NCBI RefSeq assembly: GCF_009734185.1
Contig: NZ_CP046393.1
Coordinates: forward strand, 550,501-614,500
Source: Commensalibacter melissae
GTDB taxonomy: Bacteria > Pseudomonadota > Alphaproteobacteria > Acetobacterales > Acetobacteraceae
Direction: 5' to 3'
Length of the DNA stretch: 64,000 nt
In this document: piece by piece, positions 1 through 64,000 of the stretch
Numbering within the stretch: position 1 is the first letter of the stretch
How the letters are laid out: every line of letters starts with the position of its first letter
The notes under the pieces: model-generated
What the model was told of the DNA's origin: nothing
Database searches by the model: none
What the model saw: the letters and a program-made list of their open reading frames with translations, nothing else
Translations under genes and position numbers: made by a program

Positions 1-49
1 AAAGCGTGCCAAATAATTATATGTCTAGTTCGCTTTTATTAAAAATTAA

Positions 50-1140
50 ATTGTGAATATCTGCAATTTGGGTTCAGTTATTGCCCGAAAAAATTGAAGG
101 TCTGTTATAATCTTACGGTTCAACTGTTCTACTGCAATTCATGATCAGTATGGATTATGCATAATTGTTCTTCCAATTGCAATGGTATCAGCTTGTATGA
201 CTTGCCAAAATAGTTTTGGCTTTCAATGGAAAGGATATTACAACAACAGTAATAGTTGTAATGTCTGTTTGTTGCTTTATTTTCTCTGCAAAAAAAGCTT
301 AAAACCTGGTTGGCAGGAATCAGCAGACCAAGGTCAAGATTGCAGATGAAACGTGAATAACAGCAAAACCTAGTTTTTCCGATTTCTTGCAGAACAAGAT
401 GGATTCTTACAGATTTTATCCGATTTTGACTTAATCAATAGCGGAAATTTTTGCCCAAACAAGAATGTTGGTAGAAATTTCTTTCTTAAGGCTTAATAAA
501 CCTTTAAAGGGAAATGTATGTGGTTAAGTGAGTTTTTTTATATTAATCTGATCTGAGATTAGATGGTAGAAAAAGAAAAGCATGAAGTAATATTCATTAA
601 CCATATGAATGTCGATGTCATTCAAACCGATTATTTTTTCGTTGCTAATTAATTAATAAAATCCAGATTTGTTTTTTTGATTACCCCTTGATGGTCGTTC
701 TCGTTGGCACAGGAGAAACCAGAAAAAATGGCTGAAGGAACAGTGGTTTGCCTGCCATATAGGTCAAGATGGAAGAATAGGATGCATATCTTTGGTTATG
801 GGTTTTCCATGGAATATGAGTTGAAACTTTTCAATCAGCATAGACCAGTTGAATGGCGACTGACATTGATGATTAACGTTGTATATAGAACTCAAGACCA
901 TTTTTAGTTTGTTTGCTTCTTCAGGCCATAATTCGACACAATGAGGACAAGTTTTTCTTTTAAGTGAAACAGCTGTTGCCTTGATAATAAAAAAAACAAT
1001 TACAGATTTAATCTACTGCCAATATGAACAAGATGCCAATCTGTTTTTTTCAACATTGGCACTATATTGGCATAATGGCGGTATGATAATACGGTTTTCC
1101 AGAGATGGGGAACCGATTTTATGGTTCAAAAAGGTGAATC
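50..1140 (-). pseudogene. Decayed old yellow enzyme (NamA/YqjM-like NADH:flavin oxidoreductase)
   Basis: No long frame survives, but minus-strand fragments in all three frames follow the order of an NADH:flavin oxidoreductase of the YqjM/XenA type. From the N-terminus: LENRIIIPPLCQYSA (about 1102-1056), FIIKATAVSLKRKTCPHC (about 990-935), AIQLVYAD for the usual IQLAHAGRK (about 860), GLNDIDIHMVNEYYFM for the usual GFDVIEIHxAHGYLLH (about 630-583), ILVWAKISAID for LFVRISATD (about 470-436), FAEKIKQQTDITTI (about 290-250) and ADTIAIGRTIMHNPY for the C-terminal GRxxLxNPYW (about 195-148). Total span matches a protein of about 360 residues. In-frame stops and shifts occur throughout, so it cannot make an enzyme. 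It lies about 55 bases downstream of the nfsB-like gene on the same strand and was probably its operon partner. Ends are approximate. Confidence 0.8.
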
Positions 1141-1194
1141 AATAACCTATTATTGTTACACAATATTGTAATCGTTAAAAGTCAGTTATCCTGA

Positions 1195-1851
1195 TTAACA
1201 GAATGTAAAGAGTTCCTCTTTGGGGAAACGTGATTTAGGTTGTTTGGCGTTATAATCAGTTTTATCATGATAACCTAAAGTAATTACAAGAATACTTGTA
1301 AATCCTTTTTCTTTTAGGTGGAATTCTTTGTCTAAAATATCTGCATCAAATCCTTCAATGGGACTGGCATCTATATTTGCTAACGAGGCACCTAGTAATA
1401 AGTTTCCAAGAGCAATATAACCTTGTTTTGCTGTCCAATTGGGAAGATCCTTTAGAATTTTTTTATGCAGATTCATATATCCGATATAAAGATTGATAAA
1501 TTCTTCCTTGTTTAAATTTGGGTTATGACGGCCATCCTTAATTTCTTGTTCAATAATTTTGCGAATATAGGATTCATCCATATCTGTTTTTGAACAAATA
1601 ACAATTGTATGTGAAGCACGGTCAACCTTGTGTTTATTATAAAGGAATTCTTCCCTTACCATTGATGAGGCAACGCGCTTAATACCATTTTCCGTGGAAG
1701 CAACAATGAAGTGATAAGGTTGTGAATTAATTGAAGTAGGTGTGTAGCGTAAAAGGTCAACTAACTGATTTATAATATGATCAGGAATTTTTTTTGTTGG
1801 ATCATATCTTTTAGCGGTAAAGCGACGTAGTGCAAATTTTTCGATATCCAT
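1195..1851 (-). CDS. nfsB: NfsB-like oxygen-insensitive NAD(P)H nitroreductase
   Basis: 218 residues, the usual NfsB length. The N-terminus (MDIEKFALRRFTAKRYDP, then LLRYTPTSINSQPYHFIVAS) matches the FMN-binding start of NfsB nitroreductases, and the C-terminal region with PIEGFDADILD and the SILVITLGYHD strand is also family-typical. The enzyme is a cytosolic FMN homodimer that reduces nitroaromatics and quinones with NAD(P)H; its physiological substrate is usually unknown. The gene is followed on the same strand by the ruined old yellow enzyme, so a two-gene flavoreductase operon has apparently lost its second member. The upstream 500 bases hold no gene. Family is certain; the exact substrate is not. 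Confidence 0.88.
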   Translation of the reverse strand: MDIEKFALRRFTAKRYDPTKKIPDHIINQLVDLLRYTPTSINSQPYHFIVASTENGIKRVASSMVREEFLYNKHKVDRASHTIVICSKTDMDESYIRKIIEQEIKDGRHNPNLNKEEFINLYIGYMNLHKKILKDLPNWTAKQGYIALGNLLLGASLANIDASPIEGFDADILDKEFHLKEKGFTSILVITLGYHDKTDYNAKQPKSRFPKEELFTFC

Positions 1852-2354
1852 GATTATCCTTACGTTAATAATTCATAATAAAATTATATACATGTAAAAA
1901 ATGTATAATAAATTAATATATGCCTATAATCGTAAAATGAATGGAAAAAGAGATCAACCTTAAAATGGTCGGTTTATATTACGATTATTATAAAAGTGAT
2001 AAAGAATTATATAGTTACAGCCCGTATAATGATAGATAAGATATACATGCAATTCAATTCTTTAATTATTAATTAATTTACAAATCTTAGCTTGTATTGA
2101 GTGTTTCGTGAAATGTTTTATTAATATAGAAATTTGCACCAAAAAAATTAATTTATCAATTTAAACATGTTATTTTTTAAAAGTGTATTTTTTCAAATTT
2201 TTTGTGTTCATTTATGAGATTCAACAACATTTTAATTCTTCATAGTAAATAGATGAATAACTTGAAGATTAGGCAGTGTATTTAGATAGGATTTTACGGT
2301 TATTTTGTACAGTGGTATTATCTCAAAATATTTTATTAAATTTTTAATAAGATA
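1852..2354. other. AT-rich gene-free stretch
   Basis: About 500 bases between the nfsB start and the stop of the small membrane protein gene. Long A and T runs, stops in all frames, and no recognisable RNA, repeat or gene remnant. It must hold the nfsB promoter near its left end, but I cannot place the -35 and -10 boxes with confidence. Confidence 0.5.
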
Positions 2355-2606
2355 TCAGTCAAAAAGGTTTTGACATTTTATTTTACTAAACAGAATTGAT
2401 AGCGTAATAATCAGCAAGGTAAATAAATTTATCGAGGTTAGAGAGGAAAGATGCGATAATTTTATAGGAATGGGACCTGTAGTAACAGATTGAGGTCCAT
2501 AGGTTAAAAGGGTAAGGGCATAAAAATCAATAGTGAGAATATAAATTGTCCATGCGATAATACTGCTAAACAAGATACCATAAATGATACGGTTAAATTT
2601 TAACAT
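2355..2606 (-). CDS. Small two-helix membrane protein of unknown function
   Basis: 83 residues with two hydrophobic segments, about residues 8-35 (IIYGILFSSIIAWTIYILTI) and 58-75 (INLFTLLIITLSILFS), joined by a polar loop, ending in a short basic tail. A strong ribosome binding site (AAAGGAGGAAGG) lies just upstream of the ATG, which supports it as a real gene. I do not recognise the family. It stands alone on the minus strand downstream of the purF operon and could belong to the same transcript, about 140 bases after the SDR stop. Confidence 0.6.
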   Translation of the reverse strand: MLKFNRIIYGILFSSIIAWTIYILTIDFYALTLLTYGPQSVTTGPIPIKLSHLSSLTSINLFTLLIITLSILFSKIKCQNLFD

Positions 2607-2747
2607 GCTTCCTTCCTCCTTTCACAGGATATGATTTTTACATTCGTAATATCCCATTATTTCAAGTAGGTTTACCATTATATTGAAAATTATAAAAAAA
2701 ATCAATTTAATAAAGTGGTTATATCAATTAATTTTGACTTATTAACG

Positions 2748-3440
2748 TTATGGATTTTGTTTTTTTAGTAAAAAAGCAAGAATTATTTTTGCCGTTTTTT
2801 CTGGCGAATTAAGCTTATCTTTATCTTCCGCAGGAAAAAAGGATTGCCTTAATAAGGTTTTAGTTGGCGGAGGGGTAATGGTTTGAACATGAACTGTAGA
2901 GATATCCTTTATTTCTTCTTTCCAACAATTTATAAGATTTTGAATAGCTGCCTGAACAGAGGTGACTGATCCCCAAAATGCACCGGGTTTTGTTATCCCC
3001 TGAAGAAAAAGAGCTTGAGAATTTGGTGTGGCGCATAACAATGGGGACAAAGTTCGAACAAGTTTCATACAGCTTGTAAGGTTGATGGAAATATTTTTTG
3101 ACCAGTCTTGATCCGTTATTTGGTCAACAGGTGTAAGTGGCGTGTAATAAAAGGCTGCATGAATGAAAATATCAAGTCGATGGAATTGCTGGGCAATGGA
3201 AGGGCCAATATTATCAATTGTTGTATCGAATGGATTTTTGGGTTGCAAATCAAATGGAAATAAGGTGGCCTTACCACCTTTTTGGCGGATCATATTATCT
3301 GTCTGTATTAATCCTCCCTGCGTTCTTGCGCTGAGAACGCAGTGTGCACCAGCCTCGGCCAATGCTATGGCACAAGCCTGACCTATGCCACGACTTGCAC
3401 CAGTAATGAAAGCCACTTTGTTTTTAAAAGACAGTTTCAT
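2748..3440 (-). CDS. SDR-family protein, probable pseudoenzyme, coupled to purF
   Basis: 230 residues. The Rossmann nucleotide motif TGASRGIG (residues 13-20) and the SINLT strand near residue 120 are intact, so it has the short-chain dehydrogenase fold and may still bind NAD(P). The catalytic region is not intact: where relatives read roughly YWGAYAASKAALE this protein reads FWGSVTSVQAAIQ, putting Val at 159 and Gln at 163 in place of the catalytic Tyr and Lys. The preceding serine strand reads FLQGITKPG, so the catalytic Ser also seems to be missing. The frame is open over the full family length. Its ATG shares one base with the purF stop (TAATG), so it is translationally coupled to purF. 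Role unknown; a structural or binding role is an inference. Confidence 0.8.
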   Translation of the reverse strand: MKLSFKNKVAFITGASRGIGQACAIALAEAGAHCVLSARTQGGLIQTDNMIRQKGGKATLFPFDLQPKNPFDTTIDNIGPSIAQQFHRLDIFIHAAFYYTPLTPVDQITDQDWSKNISINLTSCMKLVRTLSPLLCATPNSQALFLQGITKPGAFWGSVTSVQAAIQNLINCWKEEIKDISTVHVQTITPPPTKTLLRQSFFPAEDKDKLNSPEKTAKIILAFLLKKQNP

Positions 3441-4918
3441 TATTTATTTTGTGTTAGGTTCATGTCATGATCTGTAAGTTGAATAGGATAGTCTCCTGTA
3501 AAACATGCATCACAATATTGCGGCTTTTCGTTATTTCTTTCCTTTTCTTCCAGAGCTTTGTATAATCCATTGCATGAAATGAATCCCAGTGAATCTGCCC
3601 CAATCAATTTGCACATTTCATCAATATCATGTGTGTGTGCCAATAGTTTTTCTTTTGATGGAGTATCAATTCCGTAATAACAGGAAAACCGTGTGGGGGG
3701 AGAGGCAATACGCAGATGAACTTCGGCTGCTCCTGCAGCTCTGACCATTTCAACGATTTTTTTGGATGTTGTTCCACGGACGATGGAATCATCAATTAAA
3801 ATGACGCGTTTGTCTTTTAAAATTGAACCGTTTGTGGAGTGTTTGAGTTTTACTCCAAGATTACGGATTTGATCAGTCGGTTCAATAAAAGTCCTTCCTA
3901 TATAATGACTACGGATTATGCCTAACTCAAATGGAATATTGCTGGCTTTTGCATAGCCGAGCGCAGCAGGCACACCGGAATCGGGAACAGGAACAACAAT
4001 ATCTGCCTCAACGGGATTTTCAAGCGCGAGTTCGGCTCCAATTTTTTGACGTGCTATATATACGGATTTATTTTCAATAATGGAATCGGGACGGGCAAAA
4101 TAAACATATTCGAAAATGCAAAAGCGATGAGAAATATTATGAAAAGGTTTAATGGAACGGATACCCTCATCATTAATGATGATGACTTCACCAGGCTCGA
4201 TATCACGGACAAATTCCGCGCCCATGCTGGAAAGTGCACAGGTTTCACTGGCAACAACCCAGCATTCTTTTTCCTTATTCTGGTTGAGTTTGCCGAGTAT
4301 CAGGGGACGAACACCTAACGGATCACGAGCGGCAATTAACATATCCTTGGAAAGGGCCACCAGAGAATATGCACCCTGAACCTGTTTTAAGGCATCAATA
4401 AAGCGGTCAATAACATTGCTGTAAAGGGAAATGGCAATCAAATGGATAAAGACTTCGCTGTCTGTACTGGATTGAAATAGGCATCCTCTGCGTACCAGGG
4501 ATTGTCTAAGGAGTTGTGCATTGGTAAGATTTCCATTATGGGCAACAGCAAATCCACCAAATTCAAAATCACCATATAAAGGTTGTACATTACGAAGCTG
4601 CGTGGCACCTGTTGTAGCATAGCGATTGTGACCAATCGCAATTCCACCTGGTAATTTGGCGATAACCTGGGGATCAGCAAATACTTCACCGACCAGCCCC
4701 AAACCACGATGAATATGAAAATTTCCATCGTAAGTAACAATACCTGTCGCTTCCTGACCTCTATGTTGTAAGGCATGTAATCCCAATGCAGTCAATGATG
4801 CGGCATCCTGTGTTGTCCAAACGCCTACCACGCCACATTCCTCATGAAATTTATCATCTTCATGATCTGGGGATGTATGTATTGTTGAATAGGATATTGA
4901 TTCGCTAGATTTATTCAT
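3440..4918 (-). CDS. purF: Amidophosphoribosyltransferase (PurF)
   Basis: 492 residues. It catalyses the first committed step of purine synthesis, making phosphoribosylamine from PRPP and glutamine in the cytosol. The chain begins with a 27-residue propeptide, then Cys28 (EECGVVGVW), which becomes the N-terminal nucleophile after cleavage. The glutaminase domain shows GHNRYATTG and AHNGNLTNA. The phosphoribosyltransferase domain carries the PRPP loop VILIDDSIVRGTTSKK. Cysteines in RFCIFEYVYF, FSCYYG and YCDACFTGD match the iron-sulfur ligands of the Bacillus-type enzyme. It lies downstream of cvpA and overlaps the SDR gene by one base, the usual alphaproteobacterial cvpA-purF arrangement. Confidence 0.97.
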   Translation of the reverse strand: MNKSSESISYSTIHTSPDHEDDKFHEECGVVGVWTTQDAASLTALGLHALQHRGQEATGIVTYDGNFHIHRGLGLVGEVFADPQVIAKLPGGIAIGHNRYATTGATQLRNVQPLYGDFEFGGFAVAHNGNLTNAQLLRQSLVRRGCLFQSSTDSEVFIHLIAISLYSNVIDRFIDALKQVQGAYSLVALSKDMLIAARDPLGVRPLILGKLNQNKEKECWVVASETCALSSMGAEFVRDIEPGEVIIINDEGIRSIKPFHNISHRFCIFEYVYFARPDSIIENKSVYIARQKIGAELALENPVEADIVVPVPDSGVPAALGYAKASNIPFELGIIRSHYIGRTFIEPTDQIRNLGVKLKHSTNGSILKDKRVILIDDSIVRGTTSKKIVEMVRAAGAAEVHLRIASPPTRFSCYYGIDTPSKEKLLAHTHDIDEMCKLIGADSLGFISCNGLYKALEEKERNNEKPQYCDACFTGDYPIQLTDHDMNLTQNK

Positions 4919-4975
4919 CGCAATTCCGAAAATAAATGAATAGATAAGGGTTTTATGAGTTAAAAATGGCCAGGA

Positions 4976-5641
4976 TTATTGTGAGGGAGCAGTTGAGGAA
5001 TATCCCCCCTCTGGTTGAACAGCAGACAGCTCATCATTATGCGATTGATCTGTTGAAGAGGATTGATGAGATATTCCATTATGTAATCCAGTTCCGTCAG
5101 GTATTGATACTCTTGGTGTCTTTGTTTGGGGGACAACAACATCCCGTTGCATTGAGCTTGGGAGAAGATTATTAATCAGGACAGCTCCCTGATATATATA
5201 GGAAACCATTTGACTTTCTTGAAGAGGTTCAGGCCATTGTGCGGCAGGAAAAATTATTCCGCCAATCAGATAGAGAATGGCCAACCCTGCATATCCCTTA
5301 ACCCCACCACATATTGCACCAAGTAATCTGTCCAGACGACCCAAAAGGGAGATTCGTGCAGAATTTTGACCGACAACGGCATTTGCCAGCGCATTAATGA
5401 CAATACAGGTCAAGGCAAATATAACAATAAAGGAGGCAATATTTGCCAAATTTTCAGAGTTTACGTAAGGCGATAGCTTGGGGGCAAGATCGGGATACCA
5501 GCGATTGGCCAAGCTGGCTGCAATAATCCATCCAAATAGACCTATACATTCACGAGTAAACCCTCGCGTAAGACCGGATAAGGCACCAAGGATAATTACA
5601 CCAAGACAAACAAGATCAATCCAGTTCATAGAATTAAGCAC
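4976..5641 (-). CDS. cvpA: CvpA family membrane protein
   Basis: 221 residues with four hydrophobic segments in the first 160 and a polar, low-complexity tail rich in Ser, Gln and Pro (from about residue 165) that is probably disordered. MNWIDLVCLGVIILGALSGLTRGFTRE is the typical CvpA opening (given here only as the stretch spanning residues 5-31). CvpA is needed for colicin V production in E. coli and is linked with envelope stress tolerance; its mechanism is unclear. The longest frame begins at a GTG (5641), but the ATG at 5629 gives the start seen in relatives; no strong ribosome binding site separates them. It precedes purF by about 55 bases. Confidence 0.88.
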   Translation of the reverse strand: MLNSMNWIDLVCLGVIILGALSGLTRGFTRECIGLFGWIIAASLANRWYPDLAPKLSPYVNSENLANIASFIVIFALTCIVINALANAVVGQNSARISLLGRLDRLLGAICGGVKGYAGLAILYLIGGIIFPAAQWPEPLQESQMVSYIYQGAVLINNLLPSSMQRDVVVPQTKTPRVSIPDGTGLHNGISHQSSSTDQSHNDELSAVQPEGGYSSTAPSQ

Positions 5642-5843
5642 TTGATTAACTTATTCCCTTTAATAAGATTATAAAGCGGTATTAGTAAATAAACAATTCA
5701 TTTACCGCAATGGGTAAATAAAAAATATTTTTATAATTTTTAATTACAAAAAACAAATAACTGTAAATTGTTTGATAATCATGGATCTCAATTATGAAGG
5801 TGGTTGAACTATATCATAAATAGAAATTATTTTTTAGAGTTTT

Positions 5844-7577
5844 TCAATCACGGGTTAATATATTATCTTCACGTTGTAAAATCTTGATTGGATCATTGTC
5901 GTAATTTTCTGTATCCTCTTCAGGTTGCAGACGGCTGGGTAATAGCATTCCATTCTGATCCAGAACAGGGTAGGCGGCTGAAGCTACAACATGAGTGTTT
6001 GTACGTTTTAAATCACGGGCCAATTCAATCATGAATGAACCATACTGAATCTGGTTTTTTTTATCGTCTGTGCTTTGTCGAAGATTTTCATAATAGATAG
6101 CGATAACTTTGCTTTCAATTTCACGGAATATATCCTTCTCTTCGGCAAGTTTACGGGCAATATTCTCGTCTTCATTAATCAGCAAGGTTGCTGTTGTATG
6201 CAGATTTTTATGGATGCGTCGCATCATTTTTTGCAATGGATCCATCATGGGTTTTGGTAAAATGATTCTTTGTTTAACCATTTTCTGTACGGTTGAAAGA
6301 ACATTCCTGTCCAGGACATCACCCGCATTGGCAATTTGTGTACAGAAGGTTAGGATTTTTTCCACCTGATTCAATTCATTTTGATTCAAAGCTTCGGGAT
6401 CCAAACCGGTGACGTAACTTTGTATTGAGTTTGTTAATTTATCTAGCGTATTATCAAAACGTCGTGCGGCGCTGGCAATTTGAGGCGTTTGATTTTTAAA
6501 ACTATCGTCAACACCATTCAGCATTTTTTCCAAAATATCACATAAACGCAATGATTCTCGGGTTGCATTGCCAAGGGCAAGAATAGGTGATTGAATGACG
6601 GATTTATCAAGATAGACTGGTTTGGAGGGATCTTGAACAGTTTCCTCTTTTGTGCGTGGAAATATTTTTTTTAGTAAATTGGCGTAGGGGGTTAGGAAAG
6701 GCAAGAATAGAAGTGCCGTTGCAATATTAAATAATGTGTGAAAATTGGCAATAGATCGGTTGATATCAGGATAGTAATATGTGAACCAATGGGTGAGTGG
6801 ATGAATAAAGATAAAGACAATGGCCGCACCGATAACACGGTTTATTAAATTTCCCATAGGTAAACGTTTGGCAATCACGTTTTTCCCTGTTCCCTCTATC
6901 ACGGGATTGAGAGCGGTACCGATATTGGCGCCCAAAACCATGATAAAGGCTGTTTCAGCAGGTATGACATTGTGAGAGGCGAAGGACGCTATTAGCAATA
7001 CAACCGCCACGGAAGAATGCATAATCCAGGTTAGGATCATTGATAATAAAATTGTAATAAAAGGCATATCTGTAATGTTGCCCAATACTGTACGAAGCGC
7101 TGGTTGGTTGGTATAGGGATGAAGGATTACCAGAAATTGATGTAGGGAGATCAGAATCAGGCCTAATCCGATGAAGACGCGTCCAAAATCACGGATATGA
7201 TTAAGACCCCGGCGAAACATGATGACGCCTACCAAAACAAAAAGGGGTGCGATACGGGACACGTCAAATGATAATAGCTGGACAATTAGGGTGGTTCCAA
7301 CATTTGCCCCCAGCATAACCGCCAATGCAGAAGGTAGTCCGATTACCCCATTGGCGGCAAATCCAGTGATCATAAGTCCCGTTGCAGTTGAGGATTGCAA
7401 GATTGCAGTGATACCTGCACCTGCGATAAAAGATTGGAATCTGTTTCGTAACATGGTTGACAGGAAATGATTTAACCGTGCGCCAAACGCTCGTTGCACA
7501 CCGGTTTGAACCATATGAACACCCCATAAAAGCAGGGCAACACTACCAGCAAGATCAATTACAGTAACAAAATTCAA
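5844..7577 (-). CDS. Na/Pi cotransporter family protein with PhoU-like tail
   Basis: 577 residues. The first 310 or so form a NptA/YjbB-type sodium-phosphate cotransporter with two inverted repeats, each holding a QSSTAT-like signature (ILQSSTATGLMITG near residue 60; WIMHSSVAVVLLIA near residue 185) and GANVGTT / GANIGTA motifs. The remainder (about residues 330-560) is helical and PhoU-like, as is common in this family. It probably moves phosphate across the inner membrane; direction and regulation cannot be read from sequence. It is a single-gene unit on the minus strand with a 330-base upstream gap. Confidence 0.9.
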   Translation of the reverse strand: MNFVTVIDLAGSVALLLWGVHMVQTGVQRAFGARLNHFLSTMLRNRFQSFIAGAGITAILQSSTATGLMITGFAANGVIGLPSALAVMLGANVGTTLIVQLLSFDVSRIAPLFVLVGVIMFRRGLNHIRDFGRVFIGLGLILISLHQFLVILHPYTNQPALRTVLGNITDMPFITILLSMILTWIMHSSVAVVLLIASFASHNVIPAETAFIMVLGANIGTALNPVIEGTGKNVIAKRLPMGNLINRVIGAAIVFIFIHPLTHWFTYYYPDINRSIANFHTLFNIATALLFLPFLTPYANLLKKIFPRTKEETVQDPSKPVYLDKSVIQSPILALGNATRESLRLCDILEKMLNGVDDSFKNQTPQIASAARRFDNTLDKLTNSIQSYVTGLDPEALNQNELNQVEKILTFCTQIANAGDVLDRNVLSTVQKMVKQRIILPKPMMDPLQKMMRRIHKNLHTTATLLINEDENIARKLAEEKDIFREIESKVIAIYYENLRQSTDDKKNQIQYGSFMIELARDLKRTNTHVVASAAYPVLDQNGMLLPSRLQPEEDTENYDNDPIKILQREDNILTRD

Positions 7578-7909
7578 GGAATATCCTCTTTTAAAGTTTT
7601 AAGTTATTGAAGTTAGAAGAAAAATTTTTTTAAATAAAAAAAGTTATAAATTAAAATTATATAAATAATTGAAAAATTCCTTGTCAAAAGGTGAATATAG
7701 CATAATTTTATGCGCTTGAAATTAAACTTTCCAATTTAATTATCGAAACTGTCGGATTTAAATTTAGAAAATATTACTGGTATCGGTTTTCGTTAATTGG
7801 GATATTTTGATAATATATTGATTTTTTTGATATTTTTCAGAAAGAAAATTGCTTTTCCATCATTTATATCATAAATTGAAACAATTACTATTTCTATATA
7901 AAGGAGAAT
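7578..7909. other. Divergent AT-rich intergenic region
   Basis: Separates the Na/Pi cotransporter gene (leftward) from a small rightward gene, so it should carry promoters for both. It is strongly AT-rich, and no hairpin, operator or Pho-box-like repeat stands out by eye. A clear ribosome binding site (AAAGGAG) closes it at about 7900-7906. Confidence 0.5.
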
Positions 7910-8125
7910 ATGAATATGTCAGTATCGGATCATGATTATATCAATTTTTCACAAGATGATGAATTGAATTATATTTTAAAAAAATATCATAAATCTCAAA
8001 CGCATGAAAATCGGGTTGAACTGAAAAAACTTGGTCAAGCCTATAAGGATGAAACAAAGTCAAAAATGCTAAAACATGCTGAGTTTTATCCTTATCTAGA
8101 AAAACACTTAGATAAATTAAGATAA
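7910..8125 (+). CDS. Small charged protein of unknown function
   Basis: 71 residues, soluble, rich in Lys, Glu, Asp and Tyr, predicted helical with no membrane segment or cysteine. It is preceded by AAAGGAG. Spacing favours the second ATG (7916, MSVSDHDYINF) over the first at 7910. I do not recognise the family. It stands alone, with about 250 gene-free bases behind it. Confidence 0.6.
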   Translation: MNMSVSDHDYINFSQDDELNYILKKYHKSQTHENRVELKKLGQAYKDETKSKMLKHAEFYPYLEKHLDKLR

Positions 8126-8381
8126 ACTGGGGTTGAGGATGATAAGGGATTATATGTTTTAAAAAAATTGTGGTAAGGGATTAATTTTTAAATAGTAAAA
8201 GGTGATAAAGCCATCACTATGTTATTGTTATGTAAATTATAAATTATTCTAACCTTATCACAATGTTATTGAATATAAATATAAGATTTAAATTAATTAT
8301 TTATTATTGTGAATCGAATAATTGATTATATTTTTTAATAAATACCGTTTTGCTAATTTTAAATTCTATTTATGGAATGAT

Positions 8382-9539
8382 TTATAACGGAAAACTATCA
8401 ATAATTTGGTTCTTGGTGTTTTCGAGTTTATCAAAATAGCTTAAATCAAGTTGTCTTAATGGAATATGATTTAAATTTTTGAATAAAACGGGGTTATAAA
8501 AATTTATTTCTGTACGATGTATGCCTGCGAAATAATCAAAGAATTTCCATTTTCCTCCATCATGCAATTTATTATCCCACAACCAAATATTTGGGATATG
8601 ATAGCTGTCTGCAATAACAAGTCCATGTAAACTGCTGGATGCAATATATTTGCAGGATTTTAGCTGGTCAATAAAAACGTTAATATCAGGATCGGTGATA
8701 TCAATAAAAAGAGTATTGGGTGTATTTTGTAATATTTGCTCTACCCAGCTCTTTTTATATTGACTGTGATGAACAATAAGACCCCAGTCATATTTTTTTT
8801 CTTTGTTGGGGTTATATATACGATCACATATTAATCCAGGATCCCCATAAGGTAATTTACATTTATGTGAAGTTAAGGATTCATGGGTCAATGGTCCACG
8901 TAATAAAGAAATCTTGAATAATTCAGTAGGTAATGAGGAAGGTGAAAGAGTTCCGCTCCCCCATACAGGATAAATTCTGTTTCTTGGTGTTGCCCAGTTT
9001 AAAATGCTGCCTATTCCGATTAAGTCTGTGTTTTTTAAATTGGTTCTACATATTATTTTTTTACTTAAATATCCAATAATATATAAATTTAGTTCATCAC
9101 CTATATTTGTGAACTGTTTGTTGCGCCACCAATACAGATTAACAGAATTGTTCATTTTTTTGTTAACCAGAGTGTTGAATTGGTTTATATCAAATTTTAT
9201 TTTATGTGCTTTTTGAAGCTTAAATTTCTTCCATTGTTTATTTTTTAGCTGTACAGTTTGAAATAATGTTTGATGATGATGTGTTGTAATGGGAATATTA
9301 TAATAATAACAGTTTAATCGTCGGGAAATAAAAGAGTAATTTCCGGGAAATTGATGTTTTATAATAACATGATCAAACAGGTTTTTTTTATCATGGATGA
9401 ATCCTGTTTTCATATCAGTTGTGGACAAATAAACAGGGTGGTGATTGTTTTTTTTCTGAACCATATAGAGGTGATGGTTTAGATAGCATAAAGAAGATTC
9501 TTCTTCAGTTCTGCAGATTATAAAATTTTTAAGTGACAT
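8382..9539 (-). CDS. Polysaccharide pyruvyl transferase family protein
   Basis: 385 residues. From about residue 135 the chain shows the family core: NIGDELNLYIIGYLS, GIGSILNWA, VWGSGTL, LRGPLTHESL, YGDPGLI, a GLIVHH strand and the C-terminal IASSSLHGLVIADSYHIPNIWL. These are typical of the CsaB/WcaK/ExoV group, GT-B-like enzymes that attach pyruvate ketals to cell-surface sugars. The first 130 residues are not recognised and may be an extra domain. No sugar synthesis genes are next to it (metH lies upstream), so its acceptor sugar cannot be inferred. Some family members have other surface-glycan roles. Confidence 0.82.
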   Translation of the reverse strand: MSLKNFIICRTEEESSLCYLNHHLYMVQKKNNHHPVYLSTTDMKTGFIHDKKNLFDHVIIKHQFPGNYSFISRRLNCYYYNIPITTHHHQTLFQTVQLKNKQWKKFKLQKAHKIKFDINQFNTLVNKKMNNSVNLYWWRNKQFTNIGDELNLYIIGYLSKKIICRTNLKNTDLIGIGSILNWATPRNRIYPVWGSGTLSPSSLPTELFKISLLRGPLTHESLTSHKCKLPYGDPGLICDRIYNPNKEKKYDWGLIVHHSQYKKSWVEQILQNTPNTLFIDITDPDINVFIDQLKSCKYIASSSLHGLVIADSYHIPNIWLWDNKLHDGGKWKFFDYFAGIHRTEINFYNPVLFKNLNHIPLRQLDLSYFDKLENTKNQIIDSFPL

Positions 9540-9629
9540 AGTTAAAAAAGTTTTTAACCTAATTTAAATTTTGTCACCTAAATTAAATGTGAATGTTTAT
9601 TGCGTCAATGAAAATTCATATTTTTATTG

Positions 9630-12600
9630 TTATACAATAAAATATTTTGCTTTAGGATGAAAAATTACCAAAGCTGACGTTGACTGCTCTGGATGCAATT
9701 GCCATTCTTCAGATAGGGAGATTCCAATCTGCTTTGCGTCAAGAAGATTCAATATATATTTTTGATCCTCAAGATTAGGGCAAGCGGGATAGCCAAACGA
9801 ATATCTGGACCCGCGGTAATTTTGCATCAACAGCTTGTTCATATCAGGATCATCTTCACTACTGAAACCTAGCTCTGCCCTCATTCGTTGATGCGTATAC
9901 TCAGCCATTGCCTCGGTTATTTCAACAGATAAACCATGCAAATATAAATAATCCTGGTAACGGTTTTCTTCAAACCAGATTCTGGCTGTGTCTGAAGCTT
10001 TTTGACCTACAGTGACAATTTGCAAGCCAATTACGTCACGAATGGGATCATTATAATCCCGGATATAGTCAGTGATGCAAATGCGTTGATTGCCAGGCTG
10101 TCTTGGAAGGGTAAATCGGCACAATTCGGTTTTCCCATCCCTATCGAAGAGGATTAGGTCCTCAGCGCTCGCAGCGGCTTTCCAGTAACCATAAACGGCT
10201 TGTGGTTGAAGGATTTTTTTCTGTTCACATTGTTGGATCAATTTATATAGGATTGGTCGTAAATTTGTTTTCGCATCTTGCAGGAATTCTTCCAGCGTTT
10301 TTCCCTGCTTTTTCATTCCCCACTGCAATTGATATAAAGAACGTTCGTTTAGGTAGGGTAAAACAGCTTTTAAACTGGTTTCCAACTTTCGCGCACCCCA
10401 AAATGGTGGATTGAGGGGAGGTTCGTGAGAAGTCATTTTATTTCTTCGCAAGGATGATTCTTCCATGGAAAGGGGAACTACAATGGTTTTTTCCTTTTTT
10501 TCGGGACGTTTGGGTCTTTTATTTTTGATTTTTTGGGCAGCAAGATAATTATCTAAATCACCATGGGTTAATTGTTCCATAAGTGTCAAACCATCAAAGG
10601 CATCCCTGGCATAGGCAACCATCCCGTTATTTTTTTTATAGATTTCCGCACAATCTTCTTCAACGTAGGCACGTGTTAAAGCTGCTCCTCCGAGTAGGAC
10701 AGGTATGCTGAGGCCTTGTTGCGCCATTTCTTCAAGGTTTTCTTTCATGATAACAGTTGATTTGACCAATAATCCAGACATGCCGATCGCGTCAGCATTA
10801 TGTTCCTTTGCTGCCTTAATCATGTCTGCTACAGGTACTTTAATGCCTAGATTGACAACCTTGAAACCGTTGTTGCTTAAAATTATATCGACAAGATTTT
10901 TGCCAATATCATGTACATCCCCTTTCACCGTTGCCAAGATCATCGTACCCTTGGTTTCATTATTTTTCTTTTCCATAAAAGGTTCAAGAAAGGATACGGC
11001 TGCTTTCATTGTTTCGGCAGATTGCAAGACAAAAGGAAGCTGCATTTTCCCAGATCCAAATAATTCCCCTACCGTTTTCATGCCATTAAGTAAAAGGGAA
11101 TTGATTATTTCAAGGGGGGCATAGGTTTCCATCGCCTTTTTTAAATCATCCTCCAAACCTTTGCGATTTCCATCTACAATTCGATTATGCAATTGTTCTT
11201 CAATGGTGGTAGCGATAGCGCGAGTTGCCACTTGTGTGGCTTTACGATCAGCAAAAATTTCTAAAACTTTTTTGAGTGGGTCATAATCATCAGTTCTTCG
11301 ATCAAAAATCAAATCTTCAATGACTTTAACTTCATCTTTGTCCAAAAGGTGCATGGGCCGTATTTTAGAAACATGAACAATGGCAGCTGTCATTCCCATT
11401 TTCTGGGCATGATAAAGAAAAACAGAATTCAAAACTGCTCTGGCGGCTGGATTAAGTCCGAATGATATATTGGATAATCCGAGCACAATTTGAATGTCAG
11501 GGAATTCATCGTGGATGGCTTTGATCCCTTGTATGGTCCACAAACCCAGTTTACGGTCATCTTCTACTCCGGTGGCAATAGTAAAGGTAAGAGGGTCAAT
11601 CATCAAATCGGAGTGAGGCAGGCCATATTTGTTACAGGCAAAATCAACTAATCGACGGGTGATTCGTAATTTGTCCTCAGGTGTTCGTGCCATTCCTTGT
11701 TCATCAATGGTTAATGCAACAACAGCGGCACCAAATTTACGGGCTAGTTTTAAACGATGAGCCGCTATTTCTTCACCATCTTCAAAATTGATTGAATTAA
11801 TGATGGGTTTTCCACCATGAAGTTTAAGACAAGTTTCAATCACTTCCGTACTAGTAGAATCTATAACGAGAGGAACATTGATAGATGACGTGAGGCGAGG
11901 AATAATTTCCTTCATATCCTTTTTCTCATCATGACCTACAAAAGCCATACAAACATCCAGGGCGTTTGATCCTTCTTTCAGTTGTTCACGACCGATTGTA
12001 ACGCATCCATCCCAATCTTGTTGATCCTGTAAATCACGCCATTTCTTAGAGCCATTGGCATTACAGCGTTCCCCAATCGAAAACAGACTATTTTCCTGTC
12101 TTAAAGGTGTGGGGGTAAAAAGACTTGAAACCGAGGGAATCCATATTGAACTTCTGGGTATACAGGCTGGTCGGTCTGTGAAGCATCCCCCCAAAGCCGC
12201 TTCGTTTTTGAGCATCTGATCAAATGCAGCAATATGATTAGGATTAGTTCCACAGCAACCACCGATCATATTTATTTTCTGTTCTTTTATATAACGGGAC
12301 ATCCAAACGGCCATTTCTTCTGGAGAAAGTGGATAGTGCGTTTTACCGTTGACGAGTTCTGGCAATCCTGCGTTAGGTTGCATTGAAATTAAATGCGGCC
12401 AGTATTGAGAAAGCCATTTGATACCCTCGGCCATTTCCCGAGGACCTGTTCCGCAATTCATTCCCATCATTTGAACATCCAACGCTTCAATGACGGTCGC
12501 TGCGGCAGCGATATCACTTCCAACAAGAAGGGTGCCTGTTGTCTCAATGGTTACTTGTACAAAGATTGGTAAAAAAATATCAGCTTCTTTTAATGCTATC

Positions 12601-13127
12601 TTGGTTGCGTTTACAGCAGCCTTGATTTGAAGTGGATCTTGGCATGTTTCAATTAAAAAAGCGTGAACACCTCCTTCAATCAAACCTCTACATTGCTCTG
12701 TAATTGCATCTTCAAGTGAATCATAATCAATATTTCCCAAGGAGGGTAGTCTAGTCCCGGGTCCGATTGATCCAAGGATATATCTACTTTTTTTATCAGC
12801 AAATGAATTTGCGGCTTCATTGGCAATTTCAGCGGCACGTTTGTTGATTTCTCTTGTTTGGTCTTGAAGGTCAAATTCGGATAGGGTGATGGAAGATCCT
12901 CCGAAAGAATTTGTTTCCACCATATCTGCACCTGCTGCAAAATAGCGTTTATGAATATCCCTAATCAAATCGGGTCTAGATAAATTAAGGATTTCTGTAC
13001 AGTTTTCCTTTCCCCAAAAATCTTTGTTAATATCGAGATCAAGTGCTTGAATGATGGATCCCATTCCTCCATCACATAAAAGAATCTGTTCATGAAGTTG
13101 ATTCAAAAGCTGACTTTGTTTGGACAT
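9630..13127 (-). CDS. metH: Cobalamin-dependent methionine synthase (MetH)
   Basis: 1165 residues, a full four-module enzyme that methylates homocysteine from methyltetrahydrofolate. The homocysteine module (about 1-320) holds ILLCDGGMGS and the zinc-binding GGCCGT near residue 293. The folate module begins near SIGERCNANGSKKW (about 345). The cobalamin module has the axial histidine motif KGDVHDIGKNLV near residue 740 with the GLLVKST and LLGGAALT motifs. The activation module (about 890-1165) has the SAM-binding signature RGSRYSFGYPACP. All modules are present and uninterrupted. BluB encoded at 34 kb suggests the cell makes or remodels the cobalamin it needs. No cobalamin or SAM riboswitch could be seen upstream. 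Confidence 0.97.
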   Translation of the reverse strand: MSKQSQLLNQLHEQILLCDGGMGSIIQALDLDINKDFWGKENCTEILNLSRPDLIRDIHKRYFAAGADMVETNSFGGSSITLSEFDLQDQTREINKRAAEIANEAANSFADKKSRYILGSIGPGTRLPSLGNIDYDSLEDAITEQCRGLIEGGVHAFLIETCQDPLQIKAAVNATKIALKEADIFLPIFVQVTIETTGTLLVGSDIAAAATVIEALDVQMMGMNCGTGPREMAEGIKWLSQYWPHLISMQPNAGLPELVNGKTHYPLSPEEMAVWMSRYIKEQKINMIGGCCGTNPNHIAAFDQMLKNEAALGGCFTDRPACIPRSSIWIPSVSSLFTPTPLRQENSLFSIGERCNANGSKKWRDLQDQQDWDGCVTIGREQLKEGSNALDVCMAFVGHDEKKDMKEIIPRLTSSINVPLVIDSTSTEVIETCLKLHGGKPIINSINFEDGEEIAAHRLKLARKFGAAVVALTIDEQGMARTPEDKLRITRRLVDFACNKYGLPHSDLMIDPLTFTIATGVEDDRKLGLWTIQGIKAIHDEFPDIQIVLGLSNISFGLNPAARAVLNSVFLYHAQKMGMTAAIVHVSKIRPMHLLDKDEVKVIEDLIFDRRTDDYDPLKKVLEIFADRKATQVATRAIATTIEEQLHNRIVDGNRKGLEDDLKKAMETYAPLEIINSLLLNGMKTVGELFGSGKMQLPFVLQSAETMKAAVSFLEPFMEKKNNETKGTMILATVKGDVHDIGKNLVDIILSNNGFKVVNLGIKVPVADMIKAAKEHNADAIGMSGLLVKSTVIMKENLEEMAQQGLSIPVLLGGAALTRAYVEEDCAEIYKKNNGMVAYARDAFDGLTLMEQLTHGDLDNYLAAQKIKNKRPKRPEKKEKTIVVPLSMEESSLRRNKMTSHEPPLNPPFWGARKLETSLKAVLPYLNERSLYQLQWGMKKQGKTLEEFLQDAKTNLRPILYKLIQQCEQKKILQPQAVYGYWKAAASAEDLILFDRDGKTELCRFTLPRQPGNQRICITDYIRDYNDPIRDVIGLQIVTVGQKASDTARIWFEENRYQDYLYLHGLSVEITEAMAEYTHQRMRAELGFSSEDDPDMNKLLMQNYRGSRYSFGYPACPNLEDQKYILNLLDAKQIGISLSEEWQLHPEQSTSALVIFHPKAKYFIV

Positions 13128-13559
13128 AGAAAACCTTGATGTTAGAATTTTTTATTTATTAAAATCAGGATACTCAATTGAAATATCTACCATAATTTTA
13201 ATAAAATGAAATTTATTAAATAAACAAAGAATGAGATGTTATCTCGCATTTTAATTATTTGAATTAATTTTTGATACTCTAAGTCCGGTTTGAAGATATG
13301 TGAAAAGAATGATAAGGTATAACCCATTATAGTATTTATTGCATATTCAGCATGAAAAGAATTGAATTATTAAAATGATAATGATATTTTGGCAGAAAAA
13401 TTGCAAAGCATTAATAGATATAGTTGATTAAGGATAATGATTTTATTGTTTATTTTAATGGTCAAATAAATTTATGATAATGAAAACTGCATATTAAAAA
13501 GCTGTTCTTATTAAAAATTTGTAAAATATTTTGTTAATTTAATTGATAAAGGATGATCG
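13128..13559. other. Divergent intergenic region between metH and the secretion cassette
   Basis: About 430 AT-rich bases with stops in all frames. It should carry the promoters of metH (leftward) and of the type I secretion cassette (rightward). I looked for cobalamin and SAM riboswitch landmarks and found none. The only clear signal is AAGGA about six bases before the GTG at 13560. Confidence 0.5.
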
Positions 13560-15830
13560 GTGGATCAACCAGATAAGGGCTCCATACAGTTAGGAGCAGG
13601 GCAAAGCAATAATCAAGGGAAAACGCAGAAGCTTTCCCCAATGATGATTCGTTTACGGGCAACAATGGCAGCTGCAAAATATCATGGGGTTGATCTAGAT
13701 ATACGTGATTTTGCAGCTGAGCCTGGTGAAGACTCACCGTCCCCGGCAACTTTGGCACGCTGGCTGAATAGTCAGGGATTGATTGCTAAAGGGATGCGTT
13801 TGAAATGGCGATATTTGATACGCTTGTATAATTCACCTCCCATTGTACTAATGTTTAAGGATGGTTCTGCAGGGTTGATGGTGGGTGTCAATCCTGAAAA
13901 AAGAATTGTTTTTTTAAGAGATCCGTTGAAGGGGGAAGGTGAACCCCCTATCCCTGTTGAAGAAATTCGCTTAAGGCAGGCCTGGACGGGTGATATTCTT
14001 CTTGTAAAGCGAAATAAAAATCTTTCTGAAAGTGAAGATAAGATTGATTTTAAATGGCTTTTCAAAATGGTATTGCGTGAACGTGCCTCTTTGCGTGATA
14101 TTTCAATAAGTTCAATGATAATAAGTATTTTGCAAATTTTTCCTGCTTTTATAGTGATGCAGGTAGTAAATCGTGTGGTTGCTTTTCAATCAATGGCGAC
14201 ACTGATATCGATTAGTGGGTTGTTGATTGTCTTAAGTTTTTATGAGATCTTAATTAGTTATGCCAGACGAGAGATTACCAACGTTATGGCAACACGTTTG
14301 GATGCTCGTATATCTATTCATACCTATAATCGTTTACTTTCTTTGCCATTGGAATTTTTTGAACGGCAACAGGCAGGTCGTTTAATCGGGAAGGTTTCTC
14401 AGATATATCAGGTGCGAGATTTTATCACGGGCCGATTAATGACAACTTTTCTGGATATGTTTACGTTAATTGTTATTTTACCTTTCTTATTTTATATTAG
14501 CGTTATTTTAGCATGGCTGACGGTTGTTGCAGCAGGTTTGATCGGTTTAATTGTGGTTATTTTTATTAAACCATTAACATATTATTATAGTAATCGTATT
14601 GAAGCGGAAATGACGCGTGGATCTGCAATGTATGAAACCGTTGCAGGTATACGAACTGTTAAAACTTTAGCTTTGGAACCTTCCCGTCGTCGTGATTGGG
14701 ATAATATTGTTGCTGAAGTTTGTAAATGGCGGTTATCAACAACGCGTATGCAAAATTGGCCTGAAACATTGGTTATGCCGTTGGATTTCTTTATTAATCG
14801 AGGGATTATTTTAATTGGTGCCTTTATTTGTATAACCAATCCAACAGCGGGAGTTGATGCTGGTGCAATTGTCGCTTTTATGATGCTGGGAGGGCGTGTT
14901 GCGGCTCCTCTCGTTGGATTGGCTAAATTAATGACTGTAATAACAGAAGTAGAAACCTCATTAGTTCAAGCGGGAGAAATTTTAAATAATCCAACGGAAA
15001 CAAAAGCGTTGACTACAGGATTGAGACCAAAGATTATTGGTGCACTATCCTTTGAAAATATTAATTTTACATATCCTGGAGGAAGTAGTCGGGCGTTAAA
15101 AGATTTAAGTTTTTCAATCCCAGCAGGTACTATGTTGGGTTTGGTGGGACGTAGTGGATCCGGTAAATCCACTATAACACGTCTTTTGCAGGGCGTAAGC
15201 CGAAATTATGAAGGTTTTTTAAGGCTGGATGGTGTAGATTTGCGTGAAATTAATCTTACCCATTTAAGGCGCTCTTTTGGTGTTGTTTTACAGGATAATT
15301 TTTTGTTTCGTGGAACAATTAGGGATAATATTACCGCTGGACGTCCAGGATTGACAATGGAAAAGGTTATCTGGGCAGCACGAATGGCTGGCGCTGAAGA
15401 ATTTATAGAGCGTATGCCCGCTGGATATGACACTTTTATCGAAGAGGGCTCAACGAACATTTCAGGAGGACAAAGGCAACGTCTTGCAATTGCAAGAGCT
15501 GTTATTCTAGACCCAAAACTAATGATTTTAGATGAGGCAACATCCGCTCTTGATCCTGAAAGTGAAGCATTGGTTAATGCCAATTTGGAGCGAATTGCCA
15601 AGGGAAGAACGATGGTTATTGTTTCACATCGATTATCATCATTAGTGAATTGTGATCAAATACTGGTTATGGATCAGGGTGAAATGCAGGCAATTGGAAC
15701 ACATGAACAATTATTAGAAACCTGTGAAATTTATCGTACTTTATGGTTGCAGCAAAATCGACATGTTGATGAAAGAAAGCATTCAAAAAAAAATGAAGCC
15801 CAGAAACCTGTAATTACGGAAGGAACATAA
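13560..15830 (+). CDS. Type I secretion ABC exporter with C39-like domain (HlyB/LapB type)
   Basis: 756 residues starting at GTG with AAGGA six bases upstream. Residues 20-150 form a C39-like domain: the position of the peptidase Cys has none, and GSAGLMVGVN stands where a peptidase would have its HFVV histidine. It is therefore expected to dock substrate rather than cut a leader, as in HlyB. Residues about 175-460 are the ABC transmembrane domain. The ATPase shows Walker A GRSGSGKST, a Q-loop, the signature SGGQRQRLAIARA and Walker B LMILDEATSALD. It would move an unfolded protein from the cytosol together with the HlyD partner next door and an outer membrane TolC-type protein that is not encoded here. 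Confidence 0.92.
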   Translation: MDQPDKGSIQLGAGQSNNQGKTQKLSPMMIRLRATMAAAKYHGVDLDIRDFAAEPGEDSPSPATLARWLNSQGLIAKGMRLKWRYLIRLYNSPPIVLMFKDGSAGLMVGVNPEKRIVFLRDPLKGEGEPPIPVEEIRLRQAWTGDILLVKRNKNLSESEDKIDFKWLFKMVLRERASLRDISISSMIISILQIFPAFIVMQVVNRVVAFQSMATLISISGLLIVLSFYEILISYARREITNVMATRLDARISIHTYNRLLSLPLEFFERQQAGRLIGKVSQIYQVRDFITGRLMTTFLDMFTLIVILPFLFYISVILAWLTVVAAGLIGLIVVIFIKPLTYYYSNRIEAEMTRGSAMYETVAGIRTVKTLALEPSRRRDWDNIVAEVCKWRLSTTRMQNWPETLVMPLDFFINRGIILIGAFICITNPTAGVDAGAIVAFMMLGGRVAAPLVGLAKLMTVITEVETSLVQAGEILNNPTETKALTTGLRPKIIGALSFENINFTYPGGSSRALKDLSFSIPAGTMLGLVGRSGSGKSTITRLLQGVSRNYEGFLRLDGVDLREINLTHLRRSFGVVLQDNFLFRGTIRDNITAGRPGLTMEKVIWAARMAGAEEFIERMPAGYDTFIEEGSTNISGGQRQRLAIARAVILDPKLMILDEATSALDPESEALVNANLERIAKGRTMVIVSHRLSSLVNCDQILVMDQGEMQAIGTHEQLLETCEIYRTLWLQQNRHVDERKHSKKNEAQKPVITEGT

Positions 15831-15831
15831 A

Positions 15832-17400
15832 ATGGTGGATGATAATCATAAAAATCAATTGCCAGGAAATGTGAATTCTGAAAATAACAATGAAAAATCT
15901 AATATTTCTAATGAATTGACAGATACTACTGAAAAAAAAATAAAAAAAACTTCAGAAAAAAAAGATGTTTCATTGAATGATGAACAGTCAAGTATACCAG
16001 AAGGATATTTGCCTGCAGCAGATAACACGGCAGAATCTCAAGCTGATATGCCGATAGCTTTACTAGAGTTTACTTCACCTACTGCAGCTATTATCAATAT
16101 GCCGCCAACAGCTTCTGCCCAGTATATTACTTGGGTTATTGGAGCTTTGGCGCTTTTTTCCATTATCGCGTTATGTGTATTTCCACTTGACAAAGTAGTT
16201 TCAGCTCAAGGTCGACTGGTTTCAGTGGATCCACCTTTGTTAATTCAACCAATGGAAGAGAGCATTATTAAATCAATTGATGTTAAAGAGGGGGATTTTG
16301 TAACGAAAGGACAGGTTTTGGCTCATTTGGATCCGACAATTCAACAGGCCGATATTGATAATCTACGTTTACAAGTTGAAAGTGGACAGGCTGAGTTTGA
16401 TCGATTGCAGGCCGAAGCTTCTAATAAAAATTATACAGTGGACCCATCAAATCCTTATTCGGTAGAACAGGGGAATAGTTTTATAAAAAGAAAACTTGAG
16501 TATGATGCGAAAGTTGATGGTTTCAACCAGAAAATCAACGAACAATCGTTTCAACTTAAAAACTTTCTTGCAACTACTGCTGTATTGAAAGGGAGATTGC
16601 AAGTTGCATCTGATATTCATTTGATGCGGAAAAAATTGCAGGAACAACAAGTGGGAAGTCGCTTATCAACTTTAGGTTCGCAAGATACTTTAATGGATGT
16701 TGAGGATAAATTAATAACGGCACAACAATCAGCGAATGCTACGCAAAAGAAAATAGCATCTTTATTAGCTGATAAACAGGCTTACATTGAAAGTTGGAAG
16801 GGTGAAGTTTATAAGAATCTAACTTTAATTCAAAGGCAATTGGCAAAAGATAAGGGAGAGTATGAAAAGGCGAAACTTCGTCGTAAAAAAGTCTTGATGA
16901 GGGCCGAACAGGATGCAATTGTACTATCAATTTCAAAAGGTTCTGTTGGTTCTATACTAAATTCTGGAATGCCGTTTATGACTCTAGTACCTGTTGGTAC
17001 AGGTTTGGAAGTTGAAGCTGCTGTACAAGATGCGGATGTTGGATATATGAAGTTGGGTGATAAAGCGATTATAAAATTTGATACTTTTCCCTATACACAA
17101 TATGGTGGAGCGGAAGCAGTTGTAACAAATGTTAGTGCCGATGTCTTTCAGCCTGGTGATACAGGTCAGGATATGAGTAATCGTCGGGGTGCAGCACCTT
17201 TACAATTTCGAGAAAAACCTTTTTATCGTGTAAGATTGAAAATCAATAAATACACTTTGCACAGTATACCGAATTTTTTTCATCCAACCCCTGGACTTAC
17301 TGTTACAGCTGATGTTCATGTTGGTAAAAGGACAGCGGCTCAGTATTTAATGAATGGTATTGTACCTAAGTTAACAGAAGGGATGCGTGATCCACAGTAA
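15832..17400 (+). CDS. HlyD-family membrane fusion protein of a type I secretion system
   Basis: 522 residues. A polar cytosolic N-terminus of about 95 residues (longer than usual, rich in Asn, Lys and Glu) is followed by one membrane helix (about 102-122) and VSAQGRLVSVDPP, the usual start of the periplasmic part. A split biotinyl-lipoyl-like domain (IKSIDVKEGDFVTKGQVLAHLDPT; MRAEQDAIVLSISKGSVG) brackets a coiled coil of about 200 residues, and the C-terminal beta barrel follows. It bridges the ABC exporter to an outer membrane channel. Its ATG lies one base after the exporter's stop, so the two are co-translated partners. Confidence 0.93.
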   Translation: MVDDNHKNQLPGNVNSENNNEKSNISNELTDTTEKKIKKTSEKKDVSLNDEQSSIPEGYLPAADNTAESQADMPIALLEFTSPTAAIINMPPTASAQYITWVIGALALFSIIALCVFPLDKVVSAQGRLVSVDPPLLIQPMEESIIKSIDVKEGDFVTKGQVLAHLDPTIQQADIDNLRLQVESGQAEFDRLQAEASNKNYTVDPSNPYSVEQGNSFIKRKLEYDAKVDGFNQKINEQSFQLKNFLATTAVLKGRLQVASDIHLMRKKLQEQQVGSRLSTLGSQDTLMDVEDKLITAQQSANATQKKIASLLADKQAYIESWKGEVYKNLTLIQRQLAKDKGEYEKAKLRRKKVLMRAEQDAIVLSISKGSVGSILNSGMPFMTLVPVGTGLEVEAAVQDADVGYMKLGDKAIIKFDTFPYTQYGGAEAVVTNVSADVFQPGDTGQDMSNRRGAAPLQFREKPFYRVRLKINKYTLHSIPNFFHPTPGLTVTADVHVGKRTAAQYLMNGIVPKLTEGMRDPQ

Positions 17401-17438
17401 TGTAAAACATAAGGTGAAATTGAATTGGAAAATTTATA

Positions 17439-19292
17439 ATGCGTGTTTTTTTTAATCCCTTGAATAAAGTCAAAAAAAAGAAAATTCAAAAATTTTTGAA
17501 TAAGGGGAAAAAACATTATGAAAGAAAAGAATATGTTTCAGCATATAATTGTTTTTCACAGGGCGCATCTTTAAAATCCCCTGAAGCTCAATATTACCTG
17601 GCTTTATGTTATTTAAATGGACATGGAGTTGCTTTTAGTCTGCAAGAAGCATCTTTATGGTTTGAAAGTGCAGCATCAGCTGGCTATAATGACGCTGAAT
17701 ATATGCTTGCATTATTATATATGCGTGGACTTCCCGAACTTAATGCAGTAACTGGACATGATATATTTACCCTAAAACAGGCTAAAGTTTCCGATGACTT
17801 AAAAACCGATTATGAAAAAGCTCGTTATTGGGCTCAAAAAGTAGCTGAAAATGGGTCTGCTGATGGTCAGGCCCTCTATGCTTATCTCTTATCAGAAATC
17901 ACATCTGAACAAAATCAATTTGATGAAATAATAAAATGGTATGATAAGTCAATTTCCCAAGGTTCACCGCAAGGTTATATGGGGAAAGGGTTGTTTTTAT
18001 TAAAAATTAGCAAAACCCAGGATGATTTTTCCAAAGCGGCTGCATTATTGCAAGTTGCAGCTGAAAATGGACTTGGTACGGCGATTTATACCTTGGCTAT
18101 TATGTATGAAACTGGAAAAGGGGTTGAAATTAATCATGAATATGCTGTTCAGTTGTATAAACAGGCTGCGGAATTGGGTATCCGACAGGCTCAAGCATTA
18201 TATGGCATTGCCTTACGAAAAGGAAACGGGGTTGAGCGGAATTTCATTGAAGCTGAAACTTGGTTAAGACGTGCTGCCGTAGGTGGGGATGTAGAGGCTG
18301 CTTCGGTATTGGCCGATATGTTGGCATCAGGTAATAAGGATATACCACCTAATTATACTGAAGCTATAAAATGGTATCAGTTTGCGTTTTTAGAAAAACA
18401 GCATGTTGGTGCCGCTTTTGCCTTGGGATATTTATATTTTAATGGTTTAGGAGTTGTTAAGGCTGTAGATAAGGCAATTGATCTTTATAAATTTGCTGCG
18501 GATAGAGGATATTTGCCAGCGTTAGATATTCTTGCCGAAATCGCTCTTACAAATTCTCAATATATTTCTGTAGAAGAAGTCGTCGATAATTATTTGCGTC
18601 CCCAAGCGGAAAAAGGCAACAAGAAAATTATGTTAAAATTAGCGATGGCATTGACAAACAATAAAAATTCTGAAGTTGATTTAAACAAAGAAAAAGAAGC
18701 AAAAAAGTGGTTGCAAATCTGTTGTGATGAAGATGCAGAAGCTCAATATTGGTATGGGCGCATGTTGTTGCAGGGAATTGCTGGGGAAAAAAATCTTAAA
18801 GAAGCTTGTAAATGGATCAAGTCTTCAGCGGAGCATGGGATAGTCAAAGCGCAATTATTATGGGCTTCCCTTTTGTCGGAAGGGAAAACGGAAGATGGAA
18901 AAATTCATATTCAGGAAGCTTTAGAATTTTTTAAAAAGGCTGCTGAAAAAGGTGATGCATCGGGCATGTTTTCATTGGGTGCAATTTATGGGGGTGGAAA
19001 TCATTTAAGAGAAAATAGGCAGGAAGCTCAAAAATGGTTTGAAAAAGCTGCTGAATTGGGTCATTCAAAAGCTCAGCTGATGTTGGGACGTTATTTATAT
19101 GACGGTTTAGCGGGAAATAAAGATATAGCTAAAGCGCGTTATTGGTTTGAAAAAGCAAAAGATAATGGGGAAAAAGAAGCAGGGTTGGTATTGAATGTAC
19201 TAAATGAGGAAATAAATCAGCAAGATTTGAAACCTGTTAAAAATAAACAAGTGGAAGTGGCTCCTGGTTTGTTTATATTTCAAGACACATAG
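17439..19292 (+). CDS. Sel1-repeat (TPR-like) protein in the secretion cassette
   Basis: 617 residues built largely of about 36-residue Sel1 repeats with motifs such as AQYYLALCYLNGHGV, AIYTLAIMYETGKGVE, AQALYGIALRKGNGV and AQLMLGRYLYDGLAG. No signal peptide or membrane helix is visible, so it is probably cytosolic. Sel1 solenoids act as protein-binding scaffolds. It starts 38 bases after the adaptor gene and ends 35 bases before the large glycosyltransferase gene, so it belongs to the same transcript. A role in recognising the exported or glycosylated protein is an inference from position only. Confidence 0.88.
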   Translation: MRVFFNPLNKVKKKKIQKFLNKGKKHYERKEYVSAYNCFSQGASLKSPEAQYYLALCYLNGHGVAFSLQEASLWFESAASAGYNDAEYMLALLYMRGLPELNAVTGHDIFTLKQAKVSDDLKTDYEKARYWAQKVAENGSADGQALYAYLLSEITSEQNQFDEIIKWYDKSISQGSPQGYMGKGLFLLKISKTQDDFSKAAALLQVAAENGLGTAIYTLAIMYETGKGVEINHEYAVQLYKQAAELGIRQAQALYGIALRKGNGVERNFIEAETWLRRAAVGGDVEAASVLADMLASGNKDIPPNYTEAIKWYQFAFLEKQHVGAAFALGYLYFNGLGVVKAVDKAIDLYKFAADRGYLPALDILAEIALTNSQYISVEEVVDNYLRPQAEKGNKKIMLKLAMALTNNKNSEVDLNKEKEAKKWLQICCDEDAEAQYWYGRMLLQGIAGEKNLKEACKWIKSSAEHGIVKAQLLWASLLSEGKTEDGKIHIQEALEFFKKAAEKGDASGMFSLGAIYGGGNHLRENRQEAQKWFEKAAELGHSKAQLMLGRYLYDGLAGNKDIAKARYWFEKAKDNGEKEAGLVLNVLNEEINQQDLKPVKNKQVEVAPGLFIFQDT

Positions 19293-19327
19293 CTAATTTA
19301 TATTTAATTGCTTAATTGTGAGGCGTT

Positions 19328-22300
19328 GTGTCAGGAAAAAATAAAGCACAATTAGTGGTTTACGCTAGAAAAAAAGCAGAAGGGCTCGAAAAACTAAGAA
19401 AGAATGCACAGATTGCATATTCAAAAGCCCAAGAAGCTAAGCAAAATGGACAAATTGAGATTGCACTTCAATGGATGTGTAGAGCGCATCATTTAACACG
19501 AGGCAATCCGAATATTATCTTTGATTTGGCAGTTTTAAATCTAAAAACTGGTAATTTAGAGGATGCCCATGATTTATTGCAGCCTTTATTGAAGCAATAT
19601 GATTTCTATGAAGGCTGGATAGCACAAGCAGTTATTTATTCTTCTCGCAAATCCTCAAAACAATTAATTGAAATTTTGAATTATTTTCTTTCTCATTACA
19701 GTCCATCCCCGGAAACATGGTTATTGACTATTAATCTCTTGAAACAGGTTTCAAATATTGTCGGCTGTTGTTGTATCAAGGGGTCATTAAATGAAATATG
19801 GATAGATTCATTTAATGATTATCAAGTCAGTATATATTTGGATAATCAATTATTTATTAAAACAAATCAGACAAAAATTATTCTGCCCTCAGGATGGCAG
19901 AAAAAATATAAAAAATTGCGTATTGAACAAGATGGTGTTCCTTTTGTAGGCAGTCCTGTTGATTTGGAGTCAATTAATCTAACAATTGGGTTTGTAGAAG
20001 TTAAGAATGAAACATTAATCGGGTGGGTTTGGTGTCCAGCCGAGCCCAGTCGAATACCTTTGATCACTATAAAAGATTATAAGGGAAAGATTTATCATCA
20101 ATTTCGACCCAAGGATGATATTGAGGTTGTTACTCTTGAAACACCTTTGTTACAGGCAAAATCTTTTAGAATTTCCATTCATGATTTTTCTGCTGGAATG
20201 TATTCTGTTCAAGATGAGTTTTTGCGTCATTTAATTGGTAGTCCTTTGGATCCTAGCTTGGAATTCAGGGCAAAAACTTTTTTAATTCATATGCAAACCC
20301 CTGCATACCATAAGAAAAATATTAAAATTTCAAATGTAGCTCATTTTTTTCCTGTTCAAGCAGTATATAAAGGATATGACCCAGTAATACTTAAAAAATC
20401 ATCAGAGGGCATAGTTATTGTCATACCTGTTTATAAGGGAAAACAGATAACATTGGATGCACTTCAGAGCGTATTGAATAGTGTACCGGAAAATGTAAAG
20501 ATTCAATTGGTTAATGATGCTTCTCCTGATAAGGAACTGGTTGTTTCATTAAAGGAATTCATAGATGACCAGCAAGTTTTTTGCATTAATCATAAGGTAA
20601 ATAAGGGTTTTCCCACTGCTGTTAACAGTGGTATGAAGGCTTGGCCTGGATACGATATTATCTTGTTAAATAGTGATACCTTGGTAGGAGGGAAATGGAC
20701 CGAAACGCTTTGTCGGGCCGCTTATCAGGAAGAAAATATTGGAACGGTAACTCCTTTTTCAAATGATGCGGGTATTTATTCTTATCCTTATCACGATAAG
20801 AAGAATTTGATGCCTGATAATCAAACAATTTTTCATTTTTCAAAAATATTTAAAAAAATAAACGAGCATCAATTAATAGAGATACCTACGGCACATGGTT
20901 TTTGCATGTTTATCCGACATGACTGTCTGGCGCAAACAGGATTGTTTCGTGAGGATTTATTTGCCCAGGGATATGGTGAGGAAAATGATTTTTGCATGCG
21001 TGCACGGCATTTAGGTTGGAAACATGTTTTGGCAGCTGATTGTTTTATAGGACATAAAGGGGGTGTTTCATTTGCATATGCAAAAAAACTATTAGGGAAA
21101 AGAAATACGGAAATTCTCAATCGGCTTTATCCAGGATATGATGAAATGGTACAGGATTTCATACGTGATGATCCGTTATTGCCATTCCGTCGAAATATTG
21201 ATCTATATAGAATTCAAATCCTGCTTGATGCTCAAAAGAAACGTCATGAGAAGTATCAATTTGTTTTACTGGTCACGCATCAATTTGGTGGAGGGGTGGA
21301 AAGGGCGGTTCAAGAAAGAACAGATATTTTACGTTCCCAAGGTTTTATTCCAGTATTGATCAGACCGACAATTTTGGGAGATGGCTGTCAGATTGAAATT
21401 CAATTCAAATCAAAAAGAAATTTGGAAAAAGAAATAAACCTGATTTTTCCCAATCTAATTTTTTATTTTCCTCATGAATTAGAAAAATGCCTAAATTTTC
21501 TACAATTTCTTTCTGTAGATTCGTGTGAAATACATCATTTGAAAAAACATCATAAATTGATGACAGATTTATTACTTAAAATAAATAAACCTTATGATGT
21601 ATATATTCATGACTATCTGATTTTTTGTCCGAGAACCGTTTTGTTAAATGAAACCATGCATTATTGTGGAGATCCGAATGATTTGCAGATTTGTCAAAAT
21701 TGTGTAAATAGTTTGTGGAAGGAAGAAGAAAGCCCTAATTTCATTGATATGGAAAAATGGTGGCATGATTCATGGAAGGAATTAAAACAGGCAAGGGCTG
21801 TTTATGTGCCTTCTAATGATGCATTTAAACGTGTTTCAAAACATTTTCCAGAATTGGGACAGTTGGCGTTAAAATTTCTCGAAGACGATCGTCCTGATCT
21901 CACTATGAAACAATTAACATTCTTTTCTCAAAAACCCTGCCAGTTGAATGGAAAGATCAAAGTTAGAGATAATAGTTCAAACCGTTTCCGTATTTGCTTA
22001 ATAGGTGCGATTGGAGTGGAAAAAGGGTTTGATGTCATTCTTGCCTTACTTCAAGATGCTGATAAGCGTGATTTGCCGATTGAGTTTGTATTAGTTGGTC
22101 GTTCCGTGGATGATGATTTGCTAATGCGTTCCGGTCGCATATTTGTAACAGGAGAATATAAGGAGGAAGAGGCAGTTTCCATGGTGCGGGAACAAGAGGC
22201 TGATCTTGCATTTTTCCCGTCAATTTGTCCGGAAACCTGGTGTTATTCACTAAGCATTGCTTGGCGGGCTGGATTGAGGACAATAAGTTACGATATTGGT

Positions 22301-22414
22301 GCTATTGCTGAAAGAATTAAGCGAACTGGACGAGGAAATGTCATTTCGTTAAATTTATCTATTGCCAAACAGAATGATTTTTTATTAAAAGAATGTAAAT
22401 ATGTTGGTCATTAA
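19328..22414 (+). CDS. Large two-domain glycosyltransferase (TPR, GT2-like, GT4-like)
   Basis: 1028 residues from a GTG with GAGG just upstream. Residues about 10-140 look like a TPR-type helical repeat. Residues about 150-345 are a beta-rich unknown segment. Residues about 358-610 are a GT-A domain of family GT2: IVIVIPVYKGKQITLDAL, QLVNDASPDKE, the metal-binding-like LLNSDT, then GEENDFCMRAR. From about 643 (LVTHQFGGGVERAV) to the end a GT-B domain of GT4 type is seen, with GVEKGFDVILALL near 890 and FFPSICPETWCYSLSIAWRAG near 980. The cell would use two sugar donors or make a two-sugar unit with one chain. Acceptor unknown; the neighbouring secretion genes suggest a protein or surface polymer. 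Confidence 0.87.
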   Translation: MSGKNKAQLVVYARKKAEGLEKLRKNAQIAYSKAQEAKQNGQIEIALQWMCRAHHLTRGNPNIIFDLAVLNLKTGNLEDAHDLLQPLLKQYDFYEGWIAQAVIYSSRKSSKQLIEILNYFLSHYSPSPETWLLTINLLKQVSNIVGCCCIKGSLNEIWIDSFNDYQVSIYLDNQLFIKTNQTKIILPSGWQKKYKKLRIEQDGVPFVGSPVDLESINLTIGFVEVKNETLIGWVWCPAEPSRIPLITIKDYKGKIYHQFRPKDDIEVVTLETPLLQAKSFRISIHDFSAGMYSVQDEFLRHLIGSPLDPSLEFRAKTFLIHMQTPAYHKKNIKISNVAHFFPVQAVYKGYDPVILKKSSEGIVIVIPVYKGKQITLDALQSVLNSVPENVKIQLVNDASPDKELVVSLKEFIDDQQVFCINHKVNKGFPTAVNSGMKAWPGYDIILLNSDTLVGGKWTETLCRAAYQEENIGTVTPFSNDAGIYSYPYHDKKNLMPDNQTIFHFSKIFKKINEHQLIEIPTAHGFCMFIRHDCLAQTGLFREDLFAQGYGEENDFCMRARHLGWKHVLAADCFIGHKGGVSFAYAKKLLGKRNTEILNRLYPGYDEMVQDFIRDDPLLPFRRNIDLYRIQILLDAQKKRHEKYQFVLLVTHQFGGGVERAVQERTDILRSQGFIPVLIRPTILGDGCQIEIQFKSKRNLEKEINLIFPNLIFYFPHELEKCLNFLQFLSVDSCEIHHLKKHHKLMTDLLLKINKPYDVYIHDYLIFCPRTVLLNETMHYCGDPNDLQICQNCVNSLWKEEESPNFIDMEKWWHDSWKELKQARAVYVPSNDAFKRVSKHFPELGQLALKFLEDDRPDLTMKQLTFFSQKPCQLNGKIKVRDNSSNRFRICLIGAIGVEKGFDVILALLQDADKRDLPIEFVLVGRSVDDDLLMRSGRIFVTGEYKEEEAVSMVREQEADLAFFPSICPETWCYSLSIAWRAGLRTISYDIGAIAERIKRTGRGNVISLNLSIAKQNDFLLKECKYVGH

Positions 22415-22530
22415 ATAAAAATTAAAATTTGTTTTGAGAAATTATTAATTTTTTATTAGTTTTAATAAAATATTATTTAGTTATTTTAACTTTGCTATAC
22501 TTAGCCATCTTTTAAAAAGGAAATATATTA

Positions 22531-23559
22531 ATGTCAAAGTCTGATGATCAATCAAATAATAATCAGTATCAACAACGAATTATTGATTTAAATGTAAATG
22601 GTCATTTAATGAGTTTGGACACTGGATTATATTGTATTTATCATGTTGCCAATCAAATTCCAGCTGATGAATTTGGTTTGCCTGGCCTGCGTATTTCTGT
22701 TCCTCCCTTCAAACAGAACGCTACAGTTGAGATCAAGACTTTTGAAAATGATGGGTGGCTAGGCGCTGAAAAAAATGCTGTTCTAGTACGTATTTCGGGA
22801 GATGCTGGTTTGGTTCTTGTAACAGTTTATCGGAATCCATCAAATAATTATCCCGCACCTCAATTACAGGTTATTCGACTTAATGATGCTTCTGAAAATG
22901 ATAATTCAAATAATTTGACAAATGGATTGGGCAATCAAAATTCAGGTATCAATGAAAAAATAGCCAGACAGTCAAAGCGTGCGGTCGCTCAACAACAGAA
23001 TGAAATTGAAAAAGAAGGTAAAATGCGTGTTGTCGCCCATGTTCAACGTCTTGGTGACGTTAGTGTCGAACTTGGAGATTGGATTGGTATTCCAGACAGT
23101 AAAACATGGATTGAAGGATTCGGTTTATCATTAGATGATCGTATACAGCCAGAAGATATTGAATATCAGGCTGTATTGGGAAAAGGGTGGTTTTCTCCCT
23201 GGTATAAGGGTAATGAATTTTGTGGAAGTAGAGGAATGTCACTTCCTTTGTGCGGCTTGCGTGTTAGATTGAATGGTGATGCCGCGAAAAAATATACCTT
23301 ATCCGTGAAAGCAACCTTTATAGATGGAACTAAATTAGGTCCTGTCGATGATGATACCATTCTTTCATCGGAAACAATTGCGCCTCTAGAGGCATTTAGC
23401 CTGGATTTGATTGATCATGACAAGGGAAAAAATAGCAAGGAAGTCCCTGAAACTCATGTTAGTTCCAGCAATGTAAAGGGTATAAAACCAAGAACTAATA
23501 TCAAGGTTAAAAATGCTAAACATAAATCTTCATCTAATCAGAAAAAAACTGAAAGCTGA
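22531..23559 (+). CDS. Unknown protein with apparent hydrophobic-W (ChW-like) repeats
   Basis: 342 residues. Residues 1-140 form a beta-rich domain (DTGLYCIYHVANQIPADEF, VLVRISGDAGLVLVTVYRNP) that I do not recognise. Residues about 168-275 read like two hydrophobic-W repeats: MRVVAHVQRLGD with WIGIPDSKTWIEGFGL, then IEYQAVLGKGWFSPWYKG with GLRVRLNGDAAKKYTLSVKA. Such repeats are found in clostridial surface proteins; the match is by eye. The last 45 residues are a Lys/Ser-rich tail. There is no signal peptide, so it is either cytosolic or exported by the type I system. It lies 116 bases after the large glycosyltransferase and may have its own promoter. Confidence 0.72.
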   Translation: MSKSDDQSNNNQYQQRIIDLNVNGHLMSLDTGLYCIYHVANQIPADEFGLPGLRISVPPFKQNATVEIKTFENDGWLGAEKNAVLVRISGDAGLVLVTVYRNPSNNYPAPQLQVIRLNDASENDNSNNLTNGLGNQNSGINEKIARQSKRAVAQQQNEIEKEGKMRVVAHVQRLGDVSVELGDWIGIPDSKTWIEGFGLSLDDRIQPEDIEYQAVLGKGWFSPWYKGNEFCGSRGMSLPLCGLRVRLNGDAAKKYTLSVKATFIDGTKLGPVDDDTILSSETIAPLEAFSLDLIDHDKGKNSKEVPETHVSSSNVKGIKPRTNIKVKNAKHKSSSNQKKTES

Positions 23560-23629
23560 TTTTAACCAATATTGATTACCAAAATTAATTATGTTTAATT
23601 AATAATTATTGAATTAGCTCGTTAAAATT

Positions 23630-24904
23630 GTGAAATATTTATTCATACATCAAAATTTCCCCGGTCAGTATTTACATATAATAAAATATCTTGCGGGAAA
23701 GCCTGATAATGAAATTGTTTTTGTCAGTCAAGTGACGAGACGAACAATTGGGGGAATTCGGAATGTCTTTTACGGTAAAATTGATTCCGTAAATGAATTG
23801 CACTCTTCCTTGAACGAATTGCATCAGGCCGTTAAAAGAGGAGAGGAAGTTTACCAAACTCTTAAAAAATTAAAACAGCTAGGTTTTGTCCCTGATATCA
23901 TTATTGGTCATCAGGGATGGGGGGAGATGTTGAATGTTCAGGATATTTATCCTGATGTTCCAATATTGAAATATTGTGAGTTCTATTATCATTCAGATGG
24001 ATTGGATGTTAAATTTGATCCGGAATTTTTATCTGATGAACTGCTTCCGTCACGGGTCAGAATCAAGAATACCATTAATTTAATCTCTGCGAATAATCCA
24101 GGTTGGGGACAGACCCCTACGTTGTTTCAGTGGAAAACCTATCCTGAATGGGCGCGTGGACAAATTACAGTGTTGAGAGAAGGGGTTGATTTAAAGATTT
24201 GCAGTCCTGATGCAGATATATATAATCATACAATGAAATTCGAGGATTTCATCATCCACCCCAAAGATAAATTGGTCACCTATGTTGCCCGTGGATTGGA
24301 ACCCTATCGAGGGTTTCATATTCTTATGCGCTCCTTACCCAAAATTTTAAAAGAACGTCCAGACGCAAAAATCGTTATAGTTGGTGGGGATCAAGTCAGT
24401 TATGGTGCTGCGCTTCCCGGTAAATTGACCTGGAAACACTATTTTCTTCAACAGTTGGGTAATCAACTGGATCCCACTAGAATTTATTTTGCCGGGCTTT
24501 TGTCTTATCCCGTTTTTTGCAAACTTTTAAAACGGTCAGATGCGCATGTGTATATGACCTATCCTTTTGTTTTATCGTGGTCTTTACGAGAAGCGATGGC
24601 GATGGGTTGTCCGATTATTGCAAGTGATACTGACCCAGTCAAAGAATTTATTGTTCATCAGAAAACTGGAATTCTGACACCTTTTTTTGATAAAGAAAAA
24701 CTTGCTGATAATGTTTTGGAGGTTCTAGAAAATAAGGATCTTTCAAGTAAAATCAGACATTTTTCTCGGGAAGAGGCTGAACGATCTCTTTCAATGGATA
24801 TTTATTTAAATAATTATAATACATTAATCGATGATCTTATAAATCATCGAACGCCAGATCTAAGTCTGGGTAAATCTCCTGCCATGATTGGAGAGGAGCT
24901 GTAG
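23630..24904 (+). CDS. Glycosyltransferase family 4 protein
   Basis: 424 residues from a GTG. The N-terminal half opens with KYLFIHQNFPGQYLHI, an opening typical of GT4 enzymes that begin FxxQNFPGQF. The C-terminal half has VTYVARGLEPYRGFHILMRSL, KIVIVGGDQVSYG and the donor-site region SWSLREAMAMGCPIIASDT. A retaining GT-B enzyme that adds a sugar from an NDP-sugar, presumably to the same product as the double glycosyltransferase upstream. It closes the forward cassette that starts at 13560. Specific donor and acceptor cannot be read from sequence. Confidence 0.9.
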   Translation: MKYLFIHQNFPGQYLHIIKYLAGKPDNEIVFVSQVTRRTIGGIRNVFYGKIDSVNELHSSLNELHQAVKRGEEVYQTLKKLKQLGFVPDIIIGHQGWGEMLNVQDIYPDVPILKYCEFYYHSDGLDVKFDPEFLSDELLPSRVRIKNTINLISANNPGWGQTPTLFQWKTYPEWARGQITVLREGVDLKICSPDADIYNHTMKFEDFIIHPKDKLVTYVARGLEPYRGFHILMRSLPKILKERPDAKIVIVGGDQVSYGAALPGKLTWKHYFLQQLGNQLDPTRIYFAGLLSYPVFCKLLKRSDAHVYMTYPFVLSWSLREAMAMGCPIIASDTDPVKEFIVHQKTGILTPFFDKEKLADNVLEVLENKDLSSKIRHFSREEAERSLSMDIYLNNYNTLIDDLINHRTPDLSLGKSPAMIGEEL

Positions 24905-25055
24905 ATCATATCCATAAAAGAGAATTTAAATACTTTAAATTATTGTATATTACAATTTTTTTTAAATTAAGTTATATTAAAATTGTATTTTATTGAAAAA
25001 TACTGATATATACGTTTTTTGCCAAATTCTCTGATTTATAATAAGGAAAAACCTT

Positions 25056-26123
25056 ATGGATTTTGATCGCATCAGCCGTCGTAAATTTACGCGTTCCTTT
25101 CTAATGGCTTCTGGTGCCGCTTTTATCGCCGGTCGTTGTGGAAATCAGGCATTCGCTGAAGAGCAATCTCAAACTGGGGATAGTCATTTTCCTGATTTGG
25201 GAACAATGCAAAAACTTCAGGGGGCTGCAAGAAAAATAACACTTGCTTGGAGTGCGGATTCAATATGTACGGTTGCCTTTCCAGTTGCACAAGCTAAGGG
25301 TTTTTTTAGTAAATATAATCTGGATGTAAATTTTATTGATTTTGCAGGATCTGTCGACCAAATGCTGGAAACAATGTCGACAGGTAAGGCTGATGGTGCG
25401 TCAGGTATGGCCCTGCGTTGGTTGAAACCTTTACAGCAGGGATTTGATGTTAAACTTGTTGCGGGGTTACATTCTGGCTGTTTGCATTTATTGGCTTCTG
25501 GTACAAGTTCCATAAAGAATCTAGCAGATCTGAAAGGTAAGACAATTGGTGTTGGAGATATTGGTGGACCAGCAAAAAATTTTTTCAGTATGCGTTTCAG
25601 GGAAATCGGGATAGATCCTGAAAAAGACGTAAATTGGCGTCAGTTTCCATCTGACATTCTACCTTTGGCTATAAAACGTCAGGCGATCCAGGCTGCAGGA
25701 CTGGATGATCCCTTGGCTTATTTACTTAAGCAGGAACATCATCTTGTCACTATAGATTCCAATATGTCAGGTGAATGGGCAAAAATCGCCTGCTGTGTTG
25801 TCGGTTTAAGAGGGTCATTGATAAGAAAAGATCCATTGGTAGGTAAGGCACTTACTCAGGCAATTCTGGAAGCAGGTCAATGGGTGCATCATAATAAGGA
25901 AGAGGCGGCTGAAATTTTTAAACCCTATGCGCCCAAGGCAACTGTTGGGCAGTTAACTGAAATTCTTGAATCAGAAGGAACTCATCAACAGGTTATTGGC
26001 AGCAATCTCCGGCAAAATGTATCTTTTTATGCACAGCAATTAAAACAAATAGGTGTTTTTCCTCTTTCTCTCGATATAAATGCGTATGCCGATAAAGTTA
26101 CCGAGGACATTTTTGCTTTATGA
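25056..26123 (+). CDS. Tat-exported ABC substrate-binding protein (NrtA/SsuA/TauA class)
   Basis: 355 residues. The N-terminus carries a twin-arginine signal (SRRKFTRS followed by a hydrophobic stretch and AFAEE), so it is exported folded to the periplasm. The body has the class hallmarks: ITLAWSADSICTVAFPVAQAKGFF, GLDVNFI-like strand, MLETMSTGKADGA, LADLKGKTIGVGDIGGP. This class binds nitrate, sulfonates, taurine, bicarbonate or thiamine precursors; the ligand cannot be chosen from sequence. The stop overlaps the permease start by four bases (ATGA), and the ATPase gene follows. This is a complete importer. Confidence 0.9.
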   Translation: MDFDRISRRKFTRSFLMASGAAFIAGRCGNQAFAEEQSQTGDSHFPDLGTMQKLQGAARKITLAWSADSICTVAFPVAQAKGFFSKYNLDVNFIDFAGSVDQMLETMSTGKADGASGMALRWLKPLQQGFDVKLVAGLHSGCLHLLASGTSSIKNLADLKGKTIGVGDIGGPAKNFFSMRFREIGIDPEKDVNWRQFPSDILPLAIKRQAIQAAGLDDPLAYLLKQEHHLVTIDSNMSGEWAKIACCVVGLRGSLIRKDPLVGKALTQAILEAGQWVHHNKEEAAEIFKPYAPKATVGQLTEILESEGTHQQVIGSNLRQNVSFYAQQLKQIGVFPLSLDINAYADKVTEDIFAL

Positions 26124-27055
26124 TTCAAAAAGTAAAAATAGTATATTGGTCGCAATTGGCAGCTTTTATAATGTGGTTTGGGACTGCTTTTCTTACCTAT
26201 TTTATCAAAAATGCTGATGATTTTCCCAGAACAACTGAATTTACCTGTCTATGTATCATTATAGCAGTTTTTTGTGTAGTAACGCTTCCATTTAATAAAG
26301 TTAGATATTATGGACCATGGTTGCTGGCTCTGGCTCTTATTACAGGAGGATGGGAAATTGTACAGGCAAAGTGGTTATTACTGCCGCGTCCTTTTTTTGG
26401 TGCACCACAGGAATTGTTGGATGTATTCATAACAGATTGGTATCGTCTACTGGATTCCCTGTTACATTCCCTAACGTTGCTGTTGGGTGGATATATTTTT
26501 GGTTGTCTTATTGGCTTTTTAATCGGAATAGGAATGGGATGGTCTTTACGTTTTGGTTATTGGGCCCATCCTGTATTGAGGTTTTTTGGACCTTTGCCAC
26601 CTGTAGCTTTTTTACCTTTACTTTTTGCTGTTATACCATCCAGTTGGTTGGCGGGTGAACTGTTAATGGCATTTGCCGCCGCTTTTCCTGTTGCAGTATT
26701 GACATGGTCAGGAATTGCAGGGGTCAATCCGGGATATTATGATGTTGCCCGAACGATGGGGGCAAGCTCATCCTTCTTGATTCGTCATGTTGCCATTCCT
26801 GCAGCTTTACCTTTTGTTTTTGTAGGGATGTTCATGGCTTTGGGTTCCTGTTTCTATATGCTTGTCGTAGCGGAAATGCTGGGGGTTAAAGCAGGTCTCG
26901 GGTTCTATATGCAATGGGCGCAGGGATGGGCTGCCTATCCAAATATGTATGCGGCTTTAATCATCATGGCGGTAATGTGCACAAGCTTCATGACCCTACT
27001 TTTTAAAATTAGGAATCGTTTACTGCGTTGGCAAAAAGAAAGTATTAAATGGTAG
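26120..27055 (+). CDS. ABC transporter permease (nitrate/sulfonate/taurine class)
   Basis: 311 residues. After two extra N-terminal membrane helices (about 10-75) comes the BPD permease core with five or six helices, including WYRLLDSLLHSLTLLLGGYIFG and the EAA-like loop VARTMGASSSFLIRHVAIPAALPF. It forms the inner-membrane channel of the importer. The additional N-terminal helices make it somewhat longer than the usual 250-270 residues of SsuC-type permeases. It overlaps the binding-protein gene by four bases and ends six bases before the ATPase start. Confidence 0.9.
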   Translation: MIQKVKIVYWSQLAAFIMWFGTAFLTYFIKNADDFPRTTEFTCLCIIIAVFCVVTLPFNKVRYYGPWLLALALITGGWEIVQAKWLLLPRPFFGAPQELLDVFITDWYRLLDSLLHSLTLLLGGYIFGCLIGFLIGIGMGWSLRFGYWAHPVLRFFGPLPPVAFLPLLFAVIPSSWLAGELLMAFAAAFPVAVLTWSGIAGVNPGYYDVARTMGASSSFLIRHVAIPAALPFVFVGMFMALGSCFYMLVVAEMLGVKAGLGFYMQWAQGWAAYPNMYAALIIMAVMCTSFMTLLFKIRNRLLRWQKESIKW

Positions 27056-27061
27056 GAATGT

Positions 27062-27817
27062 ATGGCGGAAAAACAAAGGATTGACATCACACATTTAAGC
27101 CATGGTTATAGTCTGGATAATGATGATTTGCCGGTATTGGATGATATTAATCTGACAATTGAACCACAGGAATTTGTTGTCATACTGGGCCCATCAGGAT
27201 GTGGTAAATCAACATTGTTACGAATGATAGCGGGGCTTGAGCAACCTTTGAATGGATCGATTCAGGCAAATGGACAGGAAATTTCTGAGGCAGATCCATC
27301 AAGAGTGGTTGTTTTTCAGGATCCGACCCTATATCCATGGTTGACAGTTTGGGATAATGTCAATTTGGGTTTCAAAATCCGTAAGGAAAAGAACGATCAT
27401 GCCGTTCAACTGATGCTTGAACTGATCGGGTTGAATAGTTTTAAAAATGCCTACCCTCGACAATTATCGGGTGGCATGGCACAAAGGGTGGCGTTGGCCA
27501 GAGCCTTGGTTAATGATCCAGGCATTCTTATTTTGGATGAACCATTGGGAAAATTGGACAGCCTGACTCGCATTACAATGCAAAAAGAGTTGGTTCATTT
27601 ATGGCAACAAAGAAAATTCACGGCAATTATGGTAACCCATGATATTGAGGAGGCATTGTTACTGGCAACGCGCATCATTGTCATGCGGCATCGTCCAGCG
27701 CATATCATAGGTGAATTTCGGCTCAATATGGATTATCCAAGGCATAGAGACTCGGAAGAACTGATTAAAATTCGTAAAGATATTTTTCATCTTTTGGGTC
27801 ATCAATCTGATTGGTAA
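27062..27817 (+). CDS. ABC transporter ATP-binding protein (nitrate/sulfonate/taurine class)
   Basis: 251 residues, a full single-domain importer ATPase. Walker A is GPSGCGKST, the Q-loop region reads VVFQDPTLYPWLTVWDNV, the signature is LSGGMAQRVALARAL, and Walker B is ILILDEPLGKLD followed by the switch histidine in MVTHDIEEAL. The PWLTVWDNV segment is characteristic of SsuB/TauB/NrtD ATPases. It powers the importer encoded by the two genes before it. Confidence 0.93.
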   Translation: MAEKQRIDITHLSHGYSLDNDDLPVLDDINLTIEPQEFVVILGPSGCGKSTLLRMIAGLEQPLNGSIQANGQEISEADPSRVVVFQDPTLYPWLTVWDNVNLGFKIRKEKNDHAVQLMLELIGLNSFKNAYPRQLSGGMAQRVALARALVNDPGILILDEPLGKLDSLTRITMQKELVHLWQQRKFTAIMVTHDIEEALLLATRIIVMRHRPAHIIGEFRLNMDYPRHRDSEELIKIRKDIFHLLGHQSDW

Positions 27818-28169
27818 TGGATTAAAAATATAATTTATATTACATAATTTCATATTAATCACTTGATATAGTATGATATTGAAAAAAAACATACTAAATA
27901 TAGACATTACTATAGAAAAACAATTGACATACTTGGTGGAATTAATATAAAAAAGAGTGATAAATGTTAAATTAATATTAAGACTGCCCGTCACGTATTA
28001 ATTTTTAACATTTATTAATTATTTATCACTCTTTATAAGAAGGTTATATGTCATTATCATAATGTTAAAGTTATACAACCATTGTTCCTATTTTGCATTA
28101 TTTAGACCCATTGTAAAGAGTGATTTGAAAATAATTATTTTTTTTAATTTTTTGCAAATGGAGTAAATA
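27818..28169. other. Intergenic region with long inverted repeat
   Basis: About 350 bases of AT-rich DNA between the ABC importer and the 128-residue protein gene. It contains the inverted repeat listed separately at 27952-28034 and one further copy of its AAAGAGTGAT end at about 28115. The last 20 bases hold a good ribosome binding site (TGGAG) for the next gene. No other gene or RNA is visible. Confidence 0.5.
27952..28034. repeat. Interrupted inverted repeat
   Basis: The left arm begins AAAGAGTGATAAAT and continues GTTAAATTAAT; the right arm, read on the other strand, begins AAAGAGTGATAAAT, has about 10 extra bases, then GTTAAAAATTAAT. The loop contains the only GC-rich bases here (CTGCCCGTCACG). 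A third AAAGAGTGAT occurs at about 28114-28123. The structure could be a transcript hairpin or a paired operator. No T run follows a stem end, so it is not a classical terminator. Confidence 0.6.
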
Positions 28170-28556
28170 ATGCAAAAAAATGATAAAAATCAATTGAGAT
28201 TTAGTCTTTCAATTCCATCTCATGCTGGAAAAGTTAATAAAATCACAGAAAAATATCGATCTCATACAAGTTTGTCTCATGATCAATATATTCATGCTCG
28301 ACGTTTGAGATTACCACCGTTTTGCTTGGAGTTTGAAAAAATATCTCAAAAACTTAATGTTCCTCTGGATCAAATTAAAATTGCCTTAAGAGGTATAAGA
28401 ACAAGAAATAAAGATCCTAAACGTGGCATGTTAAATTGTGATAGACGTTCAAGAGAAATAATTTTGGCGATGGCTAAAAAATTTAATGAACCAGTTTACA
28501 AGGTTATACAACGTTTATTGATAGAATCTGCATGGGATAAAAAAATTACTAATTAA
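28170..28556 (+). CDS. Basic protein of unknown function
   Basis: 128 residues, strongly basic, with no membrane segment. It is preceded by TGGAG at good spacing. The second half (EKISQKLNVPLDQIKIALRG and EIILAMAKKFNEPVYKVIQRLLIESAW) looks helical and could include a DNA- or RNA-binding helix-turn-helix, but that is only an impression. The gene ends before a hairpin shared with the converging ppa gene. I do not recognise the family. Confidence 0.6.
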   Translation: MQKNDKNQLRFSLSIPSHAGKVNKITEKYRSHTSLSHDQYIHARRLRLPPFCLEFEKISQKLNVPLDQIKIALRGIRTRNKDPKRGMLNCDRRSREIILAMAKKFNEPVYKVIQRLLIESAWDKKITN

Positions 28557-28595
28557 TTTTTACTAGATAACTTATCAAATCTACGTTTTACTATT

Positions 28596-28627
28596 AAAGA
28601 GCGGCAATAATATTATTGCCCTCTTTA
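28596..28627. terminator. Bidirectional hairpin terminator between converging genes
   Basis: AAAGAG-C-GGCAATAA pairs with TTATTGCC-CTCTTT with one unpaired base. It lies between the stops of the 128-residue protein gene (rightward) and ppa (leftward). Bordering A and T runs on each side suit termination in both directions. Confidence 0.7.
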
Positions 28628-28633
28628 TAGCAT

Positions 28634-29158
28634 TTATTTTTTATACTTTTTAATTGCGGTTTCAATTAATTCACAAGCTTTTGCCTTATTGTCCCAGCCT
28701 TGGATTTTAACCCATTTACCCTTTTCCAAATCTTTATAATGGGTAAAGAAATGTTCGATTTCTTGGCGGGTAATTTCTGGAAGCTCTGAAACTTCATGAA
28801 TTTTCGAGTATAGAGGATAGATTTTATCGTGTGGAACACAGATCACTTTTTCATCCATGCCTGATTCATCCTCCATTTTTAAAACACCGATTGGACGGGC
28901 ACGAATAACACAACCTGGAACCACCGCTTCCGGAATCAAAACCAGCATGTCAATAGGGTCACCATCAGCTGCAAGGGTGTTGGGAATAAATCCATAAGCA
29001 GCAGGATAAGCCATGGGGGTAAAGACAATACGGTCAACAAAAACAGCACCGCTTTCTTTGTCAACTTCATACTTTACTTTTGAACCCTTGGGAATTTCAA
29101 TAACAACATTAATATCATTAGGCACGTCTTTGCCCGGTGCAATCTTAGAAAGATCCAT
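28634..29158 (-). CDS. ppa: Inorganic pyrophosphatase
   Basis: 174 residues, the normal length of a family I soluble pyrophosphatase. It hydrolyses pyrophosphate to phosphate in the cytosol and drives biosynthetic reactions forward. The metal-binding signature DGDPIDMLVL is intact, as are EIPKGSKVKYEVDKESG, MAYPAAYGFIPNT and the late HYKDLEKGKWVK. Single gene with a hairpin terminator beyond its stop. Confidence 0.96.
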   Translation of the reverse strand: MDLSKIAPGKDVPNDINVVIEIPKGSKVKYEVDKESGAVFVDRIVFTPMAYPAAYGFIPNTLAADGDPIDMLVLIPEAVVPGCVIRARPIGVLKMEDESGMDEKVICVPHDKIYPLYSKIHEVSELPEITRQEIEHFFTHYKDLEKGKWVKIQGWDNKAKACELIETAIKKYKK

Positions 29159-29446
29159 AATTATGTTCCATTATTATTTAAAACAGAAATACTAGCGAAT
29201 TGCCGTTGATTTATCAATATTGAAACGGGTTAAATTGCTAAACAGGGATGACCTGATAGTCATATCTGGACTTGATCCTAACATTTTGGAAAAATTATAA
29301 AAATATATCCCAAAACTTTTGATGATATCAGGATTATGGATAAATGAAATTGAATGGAATGGGTAATAATCAAAGTTTTTTCGGATAAACGTAAAGAAAA
29401 CGCTTGCAAAAATGATTGTTTTGCGGCAAATATGAGCTGCGTCAAC

Positions 29447-29520
29447 GCGCCTGTAGCTCAATTGGTTAGAGCCGACCGCTCATAACGGCCTGGTTGCAGG
29501 TTCGAGTCCTGCCAGGCGCA
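29447..29520 (+). tRNA. tRNA with CAT anticodon, probably elongator Met
   Basis: 74 nt cloverleaf. The acceptor stem GCGCCTG pairs with CAGGCGC, the D arm is GCTC...GAGC, the anticodon loop is CTCATAA, and the T arm GCAGG-TTCGAGT-CCTGC is perfect. The discriminator is A, and no CCA is encoded (GAC follows). One A-C mismatch appears in the anticodon stem (GACCG against CGGCC). A CAT anticodon may mean elongator Met or the lysidine-modified Ile2 tRNA; it is not an initiator, since the first acceptor pair is G-C. Confidence 0.93.
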
Positions 29521-29627
29521 GACGCTTTTTATCCAGCCTGAGGGCAATAAAAGATAACGGTGATTGTCTCAGGTTCTTCCCCCTAAATATTTAATACTAG
29601 ATAGATGATATAAGGAGCTTCTTAACG

Positions 29628-31307
29628 ATGGCTGGGCCTCAATATGTATACGTGATGAAAGATTTGACAAAGGCTTATCCCGGTGGTCGTGAAGTGTTTA
29701 AAGGCATAACTTTGTCTTTTCTGCCTGGGGTAAAGATTGGTGTTCTTGGGGTCAATGGTGCGGGTAAATCAACTCTATTACGCATTATGGCAGGAAAGGA
29801 TAAGGAATTTGGCGGGGAAGCCTGGGCAGCTGATGGAATCAGGGTTGGATATTTAGAACAAGAACCGCAGCTGGATGAAACTAAAACGGTTGGTGAAAAT
29901 GTTGCCGAAGGTTTTGGCCCTTTAAAAAAGGCCGTTGATCGGTTTAACGAAATTTCAATGAAATTTGCCGAGCCGATGGATGATGACACCATGAATGCCT
30001 TGTTGGCAGAACAGGCTGATCTGCAAGAAAAAATTGATGCCGGTAATGGTTGGGAACTTGATCGTCAAATTGAAATTGCCCTTGATGCGTTACGTTGTCC
30101 ACCAGCTGATGCAAGAGTCGATAAATTATCAGGAGGTGAGCGACGTCGTGTCGCCCTGTGTCGTCTGTTGCTGGAAAAACCGGATATTCTTTTATTGGAT
30201 GAGCCGACAAATCATCTTGATGCGGAAAGTGTTGCATGGTTAGAACAGACATTACGGGAATATGCTGGTACCGTTATTCTGATTACCCATGATCGATACT
30301 TCCTGGATAACGTTACGAACTGGATTTTGGAAATTGAGCGTGGCCGTGGTTATCCATTCGAGGGTAATTATTCTTCATGGCTTGAACAAAAGCGCAAACG
30401 TCTGGCTCAGGAAGAAAAAGAGGAAAGTGCACGTCAACGGGCCCTGGCGGCAGAACAGCAATGGATCAATTCCTCACCAAAGGCACGTCAGGCGAAAAGC
30501 CAGGCCCGTATTGCAAAATATGAGGAAATGCTTTCTCAAAGCCAGGAAAAGGCAACAGGTGTTGCGGATATTTATATTTCTCCTGGCCCCCGTTTAGGTA
30601 ATGTTGTTATTGAAGCGTATAATCTCAGCAAAGGATTTGGTGACCGTTTACTAATTGATAAATTAAACTTCAAATTGCCTCCTGGAGGGATTGTAGGAGT
30701 AATCGGTCCAAATGGTGCGGGTAAATCAACCTTGTTTAAAATGATTATAGGTGCTGATAAACCTGATGAAGGTGAGATACGTATTGGTGATACGGTAAAG
30801 TTGGGATATGTTGACCAGTCCCGTCATGAATTGGATCCTAATAAAACCGTATGGGAAGAAATTTCCGGTGGGACGGATGTCCTTTATCTGGGTAAGCGGG
30901 CAATTCCTTCGAGAGCCTATGTTGGAACATTTAATTTCAAGGGCTCGGATCAGCAGAAAAAGGTTGGTGTTCTATCCGGTGGTGAACGAAACCGCGTTCA
31001 TCTTGCCAAAATGTTAAAACAGGAAAGCAATGTAATCCTGCTGGATGAACCAACCAATGATCTTGATCTCGACACTTTGCGTGTTCTTGAAGAGGCTTTG
31101 GAGGAATTCCCCGGTTGCGCTGTAGTCATCAGCCATGACCGATGGTTTCTGGATCGTCTTGCAACTCATATCCTTGCATTTGAAGGGGATAGCCATGTCG
31201 AATGGTTTGAAGGCAATTTTGAAGCGTATGAAGAGGATAAGCGACGGCGTCTGGGCCCTGATGCAACAGAACCTAGTCGTATCAAATATCGTCCAATTTC
31301 ACGATAA
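29628..31307 (+). CDS. ettA: EttA, energy-dependent translational throttle ABC-F protein
   Basis: 559 residues, the usual EttA length. Two ABC domains have Walker A motifs GVNGAGKST and GPNGAGKST, signatures [15 protein letters not shown] and [15 protein letters not shown], and Walker B motifs [12 protein letters not shown] and [12 protein letters not shown]. There is no membrane domain. The linker between the two domains is charged and helical. EttA binds the ribosomal E site and gates the first elongation step according to ADP/ATP level. A ribosome binding site (AAGGAG) precedes the ATG, and a strong terminator follows the stop. Confidence 0.96.
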
Positions 31308-31332
31308 TTTCGGTTATTATTGATTTAAATTG

Positions 31333-31371
31333 AAAAAGCCCATATGATTTTTGTCATGATGGGCTTTTTAT
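31333..31371 (+). terminator. Rho-independent terminator after ettA
   Basis: AAAAAGCCCAT pairs perfectly with ATGGGCTTTTT around a 15-base loop, ending in a T run, about 25 bases after the ettA stop. It separates ettA from the GNAT gene that begins just beyond it. Confidence 0.88.
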
Positions 31372-31378
31372 GTAAGTT

Positions 31379-31900
31379 TTGATATCTGTGAACTGGTTGG
31401 ATTTAAGAACTTCACGTTTGATTTTATCGCCGGTAAATTGGCAGGATATGCCGGATATTTTGGCTTTAAAAACGGATGTATTGACCTTTAGTAGTATGTT
31501 GGGTGGTGTTCGAACTTCATGGCAAGTGCAAAAGGAAATGGCTGAAGATATTCTTTATTGGGGATCACATAGGATTGGCATATATACTGTCCGCAAGCAT
31601 ATTCAAAATAGAACAGGTCAATTTTTGGGAATAACAGGTATACACTTGCGCAATGATAACCGTGGGCATGCATTGAGATTTGCACTATGGGGATGGGCGC
31701 AAGGGAAAGGATATGCCCGTGAGGCAGCATTTGCTGTACTATCGGCCGCCCATGAGCGTGGGTATCAACGGATAGTGGCGGTTACCAAAGAAAGAAATAT
31801 AGCCTCTCGTCGTATTCTTGGAAGTATTGGCATGAATGTTGAGGAGCAATTCATGCGTCATGGATACAAGATGCTAACCTATGTCAGTGTATTATCGTAG
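31379..31900 (+). CDS. GNAT-family N-acetyltransferase (RimJ/RimL-like)
   Basis: 173 residues. LRTSRLILSPVNWQDMPDIL opens the fold as in RimJ/RimL-type acetyltransferases. The acetyl-CoA loop is in ALWGWAQGKGYAREAAFAVLSAA, and VTKERNIASRRILGSIGM matches the C-terminal motif with the conserved Asn. It transfers acetyl from acetyl-CoA to an amine; the substrate is unknown. The frame starts at TTG (31379), with an in-frame GTG at 31388; neither has a clear ribosome binding site and no ATG is available near the fold start. The ettA terminator lies directly before it, so its promoter must overlap that hairpin or some read-through occurs. Confidence 0.85.
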   Translation: MISVNWLDLRTSRLILSPVNWQDMPDILALKTDVLTFSSMLGGVRTSWQVQKEMAEDILYWGSHRIGIYTVRKHIQNRTGQFLGITGIHLRNDNRGHALRFALWGWAQGKGYAREAAFAVLSAAHERGYQRIVAVTKERNIASRRILGSIGMNVEEQFMRHGYKMLTYVSVLS

Positions 31901-32070
31901 AGAGAATGACTGTATAGTCCGACCAAAATTTCAAAAGATATAATGTATATTGTAATTTTTATGCAGACATGAAAAATCCAGAATACGGACAAAAAAAATT
32001 ATTTTCTCAGTTAAAGGCACACCCGTATTCCAGATTCCAGATTTTTTAAAGAATTATACTTATGAATAAA

Positions 32071-33747
32071 TTATGCTGTTACCTTTTTTGGTTTGGAGCC
32101 TTTGGCACCGTAATATAGAATAAATGCGTAACAAATCAGGGTTAGAAAGAAAGCATGCTGAATTCCAATGGAATCGCTTAGCATTCCCTGAATGAACGGT
32201 ACGACTGCACCACCAACAATAGCCATAACTAACAAACTCGATGCCTGTTCTGTTAGAGGGCCCATTTCTGCAATACCAAGTGAGAATATGGTTGGGAACA
32301 TTATAGAGTTGAACAACCCAATTGCCACGATGGAATAAACTGCAACGTACCCTGTGCTAAACATGGTTGTCAATAAAAGACAGAGATTGATAATTGCACA
32401 CCAACTTAGCATTTTACTTGGCGAACTTTTGACCATCACGGCTGATCCAACAATCCTGCCAACCATGGTGCCTCCCCAGAATAAAGTAACATATTGTGCA
32501 GCTTGCTGTTCAGACATTCTGCCTATTTCTGGCAAGGTCAGATAATTTATCATAAAACTGCCCAATGCGACTTCGGCACCAACATAACAGAAGATTCCTA
32601 TGGCGCCCAAGACTGCATGAGGATGTTTGAACACGTCAGAAAGTTTATAGTTTTGTTTCTGTTGGTTTTGATTGTCGTCTTTGCTGGTAGGTAATTTAAA
32701 GATTGCTACAAAGCCAGCCAGTAAAACAAGGATTATTCCAAGCACTGCATAAGGAGTTTGAACAGATTTAGCTTGTTCTTTACGATACTGTTCAATTTTA
32801 GTATTGGTTGAATCAGAAATATGTTGTTTGAGCTGTGTGAGATTTTCCTGATCAATTGGTTGCAATTTCAGGGATGAAAAGCTTTCAAGAGCTTCAACCA
32901 AGGACCCGGTTGGAATTTGATCAATTTGTTCAGCGGTGAAATGACTTAATAAGCTTAATTTTTTTTCAGTTGGTATATTGTTTAGTGTTGTTCCAATTAA
33001 TCCGGGTGAAAATTTTTGTAATTCTTGTTGGATTAGGGAATCCGGAAGCTTTTCGTATACATAAGGAGGTATGTTTTTCAAAGCATAAGCAACATTTTCA
33101 TTGGAGGCCTTTGCAAAAATTGCCTCTATATCATTTGTTGGATTATTTTCAAGAGTTGAAATTAACTGGATGGTCTGTGGATCGGATGCAATCCTGTTGG
33201 GTATTGTATAAGCGGCACCGGTTAAGATTAGGATACTGCCAAGATAAGGAGCAACAGTCGTCCCAAGGGCATTCAAGGCCTGGGCCATGTTAAGGCGGCT
33301 AGAACTTGTTTTTTGTGGCCCTAAAAGTGTGACATAAGGATTGGCTGAAACTTGCAGAATGGTAATGCCGGTTGCCAAAATAAATAGGGCAAGAAGGAAA
33401 AAGTAGTAATTGGCAATTGTTGCTGCCGGCCAGAATAAAAATGTTCCAATGGCGGCAATAATCAATCCGGTAATGATTCCTTTTTTATAGCCAAGTCTAG
33501 ATACAATTTTGCCTCCTGGAACAGACATTAAAAAATATGCTCCAAAAAACGTGAATTGCACCAGCATCGCTTGTGTGTAATTAAGGTTAAAGACGGTTTT
33601 GAGATGTGGAATCAAAATGTTGTTTAGACAGGTTAAGAAACCCCACATGAAAAACACGATTGAAATAACACTTAAGGCAATAGGGTAATTGGTAAATTTA
33701 TTGTCTTGAGTTGTTATGGTTGACGCTTCATTTGAAGAATGACTCAT
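32071..33747 (-). CDS. FucP/GluP-type sugar MFS transporter with large extra loop
   Basis: 558 residues, over 100 longer than E. coli FucP (438). MFS helices start with VISIVFFMWGFLTCLNNILIP and include the family signatures ILQVSANPYV, SSSRLNMAQALNALGTTVAP and the C-terminal half FCYVGAEVALGSFMINYL. Between the helix ending near residue 183 and the next starting near 333 lies a hydrophilic insert of about 145 residues (rich in Leu, Gln, Asn, Ser and Thr) in what should be a short periplasmic loop. It probably imports a hexose or fucose by proton symport. Single gene on the minus strand. Confidence 0.88.
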   Translation of the reverse strand: MSHSSNEASTITTQDNKFTNYPIALSVISIVFFMWGFLTCLNNILIPHLKTVFNLNYTQAMLVQFTFFGAYFLMSVPGGKIVSRLGYKKGIITGLIIAAIGTFLFWPAATIANYYFFLLALFILATGITILQVSANPYVTLLGPQKTSSSRLNMAQALNALGTTVAPYLGSILILTGAAYTIPNRIASDPQTIQLISTLENNPTNDIEAIFAKASNENVAYALKNIPPYVYEKLPDSLIQQELQKFSPGLIGTTLNNIPTEKKLSLLSHFTAEQIDQIPTGSLVEALESFSSLKLQPIDQENLTQLKQHISDSTNTKIEQYRKEQAKSVQTPYAVLGIILVLLAGFVAIFKLPTSKDDNQNQQKQNYKLSDVFKHPHAVLGAIGIFCYVGAEVALGSFMINYLTLPEIGRMSEQQAAQYVTLFWGGTMVGRIVGSAVMVKSSPSKMLSWCAIINLCLLLTTMFSTGYVAVYSIVAIGLFNSIMFPTIFSLGIAEMGPLTEQASSLLVMAIVGGAVVPFIQGMLSDSIGIQHAFFLTLICYAFILYYGAKGSKPKKVTA

Positions 33748-33936
33748 AAACTTAATTCCCTTGTTATTTAGGGTTATATTTTATATCAAGATGGTTTCTT
33801 TTTTAAGGTAAATATAGAAAGGCAATATTTATTTAACAAGAACTCATAAATTATAGCAAAGCATAAAAAGTGTCTGTTCAAAAGTTTTTTTTAATTAAAC
33901 CGTAAAAAATGCCATGAAATTTTTAGTCTTGAATTG

Positions 33937-34575
33937 CTATTTGATGATCCATTTATTTTTTTGCGAATTACGCTTTTCCCAACCTTTTTCTTCAAGCTCT
34001 GGTTTATCCCGGATCGTTTGCGGATATCCAACACAGAGGTAAGCGATAAATTCAAGGGTTTCCGGTATTTCAAGAATCTGATGTATATCCTTTGGTGTTA
34101 TGATGGAAACCCATCCAACGCCTATACCATAGGCTCTGGCAGCTAACCAGAAGCTATATATGGCCATAACAGTTGAGTAAGCGGTGGTTTGCGGCATTGT
34201 CTTGCGTCCCAGGCCTTTGCCTTGATCGGGATTGCGTTCGGAAAAAACAGCAATATGATGTGGAGCGTCATCCATTCCGGATAGTTTTAAAGAATTGTAA
34301 AGCTTTTGTTTATCGGAACTGTAATCACGGCTTGCCTGTAAATTATTTTTTTTAAAAACATTATGGATTTTCTGTCGCAATTCGGGCCTGTTAATTTTGA
34401 TAAAGTACCAGGGTTCACTCAATCCAACAGAAGGTGCCTTACATGCAAAAGACAATAATTGATCCATTATTTCGTCAGGTATAGGATCTGGTTTAAAATG
34501 CCTGACATCCCTTCGCCAAGTGAACAGTTGTTCAAGTTCATTTATAAAATGATCTGAAAAACGCTCTTTAGTCAT
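33937..34575 (-). CDS. bluB: 5,6-dimethylbenzimidazole synthase (BluB)
   Basis: 212 residues with the nitroreductase fold. WRRDVRHFKPDPIPDEIMDQLLSFACKAPSVGLSEPWYFI and GRKTMPQTTAYSTVMAI match BluB rather than general nitroreductases; VGWVSIITP and FIAYLCVGYP then follow (each quoted stretch is a family block, the first spanning residues 19-58). BluB cuts reduced FMN with oxygen to make dimethylbenzimidazole, the lower ligand of cobalamin. No other cobalamin genes are in the window. The nearest user is MetH at 9.6-13.1 kb. Confidence 0.9.
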   Translation of the reverse strand: MTKERFSDHFINELEQLFTWRRDVRHFKPDPIPDEIMDQLLSFACKAPSVGLSEPWYFIKINRPELRQKIHNVFKKNNLQASRDYSSDKQKLYNSLKLSGMDDAPHHIAVFSERNPDQGKGLGRKTMPQTTAYSTVMAIYSFWLAARAYGIGVGWVSIITPKDIHQILEIPETLEFIAYLCVGYPQTIRDKPELEEKGWEKRNSQKNKWIIK

Positions 34576-34634
34576 GATTACTGGCAGGATAATTATTATG
34601 CCATCATAAAATATTTTATGATGGTCAATTTAAT

Positions 34635-35297
34635 TTAGGAGTGGTTTTGAAGTTGGCGTTTTAGAGCTGCAATCAAAGCGGATACATCATTTTGATGACG
34701 TGCAATAAAAGATGTGTAATCTCCTCTTTGAGTTACGGCAAGTGACGCATTTTCACCAATAATATCAACAACCATTGGGGAGCCATTTTTAATTTCAATA
34801 ATCCACTGAATGACGACATCTGGCTGTTTTGGACGTTTCAAGGTAGTCTGAATGGATTTTTTGTTTCCCTCTGTTGACGTAATTTCGCCAATGGTAAACG
34901 AAACCCCTTTATATTCTCCAAGCCGATTGGTAATTGAATTAACGAGTACCTGATGAAAAAGCTGGGTATATTCTTGTTGCTGGTCTGAAGTGGCGACTCT
35001 CCAAAAACGCCCCAGACAGAATTTCGCGATACCATCGACATCTACATATTTATTCAAAATAGGCAGAAATTTTTCTTTTTGTTCAGTCTTCGAATAATCT
35101 GCATTTACAATGGCAACCATTTCATTCCCGGTGGATCGCAGCCACTCTTTCAACTGATTGTCGGAATAGGTGGCTTCTGAAGCATGAACTTGGGTTATAA
35201 GAGGGAAAATCGCTTGTTTTGAAACAACGTTCCCGGCAAGGAGAATACCGCTAATCGCAAGTGCAGGAAAAAAGATTTTACAGGGATGAATTTTCAA
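34635..35297 (-). CDS. mlaC: MlaC-family periplasmic phospholipid carrier
   Basis: 220 residues with an N-terminal signal peptide (hydrophobic stretch about 10-25, then VHASEATYSD as the likely cleavage region). The body matches the MlaC/Ttg2D family: FLPILNKYVDVDGIAKFCLGRFWRVA, then YTQLFHQVLVNSITNRLGEYKG and the late VVDIIGENASLAVTQRGDY. It shuttles phospholipid between the outer-membrane MlaA complex and an inner-membrane MlaFEDB transporter, which is not in this window. It lies 15 bases downstream of mlaA in one operon. Confidence 0.9.
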   Translation of the reverse strand: MKIHPCKIFFPALAISGILLAGNVVSKQAIFPLITQVHASEATYSDNQLKEWLRSTGNEMVAIVNADYSKTEQKEKFLPILNKYVDVDGIAKFCLGRFWRVATSDQQQEYTQLFHQVLVNSITNRLGEYKGVSFTIGEITSTEGNKKSIQTTLKRPKQPDVVIQWIIEIKNGSPMVVDIIGENASLAVTQRGDYTSFIARHQNDVSALIAALKRQLQNHS

Positions 35298-35312
35298 AAT
35301 ATAGCTCCTAAA

Positions 35313-36131
35313 TTATTTAACATACCATGCAGGGACAGTTGCTCTATGATCCTCGATAAGTGCTTTGATTTCAGCATCTTGCTGTTGTTGATAGGCACTT
35401 CGGATGGTTGCGTAAGGATCCAAAGAATCCTGTTGCAATTGATTCATTGCATCAAGATAATCAGCCCTCGAACTTATTACACCTAAAATATTATATGCCC
35501 AGTTAAAAGTTATCAAGCCATATCCTCTGGGGACATAATTCCATGGTGACAGACCAACCGCAATGATGGATCCCCCACCTTCACGTAGAGAGGTTGGTCC
35601 CATGAAGGGAACGAATAGATAGGGACCTGATTTTACGCCCCAACTGGCCAGAGTCATACCGGGGGTGGTGTCATGATGTTTATATCCAGCCATTTCGGCT
35701 ACATCTATTAATCCTCCAATTCCGGCCACCATATTTATACACCAACGGGCAAAAGCATCTCCAGCGCGTCTTGATTTACCTGCCCCGACATCTGAGAAAA
35801 AGACAACGGGTTCATCCATGGTGCGTATCATATTGCTGAGTGATTTTCGGACTACTTTTGGCACCGCCCATACATACGCTTTGGCTACAGGTTTCAGCGT
35901 ATATTTATCCATTTTCATTGTAAAATTGTACATTTTACGATTGGTTGGTTCATATTTGTCATTATTATGTTTATATTCAGCCAAGGCTTCAGGATCTTTT
36001 GGTGGCGGATTACTGCATCCATTCAGAAAAATGCCAAGACAGCCCAGAAAAGTTAAACAAGGTAAAAAATTCTTTTTTTTCAGTTCGGATGATTTTGGAA
36101 AATTAAAGAAAGAAAATAGGGTGAAATTCAT
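35313..36131 (-). CDS. mlaA: MlaA (VacJ) outer-membrane lipoprotein
   Basis: 272 residues. A lipoprotein signal ends at the lipobox LNGC near residue 39, so the mature protein is acylated. The MlaA core follows: YEPTNRKMYNFTMKMDKY, then VPKVVRKSLSNMIRTMDEP, RWCINMVAGIGGLIDVA and SWGVKSGPYLFVPFMGP. MlaA removes misplaced phospholipid from the outer leaflet and passes it to MlaC, encoded immediately downstream. The pairing of these two genes without mlaFED is common in alphaproteobacteria. Confidence 0.94.
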   Translation of the reverse strand: MNFTLFSFFNFPKSSELKKKNFLPCLTFLGCLGIFLNGCSNPPPKDPEALAEYKHNNDKYEPTNRKMYNFTMKMDKYTLKPVAKAYVWAVPKVVRKSLSNMIRTMDEPVVFFSDVGAGKSRRAGDAFARWCINMVAGIGGLIDVAEMAGYKHHDTTPGMTLASWGVKSGPYLFVPFMGPTSLREGGGSIIAVGLSPWNYVPRGYGLITFNWAYNILGVISSRADYLDAMNQLQQDSLDPYATIRSAYQQQQDAEIKALIEDHRATVPAWYVK

Positions 36132-36292
36132 GGCAACCTTTGTTAACTTTTAATTCGTTATAACAATTTTAAATTTTGATCATACAATTTAAATGAATTA
36201 AATAAATAATCATAACAATTTAGGCAATAACAATTCAGAACATAGCAGATTCATCATTAAACAACAGAAAAAAGAATTTGTATTAATTAAAA

Positions 36293-36369
36293 TTGAGACA
36301 TGAAAGATCTGATTGTGGTAATAAAACAACAAATAACGAAAGATCTTTTATGTTATGCTCATGTCTCAA
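36293..36369. repeat. Inverted repeat between mlaA and the J-domain gene
   Basis: TTGAGACATGA (36293-36303) is repeated inverted as TCATGTCTCAA (36359-36369), with 55 bases between that themselves include AAAGATCT twice. No T run follows, so it is not a plain terminator. It lies upstream of mlaA and downstream of the TerB/J-domain gene. Confidence 0.55.
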
Positions 36370-36413
36370 AATTAAGAATCTGATCCAAACGATTATATAG
36401 AAAATTGTTGAAA

Positions 36414-37244
36414 TTAAATTCCACGATTATGTTTAATATAATCCCATGCAGCATTAATTTTTACGATTTTTTGGTTTGCCTTTTCAATTTCCTGTGGATT
36501 TCCCCCTTTTGCTGCAATAAGGTCAGGATGATAGATGCGAACAAGTTCACGCCAACGGTTGCGGATAGTTTCGGTATCCGTTTTAGGATCAACCCCAAGT
36601 ATTACGTATGCATCAGGTTCGTCAGAAACAGAACGGGGACTGCCTCCTTGGGCTGCATAATCCCATACTCGTTCTGAGAGACCGAATATATGCTGGATAT
36701 GTCGCAAATATTTTTCTTCAAGCGGATGAAGAGGTTCCGATTTTTTTAAATCAGAACGGGCCAGCATATATAGAAGGATAAAAACATTTTCAAGTTTGCC
36801 TTTTTCCTCTTGGAAATTATGTTTAAGAATTTTTGCAAATTTTGGATAATCATCAACTCTTGAACGGGCCCGATCAAAAAGCATACCTATTTGCTTTTCT
36901 TGCTGTGGTGGAATATGAAGATGATGTTTAAAATAATCAACCTCACTTCGGTTGACCGGACCATCACATTTGGCAAGCTTGGCAGATAAAATGATGAGAC
37001 ATAATGCCATAACTTGCTCTTTTTTACCGGCATTTGAGGCCATTTGCACAGCAATATAGGTGCTGGCACCCACAAGATCGGGAGAGATCTTATGTTTCCA
37101 TTGTTCAACCCATCCTCCCAAAGGTGGATTTAACAGCTTGTTTTTATCCGCAGCATGACCAATGGCAGCACCTAGTAATGCTCCAAGAGGACCACTTGTT
37201 GCGAAGCCGGCGATTGTTCCAAAAATTTTTCCAAAAACAGGCAT
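36414..37244 (-). CDS. TerB-domain and J-domain protein (DjlA-like)
   Basis: 276 residues. The N-terminus has a short glycine/alanine-rich hydrophobic stretch (FGTIAGFATSGPLGALLGAAIG), which may be a membrane contact. Residues about 70-190 match a TerB/DjlA helical domain (KEQVMALCLIILSAKLAKCDG and later KSEPLHPLEEKYLRHI). The C-terminal 65 residues are a J domain with AYVILGVDPKTDTETIRNRW and the essential HPD motif in RIYHPDLIAAKGG. It should stimulate DnaK ATPase; the partner proteins are unknown. Domain order matches DjlA. Confidence 0.9.
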   Translation of the reverse strand: MPVFGKIFGTIAGFATSGPLGALLGAAIGHAADKNKLLNPPLGGWVEQWKHKISPDLVGASTYIAVQMASNAGKKEQVMALCLIILSAKLAKCDGPVNRSEVDYFKHHLHIPPQQEKQIGMLFDRARSRVDDYPKFAKILKHNFQEEKGKLENVFILLYMLARSDLKKSEPLHPLEEKYLRHIQHIFGLSERVWDYAAQGGSPRSVSDEPDAYVILGVDPKTDTETIRNRWRELVRIYHPDLIAAKGGNPQEIEKANQKIVKINAAWDYIKHNRGI

Positions 37245-37414
37245 TGAATTAATATAATAGAATTAAACTCGCTTCATTCTATTATTCTTTTGTTAAAAGG
37301 CAAATTTATTTTAAAAGTTTTCGTGGCATATATTATCTGTAATATGAGGGATAATTTATTTATTTAATTACAGTCAATGATTTTTATTGAAAAAAAGTTG
37401 GAAAAATCAAATAA

Positions 37415-37639
37415 TTATATATTTTTTAATATAAAATGTAACGCTGTTAATCTTAGCATAGAGGATAGCGGATGATTTGCACACCGTTTTGCATCAATTT
37501 CAGTAATCAAATGAAGCAGGGTAAGATTTTTTGATACCGCCATTTGATCTAAAATATTCCAAAAGTCCTGTTCCAGAGCGATGCTTGTGCGATGGCCAGA
37601 AATTTGAAAACTGCGTTTTTTTAAATAATGTCGTGACAT
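37415..37639 (-). CDS. Small ribbon-helix-helix domain protein
   Basis: 74 residues. RSFQISGHRTSIALEQDFWNILDQMAVSKNLTLLHLITEIDA (residues 9-50) fits the alphaproteobacterial ribbon-helix-helix family with a beta strand followed by two helices. Only the pattern is stated; the DNA target is unknown. It starts 20 bases after the queG stop and is probably co-transcribed with queG. Confidence 0.75.
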   Translation of the reverse strand: MSRHYLKKRSFQISGHRTSIALEQDFWNILDQMAVSKNLTLLHLITEIDAKRCANHPLSSMLRLTALHFILKNI

Positions 37640-37659
37640 GATTTTTGATTGGCTTGCAA

Positions 37660-38718
37660 TTATACGGATATCATAAATTGATCAAATGCCCATTGGGCTG
37701 TTTCCTTAATAATAGCATTATCATGATTTTTCCAATTTATTATTAGTGGTAAAAGATTTTCTATATTTGAATTACCTGCCGCAATCAGGATATTCCTGAT
37801 AAATCGTAAATGACCAATACGCTTTACAGGAGATCCAGTGAAAAAACTTCTGAAATCTTCCTCATTGAATTGAAGAAATTTTGCAAGTGGGGGTGAAACA
37901 AGTTCGGTTCGAGCCTGTAACTTGATGTGACGACTTTGGCTGGCGAAACTATTCCATGGACAGACAGCCAGACAATCATCACAACCGTAAATTCGATTAT
38001 GCATAGCCTTACGAAATTCGATGGGGATACTGCCAGCATATTCTATAGTGAGATACGAAATACAGCGTTTTGCATCCAGTTTAAAAGGCTCGGGAAAAGC
38101 TTGAGTTGGACAGGAAACCAAGCATTTTTTACAGGAACCACAATGTGATTTGCTTGCAGGTAGAGGGGGAATATGAAGGGTGGTCAATATCTCACCTAAA
38201 AAAAGCCAACTGCCAAATTGACGGGAAACCAGATTTGTATGTTTTCCCTGCCAACCTAAACCTGCCTTTTGCGCGAGAGGTTTTTCCATGATGGGTGCCG
38301 TATCGACAAAAACCTTAACCTGTTCATTATTTGAATAATATTTTGTCTCTTTTAATATAAATTGGGCTAAATGTTTCAGCCATCCCTTGATTATATCATG
38401 ATAGTCCCGATTACGGGCGTAAACAGATATATTTGCATATTCAGGATGTTTAAGATTTTCCAGGGGATTTTCCCGGGGACCATAATTTACTCCCAAGACA
38501 ATTGCCGTTTTCACTTCTGGCCATAAATGGTGGGGACTGGAACGATAATATAGACGATCTTCCAACCACTGCATGGTTCCATGTCGTTTGAGAGAAACAA
38601 ACTCCTTAAGCAAAGCCGCTTTTTCTGGTGGAAGAGATGCTTCACAAATGCCACATTGATCAAATCCCAATTCAATCGCTTTTTTTTGTATAAGTTTGGA
38701 AAAGTTTTTAGGTAGCAT
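37660..38718 (-). CDS. queG: Epoxyqueuosine reductase (QueG)
   Basis: 352 residues. It converts epoxyqueuosine to queuosine in tRNA, the last step of the pathway whose earlier enzymes Tgt and QueA are encoded at 45-48 kb. Two [4Fe-4S] clusters are marked by CGSCKKCLVSCPTQAF and CDDCLAVCPWN, and the catalytic cobalamin-binding part shows VFVDTAPIMEKPLAQKAGLGW with the catalytic Asp. A HEAT-like helical tail ends the chain. The enzyme needs cobalamin, another possible use for the BluB product. Confidence 0.95.
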   Translation of the reverse strand: MLPKNFSKLIQKKAIELGFDQCGICEASLPPEKAALLKEFVSLKRHGTMQWLEDRLYYRSSPHHLWPEVKTAIVLGVNYGPRENPLENLKHPEYANISVYARNRDYHDIIKGWLKHLAQFILKETKYYSNNEQVKVFVDTAPIMEKPLAQKAGLGWQGKHTNLVSRQFGSWLFLGEILTTLHIPPLPASKSHCGSCKKCLVSCPTQAFPEPFKLDAKRCISYLTIEYAGSIPIEFRKAMHNRIYGCDDCLAVCPWNSFASQSRHIKLQARTELVSPPLAKFLQFNEEDFRSFFTGSPVKRIGHLRFIRNILIAAGNSNIENLLPLIINWKNHDNAIIKETAQWAFDQFMISV

Positions 38719-39088
38719 GAAGATATGAATATATAACTACATCAATTGTAATTCAGATTATCTATTTTATAGAATAGGTTTGTATATTCAAACAAGTTTT
38801 CTTTAAGTGTAAAAAACATTCTTAAAATGAAAAATATCCAGAGATATGATTTTTATTGTCACGTAAATAAATATAGAAATAGGTCATGATTATAGTTTTA
38901 TTTGCAATTGACCTAATTATTTAAAAATTGTAACGTCATAATTAAAGAACAAATAATAAGTTGTTGTTTTAAGAAAAGTAATAATTCAAATAAAAAATTC
39001 AGTTTATCAATTAAACAATTGTACGTTTTTTTTTAAATCATAAACTTTATAAGTATTCAATTAATATCACGTAAAGGGGCAAGTAAAA
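38719..39088. other. Divergent AT-rich intergenic region
   Basis: About 370 bases between queG (leftward) and ndh (rightward) with stops in all frames. It should carry both promoters. No hairpin or repeated operator could be picked out. No strong ribosome binding site is evident in front of the ndh ATG. Confidence 0.45.
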
Positions 39089-40333
39089 ATGCAGAAAAAA
39101 CGTATTGTTGTATTAGGAGGTGGAATTGCAGGAATGGAATTCGTGACCCGATTATCCTCTTTATTGAAATCTGAACAATATGAATTAATGTTAATTGATA
39201 AAAGCGAATATCATATTTGGAAACCGATGCTGCATACATTTGCTGCAGGAAGTGCGAAACCCAATGAACAGGGGATTAACTTTCTTACACAGGCCAAACG
39301 TGATGGTTATATCTTTAATCCGGGAAATGTTTCAAAAATTGACTTGAAACAGAGAAAAATCACTTTAGACGCATTATATGACAAAACCAATAAAGAAATA
39401 CTTCCGGAACGGAATATTGAATTTGATTATTTGGTTATTTCGATGGGCAGTAAAACCAATGATTTTAACACTAAAGGTGTAAAAGAATATGCCTATCCAA
39501 TTGATGATCTGGATCATGCTCTTGATTTTTACAATGATTTAAGGAATTTTATAATACAAGCTGCAATTTTGAAGGAAAAGCATCATGTTGTCATTGTTGG
39601 GGCCGGAGCGACTGGAGTTGAGTTAAGCGGTGAAATTATCTATCAGCTTAAACAGTCTTCACAGTATGTTGGGTATGATTTTACCGATTATTTGCATTTG
39701 ACAGTTGTGCAATCGGGGGATCAGATCTTACCCACTTTTGAGAAAGAAATTGGTAATGCTGTCAAAGTGACCATGAATAAAATTGGCATAAATACTTTGT
39801 TATCAGCGCGCGTAAAGGAAGTAACCAAGGATCACGTATATCTTGAAAATGGTGCTGTAATTCCTGCAGATCAGGTTGCTTGGACAACCGGAATAAAAGG
39901 TGATAATTTATTGCAGGAAATTGATGGTGTCGAATATTCCAAACGATCCCAGATTGTTGTGAACCCACGATTACAAGTCATTGGGTTTCCCTATGTATTT
40001 GCAATGGGAGATTGCTCTTCTGTTCAAGATAACTCTTTACCACCAACCTCGCAAGTGGCTACGCAACAGGCCTACTATTTAAGTCGTAATTTTTTAAAAC
40101 TGATTCAAGATCCTGCTTCGGTCAACCCTTTTGATTATAAAGATTATGGTTCACTTGTCAGCGTTGGACGTTATCAATCTTTTGGTGTTTTTGGTCATCA
40201 TATTGCAATAAGAGGGTGGGTTGCAAAAATTGCACATTTATATTTGTATCGCTCACATCAAATCAGAATATTGGGTTTGAGACGTGCAATCAGCGCAATT
40301 TTGGCAGATAAATTCAGAAAGCTGTCAATATAG
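39089..40333 (+). CDS. ndh: Type II NADH dehydrogenase (NDH-2)
   Basis: 414 residues. Two Rossmann motifs are present: VVLGGGIAGMEFVTRL for FAD at residues 7-22, and VVIVGAGATGVELSGEI for NADH near 170. The FAD contact AMGDCSS appears near residue 307. The C-terminus has the amphipathic stretch that anchors this monotopic enzyme to the inner membrane. It oxidises NADH and reduces quinone without pumping protons. Acetic acid bacteria rely on such short respiratory chains. It is convergent with the TM2 gene, with stops back to back. Confidence 0.93.
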   Translation: MQKKRIVVLGGGIAGMEFVTRLSSLLKSEQYELMLIDKSEYHIWKPMLHTFAAGSAKPNEQGINFLTQAKRDGYIFNPGNVSKIDLKQRKITLDALYDKTNKEILPERNIEFDYLVISMGSKTNDFNTKGVKEYAYPIDDLDHALDFYNDLRNFIIQAAILKEKHHVVIVGAGATGVELSGEIIYQLKQSSQYVGYDFTDYLHLTVVQSGDQILPTFEKEIGNAVKVTMNKIGINTLLSARVKEVTKDHVYLENGAVIPADQVAWTTGIKGDNLLQEIDGVEYSKRSQIVVNPRLQVIGFPYVFAMGDCSSVQDNSLPPTSQVATQQAYYLSRNFLKLIQDPASVNPFDYKDYGSLVSVGRYQSFGVFGHHIAIRGWVAKIAHLYLYRSHQIRILGLRRAISAILADKFRKLSI

Positions 40334-40648
40334 TTAGGCTCGATAAAAGGTTTTGGGTTTGTTTGTTTGTATTAAGAGCATAAATAAATCATATATCCAC
40401 CACAGCCAGACAATTCCGCAAAAAACATAACCTATCAGGACTATTTTTGTAACTAATCCTAAAACCATAAGGAAAGCCATCAGGATACCGGTAAAAAATT
40501 TGTTGATATAGATACGATGCACCCCGAAGAAACCCAAAAAAAACCAAAGGATCATAGCGATTACAAATGATCGGTTTCTAACATTTAAATTGGTTACCAG
40601 ACTTATTAATCTTTTACATTCCTTTAAAGTTAAATTGTTATTGAACAT
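40334..40648 (-). CDS. TM2-domain membrane protein
   Basis: 104 residues. After a 25-residue polar N-terminus come two membrane helices. The first reads SFVIAMILWFFLGFFGVHR, containing the LGxFGxHRxY pattern of the TM2 domain (HRIYINKFFTGILMA follows), and the second is in the YVFCGIVWLWWIYDLFML region. Function is unknown in bacteria. Its stop touches the ndh stop, and its first codons overlap one copy of the TGAACATTGAT repeat described separately. Confidence 0.85.
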   Translation of the reverse strand: MFNNNLTLKECKRLISLVTNLNVRNRSFVIAMILWFFLGFFGVHRIYINKFFTGILMAFLMVLGLVTKIVLIGYVFCGIVWLWWIYDLFMLLIQTNKPKTFYRA

Positions 40649-40814
40649 TGATGATTAGCTTCCATTAAAAATTAATGATCAATGTATTATATAGTTTAAA
40701 TATTTTGATTTTAAATGTATTGGGATATGGGAATGTACTATTAACTGTTTGTTAAAAATATAAATAAATTATTGATTTATGTTTGATCAATGTTCATTAT
40801 TATTGAACATTGAT
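40642..40814. repeat. Repeated TGAACATTGAT elements upstream of the TM2 gene
   Basis: ATCAATGTTCA (40786-40796) and TGAACATTGAT (40804-40814) form a perfect 11-base inverted repeat around a 7-base spacer. The same 11-mer occurs again at 40642-40652, over the TM2 start codon, and a shorter TGATCAATGT lies near 40675. The spacing suggests an operator set or a hairpin at the end of the VOC gene; there is no T run. Confidence 0.6.
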
Positions 40815-40858
40815 TGTAAATAATATGCAACAAACTTTGAATCATTCAAGAAACTATT

Positions 40859-41233
40859 CTATTCTTCATAAAAAGCGCAAAGTTTGTTTCCATCAGGATC
40901 ACGAAGATAAGCCAGATATTTATTTGTTCCTTTGCGTAAACCTGGAGGGTCCTCAATTGACACACCACCATTGGCTATTCCTGCGGCATGGAATTGATTG
41001 ACCTGTTCGGGAGAGTTCATTTGAAATCCGATAGTTCCACCATTGGAATAAGTTGCAGCCTGTCCGTTGATTGGCTTGCAAATAATCAGTTTTTGACCAT
41101 CCTTCGCATAAAAAGGGCGCCTCTTTTTATCAAATCCTGAATCGGAAAGATTCATAACCTTGAAAATAGCATCATAGAATTTCTTTGCTTTTTCTACATT
41201 GTTAGTGCCGACGCAGATGTGACTGAATAACAT
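40859..41233 (-). CDS. VOC-family (glyoxalase/bleomycin resistance fold) protein
   Basis: 124 residues with two beta-alpha-beta-beta-beta units of the vicinal oxygen chelate fold: MLFSHICVGTNNVEKAKKFY opens the first, and IGFQMNSPEQVNQFHAAGIANGG then YLRDPDGNKLCAFYE close the second. Metal ligands seem present as His5 and the late Glu. Substrate is unknown. It stands between the repeat set above and the MocR-type regulator gene. Confidence 0.87.
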   Translation of the reverse strand: MLFSHICVGTNNVEKAKKFYDAIFKVMNLSDSGFDKKRRPFYAKDGQKLIICKPINGQAATYSNGGTIGFQMNSPEQVNQFHAAGIANGGVSIEDPPGLRKGTNKYLAYLRDPDGNKLCAFYEE

Positions 41234-41293
41234 ATTTATTTCCTTATAGAATTACTTGATTTGTATAAATAGGTTAGAATTGATATTGCCTTT

Positions 41294-42733
41294 TCACAAT
41301 GAATTTTTTAATCTTTTGATTGTTTTTGAAGAAAAATGAGAGAAATTAAATCGTATCTCTCCTTGAGACCCTCCAAACTCTTCACCCTTTGCAATAATTA
41401 TTTTTTGTTTTAACCATTCCTGTAAAAGGGTGGACAATTCCTTGTTTTTGTCTGGAGGACATTTTGAATAGAGATAAAGTCCACCTTTTGGAGGTTGAAT
41501 TTGGAACAGAGATTGGTAATTTTGATCCAACCAATGACATAAATTCTTTGCTTTTTTCGAAAGTTTTTTCTGTAAAAAATTGAAATGATTATCCATTTGA
41601 TGGGTTAAATAATACTGGGCAAGTAATTGTGGTAAAACACTTGTTCCACCCTCGATTTGACGTCTAACATTGGCAAGCTGATGGATAATGGGACGAGGGG
41701 CTATAATCCAACCAGCACGGATTGCTTTACCAATATATTTAGATAAAGAACCAAGATATATAACCTGTTTGTATTTGTCATACATTTTGATAGATCTACA
41801 ATCAGTATTCTCATCAAATGAAAGCAGGCTATATGCATCATCTTCAATAAGTGGAATTTGATTATCATGACAAAGCCGTAGGATTTCTTTTTTACGAAAA
41901 GATGAAAGGATTGAACCGGTTGGATTTTGAAAAACTGGATTTAAAAAAATCATTTTTACGGGATGTTTACGAATCAATTTCTGGAGTATTTCTGGGTTCA
42001 CCCCATTTTGATCCAGTGCAGCAGGATGAACACGTAAACCGGAAGCTTGAAAAATGGGAAGTCGGAAAAAAGAGGAAGGGGTTTCTACCGCAATATGATC
42101 GCCTGGCCCTAACAAGGTTTGAGTCAATAAAAAAAGGGCTTGCTGAGTTCCAGTTGTAATCAGAATTTCGGATAGGTCAACTGATATACCTATACGTTTT
42201 TTCATATGATATTGAACGGCCTGGCGAAAGGAATAAAGACCTAGAAGTGTAGTTTCATCATCTTGTTCTAACGATAGAACATGTTGCCAGGGTAAATCGG
42301 TAGGATCAATTTTTGGTAAAAGGGAAGGTGCAAGATCACCAGTTGCCATATCAATAAGGTTGATATGCTTTTCCTGGGCCTTTTTACGTAATTCTTGTAT
42401 ATGAATCTGATAGGGATCTCGCTGATATTGGGTATATACCGATTTGACAGGATACCAATTCATTGATGGATAAAGATTTATTTCATGTTTGAGCGGATTT
42501 ACATACGATCCACTGCCTATTTTTCGAATTAATAATTTTCGATCTGTCAATTCGTTCAATGCACGGATAACAGTTGAACGATTGATGTTCAGGAGATGGC
42601 TCAACTGCCTTTCAGAAGGCAATCGTTCACCAGGACCCAGGGTACCATTGATAATGGCTTGCTGAATAAGATGAATAAGTTGTTGATATAACGGTTTATT
42701 GGAAGAGGAAGACAAAGTCCACATGATGATCAA
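41294..42733 (-). CDS. MocR/PdxR-type GntR regulator with aminotransferase domain
   Basis: 479 residues. Residues about 10-75 are a GntR winged helix (PLYQQLIHLIQQAIINGTL, GERLPSERQLSHLLNINRST, GSGSYV). The rest is a fold-type I aminotransferase domain with EILITTGTQQALFLLTQTLL, FLNPVFQNPTGS, EDDAYS and the PLP lysine motif YLGSLSKYIGKAIRAGW. MocR proteins sense PLP or an amino acid adduct. The pdxS-pdxT operon lies 1 kb away on the other strand, so a PdxR role is plausible, though an EcsC-type gene sits between them. Two in-frame starts (Met1 and Met4) are close together. Confidence 0.9.
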   Translation of the reverse strand: MIIMWTLSSSSNKPLYQQLIHLIQQAIINGTLGPGERLPSERQLSHLLNINRSTVIRALNELTDRKLLIRKIGSGSYVNPLKHEINLYPSMNWYPVKSVYTQYQRDPYQIHIQELRKKAQEKHINLIDMATGDLAPSLLPKIDPTDLPWQHVLSLEQDDETTLLGLYSFRQAVQYHMKKRIGISVDLSEILITTGTQQALFLLTQTLLGPGDHIAVETPSSFFRLPIFQASGLRVHPAALDQNGVNPEILQKLIRKHPVKMIFLNPVFQNPTGSILSSFRKKEILRLCHDNQIPLIEDDAYSLLSFDENTDCRSIKMYDKYKQVIYLGSLSKYIGKAIRAGWIIAPRPIIHQLANVRRQIEGGTSVLPQLLAQYYLTHQMDNHFNFLQKKLSKKAKNLCHWLDQNYQSLFQIQPPKGGLYLYSKCPPDKNKELSTLLQEWLKQKIIIAKGEEFGGSQGEIRFNFSHFSSKTIKRLKNSL

Positions 42734-42780
42734 ACCCTGAGCACAGAGTCATGATATAATATAAATATATTTTTTCTATC

Positions 42781-43479
42781 TTATTTTTTCATAATCATTG
42801 TGGAATTATTTTCATTATTGGATATTATTAAGCTAGGATCTTGATTATAAAACATATCCCTTGCAAAATTGCCAATTGTATTTGTTGTAAAGGCGTCGAA
42901 CGATCCTCCTACTATCCCTCCAACAAATGGAACAATTTTTGTCAAATTTATAATTCCAGTTGATCCTGCTTTGGTTATCAATCGAAAACCTACTGCTTGG
43001 TTAATAGTTTTAAGCATTTCACGTGTTATATATTTTTGTATTGTAGAAATTGTGAGTTTCTGTGTGATTTGAACTCCAGCTTTTTTGAAAATTTCAGAAA
43101 TACTACTACCTGTAAGACATGTATAACATAAAGTTCTAACTTCATCTTGTTTGGGATCAAATTTATTTATGCATGCAATAGCTGTTACCATGCGTAATTG
43201 TATATATATAACAGAGGCTATATTGGCTGGTACGGCTAACGGTAAGGTTATAAGGCCACCCATGTTTGATAAAAAACCAGAAGTGGCTGCTTTAGAATTT
43301 TGCCATCTAATGAGACTGTTAATAGCATCTAATTTGTTATAATTACTATTTTTTAAATACGATTCACCTAAATTTTGAGCACTTACAAAAGTTTGGAATC
43401 CATTTATTGAATTATTGTATGCCCAATCAAGGGTTTTAACCATTAAATTTGTCTTTTTTTCAATATCACGAGTATTCAT
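42781..43479 (-). CDS. EcsC-family protein
   Basis: 232 residues. SGFLSNMGGLITLPLAVPANIAS contains a hydrophobic glycine-rich segment, and RLITKAGSTGIINLTKIVPFVGGIVGGSFDAF is the C-terminal signature of EcsC-type proteins (residues about 175-206). EcsC of Bacillus is encoded with an ABC transporter; the biochemical role is unknown. Here it lies 47 bases upstream of the MocR-type gene on the same strand and is divergent from pdxS, so it is probably the first gene of a regulator operon. Confidence 0.85.
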   Translation of the reverse strand: MNTRDIEKKTNLMVKTLDWAYNNSINGFQTFVSAQNLGESYLKNSNYNKLDAINSLIRWQNSKAATSGFLSNMGGLITLPLAVPANIASVIYIQLRMVTAIACINKFDPKQDEVRTLCYTCLTGSSISEIFKKAGVQITQKLTISTIQKYITREMLKTINQAVGFRLITKAGSTGIINLTKIVPFVGGIVGGSFDAFTTNTIGNFARDMFYNQDPSLIISNNENNSTMIMKK

Positions 43480-43702
43480 AATAGTTACTTTACAGTTATT
43501 TCATTTTGGTTAAAAAATAATTACAATTATTGATTTAATCAAATAAATTTTTAAAATAATTGTAATAAATGAGGTAATTTTAAAGTGAGGTTATAAATTT
43601 AATTATATATAAATTGGATGGGTTTGAATCATACCAATTGGATGTTTTAATTCCCTGAATGTTTATGCATGATAATCTTAATTTAAACCGGAGAATATAT
43701 TA

Positions 43703-44590
43703 ATGAATAAAAAAGTAGGATCTGAAAGAGTAAAACGTGGTATGGCCCAAATGCAAAAGGGTGGGGTCATTATGGATGTTGTGAATGCAGAACAGGCAAA
43801 GGTAGCAGAAGCAGCGGGTGCAGTTGCCGTGATGGCTCTGGAACGGGTTCCTTCTGATATCCGTGCTGCTGGAGGGGTGGCTCGTATGGCTGATCCAACT
43901 ATTGTCGAGGCTGTTATGAGAGCGGTGACTATTCCTGTAATGGCAAAAGCCCGGATTGGTCACATTGCCGAAGCTCGCGTACTTGAAGCGATGGGTGTTG
44001 ATTATATTGATGAAAGCGAGGTTCTTACACCTGCAGATGATGAATACCATTTGCTGAAAAGTGAATATACAGTGCCTTTTGTGTGTGGATGCCGTGATTT
44101 AGGTGAAGCGTTGCGCCGTATCGGAGAAGGTGCCTCTATGTTAAGGACCAAGGGGGAACCGGGCACAGGTAATATTGTTGAAGCTGTACGTCATATGCGC
44201 AAGGTTCAGTCACAAATTCATCATGTAATGGGATTGAAAGACGATGAATTGATGGTATATGCACGTGATCTTGGTACACCTTATGAATTGATTAAACAGG
44301 TCAAACAACTTGGCAAATTACCTGTTGTAAATTTTGCTGCGGGCGGTGTGGCAACACCTGCGGATGCGGCCTTGATGATGTCATTGGGTGCTGATGGTGT
44401 TTTTGTTGGATCCGGTATCTTCAAATCAGAAAATCCCGAAAAATTTGCCCGTGCAATTGTTCAGGCAACAACTCATTATGAAGATTACAGATTGATTGCC
44501 GAATTATCCAAGGGGTTGGGTGTGCCAATGAAAGGTATTGAAATGAGCAAATTATCAGTGGATGAACGAATGCAAGAACGGTCCCACTAG
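43703..44590 (+). CDS. pdxS: Pyridoxal 5'-phosphate synthase subunit PdxS
   Basis: 295 residues, full length. It builds PLP from ribulose or ribose 5-phosphate, glyceraldehyde 3-phosphate and ammonia delivered by PdxT. The catalytic lysine lies in VMAKARIGH near residue 80, and [18 protein letters not shown] and [32 protein letters not shown] are intact (the second block spans about 30 residues near 210). A strongly conserved protein. Presence of this pathway suggests the strain lacks or does not need the PdxJ/PdxA route; that cannot be verified here. Confidence 0.97.
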
Positions 44591-44598
44591 ATTTTGGG

Positions 44599-44625
44599 AA
44601 GGGGGAAATTTAAATTTCCCCTTTA
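44599..44625 (+). terminator. Hairpin between pdxS and pdxT
   Basis: GGGGAAATTT is followed directly by AAATTTCCCC, a perfect 20-base palindrome flanked by AAG and CTTTAT. It lies 9 bases after the pdxS stop and about 45 bases before the pdxT start. It may terminate part of the transcripts and so lower PdxT relative to PdxS, or stabilise the pdxS 3' end. Confidence 0.6.
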
Positions 44626-44669
44626 TGAAATTTTTATAATGTTGATTAAAAAGGTATATATGAACCATT

Positions 44670-45245
44670 ATGTATAAAAAAATTGGGGTTCTTGCGTTAC
44701 AAGGAGCAGTGAGTGAGCATATTGCCCAGTTGCAGGGATTGGGTGTTTTGGGAATTGAGATCAAAACAGCAGAAGATCTTAAGCGGGTGAAGGGATTGAT
44801 TATACCTGGTGGTGAATCAACAGCAATCAGCCGTTTGATACAAGAAGTTGGACTTTATGAACCAATACGTGATTTTGCAAGAAAAAATCCGGTTTTTGGT
44901 ACTTGTGCAGGCTTAATTTTGTGTGGTTCCTCTATTACAGATGGTGGAGAGAAATTAAAACTTTTAAATTTGATCGACATTGACGTAACACGTAATGGTT
45001 TCGGTCGTCAGATTGACAGTTTTGAAGTTGATTTGGATATAAGGAATATAGGAAAAAATATTCCTTCCGTTTTTATTCGCGCCCCTTATATTGCTTCAGT
45101 TGGTGAAGATGTAAATGTCCTGGCGGAATATGATAAAAAAATCGTTATGGCGGAACAGGGGAATATTCTAGTTTGTTCTTTTCATCCCGAATTGACTGAT
45201 GATAATCATGTAATGCGTTATTTTATGGATAAAATTCCGGATTAA
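44670..45245 (+). CDS. pdxT: Pyridoxal 5'-phosphate synthase glutaminase subunit PdxT
   Basis: 191 residues. A class I glutaminase that supplies ammonia to PdxS. IGVLALQGAVSEHIAQLQGLG opens the chain, PGGESTAIS forms the oxyanion region, the nucleophile is the Cys of VFGTCAGLIL near residue 78, and FHPELTDD carries the catalytic His-Glu pair near residue 171. It follows pdxS by 79 bases with a hairpin between them. Confidence 0.96.
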   Translation: MYKKIGVLALQGAVSEHIAQLQGLGVLGIEIKTAEDLKRVKGLIIPGGESTAISRLIQEVGLYEPIRDFARKNPVFGTCAGLILCGSSITDGGEKLKLLNLIDIDVTRNGFGRQIDSFEVDLDIRNIGKNIPSVFIRAPYIASVGEDVNVLAEYDKKIVMAEQGNILVCSFHPELTDDNHVMRYFMDKIPD

Positions 45246-45289
45246 TTCTTGAAAAAATCATTTATTAATTACAAATTTTTAAAAAATTT

Positions 45290-45326
45290 AGCCAATATCT
45301 TAATAAATTATTGATATTGGCTTATT
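45290..45326 (+). terminator. Terminator after pdxT
   Basis: AGCCAATATC pairs perfectly with GATATTGGCT across a 13-base AT loop, followed by TATTTAT. It lies 45 bases after the pdxT stop and 35 bases from the converging tgt stop, so it may serve both strands. Confidence 0.72.
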
Positions 45327-45358
45327 TATATGAAACTGTTTTATTTGTTAAAATAAAT

Positions 45359-46501
45359 TTAATTCCATTCATCCAGTTTCCAATCGCCTTTATTCCAGTC
45401 ATTATGCAATTCTGTCGCTTTTTCTTCTAAATTTTGATCTAAGATAGCCTGATGTATAGTTCGCATTAGTCTTTGGTAATAGGCAAGATTATGCCAGGTT
45501 AGCAACATTGCTCCAAGGATTTCCTTGCTGCGGAAAAGATGATGGATATAGGCACGACTGTGTTTTGAACAGGCGAGGCAATCACATTCTGGATCAATAG
45601 GTCGCCGATCATGAATGTGACAGGCGTTTTTCATATTAAGTGTGCCACGGCTTGTATAGGCACGACCGGTTCTTCCCGCTCTTGTTGGCATGACACAATC
45701 GAACATGTCAATCCCCCGCATAACTGATCCCAACATATCCTGTGGCGTTCCCACACCCATTAGATAACGAGGTTTGTCTGATGGAAGATAGGGAACAGTC
45801 ACATCAAGGGTTTCAAACATTTGTTCTTGGGGTTCACCAACAGCAAGTCCGCCAATTGCATAACCTTCAAATCCTATTTTGTTTAATGCTTCCGCGCTTT
45901 CAATCCTTAAATCGGGTTCAATACCTCCCTGAACAATGCCGAATTGAGCATAACCAGGTCTTGTCTTGAAGCGTTTTCTTGACCGTTCCGCCCAACGCAT
46001 CGACATACGCATTGAGCTGGCAATGGTATCATGACTGGCTGGAAGTGCAGGACATTCATCAAAACACATGGTTATGGTGGCATCAAGCAGATATTGAATA
46101 TCCGTCGAGGATTCTGGTGTCAATTTATATGTGGATCCGTCAATATGAGAACGAAAGGTAACACCTTCCTCGTTCAGTTTACGTAAGGCCCCCAGAGACA
46201 TAACCTGAAACCCGCCAGAATCCGTTAAAATAGGTCCAGACCAATCCATAAATTTGTGTAATCCACCCAGTTCATGAATCAGTTCCGCCCCTGGACGAAG
46301 CATCAGATGATAGGTGTTTCCCAATACTATTCCCGCTCCGGTTGAACGGACAGCATCCATGGTCATGGCTTTGACTGTTCCCACTGTTCCTACAGGCATG
46401 AAGGTTGGCGTGATTACGTCGCCATGAGCAGTATGTAATATTCCCGCACGGGCTTTATGATCTTGAGCTTGTTGTGTCCAATGGAATTTTAACGATGTCA
46501 T
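45359..46501 (-). CDS. tgt: tRNA-guanine transglycosylase (Tgt)
   Basis: 380 residues, full length. It exchanges guanine 34 for preQ1 in GUN-anticodon tRNAs. The active site shows [17 protein letters not shown] with the catalytic Asp, GIVQGG, the nucleophile region [12 protein letters not shown] and the zinc site [16 protein letters not shown]. QueA (next gene, product acts on the same tRNA base) lies 710 bases upstream on the same strand, and queG is 7 kb away, so the three late queuosine enzymes are all in this window. Confidence 0.97.
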
Positions 46502-46832
46502 GATTAGTGTGTCAAATTAAAAAAGGTCAATTTATTGATGTTATATAAATTTATTCTATGAAAAGGAAGATTAAAAAATTATCTAATTATCATGGATATT
46601 GAAAATTTATCATAATCTGGGGGATAATGATCATTAATAAAATGATTATATTCTTTGAAATTCTTACGAGTTTTTAAAAACCTGAATATTTTAACATTAT
46701 AATTGATAAATATTATATTTAAAGATAGGCATTTAATATAGTTAATATTCATTCAGTAATAAATTAAAGTTATTTAAGCGAAAATTTAATAAATTCTAAA
46801 ATTGATTTTATGTCATTATTTTTGACAGTAGA
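46502..46832. other. AT-rich spacer upstream of tgt
   Basis: About 330 bases with stops in all frames. It should contain the tgt promoter. Apart from short AT palindromes (for example TAATGATCATTA) I see no gene or RNA. Confidence 0.45.
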
Positions 46833-47108
46833 ATGTAAAAAAAATATTTTTTTTTATATTTGATATTGTGTCCATCCTTGGTTCATGCCCAATCTTATGG
46901 TGAAAAATTGGTTCAAGCGACAATAGATAATTTAAAACCGGCCTATTGTAAAAATCATTTAGCTAAAATAATAAATATTGTTGAAAATTGTTACGTAAAT
47001 GCAGATAAGGACGATAACCATAATTTAATCAATCAAAGTATTGCAGAAGATATGGCTGTTGTTGGTTCTATTCAGAAAAAACAGAATCAGTTTCTTAATT
47101 TCTCCTAG
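46833..47108 (+). pseudogene. Small secreted-protein gene with a stop at codon 2
   Basis: An ATG at 46833 is followed at once by TAA, after which the frame runs open for 89 codons. Codons 3-20 spell a convincing signal peptide, KKYFFLYLILCPSLVHAQ with cleavage expected after HA. The mature part is about 72 residues, polar, with two cysteines (AYCKNHL and VENCYVN). Without the stop this would be a normal exported small protein. It may be a nonsense-mutated gene, or it could start at the in-frame TTG at 46860, which would leave a short and poor signal peptide. A TAA-for-AAA or CAA change is the simplest reading. Family unknown. Confidence 0.5.
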
Positions 47109-47210
47109 AAAAATCCCTATAATAATTTATCTTGCATGAAACCTGAAAATGTTTCATTTATTTAAAATGACAGGGTTGTTATAACTCAAGAAATTAAAAT
47201 ACTTTGTTTA

Positions 47211-48263
47211 TTATAAAAATTCTTTTTCAATAATACATGCATCCCCGTAAGAATAAAAACGATAATTGTTTCGAATAGCATGTTCATAGGCTTGACGCAT
47301 TTTTTCTGTTCCACCAAAAGCGCAAACCAGCATAAATAATGTGGATCTGGGTAAATGAAAATTAGTCATCAAAATATCGATGGATCTGAATTGATGACCT
47401 GGACGTATAAAAATGGATGTTTCCTGTTGAAAAGGGTGAAATATTCCTTGTTGATCAATTGCACTTTCCAATAATCGCAAGGTTGTTGTTCCCACCGCGA
47501 TAATACGTCTTTTTTCAACTTTAGCTTGATTCAATCGTTCAGCGTTTTCTGGACTGAGCACGCCATATTCTGCATGCATATGGTGATCATTGATGTTTTC
47601 ACTTCGCACTGGTAAAAATGTTCCAGCACCCACATGTAGAGTAAGGGCCAGCCGTTCAACACCTTTATGATCAAGCTGGGTTAATAATTCTTCTGTAAAA
47701 TGCAATCCGGCTGTAGGAGCGGCAACTGCACCAGGATTTTGTGAAAATATTGTGTAATAATCCAGCTCATCCCTTTCAGTTGGTCCATAGGGACGACGAA
47801 TATAGGGAGGTAGCGCCAATTGACCAGATGTATTAAGCCATTTATCAAATTCATTACCCTCAAGATTAAAACGGATGAACGCACCACCACCTGTTTCAAG
47901 TTTTACCACTGTGGCAAAACATTTTTTATCTGGAAAATCAAGGCGGTCTTGTTTCTTTAAACGTTTACTGTTTTTGATCAATACATGCCAAGTACCATCT
48001 CCCATCGGTCGATCAAGTGTAATGCCAATGTGAGCCATACCCCTTTGTGCGAATAATTTGGCGGGAATGACCTTTGTATCATTGGCAATCAAGATATCAC
48101 CTTTTTGAAAATAACAGGGTAAATCCCGTATTGTTTTATCCTGAAATTTTCCCGATTTTGATGGAATGTAAAGAAGTTTGGCAGCCTCTCTGGGACGGGC
48201 CGGATGCTGGGCAATGCAATGTTCAGGAAGCTTGAAATCAAAATCTGCAGTAAGATCAGTCAT
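47211..48263 (-). CDS. queA: S-adenosylmethionine:tRNA ribosyltransferase-isomerase (QueA)
   Basis: 350 residues. QueA transfers and rearranges the ribosyl part of SAM onto preQ1 in tRNA, making epoxyqueuosine. Conserved blocks are all present: DFDFKLPEHCIAQHP at the start, GDILIANDTKVIPAKLFA, VAAPTAGLHFTEELL, LTLHVGAGTFLPVR and TNFHLPRSTLFMLVCAFGG. It lies upstream of tgt on the same strand but is separated from it by a gap that holds the broken secreted-protein gene on the opposite strand, so the two are probably transcribed separately. Confidence 0.97.
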   Translation of the reverse strand: MTDLTADFDFKLPEHCIAQHPARPREAAKLLYIPSKSGKFQDKTIRDLPCYFQKGDILIANDTKVIPAKLFAQRGMAHIGITLDRPMGDGTWHVLIKNSKRLKKQDRLDFPDKKCFATVVKLETGGGAFIRFNLEGNEFDKWLNTSGQLALPPYIRRPYGPTERDELDYYTIFSQNPGAVAAPTAGLHFTEELLTQLDHKGVERLALTLHVGAGTFLPVRSENINDHHMHAEYGVLSPENAERLNQAKVEKRRIIAVGTTTLRLLESAIDQQGIFHPFQQETSIFIRPGHQFRSIDILMTNFHLPRSTLFMLVCAFGGTEKMRQAYEHAIRNNYRFYSYGDACIIEKEFL

Positions 48264-48350
48264 GGATTATTATGGTTGGGCCATTAAAAAATGTTGAGAA
48301 TATACATTTATTAAATGTATATTTCGGTTAGAAAGATCAAGAGATAAGAA

Positions 48351-49766
48351 TTATTGGTTCTCTTGGCAAGTGTACAAACGAACTGTATCGTCTTCATAAC
48401 GTATATCATTTAATGTTTTTTCTTCAGTTAAAATACGGCATCCTGTCACATCGGGATTATCTTTTGCTCCAACGCGATAATAAGCCAATGAATTCTTTAC
48501 TGGTTTCCCTTGTTTAATCGTATCATTATTAAAATTACCCATAACCATAAAGGATAATCTTTCCGCCTGTGTTATCTCATGTGGCGTGAAAATGGCGCTG
48601 GTTAGAGGGAAAGCGTTTTTTTGTAATTGATCGTAATAGGCAGGTAACTTATTTTTCGAAAATTGATGCAAGGTACTCATATTATAGATTAATGCAATGA
48701 TTGCTAATAATAAGGTTAGTAATTTTGTATAATAATTAACATCACGCCCAATTAAAATGGCACTGATGATACAGATCAAAATTATATGGGTATAACTGTA
48801 ATGGGCCAGTCTTGTTTTGGCGAGACTGAAGATCAGAAAACTTGACAGGATTGCAGAAAGAATGATTAAAATATCATATGAAAACATTTTCCATTTTCTA
48901 AATGAAAAAGAATAAATCAAGGCGAAAATGAAAATTATGGTGATCAGACTAAAATGATCCACAAGCTGATTAAAAAAATACCAGATGGAATGGTAATGAC
49001 CTGTAATACGGTCAGAGGCTCTGGCTATAAGGTCATAGCGGTACATTTCCTTGATAAAATCGAACTTGTCATAGGGGTAACGTAATGCTAGCCAGATTAA
49101 TATAGGTGAAAAAAAAACGATTATGGGAAAGGTAAATGATTTTATTGAAAGCTGTTTGTTTTTGAATAAATAACCGTAAGCAATAAAATAGGGAATAGCC
49201 ATAAAAAGAGCATGCCAGCTTTTTGTTAAAAAAGCCAAGGCAGAAAAAAAAGCCGCAAGTGCAATATGTCGGGTATCATTTTTACTTGCTAGGGCGATTA
49301 CAACCATAACTTGGCAAAATATATAAAAAGCATCCGCGTCTCCAGAACGGAAACCGTGGGTTTTGATTATCAGGGATGCAGTAAATAATAGGGATAAAAA
49401 AAGAATGGAGCTGATTATATTATATTTTTTATATGTGTAATAACAGACAATACTGCAAAGCAGTATTGTTGAGACTATTGAAAATAATCGTACCGTTAAA
49501 ATGGATTTTCCAAATAAAGAAATGATAATACAAGTTGGTAAAAAGCTGAGTATGGGCTTTAAATTCCACATATCAGTTTTATTCATCCATGTGTTGATAA
49601 TCCAGTTTTTATTGATATTCATTTCAATTGAACTGACTGCATGACGGCTTTCGTCCCAGCTATCGAAATGGGTAAGATTTATGTGATAGAAAAGGGTGCA
49701 ATAGAAAATTGCAAGAAGTATAAACAATAGAATAATAAAAAAATTTTTTCTTGTTAATAAAAACAT
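48351..49766 (-). CDS. GT-C family membrane glycosyltransferase (PMT/ArnT-like), copy 1
   Basis: 471 residues with about ten hydrophobic helices. The first periplasmic loop has HINLTHFDSWDESRHAVSS, where the acidic DSWDE motif marks the GT39/ArnT-type active site, followed by WNLKPILSFLP. The last 90 residues are a soluble periplasmic tail. Such enzymes move a sugar from an undecaprenyl-phosphate donor to lipid A, a polysaccharide or a protein. It is closely related to the gene upstream (49862-51271) with which it forms a tandem pair. Donor and acceptor unknown. Confidence 0.87.
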   Translation of the reverse strand: MFLLTRKNFFIILLFILLAIFYCTLFYHINLTHFDSWDESRHAVSSIEMNINKNWIINTWMNKTDMWNLKPILSFLPTCIIISLFGKSILTVRLFSIVSTILLCSIVCYYTYKKYNIISSILFLSLLFTASLIIKTHGFRSGDADAFYIFCQVMVVIALASKNDTRHIALAAFFSALAFLTKSWHALFMAIPYFIAYGYLFKNKQLSIKSFTFPIIVFFSPILIWLALRYPYDKFDFIKEMYRYDLIARASDRITGHYHSIWYFFNQLVDHFSLITIIFIFALIYSFSFRKWKMFSYDILIILSAILSSFLIFSLAKTRLAHYSYTHIILICIISAILIGRDVNYYTKLLTLLLAIIALIYNMSTLHQFSKNKLPAYYDQLQKNAFPLTSAIFTPHEITQAERLSFMVMGNFNNDTIKQGKPVKNSLAYYRVGAKDNPDVTGCRILTEEKTLNDIRYEDDTVRLYTCQENQ

Positions 49767-49861
49767 AATTATTCAGTCATCATTATAAAAAGCGGGGTTT
49801 TATTCATAATTAATTATTTCGTTAGAAAATATAGGGTTTGAATGAGCGTTAAAATGTTAAT

Positions 49862-51271
49862 TTATAAATTTTTACAAGAAAATAAAGATATTTCGTTCTG
49901 ATCATGTTTATTTTTTAATTCTGTTACTTTTTCAGTTATGGGATGACATCGATTGATATCGGAATTGTCATTGCCTTGATCACGATAAAAAACCAGTGCT
50001 TTTGATATGGGTTTTCCATATTTGATTTTATCATAATTGAAATTGCCAAATACCATGATGGCTAAACGTTCATTCTGTTCTATATGTTGTGGTACATATA
50101 AGGTATTATATTTTGGATAGGCATTTTTTTGAAGTTGATAATAATAGTCTGGCAAATGTATTGAAGAGATTTTATGTAGATTGGTAAATGCAAAAATAAC
50201 TGCTATAAAACTTAGAATAATAATAAAATATCGGGTATATTTATTAATGTCTCGACCAATCAAAATACTTGTGACCAGACAGATTAATATAATATGCGTA
50301 TAGCCATAATGGTAAAGTTTTGTTTTAGCCATACTGTAAATCAGCAGACTACTCAAAATGGCTGATAAATAAATGATGATATCATAAGTTAAAAAATGTT
50401 TTTTCCTATATTTGTAACTATAAAATATGGAAAATATAAATGTTAAAAAAATGAGGCCAAAATTATTGAATAAAATTTTTATAAAATAATTCCAGCCATG
50501 AATATGATTTTCAATCATATGGGAGGAGCGTTTTATTAAATCATAACGCACCATTTCTTTGATAAAAGCAAAACCATCATATTGATAACGTATGCCAAGC
50601 CATATTAATATGGGCAAACTAAAACAAATGACAGGATATAAAATAGCTTTTATATTGAACCGATGGCTTTTAATTAGATAACCATAGGAAATTAAAAAGG
50701 GTAAGCCCAGGAAAAGAGCATGCCAACTTTTTGCTAGAAAAGCTAACGATGAAAAAAAAGCGGCCAGAGTAATATGAAAATGATCATACTTTGTTGCTAA
50801 TGATAATGTTGCGATAATTTGACAAAGGATAAAAAATGAATCAATGTCGCCGCTTCTGAAAGCATGGTTACGAATTAAAAGTGAGGTTGTAAATAGAAGT
50901 GAAATAAAAAGAATGGCTGTGTAAATATTATATTTTTTAATTGTATAATAACAGACAAGATTACATAAAAATATTGCACATAAAAGAGAAAAAAGACGGA
51001 TTGCTAGAATTGATTTGCCAAAAAGTAAAATCATTAGACAAGTTGGCAGAAAACTTAAAATAGGTTTTAAATTCCACATGTCGGGTTGGCCAGCCCAACT
51101 GTTTATAATATAATTATGATTGTAGATCATTTCCAAAGCACTGACGCCGTGTCGGCTCTCATCAGAACTGGCAAAAGGGATTTGGTTGATATGAAAGAAT
51201 AGAATAAAAATAAATAAACCCATTAAGGCTATTAATAAAATATTCCAAAAATTCTTTATGATTATTAACAT
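49862..51271 (-). CDS. GT-C family membrane glycosyltransferase (PMT/ArnT-like), copy 2
   Basis: 469 residues, similar throughout to the neighbouring copy: HINQIPFASSDESRHGVSALEM matches the HFDSWDESRHAVSS loop, MWNLKPILSFLPTC is identical in pattern, and FRSGDIDSFFILCQ matches FRSGDADAFYIFCQ. The catalytic acidic pair is D-E in SSDESRH. The C-terminal tails share the YxxDxxKxGKPxxxxLxxYR pattern (for example YDKIKYGKPISKALVFYRD). An old tandem duplication that has diverged but kept both frames intact. Confidence 0.87.
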   Translation of the reverse strand: MLIIIKNFWNILLIALMGLFIFILFFHINQIPFASSDESRHGVSALEMIYNHNYIINSWAGQPDMWNLKPILSFLPTCLMILLFGKSILAIRLFSLLCAIFLCNLVCYYTIKKYNIYTAILFISLLFTTSLLIRNHAFRSGDIDSFFILCQIIATLSLATKYDHFHITLAAFFSSLAFLAKSWHALFLGLPFLISYGYLIKSHRFNIKAILYPVICFSLPILIWLGIRYQYDGFAFIKEMVRYDLIKRSSHMIENHIHGWNYFIKILFNNFGLIFLTFIFSIFYSYKYRKKHFLTYDIIIYLSAILSSLLIYSMAKTKLYHYGYTHIILICLVTSILIGRDINKYTRYFIIILSFIAVIFAFTNLHKISSIHLPDYYYQLQKNAYPKYNTLYVPQHIEQNERLAIMVFGNFNYDKIKYGKPISKALVFYRDQGNDNSDINRCHPITEKVTELKNKHDQNEISLFSCKNL

Positions 51272-51678
51272 GTTTAAAATATTTATAGATTAAAAATAAT
51301 TTTTTTATATTAAAATGATTCGGAGTCAATGAATATTATACAATAAAATTCTATATAATAATAAATTTATAATGAATATAAAGACTTGCAGTTTATTTGT
51401 TATTGTGAAGGAATATAATTTAAATATTTAAATTATATTAGAAACTACGAAGCATGATAGTAGGATTAATAGTCTAATCAACTATGATATTTTTTATAAT
51501 CTGGATAATCTACTAGTTTCATAAATCGCTTTATGTTGTAATTAATCTATCTTTAACAAAAGTTATATTTTAACTATTAAAAAAATGATTAATATTTTTT
51601 ATAGCACAATACGGTTTATTACCAATTAAACTTTTGGTTTTGTTAAACTATTTATCATTTGATATTATATTATAAAAT
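51272..51678. other. AT-rich gene-free stretch
   Basis: About 400 bases between the second GT-C gene start and the sspB stop, with stops in all frames. It should hold the GT-C operon promoter. I see no RNA gene, repeat or clear terminator for sspB. Confidence 0.5.
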
Positions 51679-52245
51679 TTAATCGGTTTTTTTTCTAAAA
51701 GCATCTAAACTTATAACCTGTGATTTCTCTTTCGATGCGTTACTTTCCTTAGAAGGTTTAGCATCTTTTAATTCTTCCATATTATTTGTAACTGTACGGA
51801 GTGTTTGAACAGGTGTCTTTTCTTCAGATTGAATCACGGTTAGACTAGAGGGAATAGGCTGAAAATTAAATGCTAGATTAACAAACGGATCTGCAAACCC
51901 AATAACAGATCCGAACGGAATAACCAATATACTCCCAACTCCGCCAAATGAAAGACCAACAGACATTTGCTGTTTAATTCTGTTGATTTTCAGATCCCAA
52001 AATTGATGTTGTAAAACAATCGTCATTTCTTCTGGATATTTTTCTTTAAGTTGGGGTGGAAGAATCACATCAGGATAGTCGGTTTTAAACTGGATATAGA
52101 AATTATGACTCCCAGGCAGTCCATCTTTTGCAACTGATTCCAGAGCTTTTAACATGACCTCACGATAGGCAGCTTCAATCCATTCATTATATGGTAAAAG
52201 GGAAGGGGGGTTTTCGTTAGAACCTGAATTATCTGAATTGGTCAT
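51679..52245 (-). CDS. sspB: SspB-family ClpXP adaptor (alphaproteobacterial type)
   Basis: 188 residues. The fold region (about residues 20-135) shows EVMLKALESVAKDGLPGSHNFYIQF, then PPQLKEKYPEEMTIVLQHQFWDLKI, VGLSFGGVGSILVIPFGSVIGFADP and AFNFQP, close to alphaproteobacterial SspB. The tail after residue 140 is disordered and ends SLDAFRKKTD, like the ClpX-binding end of known adaptors. SspB brings tmRNA-tagged proteins to the ClpXP protease. Its ATG lies 37 bases downstream of the tmRNA gene on the same strand. Confidence 0.92.
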   Translation of the reverse strand: MTNSDNSGSNENPPSLLPYNEWIEAAYREVMLKALESVAKDGLPGSHNFYIQFKTDYPDVILPPQLKEKYPEEMTIVLQHQFWDLKINRIKQQMSVGLSFGGVGSILVIPFGSVIGFADPFVNLAFNFQPIPSSLTVIQSEEKTPVQTLRTVTNNMEELKDAKPSKESNASKEKSQVISLDAFRKKTD

Positions 52246-52282
52246 TGTCTAAACTTTAACTATAAAATCAATAATCTAAAGT

Positions 52283-52550
52283 GAAGGGTTTCTGTTGCCC
52301 GGCACCCTTCAAGCCGCGCTTGTCACATTGGCTTATTAGGCCGCGATAGCGTGTGCCTCGAAATTATCGTTGGCATTTGTAAAAAACAGTCCGATAACGG
52401 TGGTACAATACCGAGCAAAAAATATATCTTTACTACGCGTGTCGATCCTGTTTCGTCCCCATAAGCTTTATGGTGGAGACGCCGGGTACCGCCCCCGGGT
52501 CCACTACGCCTATTTCATATACCGTTTATTGCCATAGTTGGGTAAACCAA
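52283..52550 (-). ncRNA. ssrA: Circularly permuted two-piece tmRNA
   Basis: On the minus strand the acceptor piece comes first and ends CGTCTCCACCA (CCA at 52473-52471) after a T arm with GGTACC in place of the usual GGTTCGA. A 10-base spacer follows (52470-52461), and the coding piece begins GGGGACGAAACAGGATCGAC at 52460. GGGGACG pairs with CGTCTCC to form the acceptor stem. The tag frame lies at 52374-52339, and a hairpin GAAGGGT/ACCCTTC (52310-52283) closes the coding piece. Permuted order is the standard alphaproteobacterial arrangement. Outer ends of the two pieces are approximate. tmRNA rescues stalled ribosomes and tags their products. Confidence 0.92.
52333..52374 (-). other. tmRNA tag-encoding frame (tag ANDNFEAHAIAA)
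   Basis: Twelve codons from resume codon GCC (52374) to GCC (52339), then TAA TAA. With the alanine from charged tmRNA the tag is AANDNFEAHAIAA. The start matches the Caulobacter tag AANDNFAEEFAVAA, as does the final AA that ClpX recognises, but the middle is changed and one residue shorter. Confidence 0.88.
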
Positions 52551-52705
52551 CAATTTTAATATAATAATATTTCACTAATAAAAAAAGGGGAAATTAATTT
52601 TTTTTGATCCAAATTAAATTTCTGGGTAACCGTAATTAATTTCCAATTGTTTTTACTTATTATTTCTTTATAATTTTCCGTAATAATCTTAACAGGAAAT
52701 AAGCG

Positions 52706-54109
52706 ATGAAAAAATCAGTAATCTTTGGAACAACCGCAGTCATTCTTGTACTAGGTTCAAGTCTTGGAGGTGGATATATCTATCTTCAGCATCAGCTACA
52801 CAATCGTCTTGATGCGGGAATTAAAATGTTGGAGCAATCCTTTCCGGGTTCTTCTATTGTTTATGATCGCAGTGTAACCAATGTATTCACACGTAGTGCC
52901 ATTTTGGAAAAAGTGAAGATCAAAGGCCAGTCTGGGCAATTATATACAATGGATAAATTGAATATCAAATCTGGTTCACGTAATGGATTGATGAGCGCTA
53001 CAATTGATAATTTTGAGACAAAAATTGATAGTGACTTGATGATGAATAACGGGCAGATTCACGTTGATCATATTGATTTAAACAATTTTGTTCCCAGAAA
53101 GGATTTGCTTGACATCGATGCATCTGGAAAAATCAAGAGTGTTTATTTTTCAAAGGCAAAATTTGATTTGTTAAATCTGAAGAATATTACAATGAAATTA
53201 TCTTCTGGATCGGAAAAGATAGCAATAGCTCAATATCAAATCAAAAATTATGGATTAGATCGAAAATCCGACCAAACTTTGAATGATTTCCGTTATTATG
53301 ATAAAGTTAACAATCGGGACAATTATTTCAATATTCAATCACTTCAGATTAAGGATTTGAGTTTTGCTAAATTTTTCCAAAATATTGAATATGGAAAAAC
53401 ATTTGAATTTGCAAGTGACGAACCTAAACTTTTTCATATTAAAAATGTCGAATTAAAAATTGATGCTGCACGATACCAGCTTGGTGACATGCAAATTTCG
53501 ACAGAAAAAGATGGAAAAAACCGTTTGTTTAGAGGTAATAAATTCGATAACTTACAATTACAAACCGATAGTGATCCAAGACTGTACGCTTTAAAGCAAT
53601 ATGGTTATGATCAACTAAATCTGTTCGGGAATTTGTCCGCGCAGTATCATTATGATCTGCAAGAATGGAATCTTGAACCGTTCCAGATTGGTGCAAAAAA
53701 TATTGGGAATGTAAAAATTAATGCTCGTGTAAAAGGTCCGGAAAAACCATCAGCAAATAATGAAATGGCAATGATAAATGATTATAAGATTGTATCCTTT
53801 ACAATGCATTTTCGTGATGATGGATTAATACAACATTTGGCTGATCTTAAAAGCCGTGAAAAGAATGAATCCGTTGATCAGATTAAGCAAGAATGGATTG
53901 AGGATTTACAGAAACCCGATAGAGATTTTCCGGAATTGTCTAAACAAGCTGGAAATGCTGTCATTGATGTTATTCATCATCCGGATCATGAGCTTACAAT
54001 TGAGGTTAATCCGGATAAACCTTATTCATTTTTAGATCTAACTTCATATAATGCTAGTCAGATAATTGATCATTTGAATATTAAGGTTCATAGTGATTCT
54101 AAGCATTAA
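52706..54109 (+). CDS. Exported or membrane-anchored protein of unknown function
   Basis: 467 residues. Residues 4-26 form one hydrophobic segment after MKK, serving as signal or anchor, so the long polar remainder is periplasmic. The remainder is predicted beta-rich with a recurring pattern of short strands (for example ILEKVKIKGQSGQLYTMDKLNI, YFNIQSLQIKDLSFAKFF, LFHIKNVELKID), as seen in AsmA-like and DUF945-type proteins, but I cannot assign a family. It lies divergent from ssrA and is followed by a decayed gene of similar architecture. Confidence 0.75.
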   Translation: MKKSVIFGTTAVILVLGSSLGGGYIYLQHQLHNRLDAGIKMLEQSFPGSSIVYDRSVTNVFTRSAILEKVKIKGQSGQLYTMDKLNIKSGSRNGLMSATIDNFETKIDSDLMMNNGQIHVDHIDLNNFVPRKDLLDIDASGKIKSVYFSKAKFDLLNLKNITMKLSSGSEKIAIAQYQIKNYGLDRKSDQTLNDFRYYDKVNNRDNYFNIQSLQIKDLSFAKFFQNIEYGKTFEFASDEPKLFHIKNVELKIDAARYQLGDMQISTEKDGKNRLFRGNKFDNLQLQTDSDPRLYALKQYGYDQLNLFGNLSAQYHYDLQEWNLEPFQIGAKNIGNVKINARVKGPEKPSANNEMAMINDYKIVSFTMHFRDDGLIQHLADLKSREKNESVDQIKQEWIEDLQKPDRDFPELSKQAGNAVIDVIHHPDHELTIEVNPDKPYSFLDLTSYNASQIIDHLNIKVHSDSKH

Positions 54110-54193
54110 TAATGGATTTTATAAAATAAATTCATGAATTTATTCGGCTGGATTGAATAAACTTACATAAATTACATTTTCAAGATGTGCAAA

Positions 54194-54823
54194 ATGAATA
54201 AATTGAAAAAAGTATTTTTCTCTCTATTTGTTTTGCTTTTTATTTATTATAGGACTGAATTTATATAATATACGTTATGGGGAGGCTCCGTTCATATTAG
54301 AATACACGCATAATGCCCTGACACGGATTGCAGGAAAAAAGGGCATTATTCATATTCCAAGGCGTTTGTCCTTAAAGTTTTCCAAACGGTCATTTTCGAG
54401 AATATAAATGTGATGCTTGAAGATGGTAGTCATTTAAATGTTAAGAAAATAGGGATTTCAAATAACGGTTTCTGGGAAACTTCAATATAGAAAACCGTTT
54501 TAAACAGGGTTCATGTGAACTTTGATATTGGCAGAATAAATGCTGAAAATTGGCGGATTAAATCTTTATCCCATCAGCTAAGCGGGATAGATTATTTTTA
54601 CAAGACCAGAGTATCGGAAAAGTCAGGGTATCAAATTCATATTAACTATTTGAGAACAGAGGGTATGGGAAACGGTACAAGAATTATTTTGGGAAGTATA
54701 GCCAATTTTTTATATAAAACAGGCTATCATTCAATTACGGTTGATTTTTCATATGATGATAATCAGTCATTTTTTACTAATGAAGCCTGCTATATATTTC
54801 GGAAAAAATTTTGTCCACATTGA
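54194..54823 (+). pseudogene. Decayed exported protein gene, possible relative of the upstream gene
   Basis: Fragments in three frames continue one another: MNKLKKVFFSLFVLLFIYY (signal-like, from 54194), LYNIRYGEAPFILEYTHNAL (about 54255-54320), then VFQTVIFENINVMLEDGSH (about 54378-54435) and finally an open 102-codon stretch at 54515-54823 starting MNFDIGRINAENWRIKSL. The order signal, strand-rich middle, tail resembles the 467-residue protein before it. For example KTGYHSITVDFSYDDNQSFF parallels HHPDHELTIEVNPDKPYSF. At least two frameshifts and an in-frame stop (54488-54490) separate the pieces. Confidence 0.6.
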
Positions 54824-54999
54824 TCTGTCCTGTTTATTGGGTTTGAATTTAAAGCCGCATTTTTTTTAAATAGCTAACGAGGGGAATATGCAAATCATGA
54901 CTGTTAAAAACCATTAAAATCATATATTTTAGGAAAATAGTTTTATACTGGTTTATAAATAATTTCTTAGTCGTACTTAAAATGAGTAAATAGATTATT

Positions 55000-55923
55000 A
55001 TGGCACTTACAGAAGAACAACAGGCAGATATTAAAGCGCAGTCAAGTCAGCAACTTTATACAAAACGACCAATTTCACCAGGTTTGGAAGAAATGCTTTA
55101 TCAAGCTTTTCCAGTACTGGATCATGGATTTGTCAGGGTTGTCGATTATATGGGTAATGATTCTGCAATTGTTCAGGCAGCCCGAGTTTCATATGGAACC
55201 GGTACAAAAAAAGTATCGGAAGACCGTGGTTTAATTCGATATTTAATGCGTCATTATCACACAACCCCTTTTGAAATGTGTGAAATTAAGTTTCATGTTA
55301 AATTACCAATTTTTGTAGCACGACAATGGATTCGTCATCGTACGGCCAGCGTGAATGAATATTCGGCCCGATATTCAATAATGGATAGAGAATTCTATAT
55401 TCCCGAACCTCGCGTATTGGCAATGCAAAGTAAGGTTAATCATCAAGGTCGGGGAGAAGTTCTTTCTGCTGACCAATCAGAGGCAGTTCTATCGCTTTTA
55501 CGTAATGATGCGCAAAAATGCTATGATGATTATGAAAAAATGCTTCGTAATCCTGAAGAAAATGGTTTTGGGCTGGCTCGTGAGCTTGCCAGAATGAACT
55601 TGACCTTGAACAGTTATAGTCAATGGTACTGGAAGATTAACTTACATAATTTATTTCATTTCTTGCAGTTAAGAATTGACTCGCATGCACAATATGAAAT
55701 CCGTGTTTATGCTGAAGTAATGCTGAAAACGGTTCGGGCATGGGTTCCTCTGGCTTGTGAGGCATTTGAAGATTATCGCAAAGGAGCTGTAACATTTTCC
55801 TCGACCATGATGAATGTTATTGGCAAGTTGTTAAATGGACAATCTGTTGATCAAGCTGACAGTGGATTAAGCAAACGTGAATGGACAGAAATGATGCAGA
55901 TTCTGGATCATTACAAATCCTAG
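55000..55923 (+). CDS. thyX: FAD-dependent thymidylate synthase (ThyX)
   Basis: 307 residues. It makes dTMP from dUMP with methylenetetrahydrofolate as carbon donor and NADPH plus FAD as reductant. The ThyX signature [15 protein letters not shown] is intact at residues 112-126, preceded by [17 protein letters not shown]. The closing part [30 protein letters not shown] contains the second nucleotide-binding block (about residues 198-227). Many bacteria with ThyX lack ThyA, but that cannot be judged from one window. Confidence 0.96.
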
Positions 55924-55961
55924 AGTTAATGTGTATATAAAATCTCTTGGAAAGATTGAAA

Positions 55962-56102
55962 ATGGAAAAACTTTTATATGTTGCTGGTATTATCATTTTA
56001 TTTATCGGCATTGTTGCAGCGATGTGGTTTCTTCCTTTTGGACGTAATCTAGATGCGGATAATCAGTATCTACATGAGACTTTTTATACAAAGAAAAAAT
56101 GA
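55962..56102 (+). CDS. 46-residue single-helix membrane protein
   Basis: A small frame, MEKLLYVAGIIILFIGIVAA then MWFLPFGRNLDADNQYLHET, ending FYTKKK. One membrane helix spans residues 5-25, with the C-terminal half polar. GGAAAG lies at good spacing before the ATG, and its stop overlaps the start of the next gene by four bases (ATGA at 56099-56102), so the two are translationally coupled. No family recognised. It lies 40 bases after thyX. Confidence 0.68.
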   Translation: MEKLLYVAGIIILFIGIVAAMWFLPFGRNLDADNQYLHETFYTKKK

Positions 56103-56491
56103 ACTATGCTAAATATTTGATTATAAATATGAAAGTAGTTGAAAATTTCATTATGGATTATAAAGATAAAAAGAATCTTCCTGTCGATGAATATGAGTAT
56201 GAATTGCCTGGTAAATCCGTCCATTCATCATCTGAATCAATGGGAGAAAGTTTTTTTACCCAACCTTCAAATCTTGATTCTAATATTAAACCTCTAGATC
56301 CAAATCAAAAAATCGAATTTGCCACTTTACGCCCTTGGTATATTGCCTGTACTTTCGTTTTGGTTTTGGGGTTGATTTTCGAATTTGGAATTTTAGGAAA
56401 AAACGGAAAGCAGGGACCTTTATGTCGGTATATGCCAAAAAATAAGGTTTGTTATGTTTTGGCAGGTCCTGGATCTTCTTTAGAGAAATAG
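56099..56491 (+). CDS. Small membrane protein of unknown function, coupled to the 46-residue gene
   Basis: 130 residues. The first 80 are polar and mostly disordered (rich in Ser, Asp and Glu, with VDEYEYELPGKSVHSSSES). One membrane helix lies at about 80-100 (WYIACTFVLVLGLIFEFG), followed by a 30-residue tail with two cysteines (GPLCRYMPKNKVCYVLAG). Overlap with the gene before it favours the start at 56099; an internal ATG at about 56153 could also be used. Pair function is unknown. Confidence 0.65.
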   Translation: MNYAKYLIINMKVVENFIMDYKDKKNLPVDEYEYELPGKSVHSSSESMGESFFTQPSNLDSNIKPLDPNQKIEFATLRPWYIACTFVLVLGLIFEFGILGKNGKQGPLCRYMPKNKVCYVLAGPGSSLEK

Positions 56492-56510
56492 ATTCGGGGT
56501 GACAGGGTTT

Positions 56511-57704
56511 TTAGGAATTTTTGCTATTTGCAAGTCCTGTTTTACAAATGGCGGGATAAATTAAATCTGCAATAGCATGGTAGGCTTGACTTTCTGGGCC
56601 ATCAGGTTGTTGAACGGTTATGGGAATTCCCTCATCTGATGCCGTACGGATCGCAGGTAAAATAGGTATTTCCCCCAAAAAAGGGATATTCAAAGCTTTG
56701 GCTTCTTTTTTAACACCATCCTGTCCAAATATATAGGTTTTTTCCTGACAACGAGGGCAAAGAAAATAAGACATATTTTCAATGATACCCAATATAGGGG
56801 TTCGCGTTTTCTGAAAAAGAGAAATACCTCTTTTGGCATCCAATAAAGCAATATCCTGAGGTGTGGAAACCATTATAGCACCATCTAATTTAATGGATTG
56901 GCCAAGGGTAATTTGAACATCACCCGTCCCAGGAGGCATATCAATCAACATGATATCCAACTCTCCCCATTTTACGTCTGACAACAGTTGTTTGACCGCT
57001 CCCATTACCATGGGTCCCCGCCATATAACCGCCTGATTCGTGGGAACCAGCATGCCAATGGAAATTGCTGAAATACCCCATGCCGTCATTGGGATCAGTT
57101 TGTGGTCTCTTACTTCTACCTTGCCTTTTAGATCAAGCATATGTGGAATGGAAGGGCCATAGATATCAGCGTCCATGATGCCAACCTTTAATCCTTTTTG
57201 GGACAAGGCAATCGCAAGATTGACAGTTGTTGAGGATTTTCCAACACCTCCTTTTCCCGAAGCGATTGCAATGACACATTTAACCGAATTGAGAGTTTCA
57301 ATGGGTTTGGCATTTTTTATATTATTTGCTTTTATTGAAGTTGTATCTGATTTGGTATGACCGGTTTGTTTGGGTGGGAATACCAAGCGTTTTGATATGG
57401 TTGGATCATGTAAGCCGGAAGAAATGGCATTCATAAAAACACGGGCTTGTTCCACATCTTTAAGCTGACTTAAATGGTGTTCGATTTTTGCCCGTAATGG
57501 TTCCACTTGAGCGGGATCGACATTGGGGACTTTTAACGTTATATGTATTTTTTGGTTTTCAATATGAAGCGTTTCAATCAAATCAGTGTCTAGCAGCCGA
57601 ATATGGGGAGACCATGGAAGCGTAAAATCTTTCAAAGCCTCTTTGACTTTTTGCCGGTTAATTGAAATAGGGTTATTCATGTAAAACCTTGAAGAAACAA
57701 TCAT
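56511..57704 (-). CDS. mrp: Mrp/ApbC-type iron-sulfur cluster carrier ATPase
   Basis: 397 residues by the longest frame. The first Met is probably not used: AAGG six bases before the ATG at 57680 points to MNNPISINRQKV as the real start (389 residues). Residues about 20-105 are a MIP18-like domain, and the P-loop ATPase follows with VIAIASGKGGVGKSSTTVNLA, MDADIYGPSIPHML, and LIDMPPGTGDVQITLGQ. The cluster-binding motif is MSYFLCPRCQEK. It binds and passes on a [4Fe-4S] cluster in the cytosol. Confidence 0.93.
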   Translation of the reverse strand: MIVSSRFYMNNPISINRQKVKEALKDFTLPWSPHIRLLDTDLIETLHIENQKIHITLKVPNVDPAQVEPLRAKIEHHLSQLKDVEQARVFMNAISSGLHDPTISKRLVFPPKQTGHTKSDTTSIKANNIKNAKPIETLNSVKCVIAIASGKGGVGKSSTTVNLAIALSQKGLKVGIMDADIYGPSIPHMLDLKGKVEVRDHKLIPMTAWGISAISIGMLVPTNQAVIWRGPMVMGAVKQLLSDVKWGELDIMLIDMPPGTGDVQITLGQSIKLDGAIMVSTPQDIALLDAKRGISLFQKTRTPILGIIENMSYFLCPRCQEKTYIFGQDGVKKEAKALNIPFLGEIPILPAIRTASDEGIPITVQQPDGPESQAYHAIADLIYPAICKTGLANSKNS

Positions 57705-57847
57705 TAAAAAATGTAATTATCAAGTTTATTTTAAAAAGTATATAACAGATTTGTAAAGTTGTAATGAAGCTCTGAAACTAATTTTCTTCATTTTATTTAG
57801 AAAGAAAATGTAGAATTAATTGGAAAGAATCGTTAAGGAATAAAGTT

Positions 57848-58966
57848 CTGTTCAAACAGCAAAAAAAATCAAAAAGGGATCATCGTATCGATGCTTTGCG
57901 TGGATTGGCGCTGATCATGATGTATATTGACCATATTCCTGAAAATCTTCTAAATCGTTTTACCATGCGGAATGTAGGGTTTGCCGATGCAGCAGAAATT
58001 TTCGTATTATTAGCTGGATATGCTTCCTGGCTTGCATATGGAAGAAGGATTCCGCTTGACGGGTTTTGGAAAATTTGCAAAAGGATTTTTGCACGTTGCT
58101 GGAAAATTTATCTTTTTCAGATAGGCTTGGTATTAATTACATTATTCAGCATCTATCAGTGGCGTCGAATATGGATATTGCCAGTTGATTTTTTAGAGCC
58201 TGAATTGGCGCATGGTCACAGTATCTTAAGAGTATTCTGGCGGTTGTTGCTTCTGGACGCATTGCCAAGTAATCTGAATATTTTGCCACTCTATATCATT
58301 TTACTCGCCTTTTTTCCCATCCTTTATTTAATCATGAAATATCGTTGGTGGTTGGCGTTGGGAATAAGTTTTTTGCTATGGGGTTGGGTTAATCTTGATC
58401 CATGGTTCAATTTTCCTAACTGGCTTGATCCTGATGGTTGGTTTTTTAATCCTTTAGCATGGCAGTTTTTATTCACGCTTGGGGTTTATGGTTCTATTCT
58501 TGCAGGTAAGCATGAAGGTAATTTTCCATATTTTGTATGGTTACAGGGACTTGCTATCGCTTATTTAATCTTTTCTTTCCTAGAAGCGTTTCCATGGGGA
58601 TATTGGGGATTACCCGATTTGAGATTGATAGAACTGCATACTCCTGCAAAGGCTTATCTTTCACCATTGCGATTGATGGACGTTATCGCAATATTTTACC
58701 TTGTTCAATCTTCAAAATGGACCAAACAATTTTCCGAAAATAAAGTTGGACAGCTTTTGGCTTTATATGGTCGACACTCGCTGGAGGTTTTTTCCTTGAG
58801 TACGGTTTTTGATCTATGGGGGCGTTTGATGTTCGCTAGCTGGGGACAATCATTATTTTTGCAGCTAGGTATAAATTGTATCGCAATATATATTCTTTAT
58901 CTCCTGTCTTTATATCTTGATAAAAAAAGACAACGATTAAGAACTATCAATCTAAGATCCCAATAA
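57848..58966 (+). CDS. OpgC-domain membrane acyltransferase-like protein
   Basis: About 372 residues with roughly ten membrane helices. The start is unusual: an in-frame TTG at 57896 would cut off RDHRIDALRG, the conserved opening of OpgC-type proteins. No ATG, GTG or TTG lies further upstream in frame; a CTG at 57848 with AAGGA eight bases before it gives LFKQQKKSKRDHRIDALRG. The first helix follows as LALIMMYIDHIPENLLNRFT, and VGFADAAEIFVLLAGYASWL is the next family block. OpgC adds succinyl groups to periplasmic glucans; bacteria also use the domain for other acyl transfers. Single gene. Confidence 0.85.
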   Translation: MFKQQKKSKRDHRIDALRGLALIMMYIDHIPENLLNRFTMRNVGFADAAEIFVLLAGYASWLAYGRRIPLDGFWKICKRIFARCWKIYLFQIGLVLITLFSIYQWRRIWILPVDFLEPELAHGHSILRVFWRLLLLDALPSNLNILPLYIILLAFFPILYLIMKYRWWLALGISFLLWGWVNLDPWFNFPNWLDPDGWFFNPLAWQFLFTLGVYGSILAGKHEGNFPYFVWLQGLAIAYLIFSFLEAFPWGYWGLPDLRLIELHTPAKAYLSPLRLMDVIAIFYLVQSSKWTKQFSENKVGQLLALYGRHSLEVFSLSTVFDLWGRLMFASWGQSLFLQLGINCIAIYILYLLSLYLDKKRQRLRTINLRSQ

Positions 58967-59228
58967 TATTATTAAAGTTCAATAATTTCAAAAATCAGGA
59001 TTTATTCAGAAATAAGCTTATCATGAATTCATGTCTAAGATGTTAGAATTTTAAAACAGTGTAACCATAAAATCATGATTTTAGATAGATTTATATTTAT
59101 TTTAATGAATTTTATGGTTAAATTAATTCAGTTATTTGATCTCTGCATGTTTTTAGAAAAGAGATAAGTTTGCGCATGAAGTAACCTGTAATAATGCTGT
59201 TATTATTTTTAATGAATAAAGAATAAGT

Positions 59229-60797
59229 ATGTCAAAAAATCTTTTTCAAGGGGATTTGATACGTTGTTTGATCCTTACCATGGGGATTTTCGGTTTGGTT
59301 TCAACTCATCGGTTGCAAGCTCAACCTGCTGTTAACTTACCTTTTATAGGTCGTTTAACTTGGCCAGATAAATTTAGTTCTCGATGTTCTTCTGGTAGTT
59401 TTGCAAATGTTGCCGAAAAATTATTGCCGACGGTGGTTAATATCTCAACCAGTCGAGTTCTTAAACCGGGGCAGCATGACGATGAAGATGATGACAATAC
59501 GGAGGATACCGCTTCTGATCCAGATTCCCCTTTCGAAAAATTCTTTCAAAACTATATGAATGGCAAGAGTGGTCCTGATGACGGTATGGATCATCTTCAG
59601 GCGTTGGGTTCTGGTTTCATTATTGATTCATCAGGCCTTATCGTAACAAATTATCATGTTATTAAAGATGCCGACCAGATTTTGATAACTTTACAGGATA
59701 ATCGGACGGTTAAAGCTGTATTAAAGGGATATGACGAAAGAACAGATATTGCCTTACTTAAGATTAATGTGAAAGAACCATTAACCATTGCGCATTTTGG
59801 CAATAGTGATTATTCAAGGATAGGTGACTGGGTTTTGGCGATTGGTAACCCATATGGTTTATCTGGAACCGTGACATTCGGTATTATTTCGTCAAGGGGA
59901 AGGGATATAGAACAGGGGCCATATGACGATTTTATTCAGACAGATGCCCCAATCAACAAGGGAAATTCCGGAGGTCCCTTATTTAACATCAAAGGAGAGG
60001 TCATAGGCATTAATACAGCTATTTTTTCACCTTCTGGAGGGTCAATAGGTATTGCTTTCGCCATACCTGCCAATGAGGCAAGGGATATTATCAATCAGCT
60101 TCGTGTAAACGGCAAGGTGACTCGTGGATGGATTGGTGTTCGTATCCAGGAAATTAATGAAAGTATAGCGAGTAGCCTGAATGTAAAACCGTTTCAGGGA
60201 GCCTTGGTTGTAAAAATTGAGAAGGGTAGCCCTGCTGATAAAGCTGGATTAAAATCTGGCGATATCATAGAAAAAATAAATAGCCAGGTTGTTACAGCCC
60301 ACACAATGCCAAGGATGGTTGCTGCCGCTCCCATTCATTCACAAATTAATTTAACAGTTATAAGACGGGGAAAAGTTGTTGATTTACCCATAGAGATACA
60401 AAATCTTGAAGAAAATGAGGAAAGTAAGGAGAGTGATATTCAAGATGAAAAGGCAAGGGTATTAGTAATTAAAGATCTGAATATTACGGTCAGTACGATA
60501 ACGAATTTACTAAGACAGAAATATAATCTGGCAGAAAAACAGCAGGGCGTTGTAGTGACCACCGTACATCATAAAGAGAAAAATTTGATGCAGCGTTTAA
60601 AGCCTGGAGATGTAATTGTGGGAACAAATACTAAAACTGTAAATGATGTTGATATGCTTCAACAGGCAATCACAAGTGTAAAAAAAGAAAACAGAAATCC
60701 TGCTTCAATGCTTTTGCTGGTTCAAAGCGGTTCCGTTATGCATTGGGTTGCAGTCCCGTTCGTTTCCGAAAGAAACAAAAGCGATCATAAACGATAA
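59229..60797 (+). CDS. DegP/HtrA-type periplasmic serine protease
   Basis: 522 residues. A signal peptide (hydrophobic about 10-25, likely cut after LQAQ) sends it to the periplasm. The trypsin-like domain has the triad His143 (TNYHVI), Asp173 (RTDIALLKI) and Ser247 (NKGNSGGPLFN). Residues about 80-120 contain an acidic, Asp-rich LA loop (GQHDDEDDDNTED). Two PDZ domains follow, with RGWIGVRIQEI starting the first and the second ending near GDVIVGTNTK. It degrades or refolds damaged envelope proteins. FUSC gene follows by 47 bases. Confidence 0.95.
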   Translation: MSKNLFQGDLIRCLILTMGIFGLVSTHRLQAQPAVNLPFIGRLTWPDKFSSRCSSGSFANVAEKLLPTVVNISTSRVLKPGQHDDEDDDNTEDTASDPDSPFEKFFQNYMNGKSGPDDGMDHLQALGSGFIIDSSGLIVTNYHVIKDADQILITLQDNRTVKAVLKGYDERTDIALLKINVKEPLTIAHFGNSDYSRIGDWVLAIGNPYGLSGTVTFGIISSRGRDIEQGPYDDFIQTDAPINKGNSGGPLFNIKGEVIGINTAIFSPSGGSIGIAFAIPANEARDIINQLRVNGKVTRGWIGVRIQEINESIASSLNVKPFQGALVVKIEKGSPADKAGLKSGDIIEKINSQVVTAHTMPRMVAAAPIHSQINLTVIRRGKVVDLPIEIQNLEENEESKESDIQDEKARVLVIKDLNITVSTITNLLRQKYNLAEKQQGVVVTTVHHKEKNLMQRLKPGDVIVGTNTKTVNDVDMLQQAITSVKKENRNPASMLLLVQSGSVMHWVAVPFVSERNKSDHKR

Positions 60798-60844
60798 TTC
60801 TGATCATGGATTCCAGGATTTACGGTTAATCGAGCAAGGTATAA

Positions 60845-61864
60845 ATGAGGTTTGGAATTAAAAAGCTGAATTTATATCCCGCTGTTATTCAAAGTGTTCG
60901 GTTATTATTATCTGTAGCAACAGCAAGCCTACTTGCACATCTATGTAAATTGAACGAACCTTATTGGGCTTTAATTACAGCTGTTATCGTGACGCAAAGT
61001 CGTATCGCTCAAACCCTTCAGACCAGTCGTGATCAAATTATTGGTTCTCTGATTGGTGGAATTGCAGGGATCATAGCCATTGCCTTGCAGATTTATTGTG
61101 GCTGGTCACCGATTATAGTGTTTACAATCGTAATGATTCCGATGGTTATGTTCGTTTCATGGCGTCCCACCATGAGGCTTGGAGTTGTGACACTTGCAGT
61201 CGTTTTTCTATTCCCTTCACCCGGAGGGATTTTTGAAAGACCTTTTGATCGTATCTTTTCAATTGTTGTAGGTGTATTGGCCTCTTTATTGGTTAGTTAT
61301 TGTATATTGAGACCTCAGGCTAGATATCATGCCTTTTTACATGCCAAGGAAGCTTTTAGTAAATTATATAAATTATTGCACGCTGTATTGATTGAAGGAA
61401 TTTCATGGGATGCTGTTGAAGCTAAAAATGATGAAATCATTACAGAACTTCGCGAATTGGCCAGTGATATAGATGAAGCACGTAAAGAACGACCTACCTG
61501 TGTTTTGGAAGAAACGGATCCTGTGCTTGTGCAATTATTTCCAATTTTGCGACGTTTGCAAAGTGATAGTATTTTTGTGGCAAGAGCAATGGAGGCTTAT
61601 GGTCAAAAATTACATCCCAATACCGAAAAAGCCTTGGAACATGCTTTAAAAGAAATATTTTATTTTTTTAAAATTCAGTCTGTAAGACAGGCCAACGGCA
61701 AACATAAAAAATTGCGGAATGCCTGTGATATTCATGTTGATTTTGATTCCTTGTTAAATCCACTGCTGGAAGAGGCTAAAAAATCTTGCCCTTCCATCAT
61801 TCAATTTACATTAAAGGCGCTTTGTAATGATTTTTGCAGAGGTCATGATATCTTTTCCTCATGA
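60845..61864 (+). CDS. FUSC-family membrane protein
   Basis: 339 residues. The first 155 hold five or six hydrophobic helices, with LCKLNEPYWALITAVIVTQSRIAQTL and SRDQIIGSLIGGIAGIIAIALQI matching the FUSC family (fusaric acid resistance and aromatic acid exporters). MRLGVVTLAVVFLFP marks the fourth helix. The remainder is cytosolic and helical with a Cys/Lys-rich end. It may extrude organic acids or aromatic compounds, but usually such exporters act with partner genes not seen here. Co-directional with the protease gene. Confidence 0.85.
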   Translation: MRFGIKKLNLYPAVIQSVRLLLSVATASLLAHLCKLNEPYWALITAVIVTQSRIAQTLQTSRDQIIGSLIGGIAGIIAIALQIYCGWSPIIVFTIVMIPMVMFVSWRPTMRLGVVTLAVVFLFPSPGGIFERPFDRIFSIVVGVLASLLVSYCILRPQARYHAFLHAKEAFSKLYKLLHAVLIEGISWDAVEAKNDEIITELRELASDIDEARKERPTCVLEETDPVLVQLFPILRRLQSDSIFVARAMEAYGQKLHPNTEKALEHALKEIFYFFKIQSVRQANGKHKKLRNACDIHVDFDSLLNPLLEEAKKSCPSIIQFTLKALCNDFCRGHDIFSS

Positions 61865-61880
61865 AATGCTTTTAACGATA

Positions 61881-62099
61881 TTATTTTGGTTTCTTATAGT
61901 TTGAGATTTCATCATCGCTTAATGTTCTTGCTTCATTGGCAAGCATTATTGGTATGCCATCCCTAATTGGATATGCCAGACCTGCATTGCAACTGATCAG
62001 TTCATCAGCTTTACGATCATAAATAAGAGGGCCTTTTGTCACAGGACAGACAAGGATTGAAAGCAGTTTTGGATCAATGGGAGGGGTATTTTGAGACAT
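61881..62099 (-). CDS. Trm112-family small protein
   Basis: 72 residues. [46 protein letters not shown] (residues 7-52) fits the Trm112/YcaR family, which in eukaryotes activates methyltransferases. The usual zinc ligands are reduced to Cys18 and Cys36 of the four expected, as in many bacterial members. It converges with the FUSC gene and lies 46 bases after the cnoX stop on the same strand. Confidence 0.87.
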
Positions 62100-62145
62100 T
62101 TGTTTATCCTTTAATGAATTAGATAAATTCTATTGGCAATCGGGC

Positions 62146-63123
62146 TTAAGAAAATAATAAGGTTGATAATTGACGACGCCCCTGTAACGTAGCTGGATCG
62201 TCAAATCCCCAAGATTCAAAAAAACGTAACAATTGTTTTTTTGCAGCTTCATCATTCCAGCTTTTGTCTCTTTTCATAATTTCAAGCAATTCATGTGCGG
62301 CTTCATTTCTTTTTCCGGCACCATTTAAAGCGGTTGCCAGTTCATAGCGTGCCTGATAATTATCTGGATCCGATTTGATTTTATCCATTAATGCCTGTGT
62401 TTCCCCAGTGTTTTTTTTACCTTCCAGAGCAAGTTCAATAGCAGATTTCGCACCTATAATTTCAGCATGATCTTGTATGGATTCCGGAACTTGTTCAAGA
62501 CTTTCCTGTGCCGCTTCTGGTCCTGTACTGGCAAGAATTGATCGTATCAACCCGCCCCATGCTTCCGGTTTTTCAGGTTCCAGTTCAAGGGCTTGGGAAA
62601 AAACACCCATTGCCTCATCGAATTTTTTGTCATGCAACAATGATTGTCCCTGTTCAATTAAATCCGTGCTGGGCATTGCACTACCAGCGGTTTTTAATAA
62701 TTGACTGACAAATTGTTGAATTGCATTTTCAGCTTGCACCCCTTGAAATAAATCGACTATTTGCCCCTGCCAAAAAGCAGCAACCAGAGGGATAGACTGA
62801 ATGGGAAGGCCGATCTGCATCAACTGTTGGACAAGAGCTTGATTCGCATCTATGTCGATTTTTACAAGTTTTACGCGTCCTTGAGTGGCATTTGCAATTT
62901 TTTCCAATAATGGTGTAAGTTGTTTGCAAGGGTTGCACCAATTCGCCCAAAAATCAACTAAAACAGGAATTTTTTGGCTGGCTTCAACGACTTCCTGAAC
63001 AAAGTTATTTTGATTACCTTCAATAATACTCGTTTTGGAAGAAGAAGCCGAGGAAATGGCTGTTCCATGTTCAGTCAAAAGTTGACCTTTTGCAGGTTGG
63101 GACGGGGAGTTAAAAAGCGCCAT
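62146..63123 (-). CDS. cnoX: CnoX/YbbN-type thioredoxin-TPR chaperone
   Basis: 325 residues. A thioredoxin domain (about 35-145) holds FWANWCNPCKQLTPLLEKIA with Cys63 and Cys66, so unlike E. coli CnoX (SxxC) it keeps a two-cysteine CxxC motif. C-terminal to it are TPR-like helices (LIEQGQSLLHDKKFDEAMGVF and later ARYELATALNGAGKRNEAAHEL). CnoX proteins protect chaperonin substrates from oxidative damage; this form resembles the Caulobacter-type with thiol-disulfide activity. Its ATG has no gene directly upstream; tRNA-Gly lies about 190 bases away. Confidence 0.9.
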   Translation of the reverse strand: MALFNSPSQPAKGQLLTEHGTAISSASSSKTSIIEGNQNNFVQEVVEASQKIPVLVDFWANWCNPCKQLTPLLEKIANATQGRVKLVKIDIDANQALVQQLMQIGLPIQSIPLVAAFWQGQIVDLFQGVQAENAIQQFVSQLLKTAGSAMPSTDLIEQGQSLLHDKKFDEAMGVFSQALELEPEKPEAWGGLIRSILASTGPEAAQESLEQVPESIQDHAEIIGAKSAIELALEGKKNTGETQALMDKIKSDPDNYQARYELATALNGAGKRNEAAHELLEIMKRDKSWNDEAAKKQLLRFFESWGFDDPATLQGRRQLSTLLFS

Positions 63124-63312
63124 AAATCATATCCTGTTTCATTTAAATGAAAAATTTGATTCTCATATGTTTAACAATTTCTAGGTATTAGAATTGATTT
63201 TTGTATATATTATAGTGGATGAGAGACAGGAAATAAAAATAATTTTTAATTTTTGTTTTTTCCGCTTGCATCTTTAATAGAAATATCATAAAAGGCTTTT
63301 ACGCTCTTCAGA

Positions 63313-63387
63313 GCGGGCGTAGCTCAGGGGTAGAGCACAACCTTGCCAAGGTTGGGGTCGTGGGTTCGAATCCCATCGCCCGCTCCA
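63313..63387 (+). tRNA. tRNA-Gly (GCC)
   Basis: Acceptor stem GCGGGCG pairs with CGCCCGC, discriminator T, and an encoded CCA follows (63385-63387), unlike the Met tRNA in this window. The D arm is GCTC...GAGC, the anticodon stem-loop CAACC-TTGCCAA-GGTTG gives GCC, and the T arm GTGGG-TTCGAAT-CCCAT is complete. Confidence 0.96.
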
Positions 63388-63972
63388 ATTAATAATTTAT
63401 TAAGTTAAATATTACTTAATATAGATTAATTTTTTAATCAAATAATCATTATATTTTCTGTAGCGTACAAAAGAAATTATATGAAATTAATTCATATATT
63501 GTTATTAAATGTATAAATGCTTGAGAATAAGATATTATCGTCATAACTTGGTGTTTATTTTAAATATTCCAACTAAATATAGTTCGTAATAAATTCAAAA
63601 GGTTATATGATTTTTTATTTCAAAAATAATTCATATAAACTGAAAATTTCCATTATTGATTTTTCTTGGAATTCATTATTTAAATTTTTATCAGATAATT
63701 TGTCATTTCAACAAATATATATCGTTATTTTTAAATCATATTTTTAAGTTAATATAATGAAGTTATCGTAATTAGTGTTTTAAAGCTTTTATGGTCTTTA
63801 CATGACAAAAAATTGATAATTTTAAAAAAACCAAATTTTATAATTTTTAAATATGGTTCAAGAGATTAAATTTAATCAGAAAAAATTGTCTTTATATTGT
63901 GCAATAGGTTCGCAGCTATTATGTATCAATCATTATTTTTTTAATGGACTAGATAAAGATTGAAGAGTAATT
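63388..63972. other. AT-rich stretch after tRNA-Gly
   Basis: About 585 bases of very AT-rich DNA with no gene that I can support. A 37-codon frame at about 63852-63964 has no ribosome binding site. No tRNA, hairpin terminator or repeat stands out. Confidence 0.45.
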
Positions 63973-64000
63973 GTGAAAAAAAAGTTATTGGTTTTACTTT
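63973..64000 (+). CDS. Start of a possible exported-protein gene, cut by the window end
   Basis: GTG followed by VKKKLLVLL-type codons, with GAAGAG about six bases upstream. This is the beginning of a signal-peptide-like sequence that runs off the window. Only nine residues are visible, so the identity cannot be judged. Confidence 0.35.

Follow-up and report, generated by a model that had tools for sequence, protein, structure and literature searches.

Why should a type I secretion exporter and its adaptor lie in a closely spaced row with a Sel1-repeat protein, two glycosyltransferases and a protein resembling the clostridial hydrophobic W (ChW) family? The question arises from a window of 64,000 nucleotides in a Commensalibacter melissae-like genome, where positions 13560 to 24904 hold six genes, all on the plus strand, with intergenic gaps of 1, 38, 35, 116 and 70 bases, in order. 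A first-pass annotation, made from the letters alone, had listed these six forward genes and, from the tight spacing of the first four, proposed a single operon. All of its open reading frames were confirmed, with coordinates and strand correct, and the six proved to be one conserved unit whose order is kept across the Acetobacteraceae.

Conservation of the six-gene unit

A search with the ChW-like protein found 281 loci, from which we examined the best 80 named Acetobacteraceae loci, a sample that therefore leans towards close relatives. At 72 of these best 80 of 281 loci the complete six, through to the closing GT4 gene, were present in the same order, and the remaining eight were cut by contig ends. 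Crude calling of open reading frames placed the immediate upstream neighbours in 18 families over 68 loci and the downstream ones in 20 families over 69 loci. Order conservation on this scale, with the neighbours varying, is far above chance. Among 20 deeper loci chosen by hand, 13 were complete and ordered, five were cut by contig ends and two (L232 and L244) were split or rearranged. Across the family, the six genes were thus neither separate nor unordered in relatives, the outcome that had been named beforehand as speaking against the original proposal. In parts of the family the cassette shares a synteny with metH upstream and a pyrophosphatase gene downstream.

Proteins of the cassette

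Domain calls on the six proteins were made with Pfam and NCBIfam models. The first gene (13560..15830, +) encodes a type I secretion ABC exporter of 756 aa (PF00664, PF00005), whose best type I model was TIGR01846 (1.2e-150) with 503 bits, under the cut-off of 725.55 bits. Its C39-like domain (residues 1-150) lacks cysteine, which first occurs at residue 388, and is therefore of the non-cleaving kind. Matches to the exporter at E<=1e-150 were present in 145 of 200 family genomes. The second gene (15832..17400, +) encodes the HlyD-type adaptor, a membrane fusion protein of 522 aa that scored 293.7 bits with TIGR01843, above the 208.65 cut-off; 33 of 34 chosen genomes had exactly one adaptor above that cut-off. 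PF02321 (TolC-type) matched six open reading frames of the C. melissae-like genome, none adjoining the cassette. The first-pass annotation had noted that neither a TolC protein nor the usual large repeat substrate was visible; no TolC or RTX gene does lie next to the cassette, but both are present elsewhere in the genome, unlinked.

The third gene (17439..19292, +) encodes a Sel1-repeat protein of 617 aa (PF08238, 1.2e-58) in which hydropathy revealed neither a signal peptide nor a transmembrane stretch, and which is possibly a cytosolic scaffold. The 1028-aa product of the fourth (19328..22414, +) is a double glycosyltransferase, with a GT2 match of 1.8e-15 and a GT4 match slightly below its cut-off in Pfam. 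It can be divided into TPR helices (residues 3-139), a beta domain (146-300), a GT-A region of the GT2 type (about 357-616) and a GT-B region of the GT4 type (about 642-1028); an AlphaFold2 model with a mean pLDDT of 86.5 contains the helices at 3-139. When the profile of residues 30-126 was compared with the PDB, TPR chains reached 1e-22 at best and the TPR of OGT 1e-4 to 3e-4. The protein thus joins a TPR domain to a glycosyltransferase, as FlmG and OGT-like enzymes do. Its match to a GalNAc-transferase ties with those to other GT2-fold enzymes in VIA-align, and chondroitin synthase outscores the GalNAc-transferase by sequence (profile against PDB).

The fifth gene (22531..23559, +) encodes the ChW-like protein of 342 aa. 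ChW proteins of PF07538 are defined by repeated motifs in a secreted protein. Here hydropathy found no signal peptide, and a single PF07538 motif matched, at 22.6 bits against a cut-off of 22, so we rejected typical membership of the family. The hydrophobic-W-like repeats described in the first-pass annotation come down to that one motif, and fold prediction gives instead two beta domains, at about 20-120 and 165-296 (mean pLDDT 79.1, pTM 0.52). The last gene (23630..24904, +) encodes a GT4 glycosyltransferase of 424 aa (PF12000 and PF00534).

A candidate substrate outside the window

The only RTX open reading frame found in the genome lies outside the window, at G000:C1:1633143-1634684, and encodes a protein of 514 aa (PF00353). 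Its gene is flanked by two large glycosyltransferases (GT894 and GT1029) and an RgpF-like gene, and this locus recurs in other genomes; in Bombella-type relatives the substrate gene has no flanking glycosyltransferase. In the C-terminal region, profile positions 352-453 align to serralysin 342-446 and positions 322-461 to lipase 475-615. Candidate substrates at the other fetched loci measure 284-524 aa, bar one open reading frame cut at a contig end. A large exported adhesin that is glycosylated had been predicted: the association of export with glycosyltransferases does extend beyond the cassette locus, but the large adhesin itself is not supported, since the candidate has only 514 aa; a large substrate of a non-RTX type is possible. 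High Ser/Thr content is frequent among RTX-like proteins, which weakens the glycosylation reading.

Co-occurrence was assessed in 200 genomes, 141 with the cassette and 59 without. At E<=1e-20, a strict cut-off of our own choosing on which the pairing of substrate and cassette rests, the cassette was present in 65 of the 67 genomes with the substrate family, an association whose Fisher test ignores phylogeny; at the same cut-off, 76 of the 141 cassette-bearing genomes had no substrate match. At E<=1e-3, a threshold loose enough to admit generic RTX repeats, the profile hit 113/141 cassette-bearing and 47/59 cassette-less genomes, and no association was seen. PF00353 was not found in 11 of 12 cassette-bearing genomes examined that had no substrate match. 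A 30-contig Commensalibacter draft (G245) keeps the full substrate locus and appears to lack both metH and the cassette. A distant ordinary RTX gene co-occurring with the exporter, to the exclusion of the glycosyltransferases, had been set out as the finding that would speak against the original proposal. This is half true, because the cassette exporter co-occurs with the RTX gene and with glycosyltransferases alike.

The same counts bear on the idea that the cassette serves other substrates, the RTX protein being a minor cargo or not a cargo of this exporter at all. It would accommodate the up to nine matches to the substrate profile in some genomes and the 28/141 cassette-bearing genomes without a match even at E<=1e-3. 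We nevertheless find it very improbable, given the one RTX open reading frame in the C. melissae-like genome and an exporter that lacks the C39 cysteine needed for leader peptide cleavage.

Azospirillum plasmids carry a glycosyltransferase-ChW fusion directly downstream of an RTX gene, and on a plasmid of R. rubrum an exporter, an adaptor and a relative of the glycosyltransferase occur in a looser arrangement. That looser setting, like the metH and pyrophosphatase synteny, would suit a reading in which exporter and glycosyltransferases are functionally separate and keep their order through vertical descent and common regulation; the RTX protein would then be exported by the cassette with no link to the sugars. 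We judge this improbable: the six genes stay while their neighbours change, and an RTX gene is found with glycosyltransferases both at the second locus and in Azospirillum.

The main rival, which we consider rather unlikely, is that the glycosyltransferases build a polysaccharide, either on the surface or secreted (LPS or EPS), to which the RTX protein, exported unmodified by the type I system, binds. The Caulobacter S-layer, which binds LPS, offers a parallel. dTDP-rhamnose genes lie near the relatives in Azospirillum, Rhodospirillum and Bradyrhizobium, and the Rap proteins exported by Rhizobium PrsDE are calcium-binding and bind EPS (PMC9298526). Pfam, however, detected neither an initiating transferase nor a flippase or polymerase in the six cassette genes and the four of the substrate locus, and both fusions, that of TPR to the glycosyltransferase and that of ChW next to an RTX gene, suit a protein acceptor better.

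Proposed mechanism and comparison with known systems

We therefore favour, as probable though far from certain, the reading that the cassette forms a dedicated system in which an RTX-type protein is glycosylated in the cytoplasm and exported through the type I route. The RTX-type protein, here of 514 aa, would be made in the cytoplasm, bearing a type I signal at its C-terminus, and the 1028-aa enzyme would recognise it through its TPR end, aided by the Sel1 and ChW proteins. A core glycan would be attached, probably on Ser/Thr, by the GT2 and GT4 activities of this enzyme and by the separate GT4 enzyme. Where present, GT894, GT1029 and the RgpF-like protein encoded beside the substrate gene may lengthen the glycan, and export of the modified protein would fall to the HlyB-like exporter together with HlyD and a TolC encoded elsewhere. 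The sequences show the conserved operon, a single type I adaptor and a single RTX protein found in this genome, the co-occurrence at the strict cut-off, the recurrent substrate locus and the Azospirillum fusion; the exporter-substrate pairing, every enzymatic step, the order of glycosylation and export and the final location are inferred. Against this reading weigh the lack of association at the loose cut-off, the cassette-bearing genomes without a substrate match, the G245 draft, the Bombella-type loci and the tied GalNAc-transferase match.

The chances seem to us evenly balanced that most Acetobacteraceae possess an ancient 'glyco-type I secretion system', in which one operon serves both to add a multi-step glycan to an RTX-type protein in the cytoplasm and to export that protein, an optional second enzyme set accompanies the substrate gene, and ChW is a new acceptor- or glycan-recognition module. 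If so, protein glycosylation would join the type I secretion repertoire, the bacteria of a large family, known from industry, plants and insect guts, would share a genetically testable extracellular-glycoprotein system, and the conserved ChW-like protein, labelled hypothetical in the records examined, would gain a testable function. C. melissae is a honeybee-gut symbiont, and the cassette is kept in the roughly 2-Mb genomes of bee-associated species, which makes it a candidate colonisation or biofilm factor.

Like HlyBD/TolC, the system has a C39-like exporter without the cysteine, an HlyD adaptor above cut-off and an RTX protein with a serralysin/lipase-like C-terminal region. Unlike it, the exporter falls under the TIGR01846 cut-off and shares an operon-like unit with Sel1, TPR-glycosyltransferase, ChW and GT4 genes, while substrate and TolC are unlinked. 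The Caulobacter S-layer protein RsaA is likewise an RTX protein exported by type I secretion with polysaccharide genes nearby, but the glycosyltransferases there make the LPS O-antigen that anchors it. In SecA2 export of serine-rich-repeat adhesins and in HMW1C-type systems, cytoplasmic glycosylation is coupled to a dedicated exporter, as we propose here, with exporters and enzymes unrelated to those of the cassette. PrsDE of Rhizobium leguminosarum also exports calcium-binding proteins by the type I route from genes dispersed in the genome; its substrates, in contrast to our proposal, bind or cut EPS, and the main text of PMC9298526 does not contain the word glycosyltransferase. In FlmG, the 596-aa flagellin O-glycosyltransferase of Caulobacter, the TPR part binds the acceptor (PMC7591256). 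The 1028-aa enzyme, also alphaproteobacterial, has the same plan of a TPR N-terminus and a glycosyltransferase C-terminus; whereas FlmG, with a single GT-B domain, acts on flagellin, the cassette enzyme combines GT-A with GT-B and is encoded together with Sel1, ChW and type I exporter genes.

The six-gene unit and its surroundings

The first-pass annotation placed six forward genes side by side, and they do lie together on the plus strand between positions 13560 and 24904 of the window, with intergenic gaps of 1, 38, 35, 116, and 70 bases. They code for an ABC exporter of 756 residues, for which TIGR01846 is the top-scoring type I model with a score under the curated cut-off, an HlyD adaptor (522 residues, above the TIGR01843 cut-off), a Sel1-repeat protein (617 residues), a protein with GT2 and GT4 domains (1028 residues), a ChW-like protein (342 residues, with a single ChW match slightly above the Pfam cut-off), and a GT4 enzyme (424 residues). 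The C39-like region of the exporter has no cysteine, so cleavage of the substrate by this exporter is not expected. Hydropathy gives no membrane stretch for the Sel1, ChW, or GT4 protein and only a marginal one, within the GT4 domain, for the 1028-residue protein; an N-terminal signal is absent from all four. The Sel1 protein (17439-19289) also matches phrog_8741, a family of unknown function, at 1.7e-94, probably through its Sel1 repeats.

Among 200 genomes of the family, the ChW protein is present in 138 and the exporter is matched at E<=1e-150 in 145. The comparison of gene order around the exporter in Acetobacteraceae, which the same annotation had proposed, bore out the grouping: scanning the named genomes yielded 281 loci, and 72 of the best 80 contain the complete cassette in identical order. 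The other eight start or stop within it because their contigs are short, and in three of these the exporter call is an unrelated downstream ABC gene. The genera represented include Commensalibacter, Acetobacter, Gluconobacter, Gluconacetobacter, Bombella, Saccharibacter, Neokomagataea, Tanticharoenia, and Acidisphaera. In a hand-picked sample of 20 deeper-branching loci, 13 are complete and in order, five are cut by a contig end, and two are split or rearranged; the deeper-branching locus L232 has the ChW and GT4 genes only, and in L244 the GT4 gene precedes the exporter gene and the 1028-residue and ChW genes are absent. On the upstream side the adjacent genes belong to 18 families in 68 loci, and on the downstream side to 20 families in 69 loci, counts that rest on crude ORF calling. 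This diversity of flanks around a constant order indicates that the unit is maintained while its surroundings are not.

In the window, metH lies upstream on the opposite strand; on the downstream side are a transporter operon (NMT1/SsuC/SsuB) and a gene for a pyrophosphatase. The NMT1/SsuA-like, SsuC, and SsuB genes (25056-27817) follow the cassette directly, an arrangement found among the best 80 loci only in those of Commensalibacter (L037-L039). A polysaccharide pyruvyl transferase-like gene (8382-9539) adjoins metH.

A candidate exported protein

Commensalibacter melissae is a honeybee gut symbiont, and the genome from which the window comes is one contig (C1) of 1.96 Mb. Searching it with the RTX repeat model PF00353 gave two hits, both in a single 514-residue ORF outside the window (C1:1633143-1634684), and a profile built from relatives of this candidate substrate has one match in the genome. 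Its neighbors are a co-oriented double GT4 protein of 894 residues (GT894), a divergent 1029-residue GT4/GT2 protein (GT1029), and an RgpF-like protein of 301 residues. Start and end are conserved in an alignment of 17 family members, and the profile aligns to serralysin and lipase in their RTX and C-terminal regions.

We fetched 41 loci around substrate matches, strongest first and then weaker, and 39 contain an ORF of this kind. In 18 of the 39 a co-oriented GT894 relative lies no more than 200 bases from it, and in 20 GT894 or GT1029 lies within 1 kb, the sample being uneven, with the enzymes beside strong matches and absent beside most weak ones. Bombella-type genomes have a shorter relative (284-441 residues, L217-L222) with neither enzyme nearby; it adjoins nadE in L217, where nadE was identified, and by eye a nadE-like gene is also near the RTX locus of C. 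melissae. Of the cassette-bearing genomes with no strong substrate match, 12 were searched with PF00353, which was not found in 11 of them; the substrate profile recovers partial relatives in nine of the 12 and none in G029, G031, and G116. Four other Commensalibacter genomes (G040, G173, G232, and G235) have 4-8 substrate matches each, not all separate genes and some in tandem. Longer frames of 795-837 residues in G085, G149, G192, G008, and G046 match most of the profile and are possible further substrates.

Proposed pairing of cassette and substrate

Exactly one adaptor scores above the TIGR01843 cut-off in 33 of 34 chosen genomes (33 with the cassette plus G066, without it), and in C. melissae it is the HlyD protein of the cassette. 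A second exporter/adaptor pair, with a weaker adaptor, lies outside the window (C1:460786-464348, positions 4786-8348 of locus L250); its exporter retains the C39 cysteine, and the pair is a bacteriocin-type system. At L250:12449-15649, also outside the window, two ORFs that by eye resemble phage terminase and portal genes may mark a prophage.

Genomes were scored cassette-positive by ChW or by an exporter match at E<=1e-200, and substrate-positive at a profile cut-off of our choosing, E<=1e-20. The 200 genomes then comprise 141 with the cassette and 67 with the substrate: 65 have both, 76 the cassette alone, 2 the substrate alone, and 57 neither (Fisher p 2e-10, uncorrected for phylogeny). 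At E<=1e-3 there is no association (113 of 141 cassette-bearing versus 47 of 59 cassette-less genomes), and we read these looser matches as generic RTX repeats; 28 of the 141 have no substrate match even at this level. The two substrate-alone exceptions at E<=1e-20 are G004 (480 contigs; its congener G103 is cassette-bearing) and G126 (frame breaks in the assembly). Within Acetobacter (g31), a substrate match is absent both from G212, where a decayed remnant of the cassette adjoins an intact metH, and from G202, where no cassette is present next to metH; all four cassette-bearing members included in the same test have one. The Commensalibacter draft G245 counts against the pairing, as metH, exporter, and ChW are absent and the substrate locus is complete; this would fit a gap in the draft as well as a recent deletion.

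Proposed function and related systems

The best reading of these sequences is that an RTX-type protein would be glycosylated in the cytoplasm and then exported by a type I route. The TPR-glycosyltransferase (the 1028-residue protein) and the GT4 enzyme would modify it, assisted by the Sel1 and ChW proteins, and the enzymes encoded beside the substrate gene could optionally extend the glycan. Export would proceed through the exporter, HlyD, and one unlinked TolC-type protein; the genome has six ORFs with PF02321, all unlinked to the cassette. In the main rival reading, the enzymes would instead build a polysaccharide and the exported protein would bind it, as the Rap proteins exported by PrsDE bind EPS (PMC9298526).

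Plasmid arrangements bear on the association of these parts. In Azospirillum plasmids, a glycosyltransferase of ~1400 residues has GT and ChW parts in one ORF (two ORFs tested, the others taken from annotation). In all seven Azospirillum records examined, of ten with a ChW match, the fusion gene lies directly 3' of an annotated calcium-binding protein gene and is followed by a methyltransferase gene and a GT4 gene, according to a plasmid gene table self-described as incomplete. Two of the calcium-binding proteins were run against the RTX profile and match at 1.4e-18 and 2.4e-29, and the only hit of the 514-residue protein in the plasmid collection is the calcium-binding gene of A. thermophilum, ahead of the same fusion enzyme. 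One Bradyrhizobium plasmid has a ChW-like gene followed by two GT2 genes. These arrangements indicate that across more than one lineage ChW accompanies glycosyltransferases and glycosyltransferases accompany RTX genes. In an Aureimonas plasmid (L275), two genes with a SapC family annotation lie ~5-7 kb from a ChW-like gene, amid glycosyltransferase genes.

We found no account of the exporter-glycosyltransferase combination in the open-licence literature. A comparison of Commensalibacter genomes describes the genus as a honeybee gut symbiont and reports that every genome it covers has type 1 secretion and a bacteriocin exporter; the word "glycosyltransferase" is absent from its main text (PMC10149009). 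The individual parts are of known kinds, and the fixed six-gene combination with its partner locus looks new. For the proposed TPR-glycosyltransferase step, the closest worked precedent is FlmG of Caulobacter, whose TPR part binds flagellin and whose GT part modifies it (PMC7591256).
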